Shown here: piece by piece, positions 1 to 64,000 of the stretch | How the letters are laid out: each line of letters starts with the position of its first letter | Position numbering within the stretch: position 1 is the stretch's first letter | DNA from: Trifolium pratense | Taxonomy: Eukaryota > Streptophyta > Magnoliopsida > Fabales > Fabaceae | Assembly (NCBI RefSeq): GCF_020283565.1 | Contig: NC_060060.1 | Location: 47,666,015-47,730,014 of the forward strand | DNA: 64,000 nt | Direction: 5' to 3' | Program-made: the position numbers and the translations under genes | Notes under the pieces: model-generated | Seen by the model: the letters and a program-made list of their open reading frames with translations, nothing else | Told to the model about the DNA's origin: nothing | Database searches by the model: none

Positions 1-1414
1 TCACAAAGTAAAGTTTGTTTTGAAACAGTCCTAACCTCCGGTAACACGCGAAAGACTCCACCGCTCTAACCTTGGTCGTTGCCGCTCCTTTCTCACACCC
101 ACGCCACGCAGCAAGGAATTATGAGATTAACAAGTTTTCTTTCAAAACCCTCTTTACTTCCTAACTTTTTCACTTTCAGATTTTTCTCTCATTTTCACAA
201 TGTTAGTGATGTTGTTGATGATGATTCTATTTACATGTTCAATCGAATGCTAAATATGCGAAAAACCCCTTCCATTATTGAATTTAACAAGATTTTAAGT
301 TCCCTTGTTAAAACAAAGAACAATTACTCAACTGTTATTTCCCTTTTCCAACAAATGGAATTCCGTGGAACAATTAGGCCTAACAATATTACTATGTCCA
401 TTTTAATCAATTGTTACTGTCACGTAGGTCAAATGACTTATGCATTTTCTATATTGGGAAAGATTCTTAAGATGGGTTATCAGCCGAATATCTTAACCTT
501 GACAACACTTATAAAAGGCCTTTGTCTTAAAAATGACATTCAGAAAGCATTGTACTTTCATGATGATCTTATCGCTAAGGGTTTTCAGCTCAACCAGGTT
601 AGTTACGGGACATTGATCAATGGCTTGTGTAAAATGGGACATACAACACCTGCCCTCCAACTGTTGAGACGGCTCGAAAAAGGATCAGTAAAGCCTAATT
701 TGGTAAGTTACAGTACAATCATTGATAGCATGTGCAAAAATAAGCTTGTAGATGATGCTTGTGAATTATTTTCTGAAATGGTTAACAAGGGAATTTTTCC
801 AGACGTTGTCACTTATAGTGCTCTAATCTATGGTTTTTGTATTGTGAATAAATTAAAAGAAGCAATTGTTTTGTTGAACGAAATGGTATCGAAAAACATC
901 AACCCAAATGTTTATACCTTTAATATATTGATCGATGCGTTTTGTAAGGAGGGAAAGATGAAAGAAGCTAAAAGTGTGTTAGCTATGATGATGAAACAAG
1001 GCATGAAACCTGATGTAGTTACTTATAGTACTTTAATGGATGGGTTCTGCCTTCGTAATGAAGTGAGCAAGGCCAAATATATATTCAACACTATGGTCCA
1101 AAGGGGAATGATGCCCAATGTTAAGAGCTACAATATCATGATTAATGGATTTTGTAAGAGTAAAATGTTGGATGAAGCCATCAATCTCTTTGAAGAAATG
1201 TATTTAAAAAATATTATTCCTAATACAGTAACATACAACACTCTTATTGATGGCTTGTGCAAATCAGGGAGAATTACATATGCTTGGGAGCTTGTAGATG
1301 AGATGTGTGACAGAGGTCAACAACCCGATGTAATCACCTACAATTCCTTCTTGCACACTTTGTGCAAAAATCATGAACTTGACCACTAGTAGAAAAATGA
1401 CTTTTGGTTTGGAG

Positions 1415-1712
1415 ATACCACTACCGGTATGTGAATACCAGTAGTGAAATACATTTGACCAAAGGATTCCACTACTGATATTTTGAAAACGGTAGTGGAA
1501 AGTTCAGAGACAAGGGATTTCACTACCGGCTTTGCTAAATCCGTAGTGGAAAGTAGACACGGTGGCAATGTCGTAATTACGTGCAAAATTGTTTTAATTA
1601 TCTTCCACTACCGATCTAGGATTCACCGGTAGTGGAATCCTAATAGTGTTATTAGTTTTTTCATATTCCCACTTTCCACTACCGATCTAGCTTATCACCG
1701 GTAGTGGAATCC
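1415..1712. repeat. Left subterminal inverted-repeat array of the CACTA element
   Basis: About five short palindromic units, each a CCACTACCG-type arm, a 10-20 base loop and a CGGTAGTGG-type arm. In En/Spm elements, subterminal repeats are the binding sites of the TnpA-type protein. Here they are hairpin-forming pairs rather than simple direct repeats. Confidence 0.8.
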
Positions 1713-2608
1713 TAATAGTGTTAATTATATTTTTCATTCTTCCCAATTTCCCTCATTCTGCAAACGCGAAGAAGAACACACTCTCCAATCCAATCGTCCC
1801 AATTCTAGTTCTCCCTAATTTGTTCCTCAAATCGTCCCAATTTCTTCAAATCAAACACTCTCCAATCGTTCTCCAATCATTCTCCAATCTCTCCAATCTC
1901 CAATCGTCCCAATTTCATTCGCGGTTTCATTCTCCAAACCCTAGACGGAACGACGAACCTGCAAACGCTTAATCGCCTCCAAATCTCTTCGTTTTCATTC
2001 GGTAAAGGTATGAATAAATCAAACTTCCCCCAAATTTCATTCGTTTTCGTTTTCATTCGTTTTCTGTTTATGGTTGATCTTGTTTTCATTCGTATTCGTT
2101 TTCATTCGTATTCGTTTTCATTCTTTTTCTGTTTATGGTTATTTGCTGGTAAGAAAAACACGCATTTTTCTCATTCAGTACATTTTGGTAGCATTGAATG
2201 AAGATTGGATATTCTAAGTTCACGTTTTAAATTGTGAAGGTTTTAAATTGGATATTCGTTTTCATGTGTTTTGGGTTCCTGTTCTTCATCTCTTAGTAAG
2301 TTGTTTATGGTTATGGTATCTCTAGCTAAACAATGGTTAAAAGAAGTGAAAAGTATTAAGCAGAAACAGAAAATAGACAACATGTGATTAGAAGAAAGTT
2401 AAGGATAATTTTCCTTCTGGTCTTTCTATGTTAATGTTTGTTATGTGACAAAGAAAATGGTTAGTGTTTTTTTTTCCTGATGCTATGTGTTACTGATGCT
2501 ATGAGTACTCTAAGTGTTTGGTGCTCGTAAGTGTACTTTCTTATTTACTACTATCTCAATATCTGTTAATATGTTATATATCTCTCCTAACTTTAAAATT
2601 ATATTCAG

Positions 2609-3540
2609 GTACATTCATCGTTTATGCATTGAAAACAACACCACAAATGTATATGGAATTTTGGAACCAAGTTTTCTGAACATTGTTGGTGATGCTGGGA
2701 AAAAAAGTGATCAGAGAATATCTCAAAGTAAATGCAAGAAATACATCCAGCATAAGTTAGAAAATGAAAAGAAAGAGTGTCAATTATTACCATTTAACCA
2801 TGGGTAAGTTTGTATGAATTTGTGTATTTTTTTAATACTTATTTATTTTTTATAACTCATAGTTATTAACAATATAATACTGTTCTTCCACGCACGCGTA
2901 CAGAGGACATTGGCAGTTGATAATACTTTGTCCAAAGATAAATACCGTGGTTGTTATTTGTTCACTACATTGGAAACTTAATCCAATAATGGAGAAAATT
3001 GTTTCAAGGTAATTAAGTTTATACTTTAGGGGTTTTGGTTATATACTATAAACATAAATTATTACAAATTTTATATGATTTTATGCGGCTTTTTTTTCTT
3101 ATGAATTAGTGTTTTTACGGTTGATCAAATGGCGAATGGCAATAGAAAGAACAATACCGTATGGCTTTATCCACAAGTAAGTGTGGTATTCTAACTTTAT
3201 ATATATTTACTTTTTTGATAAGTAAGTGTGGTATTTTTTGATCAAATGTTACTATATATAATTTGTAGGCGAGGAAACAATATAATTCAAATGACTGTGG
3301 ATACTATGTAATGAAAAATATGTTGGACATTGTCACTGCTAAGATAACTGATTCTTGGATGGAGGTAATAATTTTTATTTTTTATACATCAATAATTTTT
3401 TATAACCGAGTCAAGAATAGTTTTATATTATTATTTACTTATTGTAGGTATTTAATGACCCAAAAGAGTTAACAGCTGAGGAGATGTATGAATTGCGATT
3501 ACGTTGGTCAACATATTTTTTGTCGTTATTGGAGGGTTAA
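2609..3540 (+). CDS. Ulp1-like (C48) cysteine protease domain gene carried by the CACTA element
   Basis: Five exons are readable: 2609-2803, 2904-3008, 3110-3176, 3269-3364 and 3448-3540, each bounded by GT and AG and keeping one frame. Exon 2 encodes GGHWQLIILCPK, the His-Trp motif of Ulp1/SENP proteases. Exon 4 encodes QYNSNDCGYYVMKN, with the oxyanion Gln and the nucleophile Cys. Exon 5 ends YFLSLLEG and a stop. The usual catalytic Asp position reads ICSLHW, a Cys in place of Asp. From family knowledge, Ulp1-like domains are often carried by plant CACTA and MULE elements, where they resemble deSUMOylating peptidases but have unproven activity. The N-terminal part of the gene is not recognisable; 1718-2600 may hold a leader or earlier exons. 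Whether it is expressed cannot be seen. Confidence 0.72.
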
Positions 3541-4154
3541 GATTTATCTGGTGAGTTATAGAATAGTTCATTATTTGAACTTTGTTTTTGCAAATTGGTC
3601 TATTCAATACATTGCAGCAATTTTAGTTTACACTTGTTTATTTTTATGCAAAAAAGAGAAAATTTGAGATTCTGTCAAATTTGAACACTTTCTGTCAAAT
3701 TTGAGATTCTGCAGGGTGATGAGGAATTGGTTATTAGCTTTAGTTTGAGTCTTGGAAGCAGATCAGGTGATGGAATTGGTAATTTGGCTCGGGTGCATCC
3801 CACTGTTTTGGACTTGCTGTTTTGGACTGTCATGGAATTGGTAGTTTGAGTTGCTGTTTTGGAATTGGATAGAGCTAGTTTTGATTTTTGTGTATATTAG
3901 GGGGCTGTATGCTTGGAATTAGAATAGATATAATTAGTGATAATGTTAAGTTTTGTGATTTTAATGTATTGAATGTGTAACTTGTTAGGAATTGACAATG
4001 AATTGTGGAAAATAATATTCGAAATTATGACAATTTTCTTTTGCGTTATTACCTACTAAAAGAACGTATAATTTATGCGCCGGAAGGGCGCCATATATTA
4101 ATATGCAGGCACAGGAATTAAAAAAAACGAAAAAAAACAAAAAAAAAAACTAAC

Positions 4155-4870
4155 ATACCACTACTGATATTTATAACAATCAGTAGTGAAAACCATACAT
4201 ACCACTACGGGTATTTGTAAATACCCGTAGTGGTATCCTCAATTCTAAAAAAAAAAAATTAAAACCACACATACCACTACCGGTATTTACAAATACCGGT
4301 AGTGGAATCCCAGACTCTAAAAAAAAAAAATGAAAACCACACATACCACTACGGGTATTTGTAAATACCCGTAGTGGTATCCCAGATTCTAAAAAAAAAA
4401 AACTGGAAACAATACATACCACTACGGGTATTTGTTAAATACCCGTAGTGGTATCCCAGCTTCTAAAAAAAAAAAACTGGAAACAATACATACCACTACG
4501 GGTATTTGTTAATACCAGTAGTGGAATCCTCAATTCTAAAAAAAAAAAATTAAAACCACACATACCACTACCGGTATTTACAAATACCGGTAGTGGAATC
4601 CCAGACTATAAAAAAAAAATGAAAACTATACATACCACTACGGATATTGAAAATACCCGTAGTGGAATCTCATACATACCACTACGGGTATTTGTAAATA
4701 CCCGTAGTGGAATCCTCATAAATTTAATTAATAATACAGTAGAAACCTGACATACCACGACGGGTATAAAAAGACCCGTCGTGGAAAGTATTGACTTACA
4801 ACGACGAGTGTATTTACTACCGGCCGCGGCCAGTAGTGGAATCCCTATTTGGCCGGTAGTGGAATCCCCT
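4155..4870. repeat. Right subterminal hairpin array of the CACTA element
   Basis: About ten units of the form ACCACTACGGGTATTT, a 2-5 base loop, then AAATACCCGTAGTGG, separated by A-rich spacers of 20-35 bases. Several units are perfect palindromes. Arms vary between CGGG and CCGG, but the two arms of a unit usually change together, so pairing is kept. Confidence 0.88.
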
Positions 4871-5249
4871 TTCTGCACTAGTGGACGAGGCAATTGCATT
4901 AGTCAAGAAAATTAAAGACCAAGGTATCATGCCAAATTTGTACACGTACAGTACCCTAATTGATGGACTTTGCAAAGGTGGGAGGCTTAATGATGCACTA
5001 AAGGTTTTTAATGATCTTTTGGCTAAAGGATACAATCTAAATGTCGTAATGTACACAACTATGATTTGTGGACTTTGTAATGAGGGCTTGTTTGAAGAAG
5101 CATTTGTTTTGCTTTCAAAAATGGAAGATAAGGGCTGCTTTCCTAATGCCTTCACTTTTGAAATAATGATTTGTGCACTCTTCGAAAGCGGTGAGAATGA
5201 TAAAGCAGAGAAACTTCTACGTGAAATGATTGCTAGAGGTCTACTATAA

Positions 5250-6762
5250 GAGCAAAACTCGGTATAACACTCTCTTGTTACATGTCGTTATTTTCAATTT
5301 TTATGATTATCTTCGTGAAATGATTGCTTATCAGTTATTTGTTTGCTGTTATTAAATTACTGTGGTGATAGTTGTATTTTCTGTTTTGAGTTTTCTATTA
5401 CACCTTATTGTGTATCGGTAATTGTTCAATGCCCGATATATGTAGTGTTAGAAATACCAGAGTTAGCAGATCTCTTGATTGTACAATCTCGATTTCCCAT
5501 CATTTCTTCGTTTTTCATTGAAAACTGATAGTATTACAGGTATTAAATTGTTATATGTGGATCCATTCCAAGGAGTTTAGTTTTGTAATGGTCTTGTTGC
5601 TACTGATTGTTTGGGTTATCTAATGTTTATAAATAATCAGGGCTTAAGTGGTAGTTTATTAGGATAGCCGTCCAATCTCTCTAAGCATCGAGCCTTTTCT
5701 TTTCTCAGCTTCCTTTATCATTATGCCGTTTTCCTACTTAGAGTGAGCAGCATAATATGAGAGAACTTTGAATAATTTTCTAATGAAGTTGGTCTCTGCC
5801 ATTATATAGACTATTATTCTTTGTGTTATGCTAATTCAACAAGAAAATATACTTGTTATTCAACAGGTGTAGAAGCTTGGTTGAGGATGGTGCTTTACTT
5901 CATATATGGTTTTGGCTGCAATAACATTGTATTACTATTGAGGTGAGGTGCTGAAGAAGTTGGCTTTCATTGTTCCCTTCCATGTCAAAAAGATGGAATA
6001 TGAATACTGCACCAGAGCCACTGTGGCAACAACTAAGTTATTGTATATGTCAATAAGCCAGTTTCAATTAATTAGTTTCAGGTGAAGTAACAGTTGAATG
6101 TATGTAACAATTGAGGTCTATTTGACTATAAGCGTAGACTTGGCTGCTTCTTTCTTACAGTTGCATATAATGTTCTTTCTTGCATAGATTTTGATGTAAG
6201 AGTTCTATGTAGGTAGAAGTAGAACCCTTCGATTTGCGGATGTATAAAAAAAAGTATTTTTACTGAATGTATAATTCAGAGATAACTTTTGGTTATGTTG
6301 TTAAATATTTGGTTTATATATGACTTTAGAACATTGTAAATGCAGTGGTTAATTTTTCCTTAATATAATTTTTTTTAACTAATTAAGAGCACAAGAAATT
6401 AGTTAAGGGGAAAGGTGTTCACTCAAATGGAGCTCAATCATGTTACTTTGATTGTTGCATAAGATGTTACTTCATGTCTAGGGTGCCTTACCTCAAGAAC
6501 TTCTGCAAGGACCAAAGTCTAAGACATAGAATGAAGAAAATAGATTGTCACATCATCTCATAAAATTTATATTAATTCATTGTATTAATCAAGTGATGAA
6601 GGCTTCACCAGTATCCACTTTAATTATTGGTGAAAACCATTCCGTTTTAGTGAGCACCAAGTGACCGTAATCCCTAATACAAAGACCAATACCCAACTTG
6701 TTATGTAGACTTGAAAATGAGGCAGCATTTGTATCGTCCCGAAGTCAGTTTAAACCATCTAG
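5250..6762. other. Duplicated downstream region of PPR1, no gene
   Basis: AT-rich sequence nearly identical to the DNA after PPR3 (36471-37547), except that about 440 bases (roughly 5553-5990) are missing from the PPR3 copy. The start also matches the DNA after PPR2 and PPR4. It probably includes the 3' UTR. I see no convincing coding region. Confidence 0.7.
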
Positions 6763-6991
6763 TTACAGCCTAATTCTGCAACTGATTAGTACGCGAAGCA
6801 CTCAGCTATTCTGCGTTCCTCCAACCTGTTAACAAATTACAGCCACGCTCAGAAATTACAGCCTAATTCTGCAACTGATTAGTACGCGAAGCACTCAGCT
6901 ATTCTGCGTTCCTCCAACCTGTTAACAAATTACAGCCACGCTCAGAAATTACAGCCTAATTCTGCAACTGATTAGTACGTGAAGCACTCAG
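6763..6991. repeat. 93-bp tandem repeat, about 2.5 copies
   Basis: Units start at 6763, 6856 and 6949 with TTACAGCCTAATTCTGCAAC. The first two are complete and identical by eye; the third is partial and has one change (ACGTG for ACGCG). The same array recurs at 37548-37776 after PPR3. Confidence 0.9.
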
Positions 6992-7990
6992 CCACATTTC
7001 TACCAACGGATTCAAATTCCATGGTTTAGCCAATGCAGTCCCATCATGTAGCCAATTTCGATCCCAAACAGAGATGTTCATTCCTGAACCTATACTCCAT
7101 TTGTACCCGCCTCTAACAACAAATTTTGCACTCCAAATACTTCGTCACACATAGCTTGGGTTATGATCAATACTTGAATCAAGAAAATCATATTTAGGAA
7201 AATATTTAGCTTTAAATAATCTAGTGATTAAATTACCAAACCTCCCTAACTCTTGTGGATAGAAAGACGCTCCCATGTTAGTCAATGGATACCTTTTGAT
7301 TGTGCACTATTATGTCCACACCAAAAGGAGTTCAACATCTTCTCAATCTCATCACTAAGGGACGTCCGAATGAGAAATATGCTCATAACATAAGCCGAAA
7401 TAGATTGTAGAGCTGATTTGATAAGAATCTCTCTACCGGGTTGAAAGAGACACTTAATACTCCACAAATTAATCTTCTTCCAAATTCTAAGTAGCTTTCC
7501 CGCTTCAACCAACCATGGACGGTAACCCAAGATACTTGCCTGTGCCCAGAACTTGTTGGACCCCAAGATGTTTGAAACTGAATTCTTGGTAATAGGCAGT
7601 ACATTTCTGCAAATTAATGGTTTATCCTAAAGCCGCCTCATAGGTGGAGAGAATGTTCTTCATCACCATTGCCTCATTTCTACATATTTTGATGTTGTGA
7701 ATGTCTCCTCTATTTTCAGCCTGTCTAATTAAAGTTGGGAGCCCATCCGCACAAAGGATAAAAAGGTATGGCGATAATAGGTCGACTTGCCTCGACCCTC
7801 TCCCAGGGACAATGGGCCCCACCGTGCTTCCATTTAAATCCACAGTCAGTCTCCACACAAAGCATAATCCACCCTATCCAATTTTGCGTGAACCCCGTCT
7901 TTGCCAAAACATCTTGAATATAATTCCAATCAATCATATCATAAGTTTTGCTAATGTCAAGATTGAGAGCAACATCTCCAACCTTACTCT
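6992..7990 (-). pseudogene. LINE (L1-type) reverse transcriptase relic, copy 1
   Basis: Read on the minus strand, several short frames together match plant non-LTR retrotransposon pol: LNLDISKTYDMIDWNYIQ, then RQVDLLSPYLFILCADGL, then AQASILGYRPWLVEAGK and FQPGREILIKSALQSI, and finally ISVWDRNWLHDGTALAKPWN. Frames are broken by stops and shifts. Compared with copy 2 (37777-38841) about 62 bases are lost that encode the catalytic FADD-type segment, so this copy cannot be active. It abuts a PPR relic on its right, which shows insertion into an old PPR copy. Confidence 0.85.
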
Positions 7991-8350
7991 CATATAGGTC
8001 AAATGACTTATGCATTTTCTATATTTGCAAACATTCTCAAGATAGGTTTTTTTTTTTTTTTGAAAACTTGGTATCTGGCCTTAGGACCGACTAATCCAAG
8101 GGGACCAATCCCACCGCCCACTTGCGGGGGCCCCATTTAAAGCCAGAGTTTTTTTTTGCTCTGTATGAACTTAGGCCACCGAAATTGGCACCAGTGGGAA
8201 TCGAACCTGAGACCTTGAGAGGAGCATACTCCAAGGGCCCAAGCCAACACCACTCGACCAACCCCAAGTGGGTTCATTCTCAAGATAGGTTATCAGCCTG
8301 ATGTCATAATCTTGACAACCCTTTTAAAAGGCCTTTGTCTTACTAATCTG
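7991..8350 (+). pseudogene. PPR gene relic cut by a SINE, copy 1
   Basis: Positions 7991-8046 and 8290-8350 encode fragments such as IGQMTYAFSIFANILKIGYQ and PDVIILTTLLKGLCLTN, matching motifs 2 and 3 of the PPR genes here. The break holds the SINE at 8047-8274. The relic shows that a further RFL copy once stood between PPR1 and PPR2. Confidence 0.85.
8047..8274 (-). mobile_element. tRNA-derived SINE, copy 1
   Basis: Begins on the + strand with a T run (the poly(A) tail of a minus-strand element) and ends with a tRNA-like head. The reverse complement holds an A box, GGTTGGTCGAGTGGT, and a B box, GGTTCGATTCCC, in the order of a pol III promoter. It is flanked by a 15-bp target duplication, CATTCTCAAGATAGG (8032-8046 and 8275-8289). 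It is not a tRNA gene: there is no cloverleaf beyond the head. Confidence 0.9.
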
Positions 8351-8427
8351 ATATTTTTTTAGGCTTTTTGATGAAATGTATAATACTTTCTGGTGAGGTG
8401 CTGAAGATGTTGGCTTTCAAATGTCAA

Positions 8428-8627
8428 AAAGATGGAATTTGAATACTGCGCTAATTGGCTTAATGAGCCGAATAGACGAGTTTCAATTAATTAATTTCAG
8501 GTGAAGTAACAGTTAAATGTATGTAACATTGAGGTCTTTTTGACTATAATCATAGACTTGGATGCTTCTTTCCTACAGTTGCATATAATGTTCTTTCTTG
8601 CATAGATTTTGATGCAAGAGTTCTATG
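8428..8627. repeat. 200-bp direct repeat flanking the copia element, left copy
   Basis: By eye identical to 18657-18856 on the other side of the copia element, including a base (CCTACAG) that differs from the PPR3 paralogue (CTTACAG). It replaces the expected 5-bp target duplication. Confidence 0.85.
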
Positions 8628-9024
8628 TGTTGGGAAAGATAACACAAAACACACCTAATACAAGGTCGGCGGATGATTGATTATCCCTGGATCAAACTTT
8701 TCCCACTATAATAATAATAATAACAATAACAATGGAATAACAAGAATTTCTTCTGTTTAATTGAATAATAATACAAATTGATTATTACAACTCTCACCAA
8801 CAAATATGGTGGATAACCTCTCTTTTGGATTTGCTCTCAAAAGGATTTCTTCACACTCTGATGATTTGAAATGAAAACATAAGGAAACAATTTATAGTGC
8901 AATGCATGTAAAGTGAATGGCTCTGAGAAGTTTCAGTATTTTCACTCACTAGCTAAAAACACTCTCATACTATTAATTTCAATTACTAAAATTAATAGTG
9001 ATATGCCTTCTTCCTCTCTCCACA
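8628..9024 (-). repeat. 3' LTR of the copia element
   Basis: Reads TGTTGGGAAAG to CTCTCTCCACA on the + strand. 397 bp, three bases shorter than its partner because of one missing ATA unit. Confidence 0.95.
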
Positions 9025-9059
9025 TAATGAGGAATACCTTTCAATCTCCCCCTTCCGAT

Positions 9060-12000
9060 TTAGGTGGAGGGCTCCAACAGTCCAGCAGCTCTCCTGCAGA
9101 ACTCGTACTTGTCCTTGGGTAAGGACTTGGTCATCATATCTGAGCAATTATCATCAGTATGGATTTTCTCAAGCTGTAGTTGTTTGGAATCTAACATATC
9201 ACGTATCCAGTGATATCTCACATCAATATGCTTTGACCTCGAGTGAAAACTTGAATTCTTGCTCAAGTGGATGGCGCTCTGACTATCACAATGCACGACG
9301 TACTTCTGCTGGTCTTGCCCTAATTCATGCAAGAACCGCTTCATCCATAACATTTCCTTGCAAGCTTCTGTAGCTGCAATAAATTCTGCCTCTGTGGTAG
9401 ACAAAGCAACACACTTTTGTAGCTTAGACTGCCACGATACAGCTCCCCCTGAAAATGTAATCAAGAATCCCGATGTTGATTTTCTAGAATCAATATCTCC
9501 CGCCATATCTGCATCTGTGTAGCCAATTAGTTCAGGATTTCTACTTCCAAAGCACAAACACATTTTGGAAGTTCCTCTGAGATATCGCAAGATCCACTTC
9601 ACAGCATTCCAGTGCTCCTTTCCTGGATTGGCCAAGAATCTGCTAACAACACCAACCGCGTGTGTTATATCTGCTCGTGTGCATACCATTGCATACATCA
9701 AGCTTCCAACAGCTGAAGCATATGGCACCTTGTTCATCTCCTGCTTTTCAATTTCAGTTGTCGGACTCTGCTTTGAACTAAGACAAAAGTGACTAGCAAG
9801 TGGAGTAGCAACTGGTTTTGCCTTTTCCATGTGAAACCGCTCTAACACCTTCTCAATATATTTTTCTTGTGATAGCCACAGCTTGCGCTCCTTCCGATCA
9901 CGACGGATGGACATACCAAGAATATGTTTTGCTGGTCCCAAGTCTTTCATAGCAAAATATTTCTTCATTTCATCCTTCAACTTGCTTATCTTCTCACTAT
10001 TTTGTCCAACGATCAACATATCATCAACATACAAGAGAAGTATGATGAACTCACCATCATGAAATCTCTTCACAAACACACAATGGTCAGAATTCGTCCT
10101 TCGATATCCATGATCAATCATGAAGGAATCAAACTTCTTATACCATTGACGCGGTGCCTGCTTAAGTCCGTATAAACTCTTTTTCAACTGACATACCAAG
10201 TTTTCTTTGCCTTTGACTTTGAATCCTTCTGGCTGCTCCATGTAAATTTCTTCTTCTAAATCACCATGAAGAAATGCAGTCTTAACATCTAGTTGTTCCA
10301 CTTCTAGATCCAAACTTGCAGCCAAACCAAGCACTACCCGAATTGATGACATCTTGACCACGGGTGAAAAAATCTCTTCAAAGTCAATGCCTTTCTTTTG
10401 ACTAAAGCCTTTCACGACTAACCTCGCCTTGTATCTAGGTCGTGAGTTATTTTCCTCAGTCTTCAACTTGTACACCCATTTATTTTTTAGTGCTCTTTTA
10501 CCTTTCGGTAAAGCTACCAACTTATATGTCAGGTTCTCATGCAAGGATTGCATTTCTTCTTGCATGGCTTTCAACCACTCTTCTTTGTGGTTATCTATCA
10601 AGGCTTCTTCATAACACTCTGGTTCTCCCCCATCAGTTAGTAACACAAATTCCGTTGCAGGATATTTGGTTTGTGGTTTAGGTATCCTAGATGACCTTCT
10701 TAACTGGGGAACTTGTTCTTCATCCTCAGAGTCTTCAATCACATCTTCATTATTACTGCCACTTCCATTATCATCTGTTACTTCTTCATTTGGATCATCA
10801 ATTGGAGGTTCATTTTCCGCTTCTCCATTATCTTCTATTTCATCTCCCCTGTAATTCTCTAGAGGAGGAACTGGATCCAAGTTGATCGGATGTTCTCTAG
10901 AAATAACAGGCTTAACTCCCTTCTGAATATCTTCAATATTCTGGTCTTCAAAGAAGACAACATCTCTGCTTCTAACAATCTTTTTATCTGCAGGATCCCA
11001 TAACCGGTACCCGAATTCTTCATTCCCATATGTAACGTCCCGGATTTTCATCCAAGATATTTCTTAAAAGTTACTTAGTTAGAAAATGTGTCGGTAATTT
11101 TTTATTTATTTATTTATTTTTAAATAAAATAATTCTAAGGATAATTGAAATAGAATTCATAGAAATATAAACTTAATTAAAATGAATTATTGTTTAAAAA
11201 TTCCAACGGAAGAAAATACAACAGCAAATTATTTATTACATAAAAATTCTCAAATTTACAAAACCCAATTTTCCCCGTACGTATGCGCTTCAAGCATCAC
11301 ATTCAAACATGCCTTTCTCCTTGAGTACCTAAAATGTTGGTTGTAAGGGTCAATTTCCTGGTCCACATTGAATCATACTCACCACAAGAAAATATTACAA
11401 AACAATAACAAAACACTTCACCTTTTTAAAAAGTATGATTATTAGTTTATTATAAAAACTTTTGGTGATACACATATACAAACATAGGCAGCATATAATT
11501 GTTAAACTCAGTAATAAACAAAGCAACATAATTACACATATTACAAATTGCACGGAAAAATCAAATGAAAGACAAGGAAGCAACGATCACCGTTTTACCA
11601 TGGACTAACTATACTTTTTCTTTGCTTTTATTATAATTGTAATAATTATTTACTATTGTATTATTTTTTTTCCCTTTCTATATGCAATGCAATGCAACTA
11701 AGACAATCCTATATGAGACTATGATCCGGATAAGAAAATCTGTCACACAGGCTTCTGCCACACAGGCTAAATAATAAGTTCTGCCACACAGGCTAAAAAT
11801 AAGTTCTGCCACACAGGCTCCTGCCACACAGGCTAAAAGTAAAACCAGCCACACAGGCTAAAAACAATAAACCAGCCACACAGGCTAAAAGTAAACCAAG
11901 CCACAAAGGCTACCTATAGAAACTCTGCTATACACATCCTATATGATGCATGAACTCCACTTCCTTAACAAGACCAACCTGACCTGGGACATACTTAGTC

Positions 12001-15000
12001 CTCCCTATACTTTTATTTACATCCCTTAATTTATATTTTTCAAATCACACCCATCATCTAATATTCATAGGCAATAAAGAATAGAATGAGACCAACATCT
12101 TTAACCATAAGAAGTAAATAAGAAATTAACAACCATGTACATATACGCAGCATATAGAAGCAAATATATAAAATTATTCCAATTACAAGAAAGCATATAT
12201 TTATATACAAAACGTACATGAATTTATTTATGTTTATAGATTTTAAATGATAAAGGTTCTACCATCATCTCACAACAAATCCCTATGTAGCATGAATGTA
12301 TGGGGAAAAAGCCCTTACCTGAGACGCTTTCCTTATAATGATTTTGACTCTAGATTTCTCTACGGTTAATCGCACGATCGGGGCTTAACGGTTCTAGAAA
12401 GAATAATTATTTTTAGGATTAGAAAGAGAATGAACTGTGAAGAAATAAGGAAGTGAATGGAAGGTTGATACCTTAGAGACCAAGAGCTACACTAGGAGTT
12501 GACGAGAGGATTGGTGGTGAGAAGTGGCTTCTGCAAAGTATACTTGTTTGTCAACTAGAGAGTTTGTGGGAGTGGAATGTTTTTACGTGGGATATGTATG
12601 TTGGTATTTATAAGGTTTGAGAGTTATGTTAAAATAGGAGGCGGCGGTGAATAGGAACAAATAGCATAGGAATTTTAGGTTTAGTTAGTACCCGTTTTAT
12701 CCTAATAATTCTCATCCATATCAATTCCCTCTCTCACAAAACAAGGCTCTACCCAATCCATGGATCAACGTGTGCCTCTTTAGGCTAAAATGTTTCAATA
12801 CCATTAATAAAAATAAAATACTTCAATATAAGAATTAAATTAACATTTCGAATATATTCGGTTGCTCCTATATAAAAGAATACTAGCATTACATTGAATA
12901 ATTAAAATATACTGAGATCCTAAAGTAATTTGTGGATTGACCAATGAAAATACTCGTCAAATAATTATTTTTCCAAAGATGATTTGATAAAATATTCATT
13001 ATCTTATAAAATAAATAGAATATAAAATAGTTAACATATCATTATAGAATTTATTTATCAAATAATAGATCAATAAGATGCATATATAAAATATTGGGGC
13101 GTTACATTATTACCCCCTTAAAAGAGTTTCGTCCTCGAAACTAGAAAATTGAAATATTAGCATAAAGTCCTTTCATCAAATAAAATCAAAGTATAAATCA
13201 GTTTGTTGTAAAAGATGAAGTTAAAGTATTTTCTGACACATAAATAAAATAATTGCATATATATTAAAATAAATTTTCCGGGTCTTACATTCTACCCACC
13301 AAATATTTAGTTTCGTCCCCGAAACTATACCATAGAAAAGAGTTGAGGTACTATTTTTCAAAAACTCTTTATATAGGGATTTTTTTTTTTATGTCAATAA
13401 GAAAGTTTATAAGAATAAAGCAAAATGTCAAGTGTTCGCTGCGCACTCTGATATCAAATGAACAAATAATTTAAGTTAAACAATTCCAATAAAAATTAAT
13501 TTATAAAAATTACATTATAAGAATTGAGGATTGTTGTTAAAAAATAAAAATAAACCTGAAGCACCTATATAAAATAAGAGTAACAATTTTCTTCTTAAAA
13601 TCAAACGGTTTGAAAAAAATAGTGTTTCTAACAATCAAAAAAGACATTCCTTTCAATTAAAAGAGTATAAATACTATTCAAAAAAATATTCATAATAGCA
13701 AACATTGCTTCTTACAATCACAAATCATTTCCTTTAACAAGAAAAATCATACAATCACCTTATGAGAAACACACCGAAAAACATCAATAATAACAAAGTC
13801 ATACATAAATCACACCATAATCAAAACATGCGTCGTAAAAATAAAACATCGCTCCCACCCCAAAAATATTTGTCCGAGGATTATTGCTCTGATACCAAAT
13901 GTAACATCCCAGATTTTTATCCATGATATTTCTTAAAAATCATATTTAGTTAGAAAATGTGGCGCTATTTTTTTTTTAAAATAAAATAATTCTAAAGATA
14001 ATTGAAATAGAATTCATAGAAATATAAACTTAATTAATTTGAACAATAGTTTGAAAATTTACAGCGGAAGAAAATACAACGACGAATTATTTATTACATA
14101 AAATTCACAATTTACAAAACCCAATTTTCCCCGTACGTATGCGCTTCAAGCATCACATTCAAACATGCCTTTCTCCTTGAGTACCTAAAATGTTGGTTGT
14201 AAGGGTCAATTTCCTGGTCCACATTGAATCATACTCACCACAAGAAAATATTACAAAACAATAACAAAACACTTCACCTTTTTAAAAAGTATGATTATTA
14301 GTTTATTATAAAAACTTTTGGTGATACACATATACAAACATAGGCAGCATATAATTGTTAAACTCAGTAATAAACAAAGCAACATAATTACACATATTAC
14401 AAATTGCACGGAAAAATCAAATGAAAGACAAGGAAGCAACGATCACCGTTTTACCATGGACTAACTATACTTTTTCTTTGCTTTTATTATAATTGTAATA
14501 ATTATTTACTATTGTATTATTTTTTTTCCCTTTCTATATGCAATGCAATGCAACTAAGACAATCCTATATGAGACTATGATCCGGATAAGAAAATCTGCC
14601 ACACAGGCTTCTGCCACACAGGCTAAATAATAAGTTCTGCCACACAGGCTAAAAATAAGTTCTGCCACACAGGCTCCTGCCACACAGGCTAAAAGTAAAA
14701 CCAGCCACACAGGCTAAAAACAATAAACCAGCCACACAGGCTAAAAGTAAACCAAGCCACAAAGGCTACCTATAGAAACTCTGCTATACACATCCTATAT
14801 GATGCATGAACTCCACTTCCTTAACAAGACCAACCTGACCTGGGACATACTTAGTCCTCCCTATACTTTTATTTACATCCCTTAATTTATATTTTTCAAA
14901 TCACACCCATCATCTAATATTCATAGGCAATAAAGAATAGAATGAGACCAACATCTTTAACCATAAGAAGTAAATAAGAAATTAACAACCATGTACATAT

Positions 15001-18000
15001 ACGCAGCATATAGAAGCAAATATATAAAATTATTCCAATTACAAGAAAGCATATATTTATATACAAAACGTACATGAATTTATTTATGTTTATAGATTTT
15101 AAATGATAAAGGTTCTACCATCATCTCACAACAAATCCCTAAGTAGCATGAATGTATGGGGAAAAAGCCCTTACCTGAGACGCTTTCCTTATAATGATTT
15201 TGACTCTAGATTTCTCTACGGTTAATCGCACGATCGGGGCTTAACGGTTCTAGAAAGAATAATTATTTTTAGGATTAGAAAGAGAATGAACTGTGAAGAA
15301 ATAAGGAAGTGAATGGAAGGTTGATACCTTAGAGACCAAGAGCTACACTAGGAGTTGACGAGAGGATTGGTGGTGAGAAGTGGCTTCTGCAAAGTATACT
15401 TGTTTGTCAACTAGAGAGTTTGTGGGAGTGGAATGTTTTTACGTGGGATATGTATGTTGGTATTTATAAGGTTTGAGAGTTATGTTAAAATAGGAGGCGG
15501 CGGTGAATAGGAACAAATAGCATAGGAATTTTAGGTTTAGTTAGTACCCGTTTTATCCTAATAATTCTCATCCATATCAATTCCCTCTCTCACAAAACAA
15601 GGCTCTACCCAATCCATGGATCAACGTGTGCCTCTTTAGGCTAAAATGTTTCAATACCATTAATAAAAATAAAATACTTCAATATAAGAATTAAATTAAC
15701 ATTTCGAATATATTCGGTTGCTCCTATATAAAAGAATACTAGCATTACATTGAATAATTAAAATATACTGAGATCCTAAAGTAATTTGTGGATTGACCAA
15801 TGAAAATACTCGTCAAATAATTATTTTTCCAAAGATGATTTGATAAAATATTCATTATCTTATAAAATAAATAGAATATAAAATAGTTAACATATCATTA
15901 TAGAATTTATTTATCAAATAATAGATCAATAAGATGCATATATAAAATATTGGGGCGTTACATTATTACCCCCTTAAAAGAGTTTCGTCCTCGAAACTAG
16001 AAAATTGAAATATTAGCATAAAGTCCTTTCATCAAATAAAATCAAAGTATAAATCAGTTTGTTGTAAAAGATGAAGTTAAAGTATTTTCTGACACATAAA
16101 TAAAATAATTGCATATATATTAAAATAAATTTTCCGGGTCTTACACCATATCCCAAGAAGATGCACTCCTTCGACTTTGAGTCGAGTTTTGATCTCTCAT
16201 CCTTTGGAACATGAACAAACGCTCTACAACCGAACACCTTCAAGTGATTGTAGGATACATCTTTACCTGTCCAAAACCTATTTGGAACATCACCATTTAA
16301 TGGAGCTGACGGGGATAAGTTGATTAAATCAACTGCAGTCATCAGAGTCTCACCCCAAAAACTCTTGGGTAACTTAGCATGAGATAACATTGTTCTCACT
16401 CTTTCAACAATAGTTCTGTTCATTCTCTCAGCCACTCCATTATGCTGAGGCGTCTTCGGAACAGATCTTTCATGCCGGATTCCATTACTAATACAGTAAC
16501 GTTTGAAATCTCCCATAAACTCTCCTCCATTGTCAGTACGAACACATTTTAACTTCTTGCCAGTTTCTCTCTCAACACTAGCATGAAACTGTTTGAATAC
16601 AGCAAACACCTGATCTTTTGTTTTGAGCGCATAAGCCCAAACCTTTCTAGAGTGATCATCAATAAAGGTAACAAAATACCTTGCACCTCCCAGAGTACTA
16701 GTGGTCATTGGACCACAAACATCAGAATGCACCAAATCTAAAACATTTGGCTTTCTATGTGGGGCCTTATATTGAAATGAAGCTCTATGTTGCTTTCCAG
16801 CCAAACAATGTGTACATGGCTTAAGCGACATTTCCAATCCTTTCACACCGGCCAAAATACCTCTTTTGGCTAGAATTTGAAGTCCCTTCTCACTCATATG
16901 TCCGAGCCGATTATGCCATAGCTCGACCGAGGAGTCTTCTCCGAGAGCGTTAACACACCCATTATTGACTTTTGCTTCTATCACATAAAGAGTGTTTACT
17001 TTCTTGCCTCGGGCTATTACCAAGGAACTTTTTGACAGCTTCCATTTCCTATCTCCAAACACACTAGTATAGCCTTCTTCGTCTAGAAGTCCTGTTGATA
17101 TTAGATTGAGACGCATGTCAGGTACATGTCTCACATCTTTTAACGTTAGACAACAACCGGTGTTTGTTTCTAGGCAAACATCACCTTTGCCCACAATCTT
17201 GGATTTATCATCATTCCCCATCTTCACAAAACCAAAATCACTGCTTGTATAGGAAGCAAAGAAATCTCTTCGTGAGGTTACATGGAATGACGCACCAGAA
17301 TCCACGACCCAACATGTATCTTGTGATGTCAAATTAACATGACCATCATCACCAACGAAAATTACCTCATTGCCTTGAAAAATGGTAGCGGCTATGTTTC
17401 TCGCATCACCATTTTCTTGTTGCTCTCTTTTGAGCTTCCTACATTCTTTCTTCATGTGACCTTTCTCGTGACAATAAAGACACTCCACGTCTTTTCTTGT
17501 CCATGACCTACCCCTGAACTTATCTCCAGAATTTCCCCTTGACTTGTCTCTAGTATTGAACTTCTTGTGGATACTTCTTCCACGATACTCAGTGACAAGC
17601 GCCTCAGACTCCGACGACATTCCTTGTTCCTTCCGTCGGGATTCTTCATTGAACATGCTATCTTTTACAATGTCCAATGTTAGAACACCTTGTGGTGCCG
17701 AGTTACTCAATGAAACCACAAGCGTGTCCCAATTGTCTGGCAAGGAACTTAATAACAATAATGCTTGCAATTCATCTTCAAGCACCATCTTCATATTGGT
17801 GAGTTGATTTATCAATCTTTGAAAATCACTCAAGTGTTCAGAAACACTCCTAGTTTCTCTATACTTGAGGTTCACCAATCGCCGAATAGTAGAGGCTTTA
17901 TTCTGGGCTGTCTTTCTCTCGTACAAAGCTTCTAATTTCGTCCATAATGTGTACGCAACTGTTTCTTGCGCAACATGATGAAAGACGCTTTGATCGATCC

Positions 18001-18205
18001 ATTGTCGAATCTGTCCGACAGTTTTCCTATTCATGACATTCCAGTCATCATCAGACTTTCCGGTAGGCTTCGTCCCTTTATTTTGCAAAGGTTGATACAA
18101 ATCTTTGCAATAGAGGATGTCTTCCATTCTGGGTTTCCAAATGGAGTAATTTGAAGAACTTAACTTGATCATTGTTGATGATCCCACAGAGGTTGACTCT
18201 TCCAT
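9060..18205 (-). CDS. Copia gag-pol polyprotein, interrupted by a nested LTR element
   Basis: Coding parts are 18205-16151 and 11030-9060 on the minus strand; together 4026 nt, 1341 codons plus stop, one frame if the insert and one 5-bp target copy are ignored. I chose the Met at 18205 (MEESTSVGSS); the open frame runs further upstream towards the primer site. Order: Gag with one CCHC knuckle (CLYCHEKGHMKKEC), protease (WVVDSGASFHVT), integrase (HNRLGHMSEKG, HSDVCGPM, YFVTFIDDHSRKVWAY), reverse transcriptase with LLLYVDDMLIVG, and RNase H (ALSTTEAEFIAATEACKEML). This order is copia-type, and the sequence style is Tork/Tnt1-like. I see no stop or frameshift apart from the insert, so the element was probably competent until the nested insertion. 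Confidence 0.93.
11031..13289 (-). repeat. 3' LTR of the nested non-coding element
   Basis: TGTAACGTCCC to GGGTCTTACA. From about 11272 onward it is nearly identical to the partner LTR, but its first 240 bases differ at about 25 positions. Confidence 0.92.
11735..11930. repeat. Irregular CCACACAGGCT repeat array in the LTR
   Basis: About eight copies of GCCACACAGGCT separated by variable 3-17 base A-rich spacers. The same array is in the other LTR at about 14590-14775. Spacers are too short and irregular for CRISPR. Confidence 0.88.
13290..13899 (-). other. Internal region of the nested non-coding element
   Basis: 610 bp containing the polypurine tract at one end and the tRNA-iMet primer site at the other; no coding capacity seen. 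Confidence 0.85.
13900..16145 (-). repeat. 5' LTR of the nested non-coding element
   Basis: TGTAACATCCC to GGGTCTTACA. Its last 30 bases continue straight into the duplicated CCATA of the copia gene. Confidence 0.92.
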
Positions 18206-18255
18206 TGTAATAAAAGTTAAAATGTGTGGTGATGAGCCGAAGCTCTGATACCACT

Positions 18256-18655
18256 TGTTGGGAAAGATAACACAAAACACACCTAATACAAGGTCGGCGG
18301 ATGATTGATTATCCCTGGATCAAACTTTTCCCACTATAATAATAATAATAATAACAATAACAATGGAATAACAAGAATTTCTTCTGTTTAATTGAATAAT
18401 AATACAAATTGATTATTACAACTCTCACCAACAAATATGGTGGATAACCTCTCTTTTGGATTTGCTCTCAAAAGGATTTCTTCACACTCTGATGATTTGA
18501 AATGAAAACATAAGGAAACAATTTATAGTGCAATGCATGTAAAGTGAATGGCTCTGAGAAGTTTCAGTATTTTCACTCACTAGCTAAAAACACTCTCATA
18601 CTATTAATTTCAATTACTAAAATTAATAGTGATATGCCTTCTTCCTCTCTCCACA
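18256..18655 (-). repeat. 5' LTR of the copia element
   Basis: 400 bp; TGTTGGGAAAG to CTCTCTCCACA on the + strand. It contains the minus-strand TATAAATT at 18520-18527, a candidate promoter for gag-pol. Confidence 0.94.
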
Positions 18656-18656
18656 T

Positions 18657-18856
18657 AAAGATGGAATTTGAATACTGCGCTAATTGGCTTAATGAGCCGA
18701 ATAGACGAGTTTCAATTAATTAATTTCAGGTGAAGTAACAGTTAAATGTATGTAACATTGAGGTCTTTTTGACTATAATCATAGACTTGGATGCTTCTTT
18801 CCTACAGTTGCATATAATGTTCTTTCTTGCATAGATTTTGATGCAAGAGTTCTATG
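18657..18856. repeat. 200-bp direct repeat flanking the copia element, right copy
   Basis: Identical by eye to 8428-8627. After it the duplicated spacer continues as in the PPR3 unit (from about 39478). Confidence 0.85.
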
Positions 18857-19168
18857 TAGATAGAACCCTTCGATTTGCGGATGTATAAAAAAATGTGTTT
18901 TTACTGAATGTATACTTCATAAATAACTTTTGGTTACTTGTTAAATATTCGGTTTATGACTTGAGAACATAGTAATGCAGTGGTTAATTTTTCCTTAATA
19001 TAATGTTATTTTTTTAGTGTAAATTTTACACTAACAAAAATTCGATTTCTAAAAACTGAATTTTTTTGCGCGCTAGAGGGGCAAAAAACAAACACGGGGC
19101 ATAAAGAGAAGTCATCTGTATTCTTTTATAGTAGGGAGGCTGTTAGTTGTTTTGCTGTTCCTGCAATG
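18857..19168. other. Duplicated spacer, no gene
   Basis: Matches 29054-29360 and 39477-39788 after PPR2 and PPR3. Nothing coding. It includes a small perfect palindrome, AGTGTAAATTTTACACT, at about 19016-19032. Confidence 0.7.
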
Positions 19169-21271
19169 TGTAACACCCCGAACTAACTACCCTTAAAAAC
19201 GTGATCTTAAAAACTTTTTAAAGATAAGTAGCCGGAGCGCTACGGAAAAACATTTTCAAAAACGATCGTGCACATGACACGAAACGTCGCAGCGGAAAAC
19301 ATAACATAAAGGATTTTCAAAGCAATGAACAAAATAGTTCAAAAGATAAATCATTAACATAAAACATAAGTTAAGATGTTCGCATCGATATACGACGGAA
19401 TACAAACGATCCCCGACTCGATGTTACAAACTACCAGAGCACTAATATACATCTCAACCAACTAAACTTAACAAAACTATACAAAGGTAGCCTACACTAG
19501 CTCCTCACCAAAAGTGCTCCACACCAAAACGATCTACAGCTAAAGCTCGATCGAAACCTCGACCTGAATACCTGAACCCCCAAAGGTCCAGCACATAACA
19601 AATAGGTAGAGAGTTAGTAAACATAATCACATACATACGAATATAGAAACGCACCTATATTCAACCTATCACATAATACTAACTCACACACATGCTTCCA
19701 TAAGCAACACACCAGATAACACATACTCACAAATACACAACCAGATAGTTTCGCGTCGTTTCGGACCACACAAAGAACTCACATAACACATAACACATAA
19801 TTGCACATTTACTCAAATGCGACTAATGCCAAACATTCAATGTCATGCCAACCTAGACACGACTAATGCATGTGGTACCATCTTCTTTATCAAGGAACTT
19901 ACCATTGATATCCTTCTTTATTGGACAAGTCCAATATCCTTCTTTATCAGACAAGTCTGATATCCCTAAGTAATGCATGAATTTATGAATGTCATGCATT
20001 TACCAAACATATGATAATCACGTAGCACGAAGCTACAGCTCACTACATGGATAACATAATCCATTAAACTTCTTTATCAGACAAACTGATATTCTTCTTT
20101 ATCGGACAACCCGATATACAAAAATACATATACTTCTTTGACATTTTATATAAATGCCATTACACAACACAATTATTAAACATGTATCAACAATCATGCA
20201 AGGATACCCTTAAACCATGTTACAAGTGTCTAATTGCATTTAAAACAATTATCAAAAAGTTGCTGTCACAGAGCTGTTCGCTGAGCGAATCCGTAGCGAA
20301 CCCGTAGCGAACACGTAGCGAACACGTAGCGAACACGTTCGCTGTAGCGAACAGGTAGCGAACTACATCAGAGGGTTACAGGTACATGGCGAACATGTAG
20401 CGAACACGTAGCGAACTTATTCGCTAAGCGAATCCGTAGCGAATCCGTAGCGAACTTATTCGCTAAGCGAATCCGTAGCGAATCCGTAGCGAACTACACC
20501 AGAAAATATCTGTTCTTGAGTTTCTAAGGCGGTTTAACATTGATTCCACTCAAAAATACATCTAAACATGTTATAAATGCATAACAAGTGATCAATCATG
20601 TATATACCATACATATATACATGAATCAACAATCAAAAACACCAAAACACATCACACATACAAAATCATGTCAATTTCTTGCAAAATAAGCAAAGTTGCA
20701 TAAACATGCAAAACCATCATCAAACATAAACATATTCCCTCCTAGATGTTCATTAAGCATACTAAGATGAAAAGACATGTTTATGATAAAGAAACTTCAC
20801 CCAAAACCCCAAAGAAATTGGATGAGAGAGTTTAGGAATGGAGGCTAGACACCTCCCCTCTCTTGGATCACCCAAGCTTATGCTTAACCACTCTCACCTT
20901 AGATTGAATGATGATTCTTGCCTCTAAACCTCTTCTCCTTGCTCGAGTTCTTCTTGCCAAAACCCTAGCTTAGCTTGTTCTTGCTCCTAAGCTTACAACT
21001 TCTAACTTCTCATGAAAAATGAATTGTGAAACTATTCATGGCTTTGACTTGGTTACTTATACTACTCTCCAATTCTCTTGGTTCAAGCCCAACTTGCCTA
21101 AGCCCACTAAGCTTCTATCACACGCCCAAGCCCACTAACACGACAAAGGTTTCGCTCACAAACTTATGTTCGCGATAAATAATCATAGGTCGCGTAAATA
21201 AATATTTAACACTAACCCAAAATATATGCAAATATATAAAATATCGATTTACTAAAAATCGGGTCGTTACA
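19169..21271 (-). repeat. 3' LTR of the gag-only element
   Basis: TGTAACACCCCG to CGGGTCGTTACA. Contains the GTAGCGAAC repeat region at 20278-20500, with one more 11-bp unit than its partner. Confidence 0.94.
20278..20500. repeat. 11-bp CGTAGCGAACA repeat cluster in the LTR
   Basis: About a dozen copies of CGTAGCGAACA or CGTAGCGAATC, mixed with the inverted form TTCGCT, so that TTCGCTAAGCGAA and GTTCGCTGTAGCGAAC palindromes form. Same cluster at about 23490-23700 in the partner LTR with one unit fewer. Function unknown. Confidence 0.85.
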
Positions 21272-21337
21272 ACTCTACCCCCCTTAAAAGAATTTCGCCC
21301 TCGAAATTACCTAAGAGATAAAACAGAGAACGAACCC

Positions 21338-22258
21338 TCAACGCGGCATCTTCGGTTTCTTGCATACCGGACTCTTGTGACCTTCCTCGCCACAATTGAA
21401 ACAAAACACTTTCACCCGACAAGCATCGGCCTTGTGCCCAAACTGTCCACAATTGAAACACTTGTCGCTTTTCCTCGGGCAATCATATGACATATGACCC
21501 CGCTCTCCACATTTGTAACAACTTCCACTTCCTTGCTTCTTCTTTCCACTTCCATTACCCTTGTTCTCATACGGCTTACTACGATCCAAACCTTTTCCTT
21601 TCCTATCATTCAGAACCTTATAGTAGTTGGTCTTGGCTTTGCTATCTTCATCACAAATCCTTGCCTTGGTCATAAGGGTCGGAAAATCCCTGATTTCAGA
21701 AAATCCAATCAAAAGCTTGATATCCGGACGAAGTCCACTCTCGAACTTGACACACTTATCCTCTTCGGCTTCCACCGTGTTGTAGTGTGGACTAAACACA
21801 CACAAAGCTTCAAACTTAGCCGAATACTCGGCGACTGATAAATTTCCTTGCTTGAGCTCCATGAACTCGATCACTTTCTTATTCTTCACATCAGCCGGAA
21901 AATACTTCCTTAAAAATTCCCTTTTGAAAGTTTCCCAAACGATAGCAACACCGTCCACTCCTATCCTGAGTCTCACATTCCTCCACCAAACGATTGCCTC
22001 CTCTCTAAGGGCATAAGTTCCCAAAGTAGTCTTGTTCTCCTCAGAACAACACATTGCTTCAAAGATGATCTCAACCTCATCTAACCACTTGATAGCCCCC
22101 TCCGGGTTATAGCCACCGGTAAACAGAGTCGGTTTATGCGACATAAACCTTTCCAATCTTTTCTCACTATCCCTTCCCGGGTCATTATCCCTTACCACCA
22201 ATGTAGTCAAAGCAGTCAAAGCTTGTGCAATCTGAGCGTTGGTCCTAGCAGCAGCCAT
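21338..22258 (-). CDS. Retrotransposon Gag protein with three zinc knuckles (Ty3/gypsy type)
   Basis: 306 residues from the Met at 22258 (MAAARTNAQI); an in-frame Met six codons upstream (22276) is an alternative. The middle matches the plant Ty3/gypsy Gag core: FMSHKPTLFTGGYNPEGAIK, then EEAIVWWRNVRLR, then FKREFLRKYFPADVKNKK and ELKQGNLSVAEYSAKFEAL. The C terminus carries three CCHC knuckles (CYKCGERGHMSYDC, CFNCGQFGHKADAC, CFNCGEEGHKSPVC) that would bind element RNA. It is intact. Gag is retained while pol is absent, so this element probably makes its own particles but borrows enzymes from a related autonomous element. Confidence 0.92.
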   Translation of the reverse strand: MAAARTNAQIAQALTALTTLVVRDNDPGRDSEKRLERFMSHKPTLFTGGYNPEGAIKWLDEVEIIFEAMCCSEENKTTLGTYALREEAIVWWRNVRLRIGVDGVAIVWETFKREFLRKYFPADVKNKKVIEFMELKQGNLSVAEYSAKFEALCVFSPHYNTVEAEEDKCVKFESGLRPDIKLLIGFSEIRDFPTLMTKARICDEDSKAKTNYYKVLNDRKGKGLDRSKPYENKGNGSGKKKQGSGSCYKCGERGHMSYDCPRKSDKCFNCGQFGHKADACRVKVFCFNCGEEGHKSPVCKKPKMPR

Positions 22259-22381
22259 GATTCCTGAACGAATCACAACTCGACGTTAGAATGTATTAAC
22301 AGTGTACCCAACACATGCTTCATACAAGAGAAAGAAAATCCTAATGGCTCACATGAACCGACCTGCTCTGATACCAACTAT

Positions 22382-24473
22382 TGTAACACCCCGAACTAAC
22401 TACCCTTAAAAACGTGATCTTAAAAACTTTTTAAAGATAAGTAGCCGGAGCGCTACGGAAAAACATTTTCAAAAACGATCGTGCACATGACACGAAACGT
22501 CGCAGCGGAAAACATAACATAAAGGATTTTCAAAGCAATGAACAAAATAGTTCAAAAGATAAATCATTAACATAAAACATAAGTTAAGATGTTCGCATCG
22601 ATATACGACGGAATACAAACGATCCCCGACTCGATGTTACAAACTACCAGAGCACTAATATACATCTCAACCAACTAAACTTAACAAAACTATACAAAGG
22701 TAGCCTACACTAGCTCCTCACCAAAAGTGCTCCACACCAAAACGATCTACAGCTAAAGCTCGATCGAAACCTCGACCTGAATACCTGAACCCCCAAAGGT
22801 CCAGCACATAACAAATAGGTAGAGAGTTAGTAAACATAATCACATACATACGAATATAGAAACGCACCTATATTCAACCTATCACATAATACTAACTCAC
22901 ACACATGCTTCCATAAGCAACACACCAGATAACACATACTCACAAATACACAACCAGATAGTTTCGCGTCGTTTCGGACCACACAAAGAACTCACATAAC
23001 ACATAACACATAATTGCACATTTACTCAAATGCGACTAATGCCAAACATTCAATGTCATGCCAACCTAGACACGACTAATGCATGTGGTACCATCTTCTT
23101 TATCAAGGAACTTACCATTGATATCCTTCTTTATTGGACAAGTCCAATATCCTTCTTTATCAGACAAGTCTGATATCCCTAAGTAATGCATGAATTTATG
23201 AATGTCATGCATTTACCAAACATATGATAATCACGTAGCACGAAGCTACAGCTCACTACATGGATAACATAATCCATTAAACTTCTTTATCAGACAAACT
23301 GATATTCTTCTTTATCGGACAACCCGATATACAAAAATACATATACTTCTTTGACATTTTATATAAATGCCATTACACAACACAATTATTAAACATGTAT
23401 CAACAATCATGCAAGGATACCCTTAAACCATGTTACAAGTGCCTAATTGCATTTAAAACAATTATCAAAAAGTTGCTGTCACAGAGCTGTTCGCTGAGCG
23501 AATCCGTAGCGAACCCGTAGCGAACACGTAGCGAACACGTTCGCTGTAGCGAACAGGTAGCGAACTACATCAGAGGGTTACAGGTACATGGCGAACATGT
23601 AGCGAACACGTAGCGAACTTATTCGCTAAGCGAATCCGTAGCGAATCCATAGCGAACTTATTCGCTAAGCGAATCCGTAGCGAATCCGTAGCGAACTACA
23701 CCAGAAAATATCTGTTCTTGAGTTTCTAAGGCGGTTTAACATTGATTCCACTCAAAAATACATCTAAACATGTTATAAATGCATAACAAGTGATCAATCA
23801 TGTATATACCATACATATATACATGAATCAACAATCAAAAACACCAAAACACATCACACATACAAAATCATGTCAATTTCTTGCAAAATAAGCAAAGTTG
23901 CATAAACATGCAAAACCATCATCAAACATAAACATATTCCCTCCTAGATGTTCATTAAGCATACTAAGATGAAAAGACATGTTTATGATAAAGAAACTTC
24001 ACCCAAAACCCCAAAGAAATTGGATGAGAGAGTTTAGGAATGGAGGCTAGACACCTCCCCTCTCTTGGATCACCCAAGCTTATGCTTAACCACTCTCACC
24101 TTAGATTGAATGATGATTCTTGCCTCTAAACCTCTTCTCCTTGCTCGAGTTCTTCTTGCCAAAACCCTAGCTTAGCTTGTTCTTGCTCCTAAGCTTACAA
24201 CTTCTAACTTCTCATGAAAAATGAATTGTGAAACTATTCATGGCTTTGACTTGGTTACTTATACTACTCTCCAATTCTCTTGGTTCAAGCCCAACTTGCC
24301 TAAGCCCACTAAGCTTCTATCACACGCCCAAGCCCACTAACACGACAAAGGTTTCGCTCACAAACTTATGTTCGCGATAAATAATCATAGGTCGCGTAAA
24401 TAAATATTTAACACTAACCCAAAATATATGCAAATATATAAAATATCGATTTACTAAAAATCGGGTCGTTACA
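22382..24473 (-). repeat. 5' LTR of the gag-only element
   Basis: 2092 bp, near-identical to 19169-21271. One 11-bp unit shorter. Confidence 0.94.
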
Positions 24474-24976
24474 CAATGTATCAGGTGGACTTGGTTTTGT
24501 GAATTTGCACCCCTCGTGCATTATTCACTTTTAATATATTTTTTGCTTCTTCAAAAAAATGATGATATGAACCTTCACACTCTTTTATAGTTTATGCTTG
24601 ACTAAATTGTTTTGGTGAAGCCAAGTTATGCATATTACTTTTTTTTTTGTTACAGTTATGCATATTACTTTATTAATGTTATGTGGTATTTTGTCCGTCT
24701 AAAATGTGATGTTTTTCGCTTTTTAGTTTTGTCCCAAAATTTTGGTTTTTTTAAGAAACCAATGTACAATGAATAATGTTTTACCATTTGTACCCTTGCA
24801 AAAACTAATACATTCATTAAATGAATTTTTATTTCTTAATAATAAAGTAAGAGTAAAAAGGACATAACTTATTAATCTCTATTCTTTCTTAATCAATGTG
24901 CAAAACTCTACAAGGAGCAAAGTTTTTGACCGGAGGGAGTAAAACTTTGACAATAATTGTTAAATATCTATGACTT
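24474..24976. other. Duplicated spacer with a decayed Stowaway-like MITE
   Basis: Same sequence as 29360-29860 and 48033-48466. The stretch from about 24689 (TTTTGTCCGTCTAAAATG) to 24943 (GACCGGAGGGAGTA) resembles a degraded Stowaway MITE with CTCCCTCCG-type ends. No gene. Confidence 0.5.
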
Positions 24977-25220
24977 TGTTAAGAAGTTTCATGTCGGTTG
25001 CGAGATAGTCTGAATATGTGTTTATAAACTAGAGTCAATTGTCACCTTACAAACCAGTTTTGTAAGGATGAGTAAGACTCAATACTCAATTTAAGATGGT
25101 ATCAGAGCCTCTTCACGATTCGCTAGGCCGCCTGCTATCAATTTCTGATCGAGGCCATCCACCATTTATATCCGTCTTCCAAGCCCAATAGCGATGAAGT
25201 GTGTTAAGAAGTCCCACGTG
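24977..25220 (+). mobile_element. TRIM-like miniature LTR element, second LTR truncated
   Basis: A first LTR-like segment starts TGTTAAGAAG at 24977. It is followed by a tRNA-iMet primer site, TGGTATCAGAGCC, at 25097-25109, a roughly 90-bp interior, and the start of a second TGTTAAGAAG at 25202. That second LTR is cut off by the MITE at 25221. Copies are at 48467-48710 and, decayed, at 29862-30046. Confidence 0.65.
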
Positions 25221-25624
25221 CTTAAATGGAGTTTTGACCCCTCAAGTTTTTATAATTGTGTGATTTTGGCCTACCAAACTTCAATTGTGCGATTTTAACT
25301 TTTAAATTTCAATTGCTCGATTTTAGACCGCCAAGTTTACCCCTTTTACATTTGCTAGTCCCCGTTGATATTTTTTACTAAAATTTCTTATGTAGCATTT
25401 TAAAATTAAAAAAATATTTTTAAAATAAATAAAAAATGTTTTTAAAATTTAATATATGTTTTAAAATTTTAAAACATTTATAAAATAGAAATATTTGTTT
25501 TATTATCGAGCAATTGAAACTTGAGGGCTAAAATTGAACAATTGTAAAATTTAAGGGGTTAAAATCACACATTTAAAATTTAGGGGACCAAAATCGCACA
25601 ATTGTAAAACTTGAGAGTCAAAAC
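25221..25624. mobile_element. Foldback MITE, copy 1
   Basis: Terminal inverted repeats start CTTAAATGGAGTTTTGACCC and end GAGTCAAAACTGCACTTAAG; arms of about 100 bases can pair. Other copies are at 30047-30460 and 48711-49124. Family not identified and the target duplication is not clear. Confidence 0.7.
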
Positions 25625-26188
25625 TGCACTTAAGACAATATCTCTCTATGTTGAATTTATATTAAAACAATAAGTAAATTCTAATATGGATCACTTCGTC
25701 AAGTGGTTCATGGTGGACCGGTTATGAATAACATTATAACAAATACGAATTTTATAAAATCCACTATTAGATTGAAAGTTTATATCATATAGATCATCCA
25801 TAGAAAAATTTAGAAAAATTGTACCAAAAAAAAAAGAAAATTTTAGAAAAATTGAAAATCATTTTATATGTTATTGAGACTCGTCAAAAAAGTGAGGTGA
25901 ACTAAAGTGAGGTGACGTGACAAAAAATAGTTAACATTAATTGATTGATAGTATAAAATTATTTTATACTATGGTTACATATTTTTTTTTTCTCATAAAT
26001 AAATTAGGCGACCCTTTAAATAAATGGTAAAAAATATGCAATGTCCACCCTGTCCCACTAAACTATTCATTTGGTTTGCCTTGAAATGAAATCACAAAGT
26101 AAAGTTTGTTTTGAAACAGTCCTAACCTCCGCTCTAACCTTCGTCGTTGCCGCTCCTTTCTCACAACCACGCCACGCAGCAAGGAATT
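25625..26188. other. Upstream region of PPR2
   Basis: Holds one arm of a decayed foldback element (25680-25870), a TGACGTGAC motif at 25913-25921 shared with the PPR3 and PPR4 upstream regions, and the leader. An upstream ATG at 26086 opens a 51-codon frame ending at 26241, overlapping the PPR2 start in another frame. Confidence 0.6.
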
Positions 26189-27820
26189 ATGTCGCCTATG
26201 AGATTAACAAGGTTTCTTTCAAAACCCTCTTTACTTCCTAACTTTTTCACTTTCAGATTTTTGTCTCATTTTCACAATGTTAGTGATGTTGTTGATGATG
26301 ATTCTATTTACATGTTCAATCGAATGCTAAATATGCGAAAAACCCCTTCCATTATTGAATTTAACAAGATTTTAAGTTCCCTTGTTAAAACAAAGAACAA
26401 TTACTCAACTGTTATTTCCCTTTTCCAACAAATGGAATTCCGTGGAACAATTAGGCCTAACATTATTACTATGTCCATTTTAATCAATTGTTACTGTCAT
26501 ATAGGTCAAATGACTTATGCATTTTCTCTATTGGGAAAGATTCTTAAGATGGGTTATCAGCCGGATGTCGTAACCTTGACAACCCTTATAAAAGGCCTTT
26601 GTCTTAATAATGACATTCAGAAAGCATTGTACTTTCATGATGATCTTATCGCTAAGGGTTTTCAGCTCAACCAGGTTAGTTACGGGACATTGATCAATGG
26701 GTTGTGTAAAATGGGACATACAACACCTGCCCTCCAACTGTTGACAAGACTCGAACAAGGATCAGTAAAGCCTAATTTGGTAATTTACAGTACAATCATT
26801 GATAGCATGTGCAAAGATAAGCTTGTAGATGATGCTTGTCAATTATTTTCTGAAATGGTTATCAAGGGTATTTCGCCTACTGTTGTCACTTATAGGGCTC
26901 TAATCTATGGTTTTTGTATTGTCAGTCAATTAAAACAAGCTGTTGTTTTATTGAACGAAATGGTATTGAGAAACATCAACCCAGATGTTTATAGCTTTAC
27001 TATATTGATTGATGCGTTTTGTAAAGAGGGAAAGATGAAAGAAGCTAAAAGTATGTTAGCTGTGATGATGAAACAAGCTGTTGATGATGTAGTTACTTAT
27101 AATACTTTAATGGATGGGTTCTGCCTTCGTAATGAAGTGAAAAAGGCAATACATATATTTAACACTATGATTCAAAGGGGAGTGATGCCCGATGTTAAGA
27201 GCTACAGTATTATGATCAATGGGTTCTGTAAGAGTGAAATGGTGGATGAAGCCATCAAACTCTTTGAAGAAATGTATTTAAAAAATATTATTCCTAATAC
27301 AGTAACATACAACACTCTTATTGATGGCTTGTGCAAATCAGGGAGAATTGCATATGCTTGGGAGCTTGTAGATGAGATGTGTGACAGAGGCCAACCGCCC
27401 AATGTAATCACCTACAATTCCTTCTTGCACACTTTGTGCAAAAATCATGAACTTGACAAGGCAATTGCATTAGTCAAGAAAATTAACGACCAAGGTATCA
27501 TGCCAAATTTGTACACGTACAGTACCCTAATTGATGGACTTTGCAAAGGTGGGAGGCTTAATGATGCACTAAAGGTTTTTAATGATCTTTTGGCTAAAGG
27601 ATACAATCTAGATGTCGTAACGTACACAACTATGATTTGTGGACTTTGTAATGAGGGCTTGTTTGAAGAAGCATTTGTTTTGCTGTCAAAAATGGAAGAT
27701 AAGGGCTGCTTTCCTGATGCTGTCACTTTTGAAATAATGATTTGTGCACTCTTCGAAAGCGGTGAGAATGATAAAGCAGAGAAACTTCTACGTGAAATGA
27801 TTGCTAGAGGTCTACTATAA
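26189..27820 (+). CDS. PPR2: restorer-of-fertility-like PPR protein
   Basis: Intronless, 543 residues from ATG 26189 (MSPMRLTRFLSKPS). The frame is open upstream from a TTG, but the conserved methionine of the paralogues is this one. Residues 1-45 are basic and hydroxylated, fitting a mitochondrial presequence. From about residue 50 there are 14 P-class PPR motifs of 35 residues, each a helix pair such as VVTYNTLMDGFCLRNEVKKA, with no E, DYW or SMR domain. P-class RFL proteins bind mitochondrial RNAs and often steer cleavage or block translation of CMS-linked transcripts; that role here is inferred. One codon is missing in motif 7 relative to PPR3 (KQAVDD for KQGMKPD), so that motif has 34 residues. 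It stands alone, with no operon context. Confidence 0.95.
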   Translation: MSPMRLTRFLSKPSLLPNFFTFRFLSHFHNVSDVVDDDSIYMFNRMLNMRKTPSIIEFNKILSSLVKTKNNYSTVISLFQQMEFRGTIRPNIITMSILINCYCHIGQMTYAFSLLGKILKMGYQPDVVTLTTLIKGLCLNNDIQKALYFHDDLIAKGFQLNQVSYGTLINGLCKMGHTTPALQLLTRLEQGSVKPNLVIYSTIIDSMCKDKLVDDACQLFSEMVIKGISPTVVTYRALIYGFCIVSQLKQAVVLLNEMVLRNINPDVYSFTILIDAFCKEGKMKEAKSMLAVMMKQAVDDVVTYNTLMDGFCLRNEVKKAIHIFNTMIQRGVMPDVKSYSIMINGFCKSEMVDEAIKLFEEMYLKNIIPNTVTYNTLIDGLCKSGRIAYAWELVDEMCDRGQPPNVITYNSFLHTLCKNHELDKAIALVKKINDQGIMPNLYTYSTLIDGLCKGGRLNDALKVFNDLLAKGYNLDVVTYTTMICGLCNEGLFEEAFVLLSKMEDKGCFPDAVTFEIMICALFESGENDKAEKLLREMIARGLL

Positions 27821-29861
27821 GAGCAATACTCGGTATAACGCTCTCTTGTTACATGTCGTTATTTTCAATTTTTATGATAATCTTCGTGAAATGATTGCTT
27901 ATCAGTTATTTGTTTACTGTTATTAAATTACTGTGGTAATAGTGATAGTTGTATTTTCTGTTTTGAGTTTTCTATTACACCTTATTGTGTATCGGTAATT
28001 GTTCAATGCCCGATATATGTAGTGTTAGAAATACCAGAGTTACCAGATCTCTTGATTGTACAACCTCGATTTCCCATCATTTCTTCGTTTTTCATTGAAA
28101 ACTGATAGTATTACAGGTATTAAATTGTTATATGTGGATCCATTCCAAGGAGTTTAGGTTTGTAATGGTCTTGTTGCTACTGATTGTTGGGGATATCTAA
28201 TGTTTATAAATAATCAGGGCTTAAGTGGTAGTTTATTAGGATAGCCGTCCAATCTCTCTAAGCATCGAGCCTTTTCTTTTCTCAGCTTCCTTTATCATTA
28301 TGCCGTTTTCCTATTTAGAGTGAGCAGCATAATATGAGAGAACTTTGAATAATTTTCTAATGCTAATTCAACAAGAAAATATACTTGTTATTCAACAGGT
28401 TAGAAGCTTGGTTGAGGATGGTGCTTTACTTCATATATGGTTTTGGCTGCAATATACTTGCAAATTATGCAGTCGAAGATGTGTTCATTTTTTTGAAGTC
28501 TCTAATAACAAGTCACATCATAGAGTGGAACATAAACATGAGCATTTTTTCCCTGCTTCCACTATTGTTATCTAGGAAGCTACAATCATGGAAACTACAG
28601 CTCTATGTTTTTGTTGGACTACTACTACTACTATATGTCCCAGTAAATATGATTATCTCTCAGTATTGTCTAATTTGTAATTCTGGAATTCCAACTTGAT
28701 ATGATATTATATGTATTTTTACCTTTGTTCTGAAGGGTTCTGCTGCTAATTGTGAACAATGGACCTTGTAACATTATTTTCTTAAGCTTTTTGATGAAAT
28801 GTATAATACTTTCTGGTGAGGTGCTGAAGAAGTTGGTTTTCAAATGTCAAAAGATGGAATTTGAATACTGCACTAATTGGCTTAATGAGCCGAATAGACG
28901 AGTTTCAATTAATTAATTTCAGGTGAAGTAACAGTTGAATGTATGTAACATTGAGGTCTATTTGACTATAATCATAGACTTGGATGCTTCTTTCTTACAG
29001 TTGCATATAATGTTCTTTCTTGCATAGATTTTGATGCAAGAGTTCTATGTAGATAGAACCCTTCGATTTGCGAATGTATAAAAAAATGTGTTTTTACATG
29101 TATACTTCAGAAATAACTTTTGGTTACTTGTTAAATATTCGGTTTATGACTTGAGAACATAAGTAATGCAGTGGTTAATTTTTCCTTAATATAATGTTAT
29201 TTTTTTAGTGTAAATTTTACACTAATAAATATTCAGTTTCTAAAAACCAAATTTTTGCGCGCTAGAGGGGCCTAAAAGAAACATTCGGGGCATAAAGAGA
29301 AGTCATCTGTATTCTTTTGTAGTAGGGAGGCTGTTAGTTGTTTTGTTGTTCCTGCAATGTATCAGGTGGACTTGGTTTTGTGAATTTGCACCCCTCGTGC
29401 ATTATTCACTTTTAATATATTTTTTGCTTCTTCAAAAAAATGATGATATGAACCTTCACACTCTTTTATAGTTTATGCTTGACTAAATTGTTTTGGTGAA
29501 GCCAAGTTATGCATATTACTTCTTTTTTTTATTGGATACAGTTATGTATATTACTTTATTATTAATGTTATGTGGTATTTTGTCCGTCTAAAATCTGATC
29601 TTTTTGGCTTTTTAGTTTTGTCCCAAAATTTTAGTCTTTTTAAGAAACCAATGTACAATGAATAATGTTTTACCATTTGTACCCTTGCAAAAACTAATAC
29701 ATTCATTAAATGAATTTTTTCTTTCTTAATAATAAAGTAAGGGTAAAAATGACATAACTTATTAATCTCTATTCTTTCTTAATCAATGTGCAAAACTCTA
29801 CAAGGAGCAAAGTTTTTGACCGGAGGGAGTAAAAATTTGACAATAATTGTTAAATATTTAT
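27821..29861. other. Downstream region of PPR2, no convincing gene
   Basis: Shares blocks with the DNA after PPR1, PPR3 and PPR4. Frames at 28345-28699 are short, AT-rich and not conserved in the paralogous copy after PPR4 (about 52230-52560), so I do not call a gene. A decayed Stowaway-like stretch lies at about 29575-29830. Confidence 0.6.
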
Positions 29862-30046
29862 GAGTCAATTGTCACCTTACAAACTAGTTTTGTAAGGATG
29901 AGTTAGACTCAATACTCAATTTAAGATGATATTAGAGCCTCTTCACGATTCGCTAGGCCGCCTGCTATCAATTTATGATCGGGGTCATCCACCATTTATA
30001 TCCGTCCCCCAAGCCAGTGATGAAGTGTGTTAAGAAGTCCCACGTG
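29862..30046 (+). mobile_element. Decayed TRIM remnant in the PPR2-PPR3 spacer
   Basis: Counterpart of 24977-25220 with the first part of the LTR deleted and the primer site mutated to TGATATTAGAGCC. Ends at TGTTAAGAAG next to the MITE. Confidence 0.6.
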
Positions 30047-30460
30047 CTTAAATGGAGTTTTGACCCCTCAAGTTTTTATAATTGTGTGATTTTGGCCTCC
30101 CAAACTTCAATTGTGCGATTTTAACTTTTTAATTTCAATTGCTCGATTTTAGACCGCCAAGTTTACCCCTTTTGCATTTGCTAGTCCCAGTTGATATTTT
30201 TTACTAAAATTTCTTATGTGGCATTTTAAAATTAAAAAAATATTTTTAAAATAAATAAAAAATGTTTTTAAAATTTAATATATGTTTTAAAATTTTAAAA
30301 CATTTATAAAATAGAAATATTTGTTTTAAAATCGAGCAATTGAAACTTGAGGGCTAAAATCGAACAATTATAAAAATTTAGGGGTTAAAATCACACATTT
30401 AAAATTTAGGGGACCAAAATCGCACAATTGTAAAACTTGAGGGTCAAAATTGCACTTAAG
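30047..30460. mobile_element. Foldback MITE, copy 2
   Basis: CTTAAATGGAGTTTTGACCC to GCACTTAAG, same family as 25221-25624. Followed by a T-run/A-run block at 30470-30520 that itself can fold. Confidence 0.7.
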
Positions 30461-30550
30461 ACAATTATTATTTTTTTTTTAATTTTTTTTTTATTTTTTT
30501 CGAAAAAAAAAAAAAAAAAAAATTTATATTAAAATAATATGTAAATTCAA

Positions 30551-30892
30551 ATATGGACCACTTCGTCAAGTGGTCCATGGTGGACCAGTTATGAATAACA
30601 TTATAACGAATACGAATTTTACAAAATTCATTGTTAGATTGAAAGTTTATATCATATAGATCATCCATAGAAAAATTTAGAAAAGTTGTACCAAAAAAAA
30701 ATTAGAAAAATTGAAAATAATTTTATATGTTATTGAGACCCATTAAGATTTATAAAATGATTTTCAATTTTTCTAAATTTTTTTATGGATGATCTATATG
30801 ATATAAACTTTCAATCTAACGGTAAATTTTATAAAATTCGTATTCGATAGATCACTTGTCCACGGTGAACCACTTGTGAAAGCGGTCCACCG
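30551..30892. mobile_element. Long-arm foldback element
   Basis: The left arm (from TGGACCACTTCGTCAAGTGG) and right arm (ending CCACTTGTGAAAGCGGTCCA) are inverted copies over about 150 bases, including GATCATCCATAGAAAAATTTAG and its complement. The equivalent places upstream of PPR2 and PPR4 keep only one arm. Family unknown. Confidence 0.6.
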
Positions 30893-31849
30893 CCTAAAAC
30901 AATAAGTTGTATCTCTAATGGTTACATTAGAAGTAGACATCTATTAGGTGATATCTGTTTTGATATTTTGATTGGTGTTCTGCTTATATACGATGCCTTT
31001 ATATTGTAATTCATCTTTTATCGGTCTTTATTTGTCTTGTTTAATTAATAATATTACATTTTTCGTTCAAAAAAAAACTTAATTTTTGCATTATTGGTAA
31101 ACTTTTCATTTGCTTTGAAGTTTGACAGTAAAAACAAAATACAAAATCCAACCAACTCGGTAGTTACCCATTTAGTTTACAATGATACACACACCACCGT
31201 AGCATATAGCAGAAGTAGATAACAGAATCTATCTTCGTTGGATAAGAAATTTTCCCACTTTCGCAAAAGCCTTGTGGCTTCTAACAATGGCTTCTTCAGT
31301 TACTTCTTCTTTTCAAATCAGGTTCAAAAACCTATTACTCTCTCTTTCATTCTTCATTCTCTTTGTACCATTTCATTTCACTTTTTTTTTTGTTCAATAA
31401 TGGTTACATGGATTTTAAGTGTTGAATTGTAACGAAAGAAAAAGTACCAATTTTTGAAAATTTAGTTACCCTTTTTCTTAGAACATATAAAGTCTCAAAC
31501 TTTAAGAAAACCCAACATTTTTAACTCTCTTAAAGTTTCAATTTGTGAATGTGTGTGTTATTTTTTATATATTATTTCTTCATTTTTGTTTTTGTTTTTG
31601 TTTTTGTTTTTGTCAAGCTATTTCTTCATGTTTTAATTGGGTCAAAAGGGTTATATAATTAATTGCTGGTTCAAGCAATTTATGGGTCTTTGTTGAATTT
31701 GAATGTAATGAATGATGATGAATGATGTAGTTGTGGATAACAGTCTTGTTAATGTTTCATTGGAATTCAATGAAATGGATGTTGCACTAAAGATGTTTGA
31801 TGAAATGCTTGTTAGTAGCATTATTTTGGATTTTAACATTGTTAGTGAG
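30893..31849. other. Spacer, no gene seen
   Basis: AT-rich. An A tail at about 31070 after ATTACATTTTTCGTTC could mark the 3' end of an old retroposon. A 64-codon frame at 31238-31432 has no recognisable feature. TTTTTG simple repeat at 31587-31615. Confidence 0.45.
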
Positions 31850-32020
31850 CTATGAAGCATGGACACGGAGACCGGACATGACACAAACACTGACACGTCA
31901 ACGCCGATAATAATTCAATGTAAACATAAGTGTCGGTGTCGTATCGCTGTGTCGGTATCAGACACCACGCATCCAACACCGGGACACACATCTAATCTAA
32001 GAAGTGTTTGTGCTTCATAG
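31850..32020. mobile_element. hAT-type MITE
   Basis: 171 bp with terminal inverted repeats CTATGAAGCA and TGCTTCATAG. Flanked by an 8-base near-duplication, TTAGTGAG at 31842-31849 and CTAGTGAG at 32021-32028 (7 of 8 match). The interior holds many GACAC/GTGTC steps that pair across the element. Confidence 0.82.
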
Positions 32021-32319
32021 CTAGTGAGGTGTACAAGTTTGCAAAAAAGCTAATTTCAATGTGCATGTTTTCTCATTTGGCTAACAGAACAGGGAACTCG
32101 GGATGGAATGGTTCATGTAAAATACTTCTTCAAAAAAATTATTCATGTAAAATATATTTGTGCTTTTACTATAAAAGAAAAAAAAAAAAAAAATTTGGGA
32201 GATTATTGATTTTGGAGTTTATTATTTTGGCTACATTTTGGTTTCTTTTATGTTATAGTTGGATGTTTAACTTTACTTCTGAAAATTACACTTTAATTTC
32301 GTAAATTGATGTACTTTCT

Positions 32320-32935
32320 CATTTAGTTGATTAGGAGGAAATAGGAATAATTGTGTATGGAATGGAGAGAAGGAAATAGGACAACAACTTGGTAACAAGG
32401 CACTGCACTTGTGGGAAGAATGGAGAACTGCTCAAAATATGAGAAACCAAGCTACACAAACTGTCATGGTACAGCAGCAAATACAGTGGCATAAACCAAG
32501 CTTTTGTTGGTTTAAATGTAACGTAGACGCGGGATTTCACAATGTGCACGGAAAGACAAGCATGGGGTGGTGTATTCGTGATCATGATGGTCGTTTTGTA
32601 GTGGCAGGAACCTCTTGGAAGTACGGTAATCGCTCTATCATTGAAGGAGAGGTATGGCTTTACTTGATGCTATGAAGGAAGTGGAACGCATAGGCCTAAC
32701 AAATGTCATTTTTGAAACCGACTTCAAAAGTGTTGTTGATGACATCCATCGACGAGTCAATGGCATCTTCGATTTAGCTCTTTAATTGTAATGACAAGCG
32801 AACTCGGTTGCTCATAAGCTTGCTAGAGCGGCTGTTTCATGGCCTCGTCGCTATATCTTTGATTTGCCACCTACTTGTATTGATACTTTATTAGTTAATG
32901 AAATGATGAGTTTCCTGTTGTAAGAAAAAAAAAAG
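32320..32935 (+). pseudogene. LINE-derived RNase H (RVT_3) relic
   Basis: The frame at 32409-32675 encodes WFKCNVDAGFHN, then GKTSMGWCIRDHDGRF, typical of the RNase H-like C terminus of plant LINE pol. After a frameshift near 32650 the similarity continues (ETDFKSVVDDIHRRVNG, then ARAAVSWPRRYIFDLPPTCI). It ends in an A-rich tail at about 32922. Reverse transcriptase is absent, so this is a 5'-truncated LINE copy. Confidence 0.78.
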
Positions 32936-33821
32936 TGTACAGCTATAAATTTTCTAAGTAACAACCATACTCATTATCTCCAGGACATTTAAAATTTTAA
33001 ATATTTTTTTAAGTATTGGTCTACGATGAACAACTTCTAAAATTTTCCTAACTTCAATAAAAGAAATTATAAGGTGACAAAATAAGGTTGGATCTTTTCT
33101 TATTGTTGTTAATACCGGCAAGACCAGCCAGATGATGTCTGCTGGTTGGTAGTGAGAGGACTTGTAGTACCTGCATATCCAAAAGAAAAGGAGGCGCTGA
33201 TTAAAAAACAATCATTTGATTTTCTTACTCTCCCTTAGCAACCAGAGGGAAAGGAGTCTATCGATCCGCCTAGCTTTGGTAGATTTTTCCCAACACAATC
33301 CATAGAAATTCATGAATCCCTTGGTGGATAAGAATCATAAGATGGTGTTCATTTGTAATTTTCGTTGTTTATCGATTTGAGTTAGACCGTTTCAATAAAA
33401 TCATAATTATCCAAAACAAAAAAAAAAAGAAGATAAAATATGGTGAAATATGGTTAATATACTGGTTTAATTTTAACAATTAGAAATAAATATTCTTTAA
33501 ACTATCATTAATTATTTCATTGTTAGCTGGTAAACAACAATAAATAAAAAATATAATGGAGATGCACTCACCGTGTAAAATAGTTTACCAAGATTATCTA
33601 ATATAAAAAACCTTCAACTTAACTTGTTATATCAAAGAAGTGAGGTGAAGTAAAGTGACGTGACAAAAAAATAGTTAACAATCGATAGTATAAAATTATT
33701 TTATATTATGGTTACATATTTTTTTTCTCATAAATAAATTAGGCACCCTTTAAATAAATGGTAAAAAATATGCAATGTCCACCCTGTCCTAAACTATTCA
33801 TTTGGTTTGCCTTGAAATGAA
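32936..33821. other. Spacer and upstream region of PPR3, no gene
   Basis: 33241-33425 ends in an A run and may be a retroposon tail. 33630-33821 matches the PPR2 and PPR4 upstream regions and has the TGACGTGAC motif at 33656-33664. Confidence 0.5.
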
Positions 33822-34691
33822 GGCGGAGGCTAGCGTGAGTGAGTGAAACATATCACTCACCTGTAAGAGAGGCAAATTACCCGCTATAGTAGGTGTAGCA
33901 GGTAAAAGAAAATAATATATTTTTTAATTTAGAATTATTTAAAAATAAAGTATTTAACAAAGGTTATTTAAAAAAACAAAAATTCACATGCTCTTCTTCT
34001 GAGTACTTGTCTTCAACGTCAAAAAGAAAATCTTTATCTTCTTCATCCCTTTTTGTTCATTTTTTTCATAAAAAATCCTGGATCTTCAACCAAGCTTCAA
34101 ACAAAACCCAGGAAAAAAAATCCAAAATTATAAAATTACAAAAAATACCAAATTTTACCCAGATCTCTGCACTCAAATATTTCCTTCTTCCTCTTCCACT
34201 TAATTTCTTTGCAATATAAAATCTGCTATTTTTTTAAATGATCAAGAATATGATGAAAAAGAAGTGTACATTGGGTGTTCTTGATTTCATGAAAATAAAC
34301 TGTCATGGGGATACATTAATGAAGCAAAAGAACAGATTTGAGGGAAAAGAAAGAAAAAATAAACTTGTTTTTGGTGCTGCTGTGCAGGTCTTGGGGGAAT
34401 AAACTTGAGGTTGTCTCTTTGATCTTCTTTTTGATTGCTGTATTTTTTAGCATCTTTCTGTTGGCTAGTTGTGAGGTGGTGTGACACAGGTTTTGTTGTG
34501 TTTTACTATCTTCTACTTTGATTAAAAAACAAAAAGCAAAAATATAATTTAAAATAACCCACAAAACACTGTAGCAACAAGTATCCAGTCATTCATCTCT
34601 ACCTTTCATTATCTTGTCATCTAATCCAATGGTGAAAAAGCACTCTTCACGGGTGAGAGATATGTTTCACTTACCCACACTAGAATCCGCC
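33822..34691. mobile_element. Mutator-like element (non-autonomous MULE)
   Basis: 870 bp with about 40-bp terminal inverted repeats (GGCGGAGGCTAGCGTGAGTG at the left; GGCGGATTCTAGTGTGGGTA as complement of the right). The 9-bp target duplication is exact, TGAAATGAA (33813-33821 and 34692-34700). The PPR2 and PPR4 leaders show the empty site. The interior has no transposase; its AT-rich frames are not recognisable. It sits about 145 bp upstream of the PPR3 start and so inside the shared leader/promoter region. Confidence 0.92.
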
Positions 34692-34835
34692 TGAAATGAA
34701 ATCACAAAGTAAAGTTTGTTTTGAAACAGTCATAACCTCCTTTTCCAGCTCCTCCGGTAACACACGAAAGACTCCACCGCTCTAACCTTCGTCGTTGCCG
34801 CTCCTTTCTCAAACACACCCACGCAGCAAGGAATT

Positions 34836-36470
34836 ATGTCACCTATGAGATTAACAAGGTTTCTTTCAAAACCCTCTTTACTTCCTAACTTTTTCACTTT
34901 CAGATTTTTCTCACATTTTCACAATGTTAGTGATGTTGTTGATGATGATTCTATTTATATGTTCAAAAGTATGCTAAATATGCGAAAAACCCCTTCCATT
35001 ATTGAATTTAACAAGATTTTAAGTTCCCTTGTTAAAACAAAGAACAATTACTCAACTGTTGTTTCCCTTTTCCAACAAATGGAATTCCATGGAACAATTA
35101 GGCCTAACATTATTACTATGTCCATTTTAATCAATTGTTACTGTCATATAGGTCAAATGACTTATGCATTTTCTCTATTGGGAAAGATTCTTAAGATGGG
35201 TTATCAGCCGAATATCGTAACCTTGACAACCCTTATAAAAGGCCTTTGTCTTAAAAATGACATTCAGAAAGCATTGTACTTTCATGATGATCTTATCGCT
35301 AAGGGATTTCAGCTCAACCAGGTTAGTTACGGGACATTGATCAATGGCTTGTGTAAAATGGGACATACAACACCTGCCCTCCAACTGTTGAGACGGCTCG
35401 AAAAAGGATCAGTCAAGCCTGGTTTGGTAATTTACAGTACAATCATTGATAGCATGTGCAAAACTAAGCTTGTAGATGATGCTTGTGAATTATTTTCTGA
35501 AATGGTTAACAAGGGAATTTTTCCAGACGTTGTCACTTATAGTGCTCTAATCTATGGTTTTTGTATTGTGAATAAATTAAAAGAAGCAATTGTTTTGTTG
35601 AACGAAATGGTATCGAAAAACATCAACCCAAATGTTTATACCTTTAATATATTGATCGATGCGTTTTGTAAGGAGGGAAAGATGAAAGAAGCTAAAAGTG
35701 TGTTAGCTATGATGATGAAACAAGGCATGAAACCTGATGTAGTTACTTATAATACTTTAATGGATGGGTTCTGCCTTCGTAATGAAGTGAGCAAGGCCAA
35801 ATATATATTCAACACTATGGTCCAAAGGGGAATGATGCCCAATGTTAAGAGCTACAGTATTATGATCAATGGGTTCTGTAAGAGTAAAATGTTGGATGAA
35901 GCCATCAATCTCTTTGAAGAAATGCATTTCAAAAATATCTTTCCCGATACGGTAACTTACAGCACTCTTATTGATGGCTTGTGCAAATCAGGGAGAATTT
36001 CCTATGCTTGGGAGCTTGTTGATGAGATGAGTGACAGAGGTCAACAACCCGATGTAATCACCTACAATTCCTTCTTGTACACTTTGTGCAAAAATCATGA
36101 ACTTGACAAGGCAATTGCATTAGTCAAGAAAATTAAAGACCAAGGTATCATGCCAGATTTGTACACGTACAGTACCCTAATTGATGGACTTTGCAAAGGT
36201 GGGAGGCTTAATGATGCACTAAAGGTTTTTAATGATCTTTTGGCTAAAGGATACAATCTAAATGTCGTAATGTACACAACTATGATTTGTGGACTTTGTA
36301 ATGAGGGCTTGTTTGAAGAAGCATTTGTTTTGCTTTCAAAAATGGAAGATAAGGGCTGCTTTCCTAATGCCTTCACTTTTGAAATAATGATTTGTGCACT
36401 CTTCGAAAGCGGTGAGAATGATAAAGCAGAGAAACTTCTACGTGAAATGATTTCTAGAGGTCTACTATAA
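34836..36470 (+). CDS. PPR3: restorer-of-fertility-like PPR protein
   Basis: Intronless, 544 residues from ATG 34836 (MSPMRLTRFLSKPS). Presequence-like N terminus, then 14 P-class PPR motifs from about residue 50 to 544, the last being AFTFEIMICALFESGENDKA. The protein is nearly the same as PPR4 over the first ten motifs and as PPR1 at the C terminus, a mosaic pattern. Expected role: mitochondrial RNA binding; target unknown. A MULE inserted upstream has separated part of the shared promoter region from the gene. An upstream ATG frame (from 34696) ends before the start codon, so it would be a short non-overlapping uORF. Confidence 0.95.
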   Translation: MSPMRLTRFLSKPSLLPNFFTFRFFSHFHNVSDVVDDDSIYMFKSMLNMRKTPSIIEFNKILSSLVKTKNNYSTVVSLFQQMEFHGTIRPNIITMSILINCYCHIGQMTYAFSLLGKILKMGYQPNIVTLTTLIKGLCLKNDIQKALYFHDDLIAKGFQLNQVSYGTLINGLCKMGHTTPALQLLRRLEKGSVKPGLVIYSTIIDSMCKTKLVDDACELFSEMVNKGIFPDVVTYSALIYGFCIVNKLKEAIVLLNEMVSKNINPNVYTFNILIDAFCKEGKMKEAKSVLAMMMKQGMKPDVVTYNTLMDGFCLRNEVSKAKYIFNTMVQRGMMPNVKSYSIMINGFCKSKMLDEAINLFEEMHFKNIFPDTVTYSTLIDGLCKSGRISYAWELVDEMSDRGQQPDVITYNSFLYTLCKNHELDKAIALVKKIKDQGIMPDLYTYSTLIDGLCKGGRLNDALKVFNDLLAKGYNLNVVMYTTMICGLCNEGLFEEAFVLLSKMEDKGCFPNAFTFEIMICALFESGENDKAEKLLREMISRGLL

Positions 36471-37547
36471 GAGCAAAACTCGGTATAACACTCTCTTGTT
36501 ACATGTCGTTATTTTCAATTTTTATGATTATCTTCGTGAAATGATTGCTTATCAGTTATTTGTTTGCTGTTATTAAATTACTGTGGTGATAGTTGTATTT
36601 TCTGTTTTGAGTTTTCTATTACACCTTATTGTGTATCGGTAATTGTTCAATGCCCGATATATGTAGTGTTAGAAATACCAGAGTTAGCAGATCTCTTGAT
36701 TGTACAATCTCGATTTCCCATCATTTCTTCGTTTTTCATTGAAAACTGATAGCATTACAGGTATTAAATTGAAAAAGATGGAATATGAATACTGCACCAG
36801 AGCCACTGTGGCAACAACTAAGTTATTGTATATGTCAATAAGCCAGTTTCAATTAATTAGTTTCAGGTGAAGTAACAGTTGAATGTATGTAACAATTGAG
36901 ATCTATTTGACTATAAGCGTAGACTTGGCTGCTTCTTTCTTACAGTTGCATATAATGTTCTTTCTTGCATAGATTTTGATGTAAGAGTTCTATGTAGGTA
37001 GAAGTAGAACCCTTCGATTTGCGGATGTATAAAAAAAAGTATTTTTACTGAATGTATAATTCAGAGATAACTTTTGGTTATGTTGTTAAATATTTGGTTT
37101 ATATATGACTTTAGAACATTGTAAATGCAGTGGTTAATTTTTCCTTAATATAATTTTTTTTAACTAATTAAGAGCACAAGAAATTAGTTAAGGGGAAAGG
37201 TGTTCACTCAAATGGAGCTCAATCATGTTACTTTGATTGTTGCATAAGATGTTACTTCATGTCTAGGGTGCCTTACCTCAAGAACTTCTGCAAGGACCAA
37301 AGTCTAAGACATAGAATGAAGAAAATAGATTGTCACATCATCTCATAAAATTTATATTAATTCATTGTATTAATCAAGTGATGAAGGCTTCACCAGTATC
37401 CACTTTAATTATTGGTGAAAACCATTCCGTTTTAGTGAGCACCAAGTGACCGTAATCCCTAATACAAAGACCAATACCCAACTTGTTATGTAGACTTGAA
37501 AATGAGGCAGCATTTGTATCGTCCCGAAGTCAGTTTAAACCATCTAG
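36471..37547. other. Downstream region of PPR3, no gene
   Basis: Copy of 5250-6762 with about 440 bases deleted at 36771. No coding region seen. Confidence 0.7.
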
Positions 37548-37776
37548 TTACAGCCTAATTCTGCAACTGATTAGTACGCGAAGCACTCAGCTATTCTGCG
37601 TTCCTCTAACCTGTTAACAAATTACAGCCACGCTCAGAAATTACAGCCTAATTCTGCAACTGATTAGTACGCGAAGCACTCAGCTATTCTGCGTTCCTCC
37701 AACCTGTTAACAAATTACAGCCACGCTCAGAAATTACAGCCTAATTCTGCAACTGATTAGTACGTGAAGCACTCAG
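37548..37776. repeat. 93-bp tandem repeat, sister of 6763-6991
   Basis: Same period and same partial third unit; one base differs in the first unit (CCTCTAACC for CCTCCAACC). Confidence 0.9.
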
Positions 37777-38841
37777 CCACATTTCTACCAACGGATTCAA
37801 ATTCCATGGTTTAGCCAATGCAGTCCCATCATGTAGCCAATTTCGATCCCAAACAGAGATGTTCATTCCTGAACCTATACTCCATTTGTACCCGCCTCTA
37901 ACAACAAATTTTGCACTCCAAATACTTCGTCACACATAGCTTGGGTTATGATCAATACTTGAATCAAGAAAATCATATTTAGGAAAATATTTAGCTTTAA
38001 ATAATCTAGTGATTAAATTACCAAACCTCCCTAACTCTTGTGGATAGAAAGACGCTCCCATGTTAGTCAATGGATACCTTTTGATTGTGTACTATTATGT
38101 CCACACCAAAAGGAGTTCAACATCTTCTCAATCTCATCACTAAGGGACGTCCGAATGAGAAATATGCTCATAACATAAGCCGAAATAGATTGTAGAGCTG
38201 ATTTGATAAGAATCTCTCTACCGGGTTGAAAGAGACACTTAATACTCCACAAATTAATCTTCTTCCAAATTCTAAGTAGCTTTCCTGCTTCAACCAACCA
38301 TGGACGGTAACCCAAGATACTTGCCTGTGCCCAGAACTTGTTGGACCCCAAGATGTTTGAAACTGAATTCTTGGTAATAGGCAGTACATTTCTGCAAATT
38401 AATGGTTTATCCTGAAGCCGCCTCATAGGTGGAGAGAATGTTCTTCATCACCATTGCCTCATTTTCCTGAGCTCGAAAAAATAAGAAGCAATCATCGGCA
38501 AATAGAAGACGAGAAATGATTGGAGCATTTCTACATATTTTGATGTTGTGAATGTCTCCTCTATTTTCAGCCTGTCTAATTAAAGTTGGGAGCCCATCCG
38601 CACAAAGGATAAAAAGGTATGGCGATAATAGGTCGACTTGCCTCGACCCTCTCCCAGGGACAATGGGCCCCACCGTGCTTCCATTTAAATCCACAGTCAG
38701 TCTCCACACAAAGCATAATCCACCCTATCCAATTTTGCGGGAACCACGTCTTTGCCAAAACATCTTGAATATAATTCCAATCAATCATATCATAAGTTTT
38801 GCTAATGTCAAGATTGAGAGCAACATCTCCAACCTTACTCT
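37777..38841 (-). pseudogene. LINE (L1-type) reverse transcriptase relic, copy 2
   Basis: Sister of 6992-7990 but keeps about 62 more bases, so that the minus strand reads RLLFADDCFLFFRAQEN, the reverse transcriptase FADD active-site block. Upstream it reads LSPYLFILCADGLPTLIRQA, downstream NKFWAQASILGYRPWL and QSISAYVMSIFLIRTSL. Stops and frameshifts prevent a full product. Confidence 0.87.
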
Positions 38842-39196
38842 CATATAGGTCAAATGACTTATGCATTTTCTATATTTGCAAACATTCTCAAGATAGGTTT
38901 TTTTTTTTTTTTAAACTTGGTATCCGGCCTTAGGACCGACTAATCCAAGGGGATCAATCCCACCGCCCACTTGTGGGGGCCCCATTTAAAGCCAGAGTTT
39001 TTTTTGCTCTGTATGGACTTAGCCCACCGAAATTGGCACCAGTGGGAATCGAACCTGAGACCTTGAGAGGAGCATACTCCAAGGGCCCAAGCCAACACCA
39101 CTCGACCAACCCCAAGTGGGTTCATTCTCAAGATAGGTTATCAGCCTGATGTCATAATCTTGACAACCCTTTTTAAAAGGCCTTTGTCTTACTAAT
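38842..39196 (+). pseudogene. PPR gene relic cut by a SINE, copy 2
   Basis: 38842-38897 and 39138-39196 encode pieces of PPR motifs 2 and 3, as in the relic at 7991-8350. Confidence 0.85.
38898..39122 (-). mobile_element. tRNA-derived SINE, copy 2
   Basis: Sister of 8047-8274 with the same 15-bp target duplication (38883-38897 and 39123-39137), so the insertion is older than the unit duplication. A and B boxes retained. Confidence 0.9.
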
Positions 39197-39841
39197 CTGA
39201 TATTTTTTTAGGCTTTTTGATGAAATGTATAATACTTTCTGGTGAGGCGCTGAAGATGTTGGCTTTCAAATGTCAAAAAGATGGAATTTGAATACTGCGC
39301 TAATTGGCTTAATGAGCCGAATAGACGAGTTTCAATTAATTAATTTCAGGTGAAGTAACAGTTAAATGTATGTAACATTGAGGTCTTTTTGACTATAATC
39401 ATAGACTTGGATGCTTCTTTCTTACAGTTGCATATAATGTTCTTTCTTGCATAGATTTTGATGCAAGAGTTCTATGTAGATAGAACCCTTCGATTTGCGG
39501 ATGTATAAAAAAATGTGTTTTTACTGAATGTATACTTCATAAATAACTTTTGGTTACTTGTTAAATATTCGGTTTATGACTTGAGAACATAGTAATGCAG
39601 TGGTTAATTTTTCCTTAATATAATGTTATTTTTTTAGTGTAAATTTTACACTAACAAAAATTCGATTTCTAAAAACAGATTTTTTTTGCGAGCTAGAGGG
39701 GCCAAAAACAAACACGGGGCATAAAGAGAAGTCATCTGAATTCTTTTATAGTAGGGAGGCTGTTAGTTGTTTTGCTGTTCCTGCAATGTATCAGGTGGAC
39801 TTGGTTTTGTGAATTTGCACCCCTCGTGCATTATTCACTTC
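39197..39841. other. Duplicated spacer, no gene
   Basis: Matches 8351-8627 joined to 18857-19168 and 24479-24522, which gives the empty-site sequence for both the copia and the gag-only insertions. Confidence 0.75.
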
Positions 39842-40297
39842 TGATCTTAACTGTTGATCAGAACAGGTAGAAGGCCAGCTGGAAGTCCGTTGAGCAGGTG
39901 GTAGGCAGCAATCCGAGCAGATGGTCCACGGAGGGGGGGGTTGTACCTGCAGGTGCTCCGATGCCAAAGTCAGACAAGGAATAGAGAGCAAAAGAGATAC
40001 TAGAGAGAAGTTAGAGAGAGAGAGTAATTGTGATAATGAATAGTGTTCTACCTTGCTCTCCCTTGAGGGAGAGTATTTATAGCCCCCAGCTCTGAGCCAA
40101 AGGTCCTCTTAATGGGCTGGACTAGCCAAGGCCCATTAAGAGGGACTGCCAAGATATTACCCTTAGATAGTGGGTAGAGTAGTAATTTTACCCTATCTTG
40201 GTTGAGAGGTTGTGCCATGCTGACATGGAGGTGATTGGGCAAGCCATGTGGACTTGGTGAGGGTCTAGGTGGACTAGCATTAGTCTAGTCCAGAACA
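39842..40297 (-). repeat. 3' LTR of the Retand-like element
   Basis: Complete LTR. A minus-strand TATAAATA box is at 40074-40081. Confidence 0.92.
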
Positions 40298-40771
40298 GGA
40301 GCCCCCCAAGTCGTTGCTCCTAGGCATAGGAGTGATGACTTTAGATGTGTGCCCAAGTGCAGAAGGAAATCTCCTTGCAACCTCTCTTGAACAAAAGTGG
40401 ACGAGGAAGTTGCTCGTCAGAGCCTTGCTCGTAGCAAGCATCTGCAATGTTTTGCTCGAAGTGGTTTTTCGAGGATATTTAGTATTCTGCTCGTATCTAC
40501 TGCGAGGAGATAACTACGAGAGGGATTTGTTGCTCGTATTTATGACGAGGAGATAATTTATAAGAAGGAATTGTTGCTCGTTGCTATGAGAAGAAGTTAG
40601 CAACGAGGAGGTTTTCTGTAAAGCGCAGCCTTTTGCTTGAGGACTTGCTCGAGTGAAATTCGAGCATCCTTTTTCGTTGGGGATGTGAAAGGGTGCATTT
40701 ACTGCTTTGATTTTTACGAGGGAGTGTAAGGACCATTGGATCAAAGCGTCTCTTCACTTTCCTGGCTTGGT

Positions 40772-40782
40772 CTATATAATAG
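40772..40782 (+). promoter_or_regulatory. TATA box for the antisense extra gene
   Basis: CTATATAATAG followed about 30 bases on by a CT-rich likely initiation zone (ACTCTTCACTCTCTCTC). It lies outside the LTR and points away from gag-pol, so it would be a separate internal promoter. Confidence 0.6.
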
Positions 40783-41019
40783 AGGAGAGTGAATTTCATT
40801 TTTACTCTTCACTCTCTCTCTTCAATTGTGAATCTCTCTGAAGTTTCAACTTACTAGTCAAATCGTTCTTCAGATTTTCTTCATATTCAAGGTAATTCTT
40901 CTAAATTTCGTTGTTTAGATCTATTTTTTGTTGTTCCTGCCCAGTTTTGGGCGTTTTTACATGAAGAATGTATGAATTTATGAACATTAGGATGAATGTG
41001 CCGGGCACCTTCTGAACTT

Positions 41020-41450
41020 GGTACCGGGGAGCTTTCCTCCCCTTTGAAACTCTAGGTTAGATAACTAGTGACGGGGAGCCTATCTCCCCGTTTCAAACTT
41101 TAGATAGTTTATTTAAGTGGCGGGGAGCCTATCTCCCCGTTTCAAACTTTAGATAGTTTATTTGAGTGACGGGGAGCCTATCTCCCCGTTTCAAACTTTA
41201 GATAGTTTGAATATGCCGGAGAGCTTGTCTCCCCTTTTTTAACTTAGAACATTTTTTGATGAAAATTTATTGCTTAAATTTCATGCCGGGGAGCTTACCT
41301 CCCCGTCCTTAATTTAAGAATTCTCATGAAATTTGTTGTTTAAATTTCATGCCGGGGAGCTTACCTCCCCGTCTTTTTAACTTAGAAATTTTGAGGAAAT
41401 TTCGTTATACAGCTTTAGTGCCGGGGAGCCTACCTCCCCGTTTTTGCCTG
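41020..41450. repeat. Tandem hairpin repeats CGGGGAGC...CCCCG inside a leader intron
   Basis: About seven units of roughly 60 bases. Each has GGGGAGCYTAYCTCCCC, a short perfect-arm hairpin, followed by an AT-rich TTTAACTTAGA or TTTAGATAGTTT spacer. They fall between the candidate splice donor AAG/GTAATT (intron from 40892) and acceptor TTTCAG (41600). Confidence 0.85.
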
Positions 41451-41608
41451 GCTTACCCTCCTCGGTTTGATTTTGATTGCCATTTGAAAAGGGCTTTGGT
41501 CGGGGACAGCGTCCTCGTCCTATCTTGCGCCCTTTCACTTGAATTGCGGTGAAAGGGTGGATTTGGTCATCGAATTCACTTTGTTTTTACTGCATTTCAG
41601 GTTTTAAA

Positions 41609-43636
41609 ATGTCAGAATCCGAGGAGGTTGTGGAAGCGCAGGGTGCAGAGAAGTATATGTTGGTCGACTGTATAACCGATCCTGCACTGGATTGGGTTGC
41701 TCCAGAACCCCGGGGAATAGCTTCGGCGCTTACTCCCAAGGATCCTAGGTTATATACCACTGTCGAGCAGCGGAGGGCAAACGAGCCCCAACAGTGGTCG
41801 ACTCGTCTACCCGGGGAGGATGAACGGGTGTGCTCGTCTTTTGACGGGCACGATTTTGCTATGTACGAGTTCGTTTTTAAGGAGATGGGGCTTAGACTGC
41901 CGTTCAGCCCTTTTGCGGCCAGTGTACTCAAAGCCTTGCAGGTGGCTCCGTCGCAGCTGCACCCTAACTCCTGGTCATTTATAATGGGGTTCGAGCGTCT
42001 CTGCGTGTACAAAGGTGTTCGTCCCAGTCTTCCCCTCTTCTTTAGGATCTTTAAAATTCAGCGCAAGCCGACGAAGGAAGTAGGACGAGCACCTCGTCAA
42101 AATTGGGTTTCGTTGAAGCATCACGAGGATGTTAAACTCTTTAAGATGTTTGTGGATTCCGTTAAGGATTTCAAAGAGAGGTACTATGTTGTCCGGCCAG
42201 AGTCTCCATCTGCCCGGGAGAGTTTAATGGAGCTGGAGGAAGATAGGGACGAGCAAGGTGTTGCTCGTAAGGATGCCAGCGGGCAAGTTATAGTTCGGGC
42301 AGTTCCTAAGTTCCCGTTAAGCTGGTCGTACACCCACTTCCAGAAGGAGCCTAAGGAATATACAACCGGGGACGCAGATTTGTCTCCCGAGGACATGGCT
42401 GCCTTCGAGAGTTTGAAGGCCTTTGTGGCCGGTTTTACTCCCGGGGTCTGGACGACTCGTAAGGGAGTTACAATAAGAGATGAACACGGGGAGCCTAAGG
42501 CCTCTCCTCGTTTTATTAATACTAGGACCCTCCTCAAGTGCAAAAATGCCGGGGAGGTTAAACTGTGCTTGGGTATTGCTTCCTTTCTTTTTAACTTAGA
42601 AAAATTTATGTTATTGTTGTGTGTATTCCTCGTCCTTTACTAACGTGCTCGTCATTTATTTGCAGACGAAATGGAAACTATTGCCGAGCGCATGTTGAAG
42701 GCCAAGCAGGATGAGAAGGCGAGCAGGTCTGGCCGAGGAAAAAAGAAGATTGTTGCCAGAGCTTCCCAGGAAGTGAGGCCGGGGACCCCTTCCGCACAGG
42801 TTATTGGGACCTCGGTTGGTGGTTCGGGCACCCCTACCTCAGCTCCCCGGCCTCCTCCAGCTAAGAGGACAAGAGAAGAAGATCCCCCGGTTGAGGAGGC
42901 GGGCATGGGTGCATGCAGCAAGTTTCCTGTTCCTCGGTGCTTTACCGTGGACAGATTTTTTGAGAAGTACCCTCCGGAAGTCTTTGAAGCTGAAAGGACT
43001 GCTATTCTTGACCAGGAACCAGAGGTCCGTAGGCAGCAGCATGCTCGTGACATGGCTGCTATGGTGCGAATGGTCTCGAGCTCCCTTGTTCTTGGTGACG
43101 AGCGGGAATCCTTACTCGAGCAGCTGAACACTGCCCAGGACAGGCACGAGCGGGCCAAAGGTCGGATCAACCAGCTCAAAATTGTTGTGGATGACCTCAA
43201 GGAGAAGCAAAAACGCTGGGGTGACCAGCTGGATGAGCACCGTAAAAGGGGAGAGGAGTTGGAAGCTGCTCGGGCTGAGATTGAAAGGCTCACTGCTGCT
43301 ATGGCGCCGGGCGAGAACGAGCACAAGGCTGCCGAGGGCTTGACCACCCGAGCAGACTTGGTCAAGGTGATTGCTCAGCTGTCCCATGACTTTGTAGAGG
43401 GCACTGAGTACGCTTTTGAGAATGCCGTGCAGCAAATCAAGTGCCTTAATCCTGACGTGGAATTGGTGACCCGGGGAATGCATGTGAACGGGCAGGTCAA
43501 GGATGGGCAGATTGTTATCCCGGCTGGTCTGGCCGACTCTGATGAAGAGGAGGATGATGCTGAAGTGGCGTTCGAGGAGGGTCATGAAGACGAGCTGGGT
43601 GACGGGCACGAGCAGGAAGATAGGTGCGAGGAGTAG
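41609..43636 (+). CDS. Antisense extra ORF of the Tat/Retand element (Transposase_28-like protein)
   Basis: Two exons, 41609-42572 and 42666-43636; the intron has GTATTG at the donor and TTTGCAG at the acceptor and keeps the frame. About 644 residues from ATG 41609 (MSESEEVVEAQG), which follows a good acceptor at 41600. The N-terminal half has the block LPFSPFAASVLKALQVAPSQ followed by LHPNSWSFIMGFERLC, matching the family named putative gypsy-type transposon protein (PF04195). The C-terminal half has a basic stretch (SGRGKKKI), a Pro-rich linker, a long charged coiled-coil region (about 43070-43350) and an acidic tail. Tat-lineage elements are known to carry an extra gene in this place and orientation; its function is unknown. 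It is fully open here although pol and the 5' end are damaged. Confidence 0.85.
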
Positions 43637-43899
43637 ATGTCCCCGGCCTTTCTATTGTAATTTCCTTTCTATTGTAATTTATTTTGTCTTTTTGAATTTT
43701 TGGGGCCTTTGAGCCATGGTTTGTAATTTTGGAACAAGTGGGCTTTTGTCCCCGTTTGATTTTTATGACAATTTCGTGCAGGTGCCCGTTTTATTTATCT
43801 ATGCTTGTTTATAACTGCTCGTCTATACCTGCTCGCATGTATGTTTACATTTTCTGCTCGCATGTATATTTCTGCGTCTTTTTAACTTAGAAAATTTGA

Positions 43900-44330
43900 C
43901 GAAATTTTGTTGTTTTAAAATTTCAACCGGGGAGCCTCCCCGTCTTTTAACTTAGAAAATTTTACGAAATTTTGTTGTTTTAAAATTTCAACCGGGGAGT
44001 CTCCCCGTCTAATAACTTAGAAAATTTTTGATGAAATTTTGTTGTTTTAAAATTTCAACCGGGGAGCCTCCCCGTCTTTTAACTTAGAAAATTTTACGAA
44101 ATTTTGTTGTTTTAAAATTTCAACCGGGGAGCCTCCCCGTCTAATAACTTAGAAAATTTTTGATGAAATTTCATTGTTAAAATTTCCACCGGGGAGGTCT
44201 GGTCCCTACCTTTAACTTAGCCAAATTTGATGCTAATTTCTTGCTCAAAATCTGAGCCGGGGAGCTTGTCCCCATTTTTAACTTAACGAAATTTGTTGTT
44301 TAAACTTCGTGCCGGGGAGCTTACCTCCCC
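43900..44330. repeat. Second tandem hairpin array, 3' of the antisense gene
   Basis: About seven units of 58-62 bases: ACCGGGGAGCCTCCCCGTC, then TTTTAACTTAGAAAATTTT and ACGAAATTTTGTTG. The AAATTTTGT part can also pair. Related in sequence to the array at 41020-41450. Confidence 0.87.
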
Positions 44331-44845
44331 GTTATTGAGGTGCTCGTCTGGGCATGCTGGTATGCTCATTCGAGCAAGTTGGTGTGCTAAGTTTTGCCTG
44401 TTTATTTTTATGCCTGTTTTGTATACTTATCATATTTTTGCATGTATGAATGTTGCGCTCGTTGTTATTTTGCCGGGGAGGTTTCCCCTGCTTGATACTG
44501 AGCATGTTTTATTGAGGGTAGTCTCCTCTGTTTTGACTTAAACAGTTTAGGGAACTGTATAAGCACTTAGAGTTGTTTCTAAGTTACGCGAATATGAGCA
44601 CGCTAGTGTACCTTTCTTCGCAACCTGAACCTCCCATCGCGAGCTGGGTGCTAGGTCGTGGCACGGGGACGATGGGCTCGTTTCGAGAGTTATCCTCGTC
44701 TAGCAGGAGTTCCATTTCCCTTATGGTGAATTAGTTCCCCTGCTATGGTTTTAGATGAGCACGTGTGCCATGGTGCCCTCCGTTGTTTAAGGTGCTCGAT
44801 TCGTTGTGTTCTGAAGTGCGAGCAGCCTTTTAGTGTGGCAATAAC

Positions 44846-47800
44846 TTAGCTGTAATATTGTTTCAATTTCTGGGCATTCCAAGGTCGAGGAAGTTTCTTT
44901 CCTCGAAGGTCCTCGAGATAGTATGCACCATTTTCTGTTTTGTCAATGACGCGGTATGGTCCTTCCCAATTGGGTGCAAGTTTGCCATCCTGGGAGTCTG
45001 CATTGCGTCTTAGGACGAGGCTGCCCACCTCGAATTCTCTTTTGATGACTTTGGTGTCATGACGGGCAGCTATTTTCTGCTTCAGGGTGGCCTCCTTTAA
45101 GGAAGCTCCTGTTCGAATTTCTTCGACGAGGTCAAGCTCCTCTCGAAGTGCTTCGTCATTTTGCTCCTCGTCTAGAGGTTGCTCAGTCCGACGAGATGGT
45201 TCCCCAATCTCTACGGGGATAACTGCCTCCGTTCCATATACCATTCGGAAGGGGGTCTCTCCGGTTGTGGAGTGTGGGGTTGTTCGATAGGCCCAGAGTA
45301 CATTGTCAAGCTCTTCGACCCATTTCTTTTTGTTTTGGTCGAGTCTTCTTCGTAACCCTCTCAGGATTACTCTGTTGGCTGCTTCAGCTTGCCCGTTGGT
45401 TTGGGGGTGCTCGACCGATGTGAAGTGCTGCTTGGTGCCCAGGGCAACAAGGAATGCTTGAAAATCTTTGTCTGTAAACTGTGTTCCGTTGTCTGTGACT
45501 ACCACCTGTGGTATTCCGAATCTAGCTAGCATGTTTCTTTTGAAGAAGCGCAGGATTCTGAGTGATGTGATGTCGGAGAGGGGTTCGGCTTCCACCCACT
45601 TTGTGAAGTAGTCCACTGCTACAATTAGGTAGCGATTTTGATAAAGTCCTTTGGTAAAAGGACCAAGTAAGTCCATGCCCCACCAGGCGAAGGGCCAGGG
45701 GGAAGACAAAGATTTTAGTTCTCGAGGGGGAGCTAAGTGCATATCCCCATGCCTTTGGCATTTGTCACATTTTTTTACGTGGTCTTTGGCGTCTTGTTGC
45801 ATAGTAGGCCAATAGTACCCTGCTCGTAGAGCTTTCCTGGCAAGTGACCTTCCTCCCAAGTGTTGGGCGTTAATGCCCTCATGGACTTCGCGCAGGATGT
45901 AATCTGTTGTGTCCTCGTCCACACATTTTAGGAGAGGAATGGAAAATCCTCTCCTGTATAATTTTCCATCAAGGATGACATAGGAGCAGGCTCTTCGTCT
46001 GACTACAGCTGCTTGTTTCTGGTCGTCAGGGAGAGTTTCGTGCTCGAGGAAGTTGTATACTGGAGTCATCCAGCAGTCTTTGTCGCCAATGACGTTTATG
46101 TCCACACCCTTGCTTGGTTTTTCTATGCTTGGACGAGGGAGTATCTCTTGGATGACAGATTTGTTTCCGCCCTTCCTTTTTGTGCTTGCCAGCTTGGACA
46201 GGATATCTGCCCTTTTGTTATGCTCGCGGGGAACATGTAATATTTCAACAGAGTTGAACTTGGTGATCTTTTCCTTTACTAGCACTAGGTATTCAGAGAG
46301 GTTATCATTCTTGGTCTGATACTCTCCTAGCACCTGTGAGGCGACCAGTTGCGAATCTGTGTAGATTTTTATCTCCTTGGCTTGCACGTCCTCGGCCAAA
46401 CGTAGTCCAGCGAGGAATGCTTCATATTCTGCTTGGTTGTTTGAAGTTGGGAAGGATAGTGCTAGGGACACCTCGATCAGTAAGCCATTCTCATTTTCAA
46501 GAATGATGCCTGCACCTGCTCCTGTGGCGCTTGATGCTCCGTCCACAAAGATTGTCCATTTATCTGCTCCGTCCACTGTAGGGGAGGAGCTCGTCATCTC
46601 TGCGACGAAGTCAGCTAGGACTTGGGCTTTTAGAGCTTTTCTGCTTTCGTAACGAATGTCGAATTCTGAGAGTTCGAGGGACCATTTGAGCATCCTGCCC
46701 GCCATATCTGGTCGGCCAAGCAAAGATTTGATTGGTTGGTCTGTTCGGACCACAATTGTATGAGCCAAGAAATAATGTCTTAGTCTCCTCGCAGCATAAA
46801 CTAGTGCAAGAGCTATTTTTTCAATTTGTTGGTACCTTAGTTCAGGACCTTGCAAGGCTTTGCTTGTAAAGTATACTGGTTTCTGCCCTTCGTTTGTCTC
46901 ACGAATAAGAGCTGCACTTACAGCCTCTGAGGCGACGGAAAGGTACAGGTATAATACCTCCTCGTCATTTGGTCGTGAGAGGACAGGTGGCTCTGATAAG
47001 GCCTTTTTCAAATGTTGGAGAGCTTGCTCGCACTCATCTGTCCATTCGAAGACTGCTTCTTTCTTTAGTAATTTGAAAAAGGGAAGTGCATGTTGTGCTG
47101 ATTTGGATACAAATCTGGAAAGCGATGTCAGCATTCCATTAAGAGTTTGTATGGACTTCTTATCGCTCGGAGTGGGGAGCTCGGCAAAAGCTCTGCACTT
47201 GTCAGGGTTGGCTTCAATTCCTCGCTCGGTTAGATAAAACCCCAGGAATTTTCCTGCTCGGACCCCGAAGGTGCACTTCTCTGGATTGAATCTCATGTTG
47301 TATTTCCTGGCCTGCTCGAACACTTTTCGAAGGTGCACGACATGGTCGAGTTCCTCGGGGGATTTTACGATCATGTCGTCCATGTATACCTCGAGCATGT
47401 CTCCTATTTGTCCTCGGAAGACTTTGTTCATCATTCGCTGGTATGTAGCTCCTGCATTTTTGAGACCGAAGGGCATTACGTTGTAGTAATAGTTGCCCGA
47501 CTCAGTCATGAAAGCTGTTTTTTCTCTATCTGCTACTGCCATTGGAATTTGGTTATAACCTGAATAAGCATCCATAAAAGACAATAATTTAAAGCCAGAA
47601 GAATTATCAACAAGTCTATCAATGCAAGGTAAGGGATAAGAGTCTTTAGGGCAAGCCCTGTTAAGATCGGTATAGTCGCAACACATCCTCCACTTTCCAT
47701 TAGATTTTTTGACGAGTACAACGTTGGACAGTCAGGTTGTATACCTGGCCTCCGAAATGAAATTTGCCTCTAAGAGGTCTTTTACACATTTTTCTGCAGC

Positions 47801-47979
47801 CTCCGATTTCTCAGGAGACTGCCTACGCCTACGTTGTACAATGGGAAGTGCAGTGGGATCAATAGTCAGCTGGTGACATGCTACGTTGGGGTCCAAGCCG
47901 GGCATCTCGGAAGCGTGCCAGGCGAACAGATCAGCATTTTCCTTCAAGCAGGCTTCAAGTTGCTTCCTAGCAAGTTCGG
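44846..47979 (-). pseudogene. Tat-lineage pol polyprotein, 5'-truncated with a nonsense codon
   Basis: Read on the minus strand. RT: LFAWHASEMPGLDPNVACH, DYTDLNRACPKDSYPLP, MPFGLKNAGATYQRMM and the active site VYMDDMIVKS. RNase H: VVRTDQPIKSLLGRPDMAG region. A second, archaeal-type RNase H: WTIFVDGASSATGAGAGI with TDSQLVASQV. Integrase: zinc-finger part (HLGGRSLARKALRAGYYW, CDKCQRHG), then WWGMDLLGPF, VVTDNGTQFTDKDF and NGQAEAANRV. A TGA at 47732-47734 stands where a Trp codon is expected, splitting the frame (47686-44846 remains open, 946 codons). The 5' part (gag, protease) is deleted at 47979. Confidence 0.93.
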
Positions 47980-48027
47980 GGACTTGGTGAGGGTCTAGGT
48001 GGACTAGCATTAGTCTAGTCCAGAACA
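47980..48027 (-). repeat. 48-bp remnant of the 5' LTR
   Basis: GGACTTGGTGAGGGTCTAGG to CCAGAACA, identical to 40250-40297. Joined to pol at a GG microhomology. Confidence 0.88.
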
Positions 48028-48032
48028 ACTTC

Positions 48033-48466
48033 TAATATATTTTTTGCTTCTTCAAAAAAATGATGATATGAACCTTCACACTCTTTTATAGTTTATGCTT
48101 GTTTTGGTGAAGCCAAGTTATGCATATTACTTTTTTTTTTGTTACAGTTATGCATATTACTTTATTAATGTTATGTGGTATTTTGTCCGTCTAAAATGTG
48201 ATGTTTTTCGCTTTTTAGTTTTGTCCCAAAATTTTGGTTTTTTTAAGAAACCAATGTACAATGAATAATGTTTTACTATTTGTACCCTTGCAAAAACTAA
48301 TACATTCATTAAATGAATTTTTATTTCTTAATAATAAAGTAAGAGTAAAAGGACATAACTTATTAATCTCTATTCTTTCTTAATCAATGTGCAAAACTCT
48401 ACAAGGAGCAAATTTTTGACCGGAGGGAGTAAAACTTTGACAATAATTGTTAAATATCTATGACTT
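48033..48466. other. Duplicated spacer, no gene
   Basis: Sister of 24522-24976, including the decayed Stowaway-like stretch. Confidence 0.65.
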
Positions 48467-48710
48467 TGTTAAGAAGTTTCATATCGATTGCGAGATAGTC
48501 TGAATATGTGTTTATAAACTAGAGTCAATTGTCACCTTACAAACCAGTTTTGTAAGGATGAGTAAGACTCAATACTCAATTTAAGATGGTATCAGAGCCT
48601 CTTCACAATTCGCTAGGCCGCCTGCTATCAATTTCTGATCGAGGCCATCCATCATTTATATCCGTCCTCCAAGCCCAATAGCGATGAAGTGTGTTAAGAA
48701 GTCCCACGTG
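48467..48710 (+). mobile_element. TRIM-like remnant, sister of 24977-25220
   Basis: TGTTAAGAAG at 48467, TGGTATCAGAGCC primer site at about 48587, second TGTTAAGAAG at 48692, truncated by the MITE. Confidence 0.65.
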
Positions 48711-49124
48711 CTTAAATGAAGTTTTGACCCCTCAAGTTTTTATAATTGTGTGATTTTGGCCTACCAAACTTCAATTGTGCGATTTTAACTTTTAAATTTC
48801 AATTGCTCGATTTTAGACCGCCAAGTTTACCCCTTTTACATTTGCTAGTCCCCGTTGATATTTTTTACTAAAATTTCTTATGTAGCATTTTAAAATTAAA
48901 AAAATATTTTTAAAATAAATAAAAAATGTTTTTAAAATTTAATATATGTTTTAAAATTTTAAAACATTTATAAAATAGAAATATTTGTTTTATTATCGAG
49001 CAATTGAAACTTGAGGGCTAAAATTGAACAATTGTAAAATTTTAGGGGTTAAAATCACACATTTAAAATTTAGGGGACCAAAATCGCACAATTGTAAAAC
49101 TTGAGAGTCAAAACTGCACTTAAG
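48711..49124. mobile_element. Foldback MITE, copy 3
   Basis: CTTAAATGAAGTTTTGACCC to GCACTTAAG. Nearly identical to 25221-25624. Confidence 0.7.
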
Positions 49125-49554
49125 ACAATATCTCTCTATGTTGAATTTATATTAAAACAATAGGTAAATTCTAATATGGATCACTTCGTCAAGTGGTTCA
49201 TGGTGGACCGGTTATGAATAACATTATAACAAATACGAATTTTACAAAATCCACTATTAGATTGAAAGTTTATATCATATAGATCATCCATAGAAAAATT
49301 TAGAAAAATTGTACCAAAAAAAAAAAGAAAATTTTAGAAAAATTGAAAATCATTTTATATGTTATTGAGACTCGTCAAAAAAGTGATGTGAAGTAAAGTG
49401 AGGTGACGTGACAAAAAATAGTTAACATTAATTGATTGATAGTATAAAATTATTTTATATTATGGTTACATATTTTTTTTTCTCATAAATAAATTAGGCG
49501 ACCCTTTAAATAAATGGTAAAAAATATGCAATGTCCACCCTGTCCCACTAAACT
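49125..49554. other. Upstream region of PPR4
   Basis: Shared with PPR2 and PPR3; TGACGTGAC at 49404-49412. No gene. Confidence 0.6.
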
Positions 49555-49738
49555 GGGAATGGATTCTCTCAAGTGTGATTTACACTTGAGAGAATAAAGT
49601 GTAATCTAACACCATCTAAAATCATTTTCTCTAAATTTTTATATGTTTCTTTCTCTTGATCAATGGTAACAAACCACGCTTTATTCTCTCAAGTGTAAAT
49701 TACACTAGTGTAAATTACACTCGAGAGAATTCATTCCC
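49555..49738. mobile_element. Mutator-type MITE upstream of PPR4
   Basis: 184 bp, ends GGGAATGGATTCTCTC and GAGAGAATTCATTCCC, exact 9-bp target duplication CACTAAACT (49546-49554 and 49739-49747). Contains nested palindromes, TCTCAAGTGTGATTTACACT and ACTCGAGAG. Absent from PPR2 and PPR3 leaders. It ends about 130 bp before the PPR4 start codon. Confidence 0.92.
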
Positions 49739-49870
49739 CACTAAACTATTCATTTGGTTTGCCTTGAAATGAAATCACAAAGTAAAGTTTGTTTTGAAAC
49801 AGTCCTAACCTCCGCTCTAACCTTCGTCGTTGCCGCTCCTTTCTCAAACACACCCACGCAGCAAGGAATT

Positions 49871-51505
49871 ATGTCACCTATGAGATTAACAAGGTTTCTT
49901 TCAAAACCCTCTTTACTTCCTAACTTTTTCACTTTCAGATTTTTCTCACATTTTCACAATGTTAGTGATGTTGTTGATGATGATTCTATTTATATGTTCA
50001 AAAGTATGCTAAATATGCGAAAAACCCCTTCCATTATTGAATTTAACAAGATTTTAAGTTCCCTTGTTAAAACAAAGAACAATTACTCAACTGTTGTTTC
50101 CCTTTTCCAACAAATGGAATTCCATGGAACAATTAGGCCTAACATTATTACTATGTCCATTTTAATCAATTGTTACTGTCATATAGGTCAAATGACTTAT
50201 GCATTTTCTCTATTGGGAAAGATTCTTAAGATGGGTTATCAGCCGAATATCGTAACCTTGACAACCCTTATAAAAGGCCTTTGTCTTAAAAATGACATTC
50301 AGAAAGCATTGTACTTTCATGATGATCTTATCGCTAAGGGATTTCAGCTCAACCAGGTTAGTTACGGGACATTGATCAATGGCTTGTGTAAAATGGGACA
50401 TACAACACCTGCCCTCCAACTGTTGAGACGGCTCGAAAAAGGATCAGTCAAGCCTGGTTTGGTAATTTACAGTACAATCATTGATAGCATGTGCAAAAAT
50501 AAGCTTGTAGATGATGCTTGTGAATTATTTTCTGAAATGGTTAACAAGGGAATTTTTCCAGACGTTGTCACTTATAGTGCTCTAATCTATGGTTTTTGTA
50601 TTGTGAATAAATTAAAAGAAGCAATTGTTTTGTTGAACGAAATGGTATCGAAAAACATCAACCCAAATGTTTATACCTTTAATATATTGATCGATGCGTT
50701 TTGTAAGGAGGGAAAGATGAAAGAAGCTAAAAGTGTGTTAGCTATGATGATGAAACAAGGCATGAAACCTGATGTAGTTACTTATAATACTTTAATGGAT
50801 GGGTTCTGCCTTCGTAATGAAGTGAGCAAGGCCAAATATATATTCAACACTATGGTCCAAAGGGGAATGATGCCCAATGTTAAGAGCTACAGTATTATGA
50901 TCAATGGGTTCTGTAAGAGTAAAATGTTGGATGAAGCCATCAATCTCTTTGAAGAAATGCATTTCAAAAATATCTTTCCCGATACGGTAACTTACAGCAC
51001 TCTTATTGATGGTTTGTGCAAATCAGGGAGAATTTCGTATGCTTGGGAGCTTGTAGATGAGATGTGTGACAGAGGCCAACCGCCCAATGTAATCACCTAC
51101 AATTCCTTCTTGCACACTTTGTGCAAAAATCATGAACTTGACAAGGCAATTGCATTAGTCAAGAAAAGTATCAACCAAGGTATCATGCCAAATTTGTACA
51201 CGTACAGTACCCTAATTGATGGACTTTGCAAAGGTGGGAGGCTTAATGATGCACTAAAGGTTTTTCATGATCTTTTGGCTAAAGAATACAATATTAATGT
51301 TGTAACGTACACAACTATGATTTGTGGACTTTGTAATGAGGGCTTGTTTGAAGAAGCATTTGTTTTGCTGTCAAAAATGGAAGATAAGGGCTGCTTTCCT
51401 AATGCCTTCACTTTTGAAATAATGATTTCTACTCTCTTTGAAAGAGGTGAGAATGATAAAGCAGAGAAACTTCTTCGTCAAATGATTGCTAGAGGCCTGC
51501 TATAA
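49871..51505 (+). CDS. PPR4: restorer-of-fertility-like PPR protein
   Basis: Intronless. From ATG 49871 (MSPMRLTRFL) 544 residues, matching PPR3. An in-frame ATG at 49769 would add 34 residues (MKSQSKVCFETVLTSALTFV), a frame that is not open in PPR2 or PPR3, so I prefer 49871. Presequence-like N terminus followed by 14 P-class PPR motifs. Motifs 1-10 are almost PPR3, while DEMCDRGQPPNVITYNSF is as in PPR2, and motifs 11-14 have private changes (KKSINQGI, NINVVTYTTM, ISTLFERGE). Expected to bind mitochondrial RNA; target unknown. The DNA downstream (to about 52880) resembles that of the other copies but is more diverged. Confidence 0.95.
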   Translation: MSPMRLTRFLSKPSLLPNFFTFRFFSHFHNVSDVVDDDSIYMFKSMLNMRKTPSIIEFNKILSSLVKTKNNYSTVVSLFQQMEFHGTIRPNIITMSILINCYCHIGQMTYAFSLLGKILKMGYQPNIVTLTTLIKGLCLKNDIQKALYFHDDLIAKGFQLNQVSYGTLINGLCKMGHTTPALQLLRRLEKGSVKPGLVIYSTIIDSMCKNKLVDDACELFSEMVNKGIFPDVVTYSALIYGFCIVNKLKEAIVLLNEMVSKNINPNVYTFNILIDAFCKEGKMKEAKSVLAMMMKQGMKPDVVTYNTLMDGFCLRNEVSKAKYIFNTMVQRGMMPNVKSYSIMINGFCKSKMLDEAINLFEEMHFKNIFPDTVTYSTLIDGLCKSGRISYAWELVDEMCDRGQPPNVITYNSFLHTLCKNHELDKAIALVKKSINQGIMPNLYTYSTLIDGLCKGGRLNDALKVFHDLLAKEYNINVVTYTTMICGLCNEGLFEEAFVLLSKMEDKGCFPNAFTFEIMISTLFERGENDKAEKLLRQMIARGLL

Positions 51506-53038
51506 GAGTAAATACATGTATGTCTTTTTCTAGTTATCCAATGTTATTTTGAATTTTAATTATAATCATCGTGAAATGATTTCTTATCAGTTATTTGTTT
51601 GCTGTTATTAATTTACTATGGTAAATAGTGATAGTTGCATTTTATGTTTTCTATTAGTACACCCGATTGTGTATCGGTAATTGTTCAATGCCCTATATAT
51701 GTAGAATCTCGATTTCCCTTCTTTTCTTTGTTTTTCATTGAAAACTGATTGTATTACAGGTATTAAATTCTTATATGATGATCCAAGGAGTTGAGTTTTG
51801 TAATGGTCTTGTTGCTACTGATTTTTTTGGTTATCTAATGTTTATAATTAATCAGGGCTTAAGTGGTAGTTTATTAGGATAGTCGTCCAATCTGTGTAAG
51901 CACGAGCCTTTTCTTTCCTCCGCTTCCTTTATCATTATGCCGTTTTCCCATTTTTAGTAATAAAAGAACCAGCAGTAAGACCAAACTTAGAGTGAGCAGC
52001 ATAATATGAGAGAACTCTCTAATGATGGACAGAATACAAATAATCGAGAAAAAAAAACTGAATAACGGCATGCTAATCACATATAAATACAATGTCTGCC
52101 TTATCCTTCCTCTCTCATATAAGAACACAAAAATAATTTTCTTTTGAATTGCCAGATATACATATACTTTTGAATAATTTTCTTATGAAGTTGGTCTCTG
52201 CCATTATATAGACTATTATTCTTTGTGCTATGCTAATTCAACAAGAAAATATATTTGTTATTCAACTTGGTTGACGATGGTGCTTTACTTCATATATGGT
52301 TTTGGCTACAATATACTTGACAATTATGCAGTCGAAGATGTGTTAAATTTTTCGTCTCTGTTACTGTCAATATTTTTTTAAGTCTCAAATAACAAGTCAC
52401 ATAGAGTGGAACATAAACATGAGCATTTTTTCCCTTCTTCCACTATTGTTAGCTAGAAAGTTAAATCATGGAAACTACAGCTGAGTTTTATAGTTGTACT
52501 ACTACTATATGTACCATTAAATTGGATTAACTCATTATTGTCTAATTTGTGATTCATGAATTCCAACTTGATATTATATGTATTTTACCTTGGTTCTGAA
52601 GGGTTCTGCTGCTAATTGGGAACATGGACCTTGTAACATTGTGTTACTATTAATACTGTAACATTGAAGTCTTGACTAATAGACTTGGCTGCTTCTTTCT
52701 TACAGTTGCATATATTTCTTTCTTTTGACTATAATGTTCTTTCTTGCATAGGTTTTGATCTAAGAGTTCAATGTAAGTAGAACCCTTCGATTTGCGGATG
52801 CATAAAAAAAAGTGTTTTTACCATTAATATTTTTTGGTTATCTTGTTAAATAATTGGTTTATGACTTTAGAACATTGTAAATGCAGTGGTTTTCTTATGG
52901 AAACAAAAGTTCTTCCCAACTCATGTCTCTCTATCACAACTTATTTCCACTTACAAAAAATTGATGATAAACTACTTGAAAGACGACGTCGTTGAGTTCG
53001 TGCGTGGCTTTCTTCTTGCTGCGAACAAGAAGAAGAAA
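51506..53038. other. Downstream region of PPR4, no gene
   Basis: Diverged copy of the regions after PPR1 and PPR2. From about 52890 it switches to the leader of a second PPR subtype, with the palindrome ACGACGTCGT at 52983-52992. Confidence 0.65.
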
Positions 53039-53075
53039 ATGTCATCACTGTTTATGAGATTAACAAGGTTTCCTG
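53039..53075 (+). pseudogene. PPR 5' stub (MSSLF subtype)
   Basis: Encodes MSSLFMRLTRFP, the same start as PPR5 and PPR6, then breaks off into a LINE relic. Leader (about 100 bases) is conserved with PPR5. Confidence 0.85.
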
Positions 53076-53076
53076 T

Positions 53077-53370
53077 TCATGTGATGGCTTAAACAACCAC
53101 CAAAGAATCCACATTCAATTCCACATGCGAAAAATTAAAACTTCTAGCATAAATGAGTCCTTCAAAAATTCTCCAAAACTCTGCTAAATACGCACTACCA
53201 AAGCCGACAAGTTTAGCAAATCCACCCAAGCATTAACCATCACTCCCTCTAATAATTCCATCACATCCAATCGAGCCATCTTCACTACGAGCCCCATCCG
53301 TATTCAATCTAACCAAATTCTCTATATTTGTATGGGATTTGTACTTTTCGCACTCTCTGCAATGTCTCAG
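53077..53370 (-). pseudogene. LINE RNase H relic, split by an LTR element
   Basis: On the minus strand the sequence reads NLVRLNTDGARSEDGSIG, then GGFAKLVGFGSAYLAEFWRI and HVELNVDSLVVV, the RNase H-like end of plant LINE pol, with frame breaks. The upstream part continues at 55215 beyond the LTR element inserted at 53371. Confidence 0.72.
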
Positions 53371-53773
53371 TGACGCAGAACGGAAGCGTGAAGGTTAGCA
53401 AAACGCTAAACCTAATTGATAAAGACAAGCCGCAAGCACAAACTTGTCAAAATAGGGTTTCGGAGTCCACCGAAAGAGTAATTTGGAATCCACCAAATTT
53501 GGGAAAATTCTCTGAATTTTTATTGAATCAAAAGGTTGCCTTCAAGGCTACAATAATTTAGTTTAAATAGGAGTGAAAAATAAAATTAACAAATCTCCTA
53601 AAAGATTGTAAAAATAAAAACAACAAACCTAGCTAAATAAAAATTACAAATCTACCTAAAATATAAAAAAATAACTAACCTAGGTGAAATATAAAAATAA
53701 GAAATCAACCTAAAATATAATAAAACTAAATCTAACTAAAATAATAATATACACAAGAAATCCTCCTACATCA
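53371..53773 (-). repeat. 3' LTR of the importin-carrying element
   Basis: 403 bp; the captured-gene frame runs on into it and stops at 53710. Confidence 0.93.
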
Positions 53774-54759
53774 GTCTCCTCTACCTCAAAAGAACTCGTC
53801 CCCGAGTTCTCGTCTTGATAAAGAGCTTCCTTTGCAGGTTGACTCCTCCAATGAACAAGAGACCACCCTCCTGGATCCCATTGAATGAAGTGAGAGGACC
53901 TGTCTCGTGTCAACACATCCAAACGAGGTATTAGAATATCTGGGGTGCAATTCTCAGTGAAGTTTAGCACTGCAGAAGCAGCATGAGCCTGTACTCGAGC
54001 ATTTTCAAAATCATCCATGGCACCAGCTAATGCCGAAAGCACTAAGTGGTGATATTTAACTTGCAAGTCTGGCCCTAAATCTGTGGACAACTGCCCAATT
54101 GCGTTTATAGTCGTCCATCGCACCCTAGGGTGTGGGTGAGAAAATGAATTCAAAACCATTGACAATACATGCTCCAGATTCTTTGTCATCACTTTTGAAC
54201 AACCCTCTGCAATTTGTGCGATGGCAACGAGCGCAGCATTGTGCTTTTGCCATTCAGGGGAAACCAAGTAAGTCGGCAACAACTCAGACGCAACCGGCAC
54301 AATCGTGTTCCCACCCAAAGAAATTGAAAGTCTGTCCAAACATTCCTGTCCAAATCCATAGTTAGTTGTCTCACCAGCATCCTCATCCTCGGTCAGTGCA
54401 GCATGCCAAGCAGGATCAACTTCAATATCCAGCAAGGAATCAGGGTAAGTTTGTTTGCATAAATTGAAGAGATTTTCGGCTTGGTAACGGTGGTCGTTGG
54501 AGGTTGACATGAGATTTGTAATTAGGGATTCGAAGTGAGTGGAATCTTGGCCGAGAATTAACGCCATCTGAGTTTGGTTGTTTGGATCGTTGGCGGCGGC
54601 CATGGTGAGAGAGGCGGTGGCGGAGGAATTGAATTGAGTTTTTTGAGTGGTGGTGTTGTTGGATAACTTTGTCACCTGTGTTGTCAGAGCTGTGATGGCC
54701 GCGGTTAAAGCCGTCATGGCACCGTAAAACTCTGCTTTCGTCACCGGGTGATCTCCCAT
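53710..54759 (-). CDS. Chimeric frame: Gag-like start fused to importin-beta-3 (importin-5) pieces
   Basis: 349 residues. Residues 1-40 (MGDHPVTKAEFYGAMTALTA) look like the start of an element Gag. Then comes a translated 5' UTR-like stretch and what looks like the native importin start, in a strong context (CACCATGGCC near 54602), with MALILGQDSTHFESLITNLM and QAENLFNLCKQTYPDSL. The frame jumps without break to a later part of the same protein: EDEDAGETTNYGFGQECLDR, SLGGNTIVPVASELLPTYL, HPRVRWTTINAIGQLSTDLG, AHAASAVLNFTENCTPDIL. These are HEAT-repeat segments of plant importin-5/karyopherin beta-3, a nuclear import receptor. Introns are absent, so capture was from mRNA, with an internal loss of a few hundred residues. 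About 60 residues after CTPDIL are not recognised; the last 21 are LTR. It lacks most HEAT repeats, so transport activity is unlikely. Confidence 0.85.
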   Translation of the reverse strand: MGDHPVTKAEFYGAMTALTAAITALTTQVTKLSNNTTTQKTQFNSSATASLTMAAANDPNNQTQMALILGQDSTHFESLITNLMSTSNDHRYQAENLFNLCKQTYPDSLLDIEVDPAWHAALTEDEDAGETTNYGFGQECLDRLSISLGGNTIVPVASELLPTYLVSPEWQKHNAALVAIAQIAEGCSKVMTKNLEHVLSMVLNSFSHPHPRVRWTTINAIGQLSTDLGPDLQVKYHHLVLSALAGAMDDFENARVQAHAASAVLNFTENCTPDILIPRLDVLTRDRSSHFIQWDPGGWSLVHWRSQPAKEALYQDENSGTSSFEVEETDVGGFLVYIIILVRFSFIIF

Positions 54760-54806
54760 CTGATCACGTTAGAAAAAGAACAGGAGAAACCTGCTCTGAT
54801 ACCAAC

Positions 54807-55209
54807 TGACACAGAACGGAAGCGTGAAGGTTAGCAAAACGCTAAACCTAATTGATAAAGACAAGCCGCAAGCACAAACTTGTCAAAATAGGGTTTCGGA
54901 GTCCACCGAAAGAGTAATTTGGAATCCACCAAATTTGAGAAAATTCTCTGAATTTTTATTGAATCAAAAGGTTGCCTTCAAGGCTACAATAATTTAGTTT
55001 AAATAGGAGTGAAAAATAAAATTAACAAATCTCCTAAAAGATTGTAAAAATAAAAACAACAAACCTAGCTAAATAAAAATTACAAATCTACCTAAAATAT
55101 AAAAAAATAACTAACCTAGGTGAAATATAAAAATAAGAAATCAACCTAAAATATAATAAAACTAAATCTAACTAAAATAATAATATACACAAGAAATCCT
55201 CCTACATCA
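54807..55209 (-). repeat. 5' LTR of the importin-carrying element
   Basis: 403 bp. A TATTTAAA box lies on the minus strand at about 54998-55005. Confidence 0.93.
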
Positions 55210-55214
55210 CTCAG

Positions 55215-55679
55215 TCACCCCCTGAAATGACCAAACTATCTTTCTCGCTTTGTAGGATGCGAGCACGTCGATCGCGTTGCAGAAAGCGAGGGGTTATATG
55301 TAGGTGACCTTTGAATTCACCCACCCCCTAGACATTTAACATGTTCTCTATCTAATATGCGAACACATCTTATTTTAAAAGCATCGCCGTCTAGGATGCG
55401 AACACGTCTTAATTATAAGACGTCTTCATCTTCTTCTTTCCCATTTCAACGATTTCTAAAAAACTAGGAGGAGTATTGGCCTACTGGTAAACTGGTAAAA
55501 TTGAAGGTTTATTGGCCGTTTGTGGTTGAAAACAACAAAAGGAAGCTATGTTTTAAAACACAATACTCACAAACCCATTGCCCAAACCCTCAATTCTCCC
55601 AAAACCTTAGTTCGTCGAAATTGAAGGTTTCTTTGTCGTTTAGGGTCGCAATAATCAAAGGAGCAAAGAGTACTAGAAG
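55215..55679. other. Spacer, no gene recognised
   Basis: Starts with the rest of the LINE relic, then has repeated AGGATGCGA(A/G)CACGTC phrases at about 55255, 55360 and 55393. A frame at 55501-55752 is not recognisable and overlaps the copia tail in another frame. Confidence 0.5.
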
Positions 55680-56270
55680 CATTGTAGAAGTGGAGAGCAG
55701 CTTGCTGATATTCTTACAAAGGCAGTGCAAAAAAAAGTGTACAAGAAGCTAAGAAACATGATGGGCTTAGAATCATTAGCAACATTGAATTAGATGGTGT
55801 GTTAGTTTTAAATTCAAGTGTTGCAATTTACTCTTGTTACGAGCAATAACTTGTTTTAAAGTGTTTTGATTGGTTGTTAAGTGTAACTGACTGGACAAAA
55901 GTTAGTTAGAGAGTCAGATAGTGGTTAGTAGTTATCTAATAATTAGGGAGTTTGTTAGAAGTTACAAATGTGTAACTTAGGGTGCAAGTAGGGAGTTATC
56001 TAATAATTAGTTGTCGGTAGTTATCTAATAATTAGGGAGTTTGCATCTATTTTAATTGATTCAATTCTTGTGGTGTGAATAAAATAACAAAGTTTCCCTA
56101 ATAGTGTATTCATCTTCTTCCTCTCTCTTCCAAATCAATTCCTCCATTGCTGATCAATTTTTGAGTTCATAGTTTTTTCATTTTGTTCTACTAGTTTCTG
56201 TGCTCATTGGTGCACCCAGAGCCTACCAGTTTTGTGTGTGTGATTCATAGAGTGAGATTGTGTTCCAACA
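55680..56270 (+). mobile_element. 5'-truncated copia element: RNase H tail plus 3' LTR
   Basis: 55680-55793 encodes HCRSGEQLADILTKAVQKKV and ends YKKLRNMMGLESLATLN then stop, the C terminus of copia RNase H. The LTR follows at once, 55800-56270 (TGTTAGTTTT to TGTTCCAACA, 471 bp). It contains a repeated block, AGTTATCTAATAATTAGGGAG. Everything upstream in pol is missing. Confidence 0.82.
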
Positions 56271-59200
56271 ATAATAACAATCCACTACCTCGTAAATGAT
56301 AAGTTAAAAATCTGAATAGTCAAATTCTTTATTTTTATGAATTCTTCTCTTTTTTATGTATAAATGAACATATTTTTATGATCTGTTCATTCCATGATCA
56401 CTTTTTAGTAATTAATTACTGCTATATTTTTTTAGTAACTACAAATACAAAATATTTATGATTATTCCATAATCTATCACACCCCGTCAAAATGGAAGGG
56501 TCACCGAAAGACTAATTTCTTTTTAATCGATCATTGGATGTAGACATTATTAAGGTTTGATTTATGAAACTTTGCTCTATATGATTTTCATTCTTCTTTG
56601 TCTTCTCTTTTTGAATGTGATTTTTTTTTTTTGCTTAAATGAAATTGAGTCTTGAATGATTGTGTTAGTGGCTTCATTAACTCAATTGTAGGAAGAGAAA
56701 ACAAGAAGTAGATATTGCATCGAAGGTGTTTCATGTTTTGTCTAGCTAGGTTTGATTTTGGATTTTAAAGTTTATTCTTGGCTAAATGTTTGTTTAATTC
56801 ATTTTCCTTGATTAATCTTCCTCCTAGAAGCTTTTTTAGTATTAAAATTGTGAATTATGGTGAGCTTATCAATGTAATTCAAAACCAAAAATGAGATTCA
56901 CATATGCATATTTAGTTGTAGTTAAGGATTAAATTAAAGTCATTAATGTTGAACCTCTTGTATTGATTGTTTTTAAATCATTGTTTTCAAGTCTATTTGC
57001 TTTTGTTTATGTTTATTTCATCTTCAACTAAAACCCCCTTAGACCTTTTAATTTTGTTTTTAAATTTGGTTGAATTTCAAGGTTGGTCAATTGGGAAACG
57101 ATCTGGGTTGCCACTTTTACTACAAGTAGTGTTTTAACTCGGTTTTATTAATTTTGGTGAGTTCGATGTGACATAACCCTTCAACAAACTATTAAATTAC
57201 AATTTTACTTTTAAGGAGAACTTTAAATAATTCATTTTCACTATATTTATTATTTTTTTAAAAAATTAAAATGTGAAAACGACGTAGTTTTAAACCTATA
57301 CTTTTTTTAAAAAAAGTAAAAAATAAAAAATTCATGCAATACAAGTTCCTGCGTGTATGAGTTGAGGATACCCGAAACAAATTGGGTATGGTATTAAGAT
57401 CATGGTGGTACGAGGATACATGAATCCCATGAGGTTTGGGAATTAGGAAGACGAACTCGTCCCTGTTGTCATGGTTACTCTCAATAAGTTCTTGACTTTG
57501 TAGATATTTTAAAAAAAGTTTACTTGTTTAAGCAGTCAAGTTGGTCCATATATTTAACCACTTACTATCAATTAAATCATTATATTTTAATAATTTACTA
57601 TTAAATTTTTTTGACAGAATTTACTATTAATTTGATATCTAACTTTACTAGATTAATATTAATTTCCAACTTACTCTAAAAGACTAAGAGTGTGTTTGGT
57701 AGATCTAATAAGTTAGCTTATAGCTTATTGAATTGACTTATAAGCTTGTTTGAAAAAAATAAATGTGTTTGGTAAAATCTTTGTTCGAAAAAAATAAACG
57801 TGTTTGGCAAAATCTTTTCTTATTAGCTTATATCTTTTTTTGATATAATTTCAAATAGCGTTTGAGCTTATAGCTTTTTATGGTTATTTTCATTTCTAAC
57901 ATTTAATTTAATTTTATTATATTTTATAAAATAAAAAAACTACCCACTATCATAGTGTTCTTTTATGTCACTAGAACTTTGACCCATGCGGTGCATGAGT
58001 CTAATTAGCTGTAATATGTAATAATAAAAAATAAAATACAAAAATTCTAAGATCATTTTCAATAAGAGTAGTATAGGGAATTTCATGGACTAATTATTCT
58101 ATATTTGTTTATGTGCTTATTTTATATTTTATAAATTTTTTAAATAATTTTGGAAACTCGTCGTTTTGTTTACTTATTAAAAAAAATTGTTGATACCTAA
58201 AGGTTAAAAAATTGATGATAATTAGAGGTTAAAAAAACATTAAAGACACAATCAAGAACATAAACTCAAGTAGACATCCATAAATAAATAAAAATTGTGA
58301 TTAATTCTGCCGTTCAAATTTATTGAAAACAGGGTTAACATATTAGGATTTCTAAATTTTTTCATAATTGAAGCACATGTTTTAGCGGTTGAAAGGTTTT
58401 ATTGTAAGTAAGGGATGCATGTTTGATTTCCATCGTAGACAAATCTGTATTTTTTGAATACAAAGCTACAATAAAAAGAAAGAGAAAATGAGAGCGGAAA
58501 AAAATTTGGTTTAGGGTTAGCTTATGTTGGTAAGCTTATAATATAAGAGATAAGAGATTATCGGTTTTTAATTGTTTAAATTGTGCAATGAAAATTGATG
58601 GTGCTTAATTGTCGTATGAAATCTTTCTTATGAAAGTTGATGAAGCTTAACACTTTGTGGACATAATTTAAATCACAATTGGTCTGCTAGTGCATATTGT
58701 ATCAATTGATCATCGGTTAATATTAAATCTGCAATGTTAAAATCAAAATAATGAATGTGATTAGTGACATGACTAAGGTTGTGTTTGGTTGTATTGCAAA
58801 AAAATTGATTTAGCATAATTGAGTTTGATAATAACTTTCCAAATTACACGTGATAATAACTTTTCAAATATCACATGATAATTATTCTCTAAATTTATGA
58901 TCCGGTAGAAAAAAAATCATTGATCAGGAAAGACATAAAAATATTTCGTGATGAATAATATAGTCAACAATAATTTTGATATGATATACTTTTAAAATTG
59001 ATGGTGCTTATCAATTATTGCACATAATTTTAATCACAATTGATATACTTGTCATAGTGGTTGAAAATATTGTCTTGCACTGAAGGGTTGTGGGTTCAAA
59101 TCTTAGTCAAGACAAAATTGTATTGTTTTTTAATAAAAATTGCAAGATAAAATGGAGGGAAAACAGAGAAAACAAATTAGGGTTTAGAATTTGTTTGTGC

Positions 59201-59432
59201 ATACAAGCTTATAATATAAAAGATTTGCGAAAGGAACTTAAAATGGAATTTTTTTGACGAAGTCCTTAGAGTGTATACAAACCCCACACGGCCACACCCA
59301 GATCAATATTAGAGAGTATACTTACTCTTGCAGAAAATTGATCATAAACTACTTGAAAGACGACGTCGTTGAGTAGTTCATGCGTGGCTTTCTTCTGCAA
59401 TTGAATTTCACGCTGCGAACAAGAAGAAGAAA
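56271..59432. other. AT-rich intergenic region, no gene
   Basis: No convincing coding region on either strand. Diverged direct repeats at about 58380-58560 and 59040-59220 (ending AAGCTTATAATATAA) suggest an unidentified repeat family. A 57685-57860 block starts GAGTGTGTTTGG and repeats GTTTG(G)AAAAAAATAAA-type phrases, like one end of a Harbinger MITE. The last 150 bases are the PPR5 leader with ACGACGTCGT at 59360-59369. Confidence 0.5.
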
Positions 59433-60512
59433 ATGTCATCACTGTTTATGAGATTAACAAGGTTTCCTTCAAAACCCTTTTTTCCCTTTACTTTAAGGTT
59501 ATTCTCTCACTCTCACAATGTTAATGATGCTATTTACTCATTCAATCGAATGCTACAAATGCTTAATACTCCTTCCATTATTGAATTTACCAAGATTTTA
59601 GGTTCTCTTGTTAAAACAAAGAACAATTACTCAACTGTTATTTCCCTTTTCCAACAAATGGAATTCCGTGGAATTAAGCCTAACATTATTACTATGTCCA
59701 TTTTAATCAATTGTTACTGTCACGTAGGTCAAATGACTTATGCATTTTCTCTATTGGGAAAGATTCTTAAGATGGGTTATCAGCCGAATATCGTAACCTT
59801 GAATACCCTTATCAAAGGTCTTTGTCTTAATAATGAGGTTCAGAAAGCATTGTACTTTCATGATGATCTTATCGCTAAGGGATTTCAGTTGGACCATGTT
59901 AGTTACGGGACATTTGATCAATGGGTTGTGTAAAATGGGACATACAACACCTGCCCTCCAACTGTTGACAAGACTCGAAAAAGGATCAGTAAAGCCTGAT
60001 GTGATGATGTATAATACAATCATTGATAGCATGTGCAAAGATAAGCTTGTAGATGATGCTTGTCAATTATTTTCTGAAATGGTTATCAAGGGTATTTCGC
60101 CTACTGTTGTCACTTATAGTGCTCTAATCTATGGTTTTTGTATTGTCAGTCAATTAAAACAAGATAGGAATGCCAACAATCGAATGCTACAAATGCGTAA
60201 TACTCCTTCCATTATTGAATTTACCAAGATTTTAGGTTCTCTTGTTAAAACTAAGAACAATTACTCAACTGTTATTTCCCTTTCTCACCAAATGGAATTC
60301 CATGGAATTAGGTCTGACATTTTCACTATTACAATTTTGATCAATTGTTACTGTCATATAGGTCAAATGACTTGTGCATTTTCTCTATTGGGAAAGATTC
60401 TTAAGATGGGTTATCAGCTGGATGTAGTAACCGTGAATACCCTTATCAAAGGTCTTTGTCTTAATAATGAGGTTCAGAAAGCATTGTACTTTCATGATGA
60501 TCTTATCGCTAA

Positions 60513-62051
60513 GAGTGTGTTTGGATGAGGGATTCTAGAAATTTAAGGGATTTTAAATACTAAGCAATTCAATTGATTCAATTGAATTCCCTTGATTTTC
60601 AAATTCCAGTGTTTGGATAAAGTGTTGAAATTCCATCAATTGTAAAATTCTTTGTTTGGGTAATGTAATTGAATTTCCTTCATTTAATTTTATTTATTTT
60701 AATAAAATCGACCCTAAATCCAAAAATTGGCCGAAAAACCGAAAAAATCGGTCAAAAACCATAAATCGGCTGAAAACCTAAAATCGACTATAAACCATAA
60801 AATCGGCCGAAAAACCTAAAATCGGCCGAAAACCATAAAATCGACCGATAATCCGAAAAAATCGGCCGTAAAACCTAAAATCGGCCAAAAATCCTAAAAT
60901 CGACAGTAAACACAAAATCGGCTGAAAAACCTAAAATCGACCAAAAGCCCTAAAATCGACTATAAACTCTAAAATCGGCTGAAAACCCAAAAAATTAATC
61001 GAAAACCCAAAAATCGACCGTAAACCCAAAAAATTGACCGAAAAACATAAAATCGGCGAAAAATCCAAAAATCGATTAAAACCCTAATATCGGCTGAAAA
61101 ATGGGTTTATAGTCGATTTTAGGTTTTTCGGCCGATTTTGGGGTTTATAGCCGATTTCAGGATTTTTGGTCGATTTTAGGTTTTCCGCTGAGTTTTTTGG
61201 GTTTAGGGACGATTTTAGATTCTTCGGCCGATTTTTTGGATGTTGGCCGATTTTGGGTTTTCGGTCGATTTTTGGTTTTTCAGCCGATTTTTTGGGTTTT
61301 CGGCTGATTTTAGGATTTATAGTCTATTTTAGGTTTTTTTGCCGATTTTTCGGGTTTCCGGCTGATTTTAGGTTTTCGGCCGATTTTTTGGGTTTTCGGT
61401 CGATTTTTTGTTTTTCGGCCGATTTTTTTGGTTTTCGGCCGATTTTAGGGTTTGTAGTCGATTTTTTGAATTTTGGTCGATTTTTCGGGTTTCCGGCCGA
61501 TTTTAGGGTTTATAGTCGATTTTTTTGATTTTGGCCGATTTTAGGTTTTCGGCCGATTTTTTGGGTTTTCGGTCGATATTTGGTTTTTCGGCCGATTTTT
61601 TGGATTTTCAGCCGATTTTAGGGTTTATAGGTGATTTTTGAAATTTTGGTCGATTTTAGGTTTTTCTGCTGTTTTTTTGAGTTTTCGGCCGATTTTAGTG
61701 TTTATAGTCGATTTTTGGGCTTTTGGCCGATTTTAGGTTTTTTCTGACGATTTTTTGGATTTTCGGCCGATTTAGCGTTTATCGTAGATTTTAAGTTTTT
61801 CGGCTAATTTTAGGTTTTACGATCAATTAGTAATTTTTAAAAGTTTATGGAGAAGAATGAATTTCAAATTCTTTGGTTTTATGTGTCATTTTGAAATTCT
61901 CTAAATTAAACTTGAACAAAATACTTCATAAATTTCCATCATTTTGAAAATTCTTCAAATTTTCATCCAAACAATGGAATTCATCTCAAATCATTTGAAT
62001 TCTCTCAAAACATTACTTTACCTCAAAAAATTCCCTCATCCAAACACACTC
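60513..62051. mobile_element. Harbinger-like foldback element in PPR5
   Basis: 1539 bp. Perfect terminal repeat GAGTGTGTTTGGATGAGGGA at the left and its complement at the right; target duplication TAA (60510-60512 and 62052-62054), typical of PIF/Harbinger. No transposase. The interior is two opposed arrays of a 20-26 bp unit: AAAATCGGCCGAAAAACC-type on the left (about 60710-61100) and GGTTTTCGGCCGATTTTAGG-type on the right (about 61105-61800). Confidence 0.9.
60710..61800. repeat. Inverted minisatellite arms within the Harbinger-like element
   Basis: Degenerate repeats of CGATTTTAGGGTTTTCGGC, about 15 copies left in one orientation and about 27 right in the other, able to form an extended stem. 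The + strand frame at 61166-61528 is a by-product of the repeat. Confidence 0.88.
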
Positions 62052-62352
62052 TAAGGGATTTCAGTTGGACCATGTTAGTTACGGGACATTGATCAATGGC
62101 TTGTGTAAAATGGGACATACAACACCTGCCCTCCAACTGTTGACAAGACTCGAAAAAGGATCAGTAAAGCCTGATGTGATGATGTATAATACAATCATTG
62201 ATAGCATGTGCAAAGATAAGCTTGTAGATGATGCTTGTCAATTATTTTTTGAAATGGTTATCAAGGGTATTTCGCCTACTGTTGTCACTTATAGTGCTCT
62301 ACTCTATGGTTTTTGTATTGTCAGTCAATTAAAACAAGATAGGAATGCCAAC

Positions 62353-63480
62353 AAAGTTGGGATGTCTATCCCTACCTTGATGTCTAGATGGCAAAATTAC
62401 ACGTCATGGTGGCCACAATAGGTGCGATGGACGCACAGAAAAGCCCAAAACCCAACTGAAAAACTATGAATAGAGCCTTCATCCTCCACTATTATTCATT
62501 CAAAAAAATATTCAGAAATATTCAAAGATATTGAATATTCACTCTAGAGTTAGGAGAACTCTAAGAGGAGGCCAAGGAACTCCAAGGCCAATAAGGTTAT
62601 TTTCTTTTTGTCTTTGTAATTTATTTTTCCTAGGTTAGGTGGAGTCGAGGAACTCCCTTACAAATGCTTGGTTTTGTATAATTTGGGTATAAATTCAATT
62701 GTTTCTACTTTCAAACTCTTTTATCGTCTGGTTTTATATTTATTTTAATATTGATCACATTAGAATAAAATCCAATGACCTAGTGGATATCGCATAGGAA
62801 ACGAAACTAGTAATCCCGAACGAAGGACGGTATGCTAGGGCCAATATGAGACCATTAAATTCAGTATATGAGGTCTTAGTATATGATTAGAAAGAACGAT
62901 AATTTCTACCTGAACAAAGTTAAAACTAGTTAGAGGCACACATGACGGCTTATGACACATGGAGCTATTAAGGTAATGATACCAACGTTTTTAACAAAAA
63001 AGTGGAACCTGGGGCAATGAAACTTAAATAGAGTAAGAGTAACCACTAACTAGGCTCTGCACAGTTTGTAATAGAAATAGAAAATGATATTGCTTCTATC
63101 CTATTTTCAATAGTCTAATTCATGATAGAGAGAAACAAGGGAATAACCACCAAGCAGGAGTAAGGAAGGGATCCGACCACACTTAACCACTTCGTGTCAT
63201 CACACACACAATATTTACTTTTTCTGTCATTTAATTTTAGTCTTTACTTTCTTGTCATTTACTATTATCCGCAAAGATACCTTTCAAACAAACAAAGCGA
63301 AGACACAACTATCTATATTCCTAAGCGAAACTAGTAATTTTGGCACAATCCTTGTGGAGAACGATAAACTTATCACTTTATTACTTGGTAGCGATCCTGT
63401 GCACTTGCAGAACCACCGTCAACGTTCTATTCGAACCAGGTCCAAGCTAGTTATCTCCGGTGGACTTTGCTTTGATGAAA
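62353..63480. other. Probable LTR-retrotransposon fragment or solo LTR
   Basis: Abruptly replaces PPR5. Contains GGATGTCTATCCCTACC near the start and, near 63345-63410, AATCCTTGTGGAGAACGATA and ACTTGGTAGCGATCCTGTGC, phrases I associate with the ends of plant LTRs. Boundaries, family and orientation are not established. No gene: the 79-codon frame at 63252-63491 is not recognisable. Confidence 0.4.
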
Positions 63481-63946
63481 CAAGAGGATGATTTTTTTAT
63501 TAAATATTGAAACAAAATTAAATTTTTAATTGTTTTTTTAATAAAAAAATTCTGTTATATAAAAATATTAATTACTTACCAAAAAAATAAAAATATTACG
63601 TAATTAATTAATAAATTATTGACTATTAATATTGTGTGAGAGAGGGGATATTAGAGAGAAGTAGAGTTAGAAATCACATGTGAAGAGTGCATGATGTTGT
63701 TGTGGTTAAAGATCAATCCATTGGTAAAATATTCTTTGTGCATCAATGACCATCTTGGACCACTTGTGGCAAGGGTCCATATCAGAATCCGTCCATTTTC
63801 AACACTAATTTCATCCCATTGGACTGATTTTTGCAGTTGAAATTACATTCAACATGACCATTGCTCTTGGTCTAAGACGACGTCGTTGAGTTCGTGGGTA
63901 TCTTTCTTCTGCAATTGAACTTCACGCTGCGAACAAGAAGAAGAAA
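63481..63946. other. Upstream region of PPR6
   Basis: AT-rich; from about 63870 it matches the PPR5 leader, with ACGACGTCGT at 63877-63886. Confidence 0.6.
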
Positions 63947-64000
63947 ATGTCATCACTGTTTTTGAGATTAACAAGGTTTCCTTCAAAACCCTTTTTTCCC
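63947..64000 (+). CDS. PPR6: start of another RFL-type PPR gene (partial)
   Basis: MSSLFLRLTRFPSKPFFP, same start as PPR5 with one substitution (Leu for Met at residue 6). Cut off by the window edge, so its integrity is unknown. Confidence 0.85.
   Translation, partial: MSSLFLRLTRFPSKPFFP

Follow-up and report, generated by a model that had tools for sequence, protein, structure and literature searches.

A non-autonomous LTR retrotransposon of red clover (Trifolium pratense), moved in trans, has probably captured the mRNA of a host importin-5 by template switching, and the resulting chimera has then spread. The copy described here occupies positions 53371–55209, on the minus strand, of the window (the whole 64-kb stretch of DNA that was analysed). 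It is a complete small LTR retrotransposon of 1839 bases with host coding sequence between its LTRs, the arrangement by which a retroduplicated gene in an LTR element is recognized.

Structure and age of the insertion

The element, all of whose features lie on the minus strand, is bounded by direct LTRs of 403 bp with TG...CA ends, the 3′ copy at 53371–53773 and the 5′ copy at 54807–55209; alignment shows 401 of the 403 bases to be identical, with the two mismatches at LTR positions 5 and 132. Between them lies an internal region of 1033 bases, with a primer binding site, TGGTATCAGAGC, at 54793–54804, two bases inwards of the 5′ LTR, which we take to be of the initiator tRNA-Met type, and a GA-rich tract, GAGGTAGAGGAGAC, at 53774–53787, which abuts the 3′ LTR and which, from the usual role of this motif, we assume to be the polypurine tract. 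On both outer sides stands the target site duplication CTCAG (53366–53370 and 55210–55214), a 5-base match that chance would give approximately once in 1024 cases. These are the features that define an LTR retrotransposon (direct TG..CA LTRs, a short target duplication and, at the ends of the internal region, a primer site and a polypurine tract), and the original prediction, which had named the LTRs, the duplication, the primer site and the purine tract, is borne out by the sequence. It is scarcely conceivable that chance LTR-like repeats surround an unrelated importin pseudogene here, or that the arrangement is an artefact of assembly; we found no support for either idea, and the exact target duplication, the primer site and the purine tract speak against both, as does the fact that separate T. 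pratense proteins contain this chimera.

The insertion is recent, as the original prediction had claimed. At 1.3 × 10−8 per site per year, the rate applied in PMC5664825, the 2/403 LTR differences correspond to an age of approximately 0.19 My, with an upper bound of approximately 0.7 My. Within the 64-kb window there is no further copy of the 403-bp LTR, and, in a search of the window for an empty-site copy of the flanks, no match besides the locus itself reaches the insertion point. Scans for viral contigs gave nothing: two stretches fitted a pattern, neither of them confirmed, and the other scans returned none.

The element lies approximately 300 bases from sequence that resembles the beginning of a PPR frame (59433), and PPR genes and remnants extend from 58 to 60513 in duplicated segments approximately 87–96% identical (58–1383, 26126–28127, 34774–36666, 49809–51704 and 59446–60513), the PPR domain having been assigned on one frame of the cluster. 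A young LTR element at 19169–24473 has 2.1-kb LTRs that are 99.4% identical, a CAATG duplication and an internal part of approximately 1.1 kb, whose listed frame encodes a Gag of 312 aa with zinc knuckles; in this it resembles the TR-GAG elements. A Copia-type element at 8628–18667, with an LTR pair of approximately 410 bp (98.8% identical), is split by the repeat pair 11026–13289 and 13895–16145, which are 98.1% identical with approximately 600 bases between them.

One frame joins a Gag start to importin-5

In the list of open reading frames, a frame of 349 codons (53710–54759, stop included) begins 33 bases past the primer site and stops inside the 3′ LTR. It is the only frame in the element longer than 77 residues, the remaining listed frames within the internal region being of 77 and 65 aa, so that the claim of a sole long frame, open over 349 codons, stands. 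Codons 1–35 (54655–54759; MGDHPVTKAEF...LSNN) form a Gag-like start, a part of the original prediction that we can confirm because the red clover Gag protein P0133 has a near-identical start ahead of a Retrotrans_gag domain (E 4.6e-12); the element shares this start with the P0133 lineage, but has these 35 codons only, without the Gag domain itself. The next 51 bases, codons 36–52 (17 codons; 54604–54654), are leader-like and precede the importin start. Relatives with other middles differ at this position, where P0070, P0091, P0121 and P0132 show NNNRNYNN-type sequence instead, and codons 36–52 are best read as a putative host 5′ leader. Alignment to Vicia importin-5 (P0135) then places importin-5 piece 1, from MAAANDP to residue approximately 55, at codons 53–109 (54433–54603), and piece 2, residues approximately 332–504 of P0135, at codons 110–281 (53917–54432). 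Codons 282–349 (53713–53916), the last of them within the 3′ LTR, make up a tail (VLTRDRSSHF...FEVEETDVGG...) that, whole or at its end, is common to proteins with other middles.

When the 349-aa product was searched against Pfam, Importin_rep_4 and HEAT repeats were found above the cut-offs, and no Gag, reverse transcriptase, RNase H, integrase or protease appeared among the 14 matches at E up to 1. The element therefore lacks the complete Gag and Pol of an autonomous Ty3/gypsy element, and also the complete Gag domain that is the sole frame of a TR-GAG element, Retrotrans_gag being absent from the product by Pfam. Because it encodes no enzymes, we conclude that it would have moved in trans.

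The importin-5 similarity foreseen in the original prediction was recovered in protein searches, both among plant importin-5 proteins and in the PDB, where phmmer matched the 349-aa product to chain 6xu2_A, named Importin-5, at E 8e-42. Two separated pieces are indeed fused in frame: piece 1, which matches residues 2–55 of the 1117-aa Vicia protein, is identical to it at 41 of 55 positions and piece 2 at 150 of 173, and the gap between them amounts to 276 codons (828 bases). The captured part spans 687 bases, 229 codons of uninterrupted coding sequence with a native-type start codon and the leader-like sequence ahead of piece 1, which agrees with the native start context proposed before. A canonical splice was considered as the origin of the 828-base gap and is unlikely, since Vicia and Cicer read S-L-I-L there and, if the TCC TTG codons of the element are native, the joint would have no GT.

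In a tree of 23 sequences, which contained no clover importin-5, the captured sequence is placed beside Vicia with a support of 0.78, and the two join Cicer with 0.96, which makes a legume importin-5 from this clade the donor. A Hibiscus protein that bears the name EMB2734 and is described as KETCH1 falls into a second group of legume importin-5 proteins, apart from the captured sequence, and a functional match of the captured importin-5 to KETCH1, reported as the HYL1-interacting importin-beta of Arabidopsis (PMC5996484), is therefore uncertain.

The chimera is older than this copy

A search with the 349-aa protein, in which 7994 candidates were scored, gave 199 matches; among the best 120, the red clover proteins with an importin part are P0001, P0002, P0003 and P0004. 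P0001 is 97% identical to the window product, keeps the 349-aa frame and heads a cluster of 13 sequences; as members of a cluster may represent a single locus in several assemblies, this figure does not give the number of copies in the genome. P0001, P0002 and P0004 all show this joint between the importin pieces, and the importin chimera must therefore be older than the 53371–55209 copy and have multiplied since; capture by this young element itself, as first proposed, does not hold. P0003 agrees in start, leader and tail, and a further gap takes out its importin joint.

These proteins are gene models, and P0002 is a warning for the others. It was at first read as having a second deletion, a reading that we dropped, as the missing 168 bases correspond exactly to a GT...AG interval in the frame of the window element, opening with GTGAGACA after ATGCTG and closing with AATTGCAG before AGGGTT; with this cut 287 of 293 residues fit, and five neighbouring cuts are equally good. 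Given the exact GT...AG fit, a gene-model intron is likelier than a deletion, and a cryptic intron inside the captured importin exon may have been annotated, or may be used, in P0002. P0003 lacks two further stretches, for which the best cuts are not GT...AG (178 matches for the first gap vs 177 with GT...AG; an imperfect fit, 256/269, for the second), so deletions probably do occur in the LTR family. Beyond its importin piece, P0004 runs into a different downstream sequence that has no match in Pfam or the PDB and that may resemble a cytochrome P450; it is possible that the element is used there as an upstream exon.

Relatives carry other sequences in the same position

A search with the Gag-like start joined to the tail through X residues found 21 proteins among 139 candidates. 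P0070 has the tail of the window element and another middle, and P0112 (cluster of 10) likewise has the same tail and a different middle. In P0127 (cluster of 6) a TPX2 domain (E 1.2e-10) stands with a related start and only the last part of the tail, while P0124, from T. subterraneum, has an ABC-transporter piece and the tail without the start. XS zinc finger matches fall below the 22-bit cut-off in the middles of P0112 (21.8 bits), P0114 (18.9) and P0123 (19.0), and the middles of P0070, P0091, P0121, P0126 and P0132 gave no Pfam match at E values up to 0.1. Five of these proteins (P0070, P0091, P0112, P0114 and P0127) share the ending FL-Y-IILVRFSFIIF. In the window element these residues are encoded where the LTR begins, and the five proteins therefore carry its LTR or a close one. 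The matches to P0129, P0130 and P0131 (jgi and ena sources) are confined to the tail. P0128, with a PAH domain, and P0129, with an exchanger domain, were not counted as captures, being perhaps neighbours joined by gene models.

P0112, P0127 and P0124, all from clovers, are separate candidate captures, although in P0124, where the tail is present and the start absent, there is some doubt whether the ABC-transporter piece is a joined neighbour rather than a capture. With TPX2, XS-finger-like and ABC-transporter middles beside the same start, tail or both, a single clover LTR lineage seems to capture repeatedly, and so to have taken up host sequence more than once.

Proposed route of capture

We propose that the element was moved by proteins supplied by a relative having Gag and Pol, the presumed helper, although no element combining this LTR with Pol was observed, and that host importin-5 mRNA, presumably already spliced, was present during reverse transcription. 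Close to the 3′ end of the element RNA, the enzyme would have switched templates at a short match, the codons for Y/H/R-L-D, copied the importin-5 mRNA backwards, skipping approximately 276 codons, and gone on towards the 5′ leader of the mRNA, before rejoining the element RNA within the Gag start, at its AAC codons. The 3′ importin junction does lie at Y/R-L-D codons, and, as read from amino acids and the sequence of the element only, IPYLDG of importin-5 resembles the tails of relatives (GGYLDV in P0091, GGHLDV in P0121); the 5′ junction lies within the Gag start, at AAC codons. Both junctions would fit short-match switching in minus-strand synthesis, and a start near the 5′ leader of the mRNA would fit a run-off jump. 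The captured piece has no poly(A) at its 3′ end, where it stops inside the coding region at LD and is followed by the element tail; this is expected of internal template switching. Having kept its LTRs, primer site and purine tract, the chimera would have stayed mobile and spread, and the copy at 53371–55209 would have been inserted recently, after the chimera had multiplied.

It is rather unlikely that the importin-5 exons were instead taken up as DNA, by illegitimate recombination or by a nested insertion followed by deletion, with no mRNA intermediate. A deletion in the genome could account for the internal gap of 828 bases, and the two extra gaps of P0003, best cut outside GT...AG, make deletions probable in the family; against this, the 229 codons are continuous coding sequence with a start codon and leader-like sequence, other gene pieces adjoin the same tail, and plant importin-beta genes usually carry introns, those of potato having two to 20 exons with one gene intronless (PMC7037939). 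Capture from mRNA by template switching is consequently the reading that we prefer.

Fate of the captured sequence

Compared with 21 importin-5 orthologs, the window copy is changed at 10 of 120 invariant positions (eight after removal of one at the alignment edge of the start and one at the 3′ junction) and P0001 at 11 of 120, some of the changes common to both perhaps already standing in the clover donor. Orthologs left out singly show zero to six changes at 114 to 126 positions, with 18 of the 21 at two or fewer, although an ortholog that has a close relative among the 21 will score low simply on that account. The contrast shrinks when the threshold is set at 90%, with 13 of 160 positions changed in each element copy and one to 10 of 154 to 165 in the orthologs, the highest being Lupinus (10) and A. 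lyrata (9). The window product and P0001 differ at 10 residues, nine of them in the 229 captured residues and one in the other 120, and the captured importin looks to be evolving under relaxed constraint.

A functional importin-5 has a full HEAT solenoid with its conserved residues, whereas the product holds approximately 229 of 1117 residues with conserved sites changed. An AlphaFold2 model of the 349-aa product has a mean pLDDT of 55, too weak for a fold search, and shows HEAT-like helices at residues 161–280 with block means of 58 to 85. The changed conserved sites and the low-confidence model make an importin function unlikely. For the same reasons, and because nine of the 10 differences from P0001 lie in the captured part, we consider it improbable that the product is a selected chimeric protein, whether an interfering fragment of importin-5 or a new gene, even though the frame is kept in P0001 and the modelled helices would suit such a role. 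It is possible that the captured piece has an siRNA effect on the donor gene, or acts as an interfering fragment.

Arabidopsis KETCH1, an importin-5 relative, imports HYL1, and we take the XS zinc finger, itself matched below the cut-off, to be of the SGS3/IDN2 kind. As pure speculation, to which we would give little weight, the lineage might be a standing vehicle for gene capture, with Gag start and 3′ tail constant and the middle swapped for host messages. Its frame might be held open into the LTR since translation aids packaging of its own RNA or escape from decay, and, as importin-5 and XS-finger cargoes touch small-RNA pathways, the pieces, as protein or as a source of siRNA, may weaken host silencing.

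Comparison with other captured plant genes

Among the open-licence papers listed in our searches, and in papers on the red clover genome and on Fabaceae LTR elements, we found no description of this LTR family. Like TRIM and TR-GAG elements, the clover element is small, non-autonomous and bounded by LTRs; unlike them, it contains host coding sequence and has no complete Gag domain.

Host genes in non-autonomous plant LTR elements are already known, and the clover importin-5 element is a new, well-preserved example. That plant LTR retrotransposons take up spliced mRNA is documented in PMC5664825 and PMC3726574. The former describes LTR elements with retroduplicated genes in pepper, potato, tomato and rice, which, like the clover element, have host sequence between the LTRs, and gives from 1398 (rice) to 3898 (potato) genes inside LTR elements across six genomes; for approximately 72% of the retroduplicated NLR genes of pepper, the surrounding element lacks gag or pol and hence moved in trans. 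What distinguishes the clover element from these systems is that the cargo is importin-5, in red clover, in frame with a Gag start and a family tail; its uninterrupted frame is consistent with intron loss. The captured genes counted in PMC3726574, 672 in rice and 1343 in sorghum, are from other hosts, and many of those in rice are reported as pseudogenes, whereas here the LTRs, outer junctions and frame are intact.

What goes beyond the original prediction is that one clover LTR lineage apparently carries several host cargoes beside the same start or tail. Such a family could reveal the frequency and the sites at which reverse transcriptase departs from the element RNA and comes back to it, and whether selection keeps the frame open across the cargo. 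A parallel is maize Bs1, described in the review PMC13317346, which also treats abnormal template switching, as a single LTR element that holds parts of three host genes and a chimeric gene; in Bs1 one element carries all of the genes, whereas in the clover lineage different members carry different genes.
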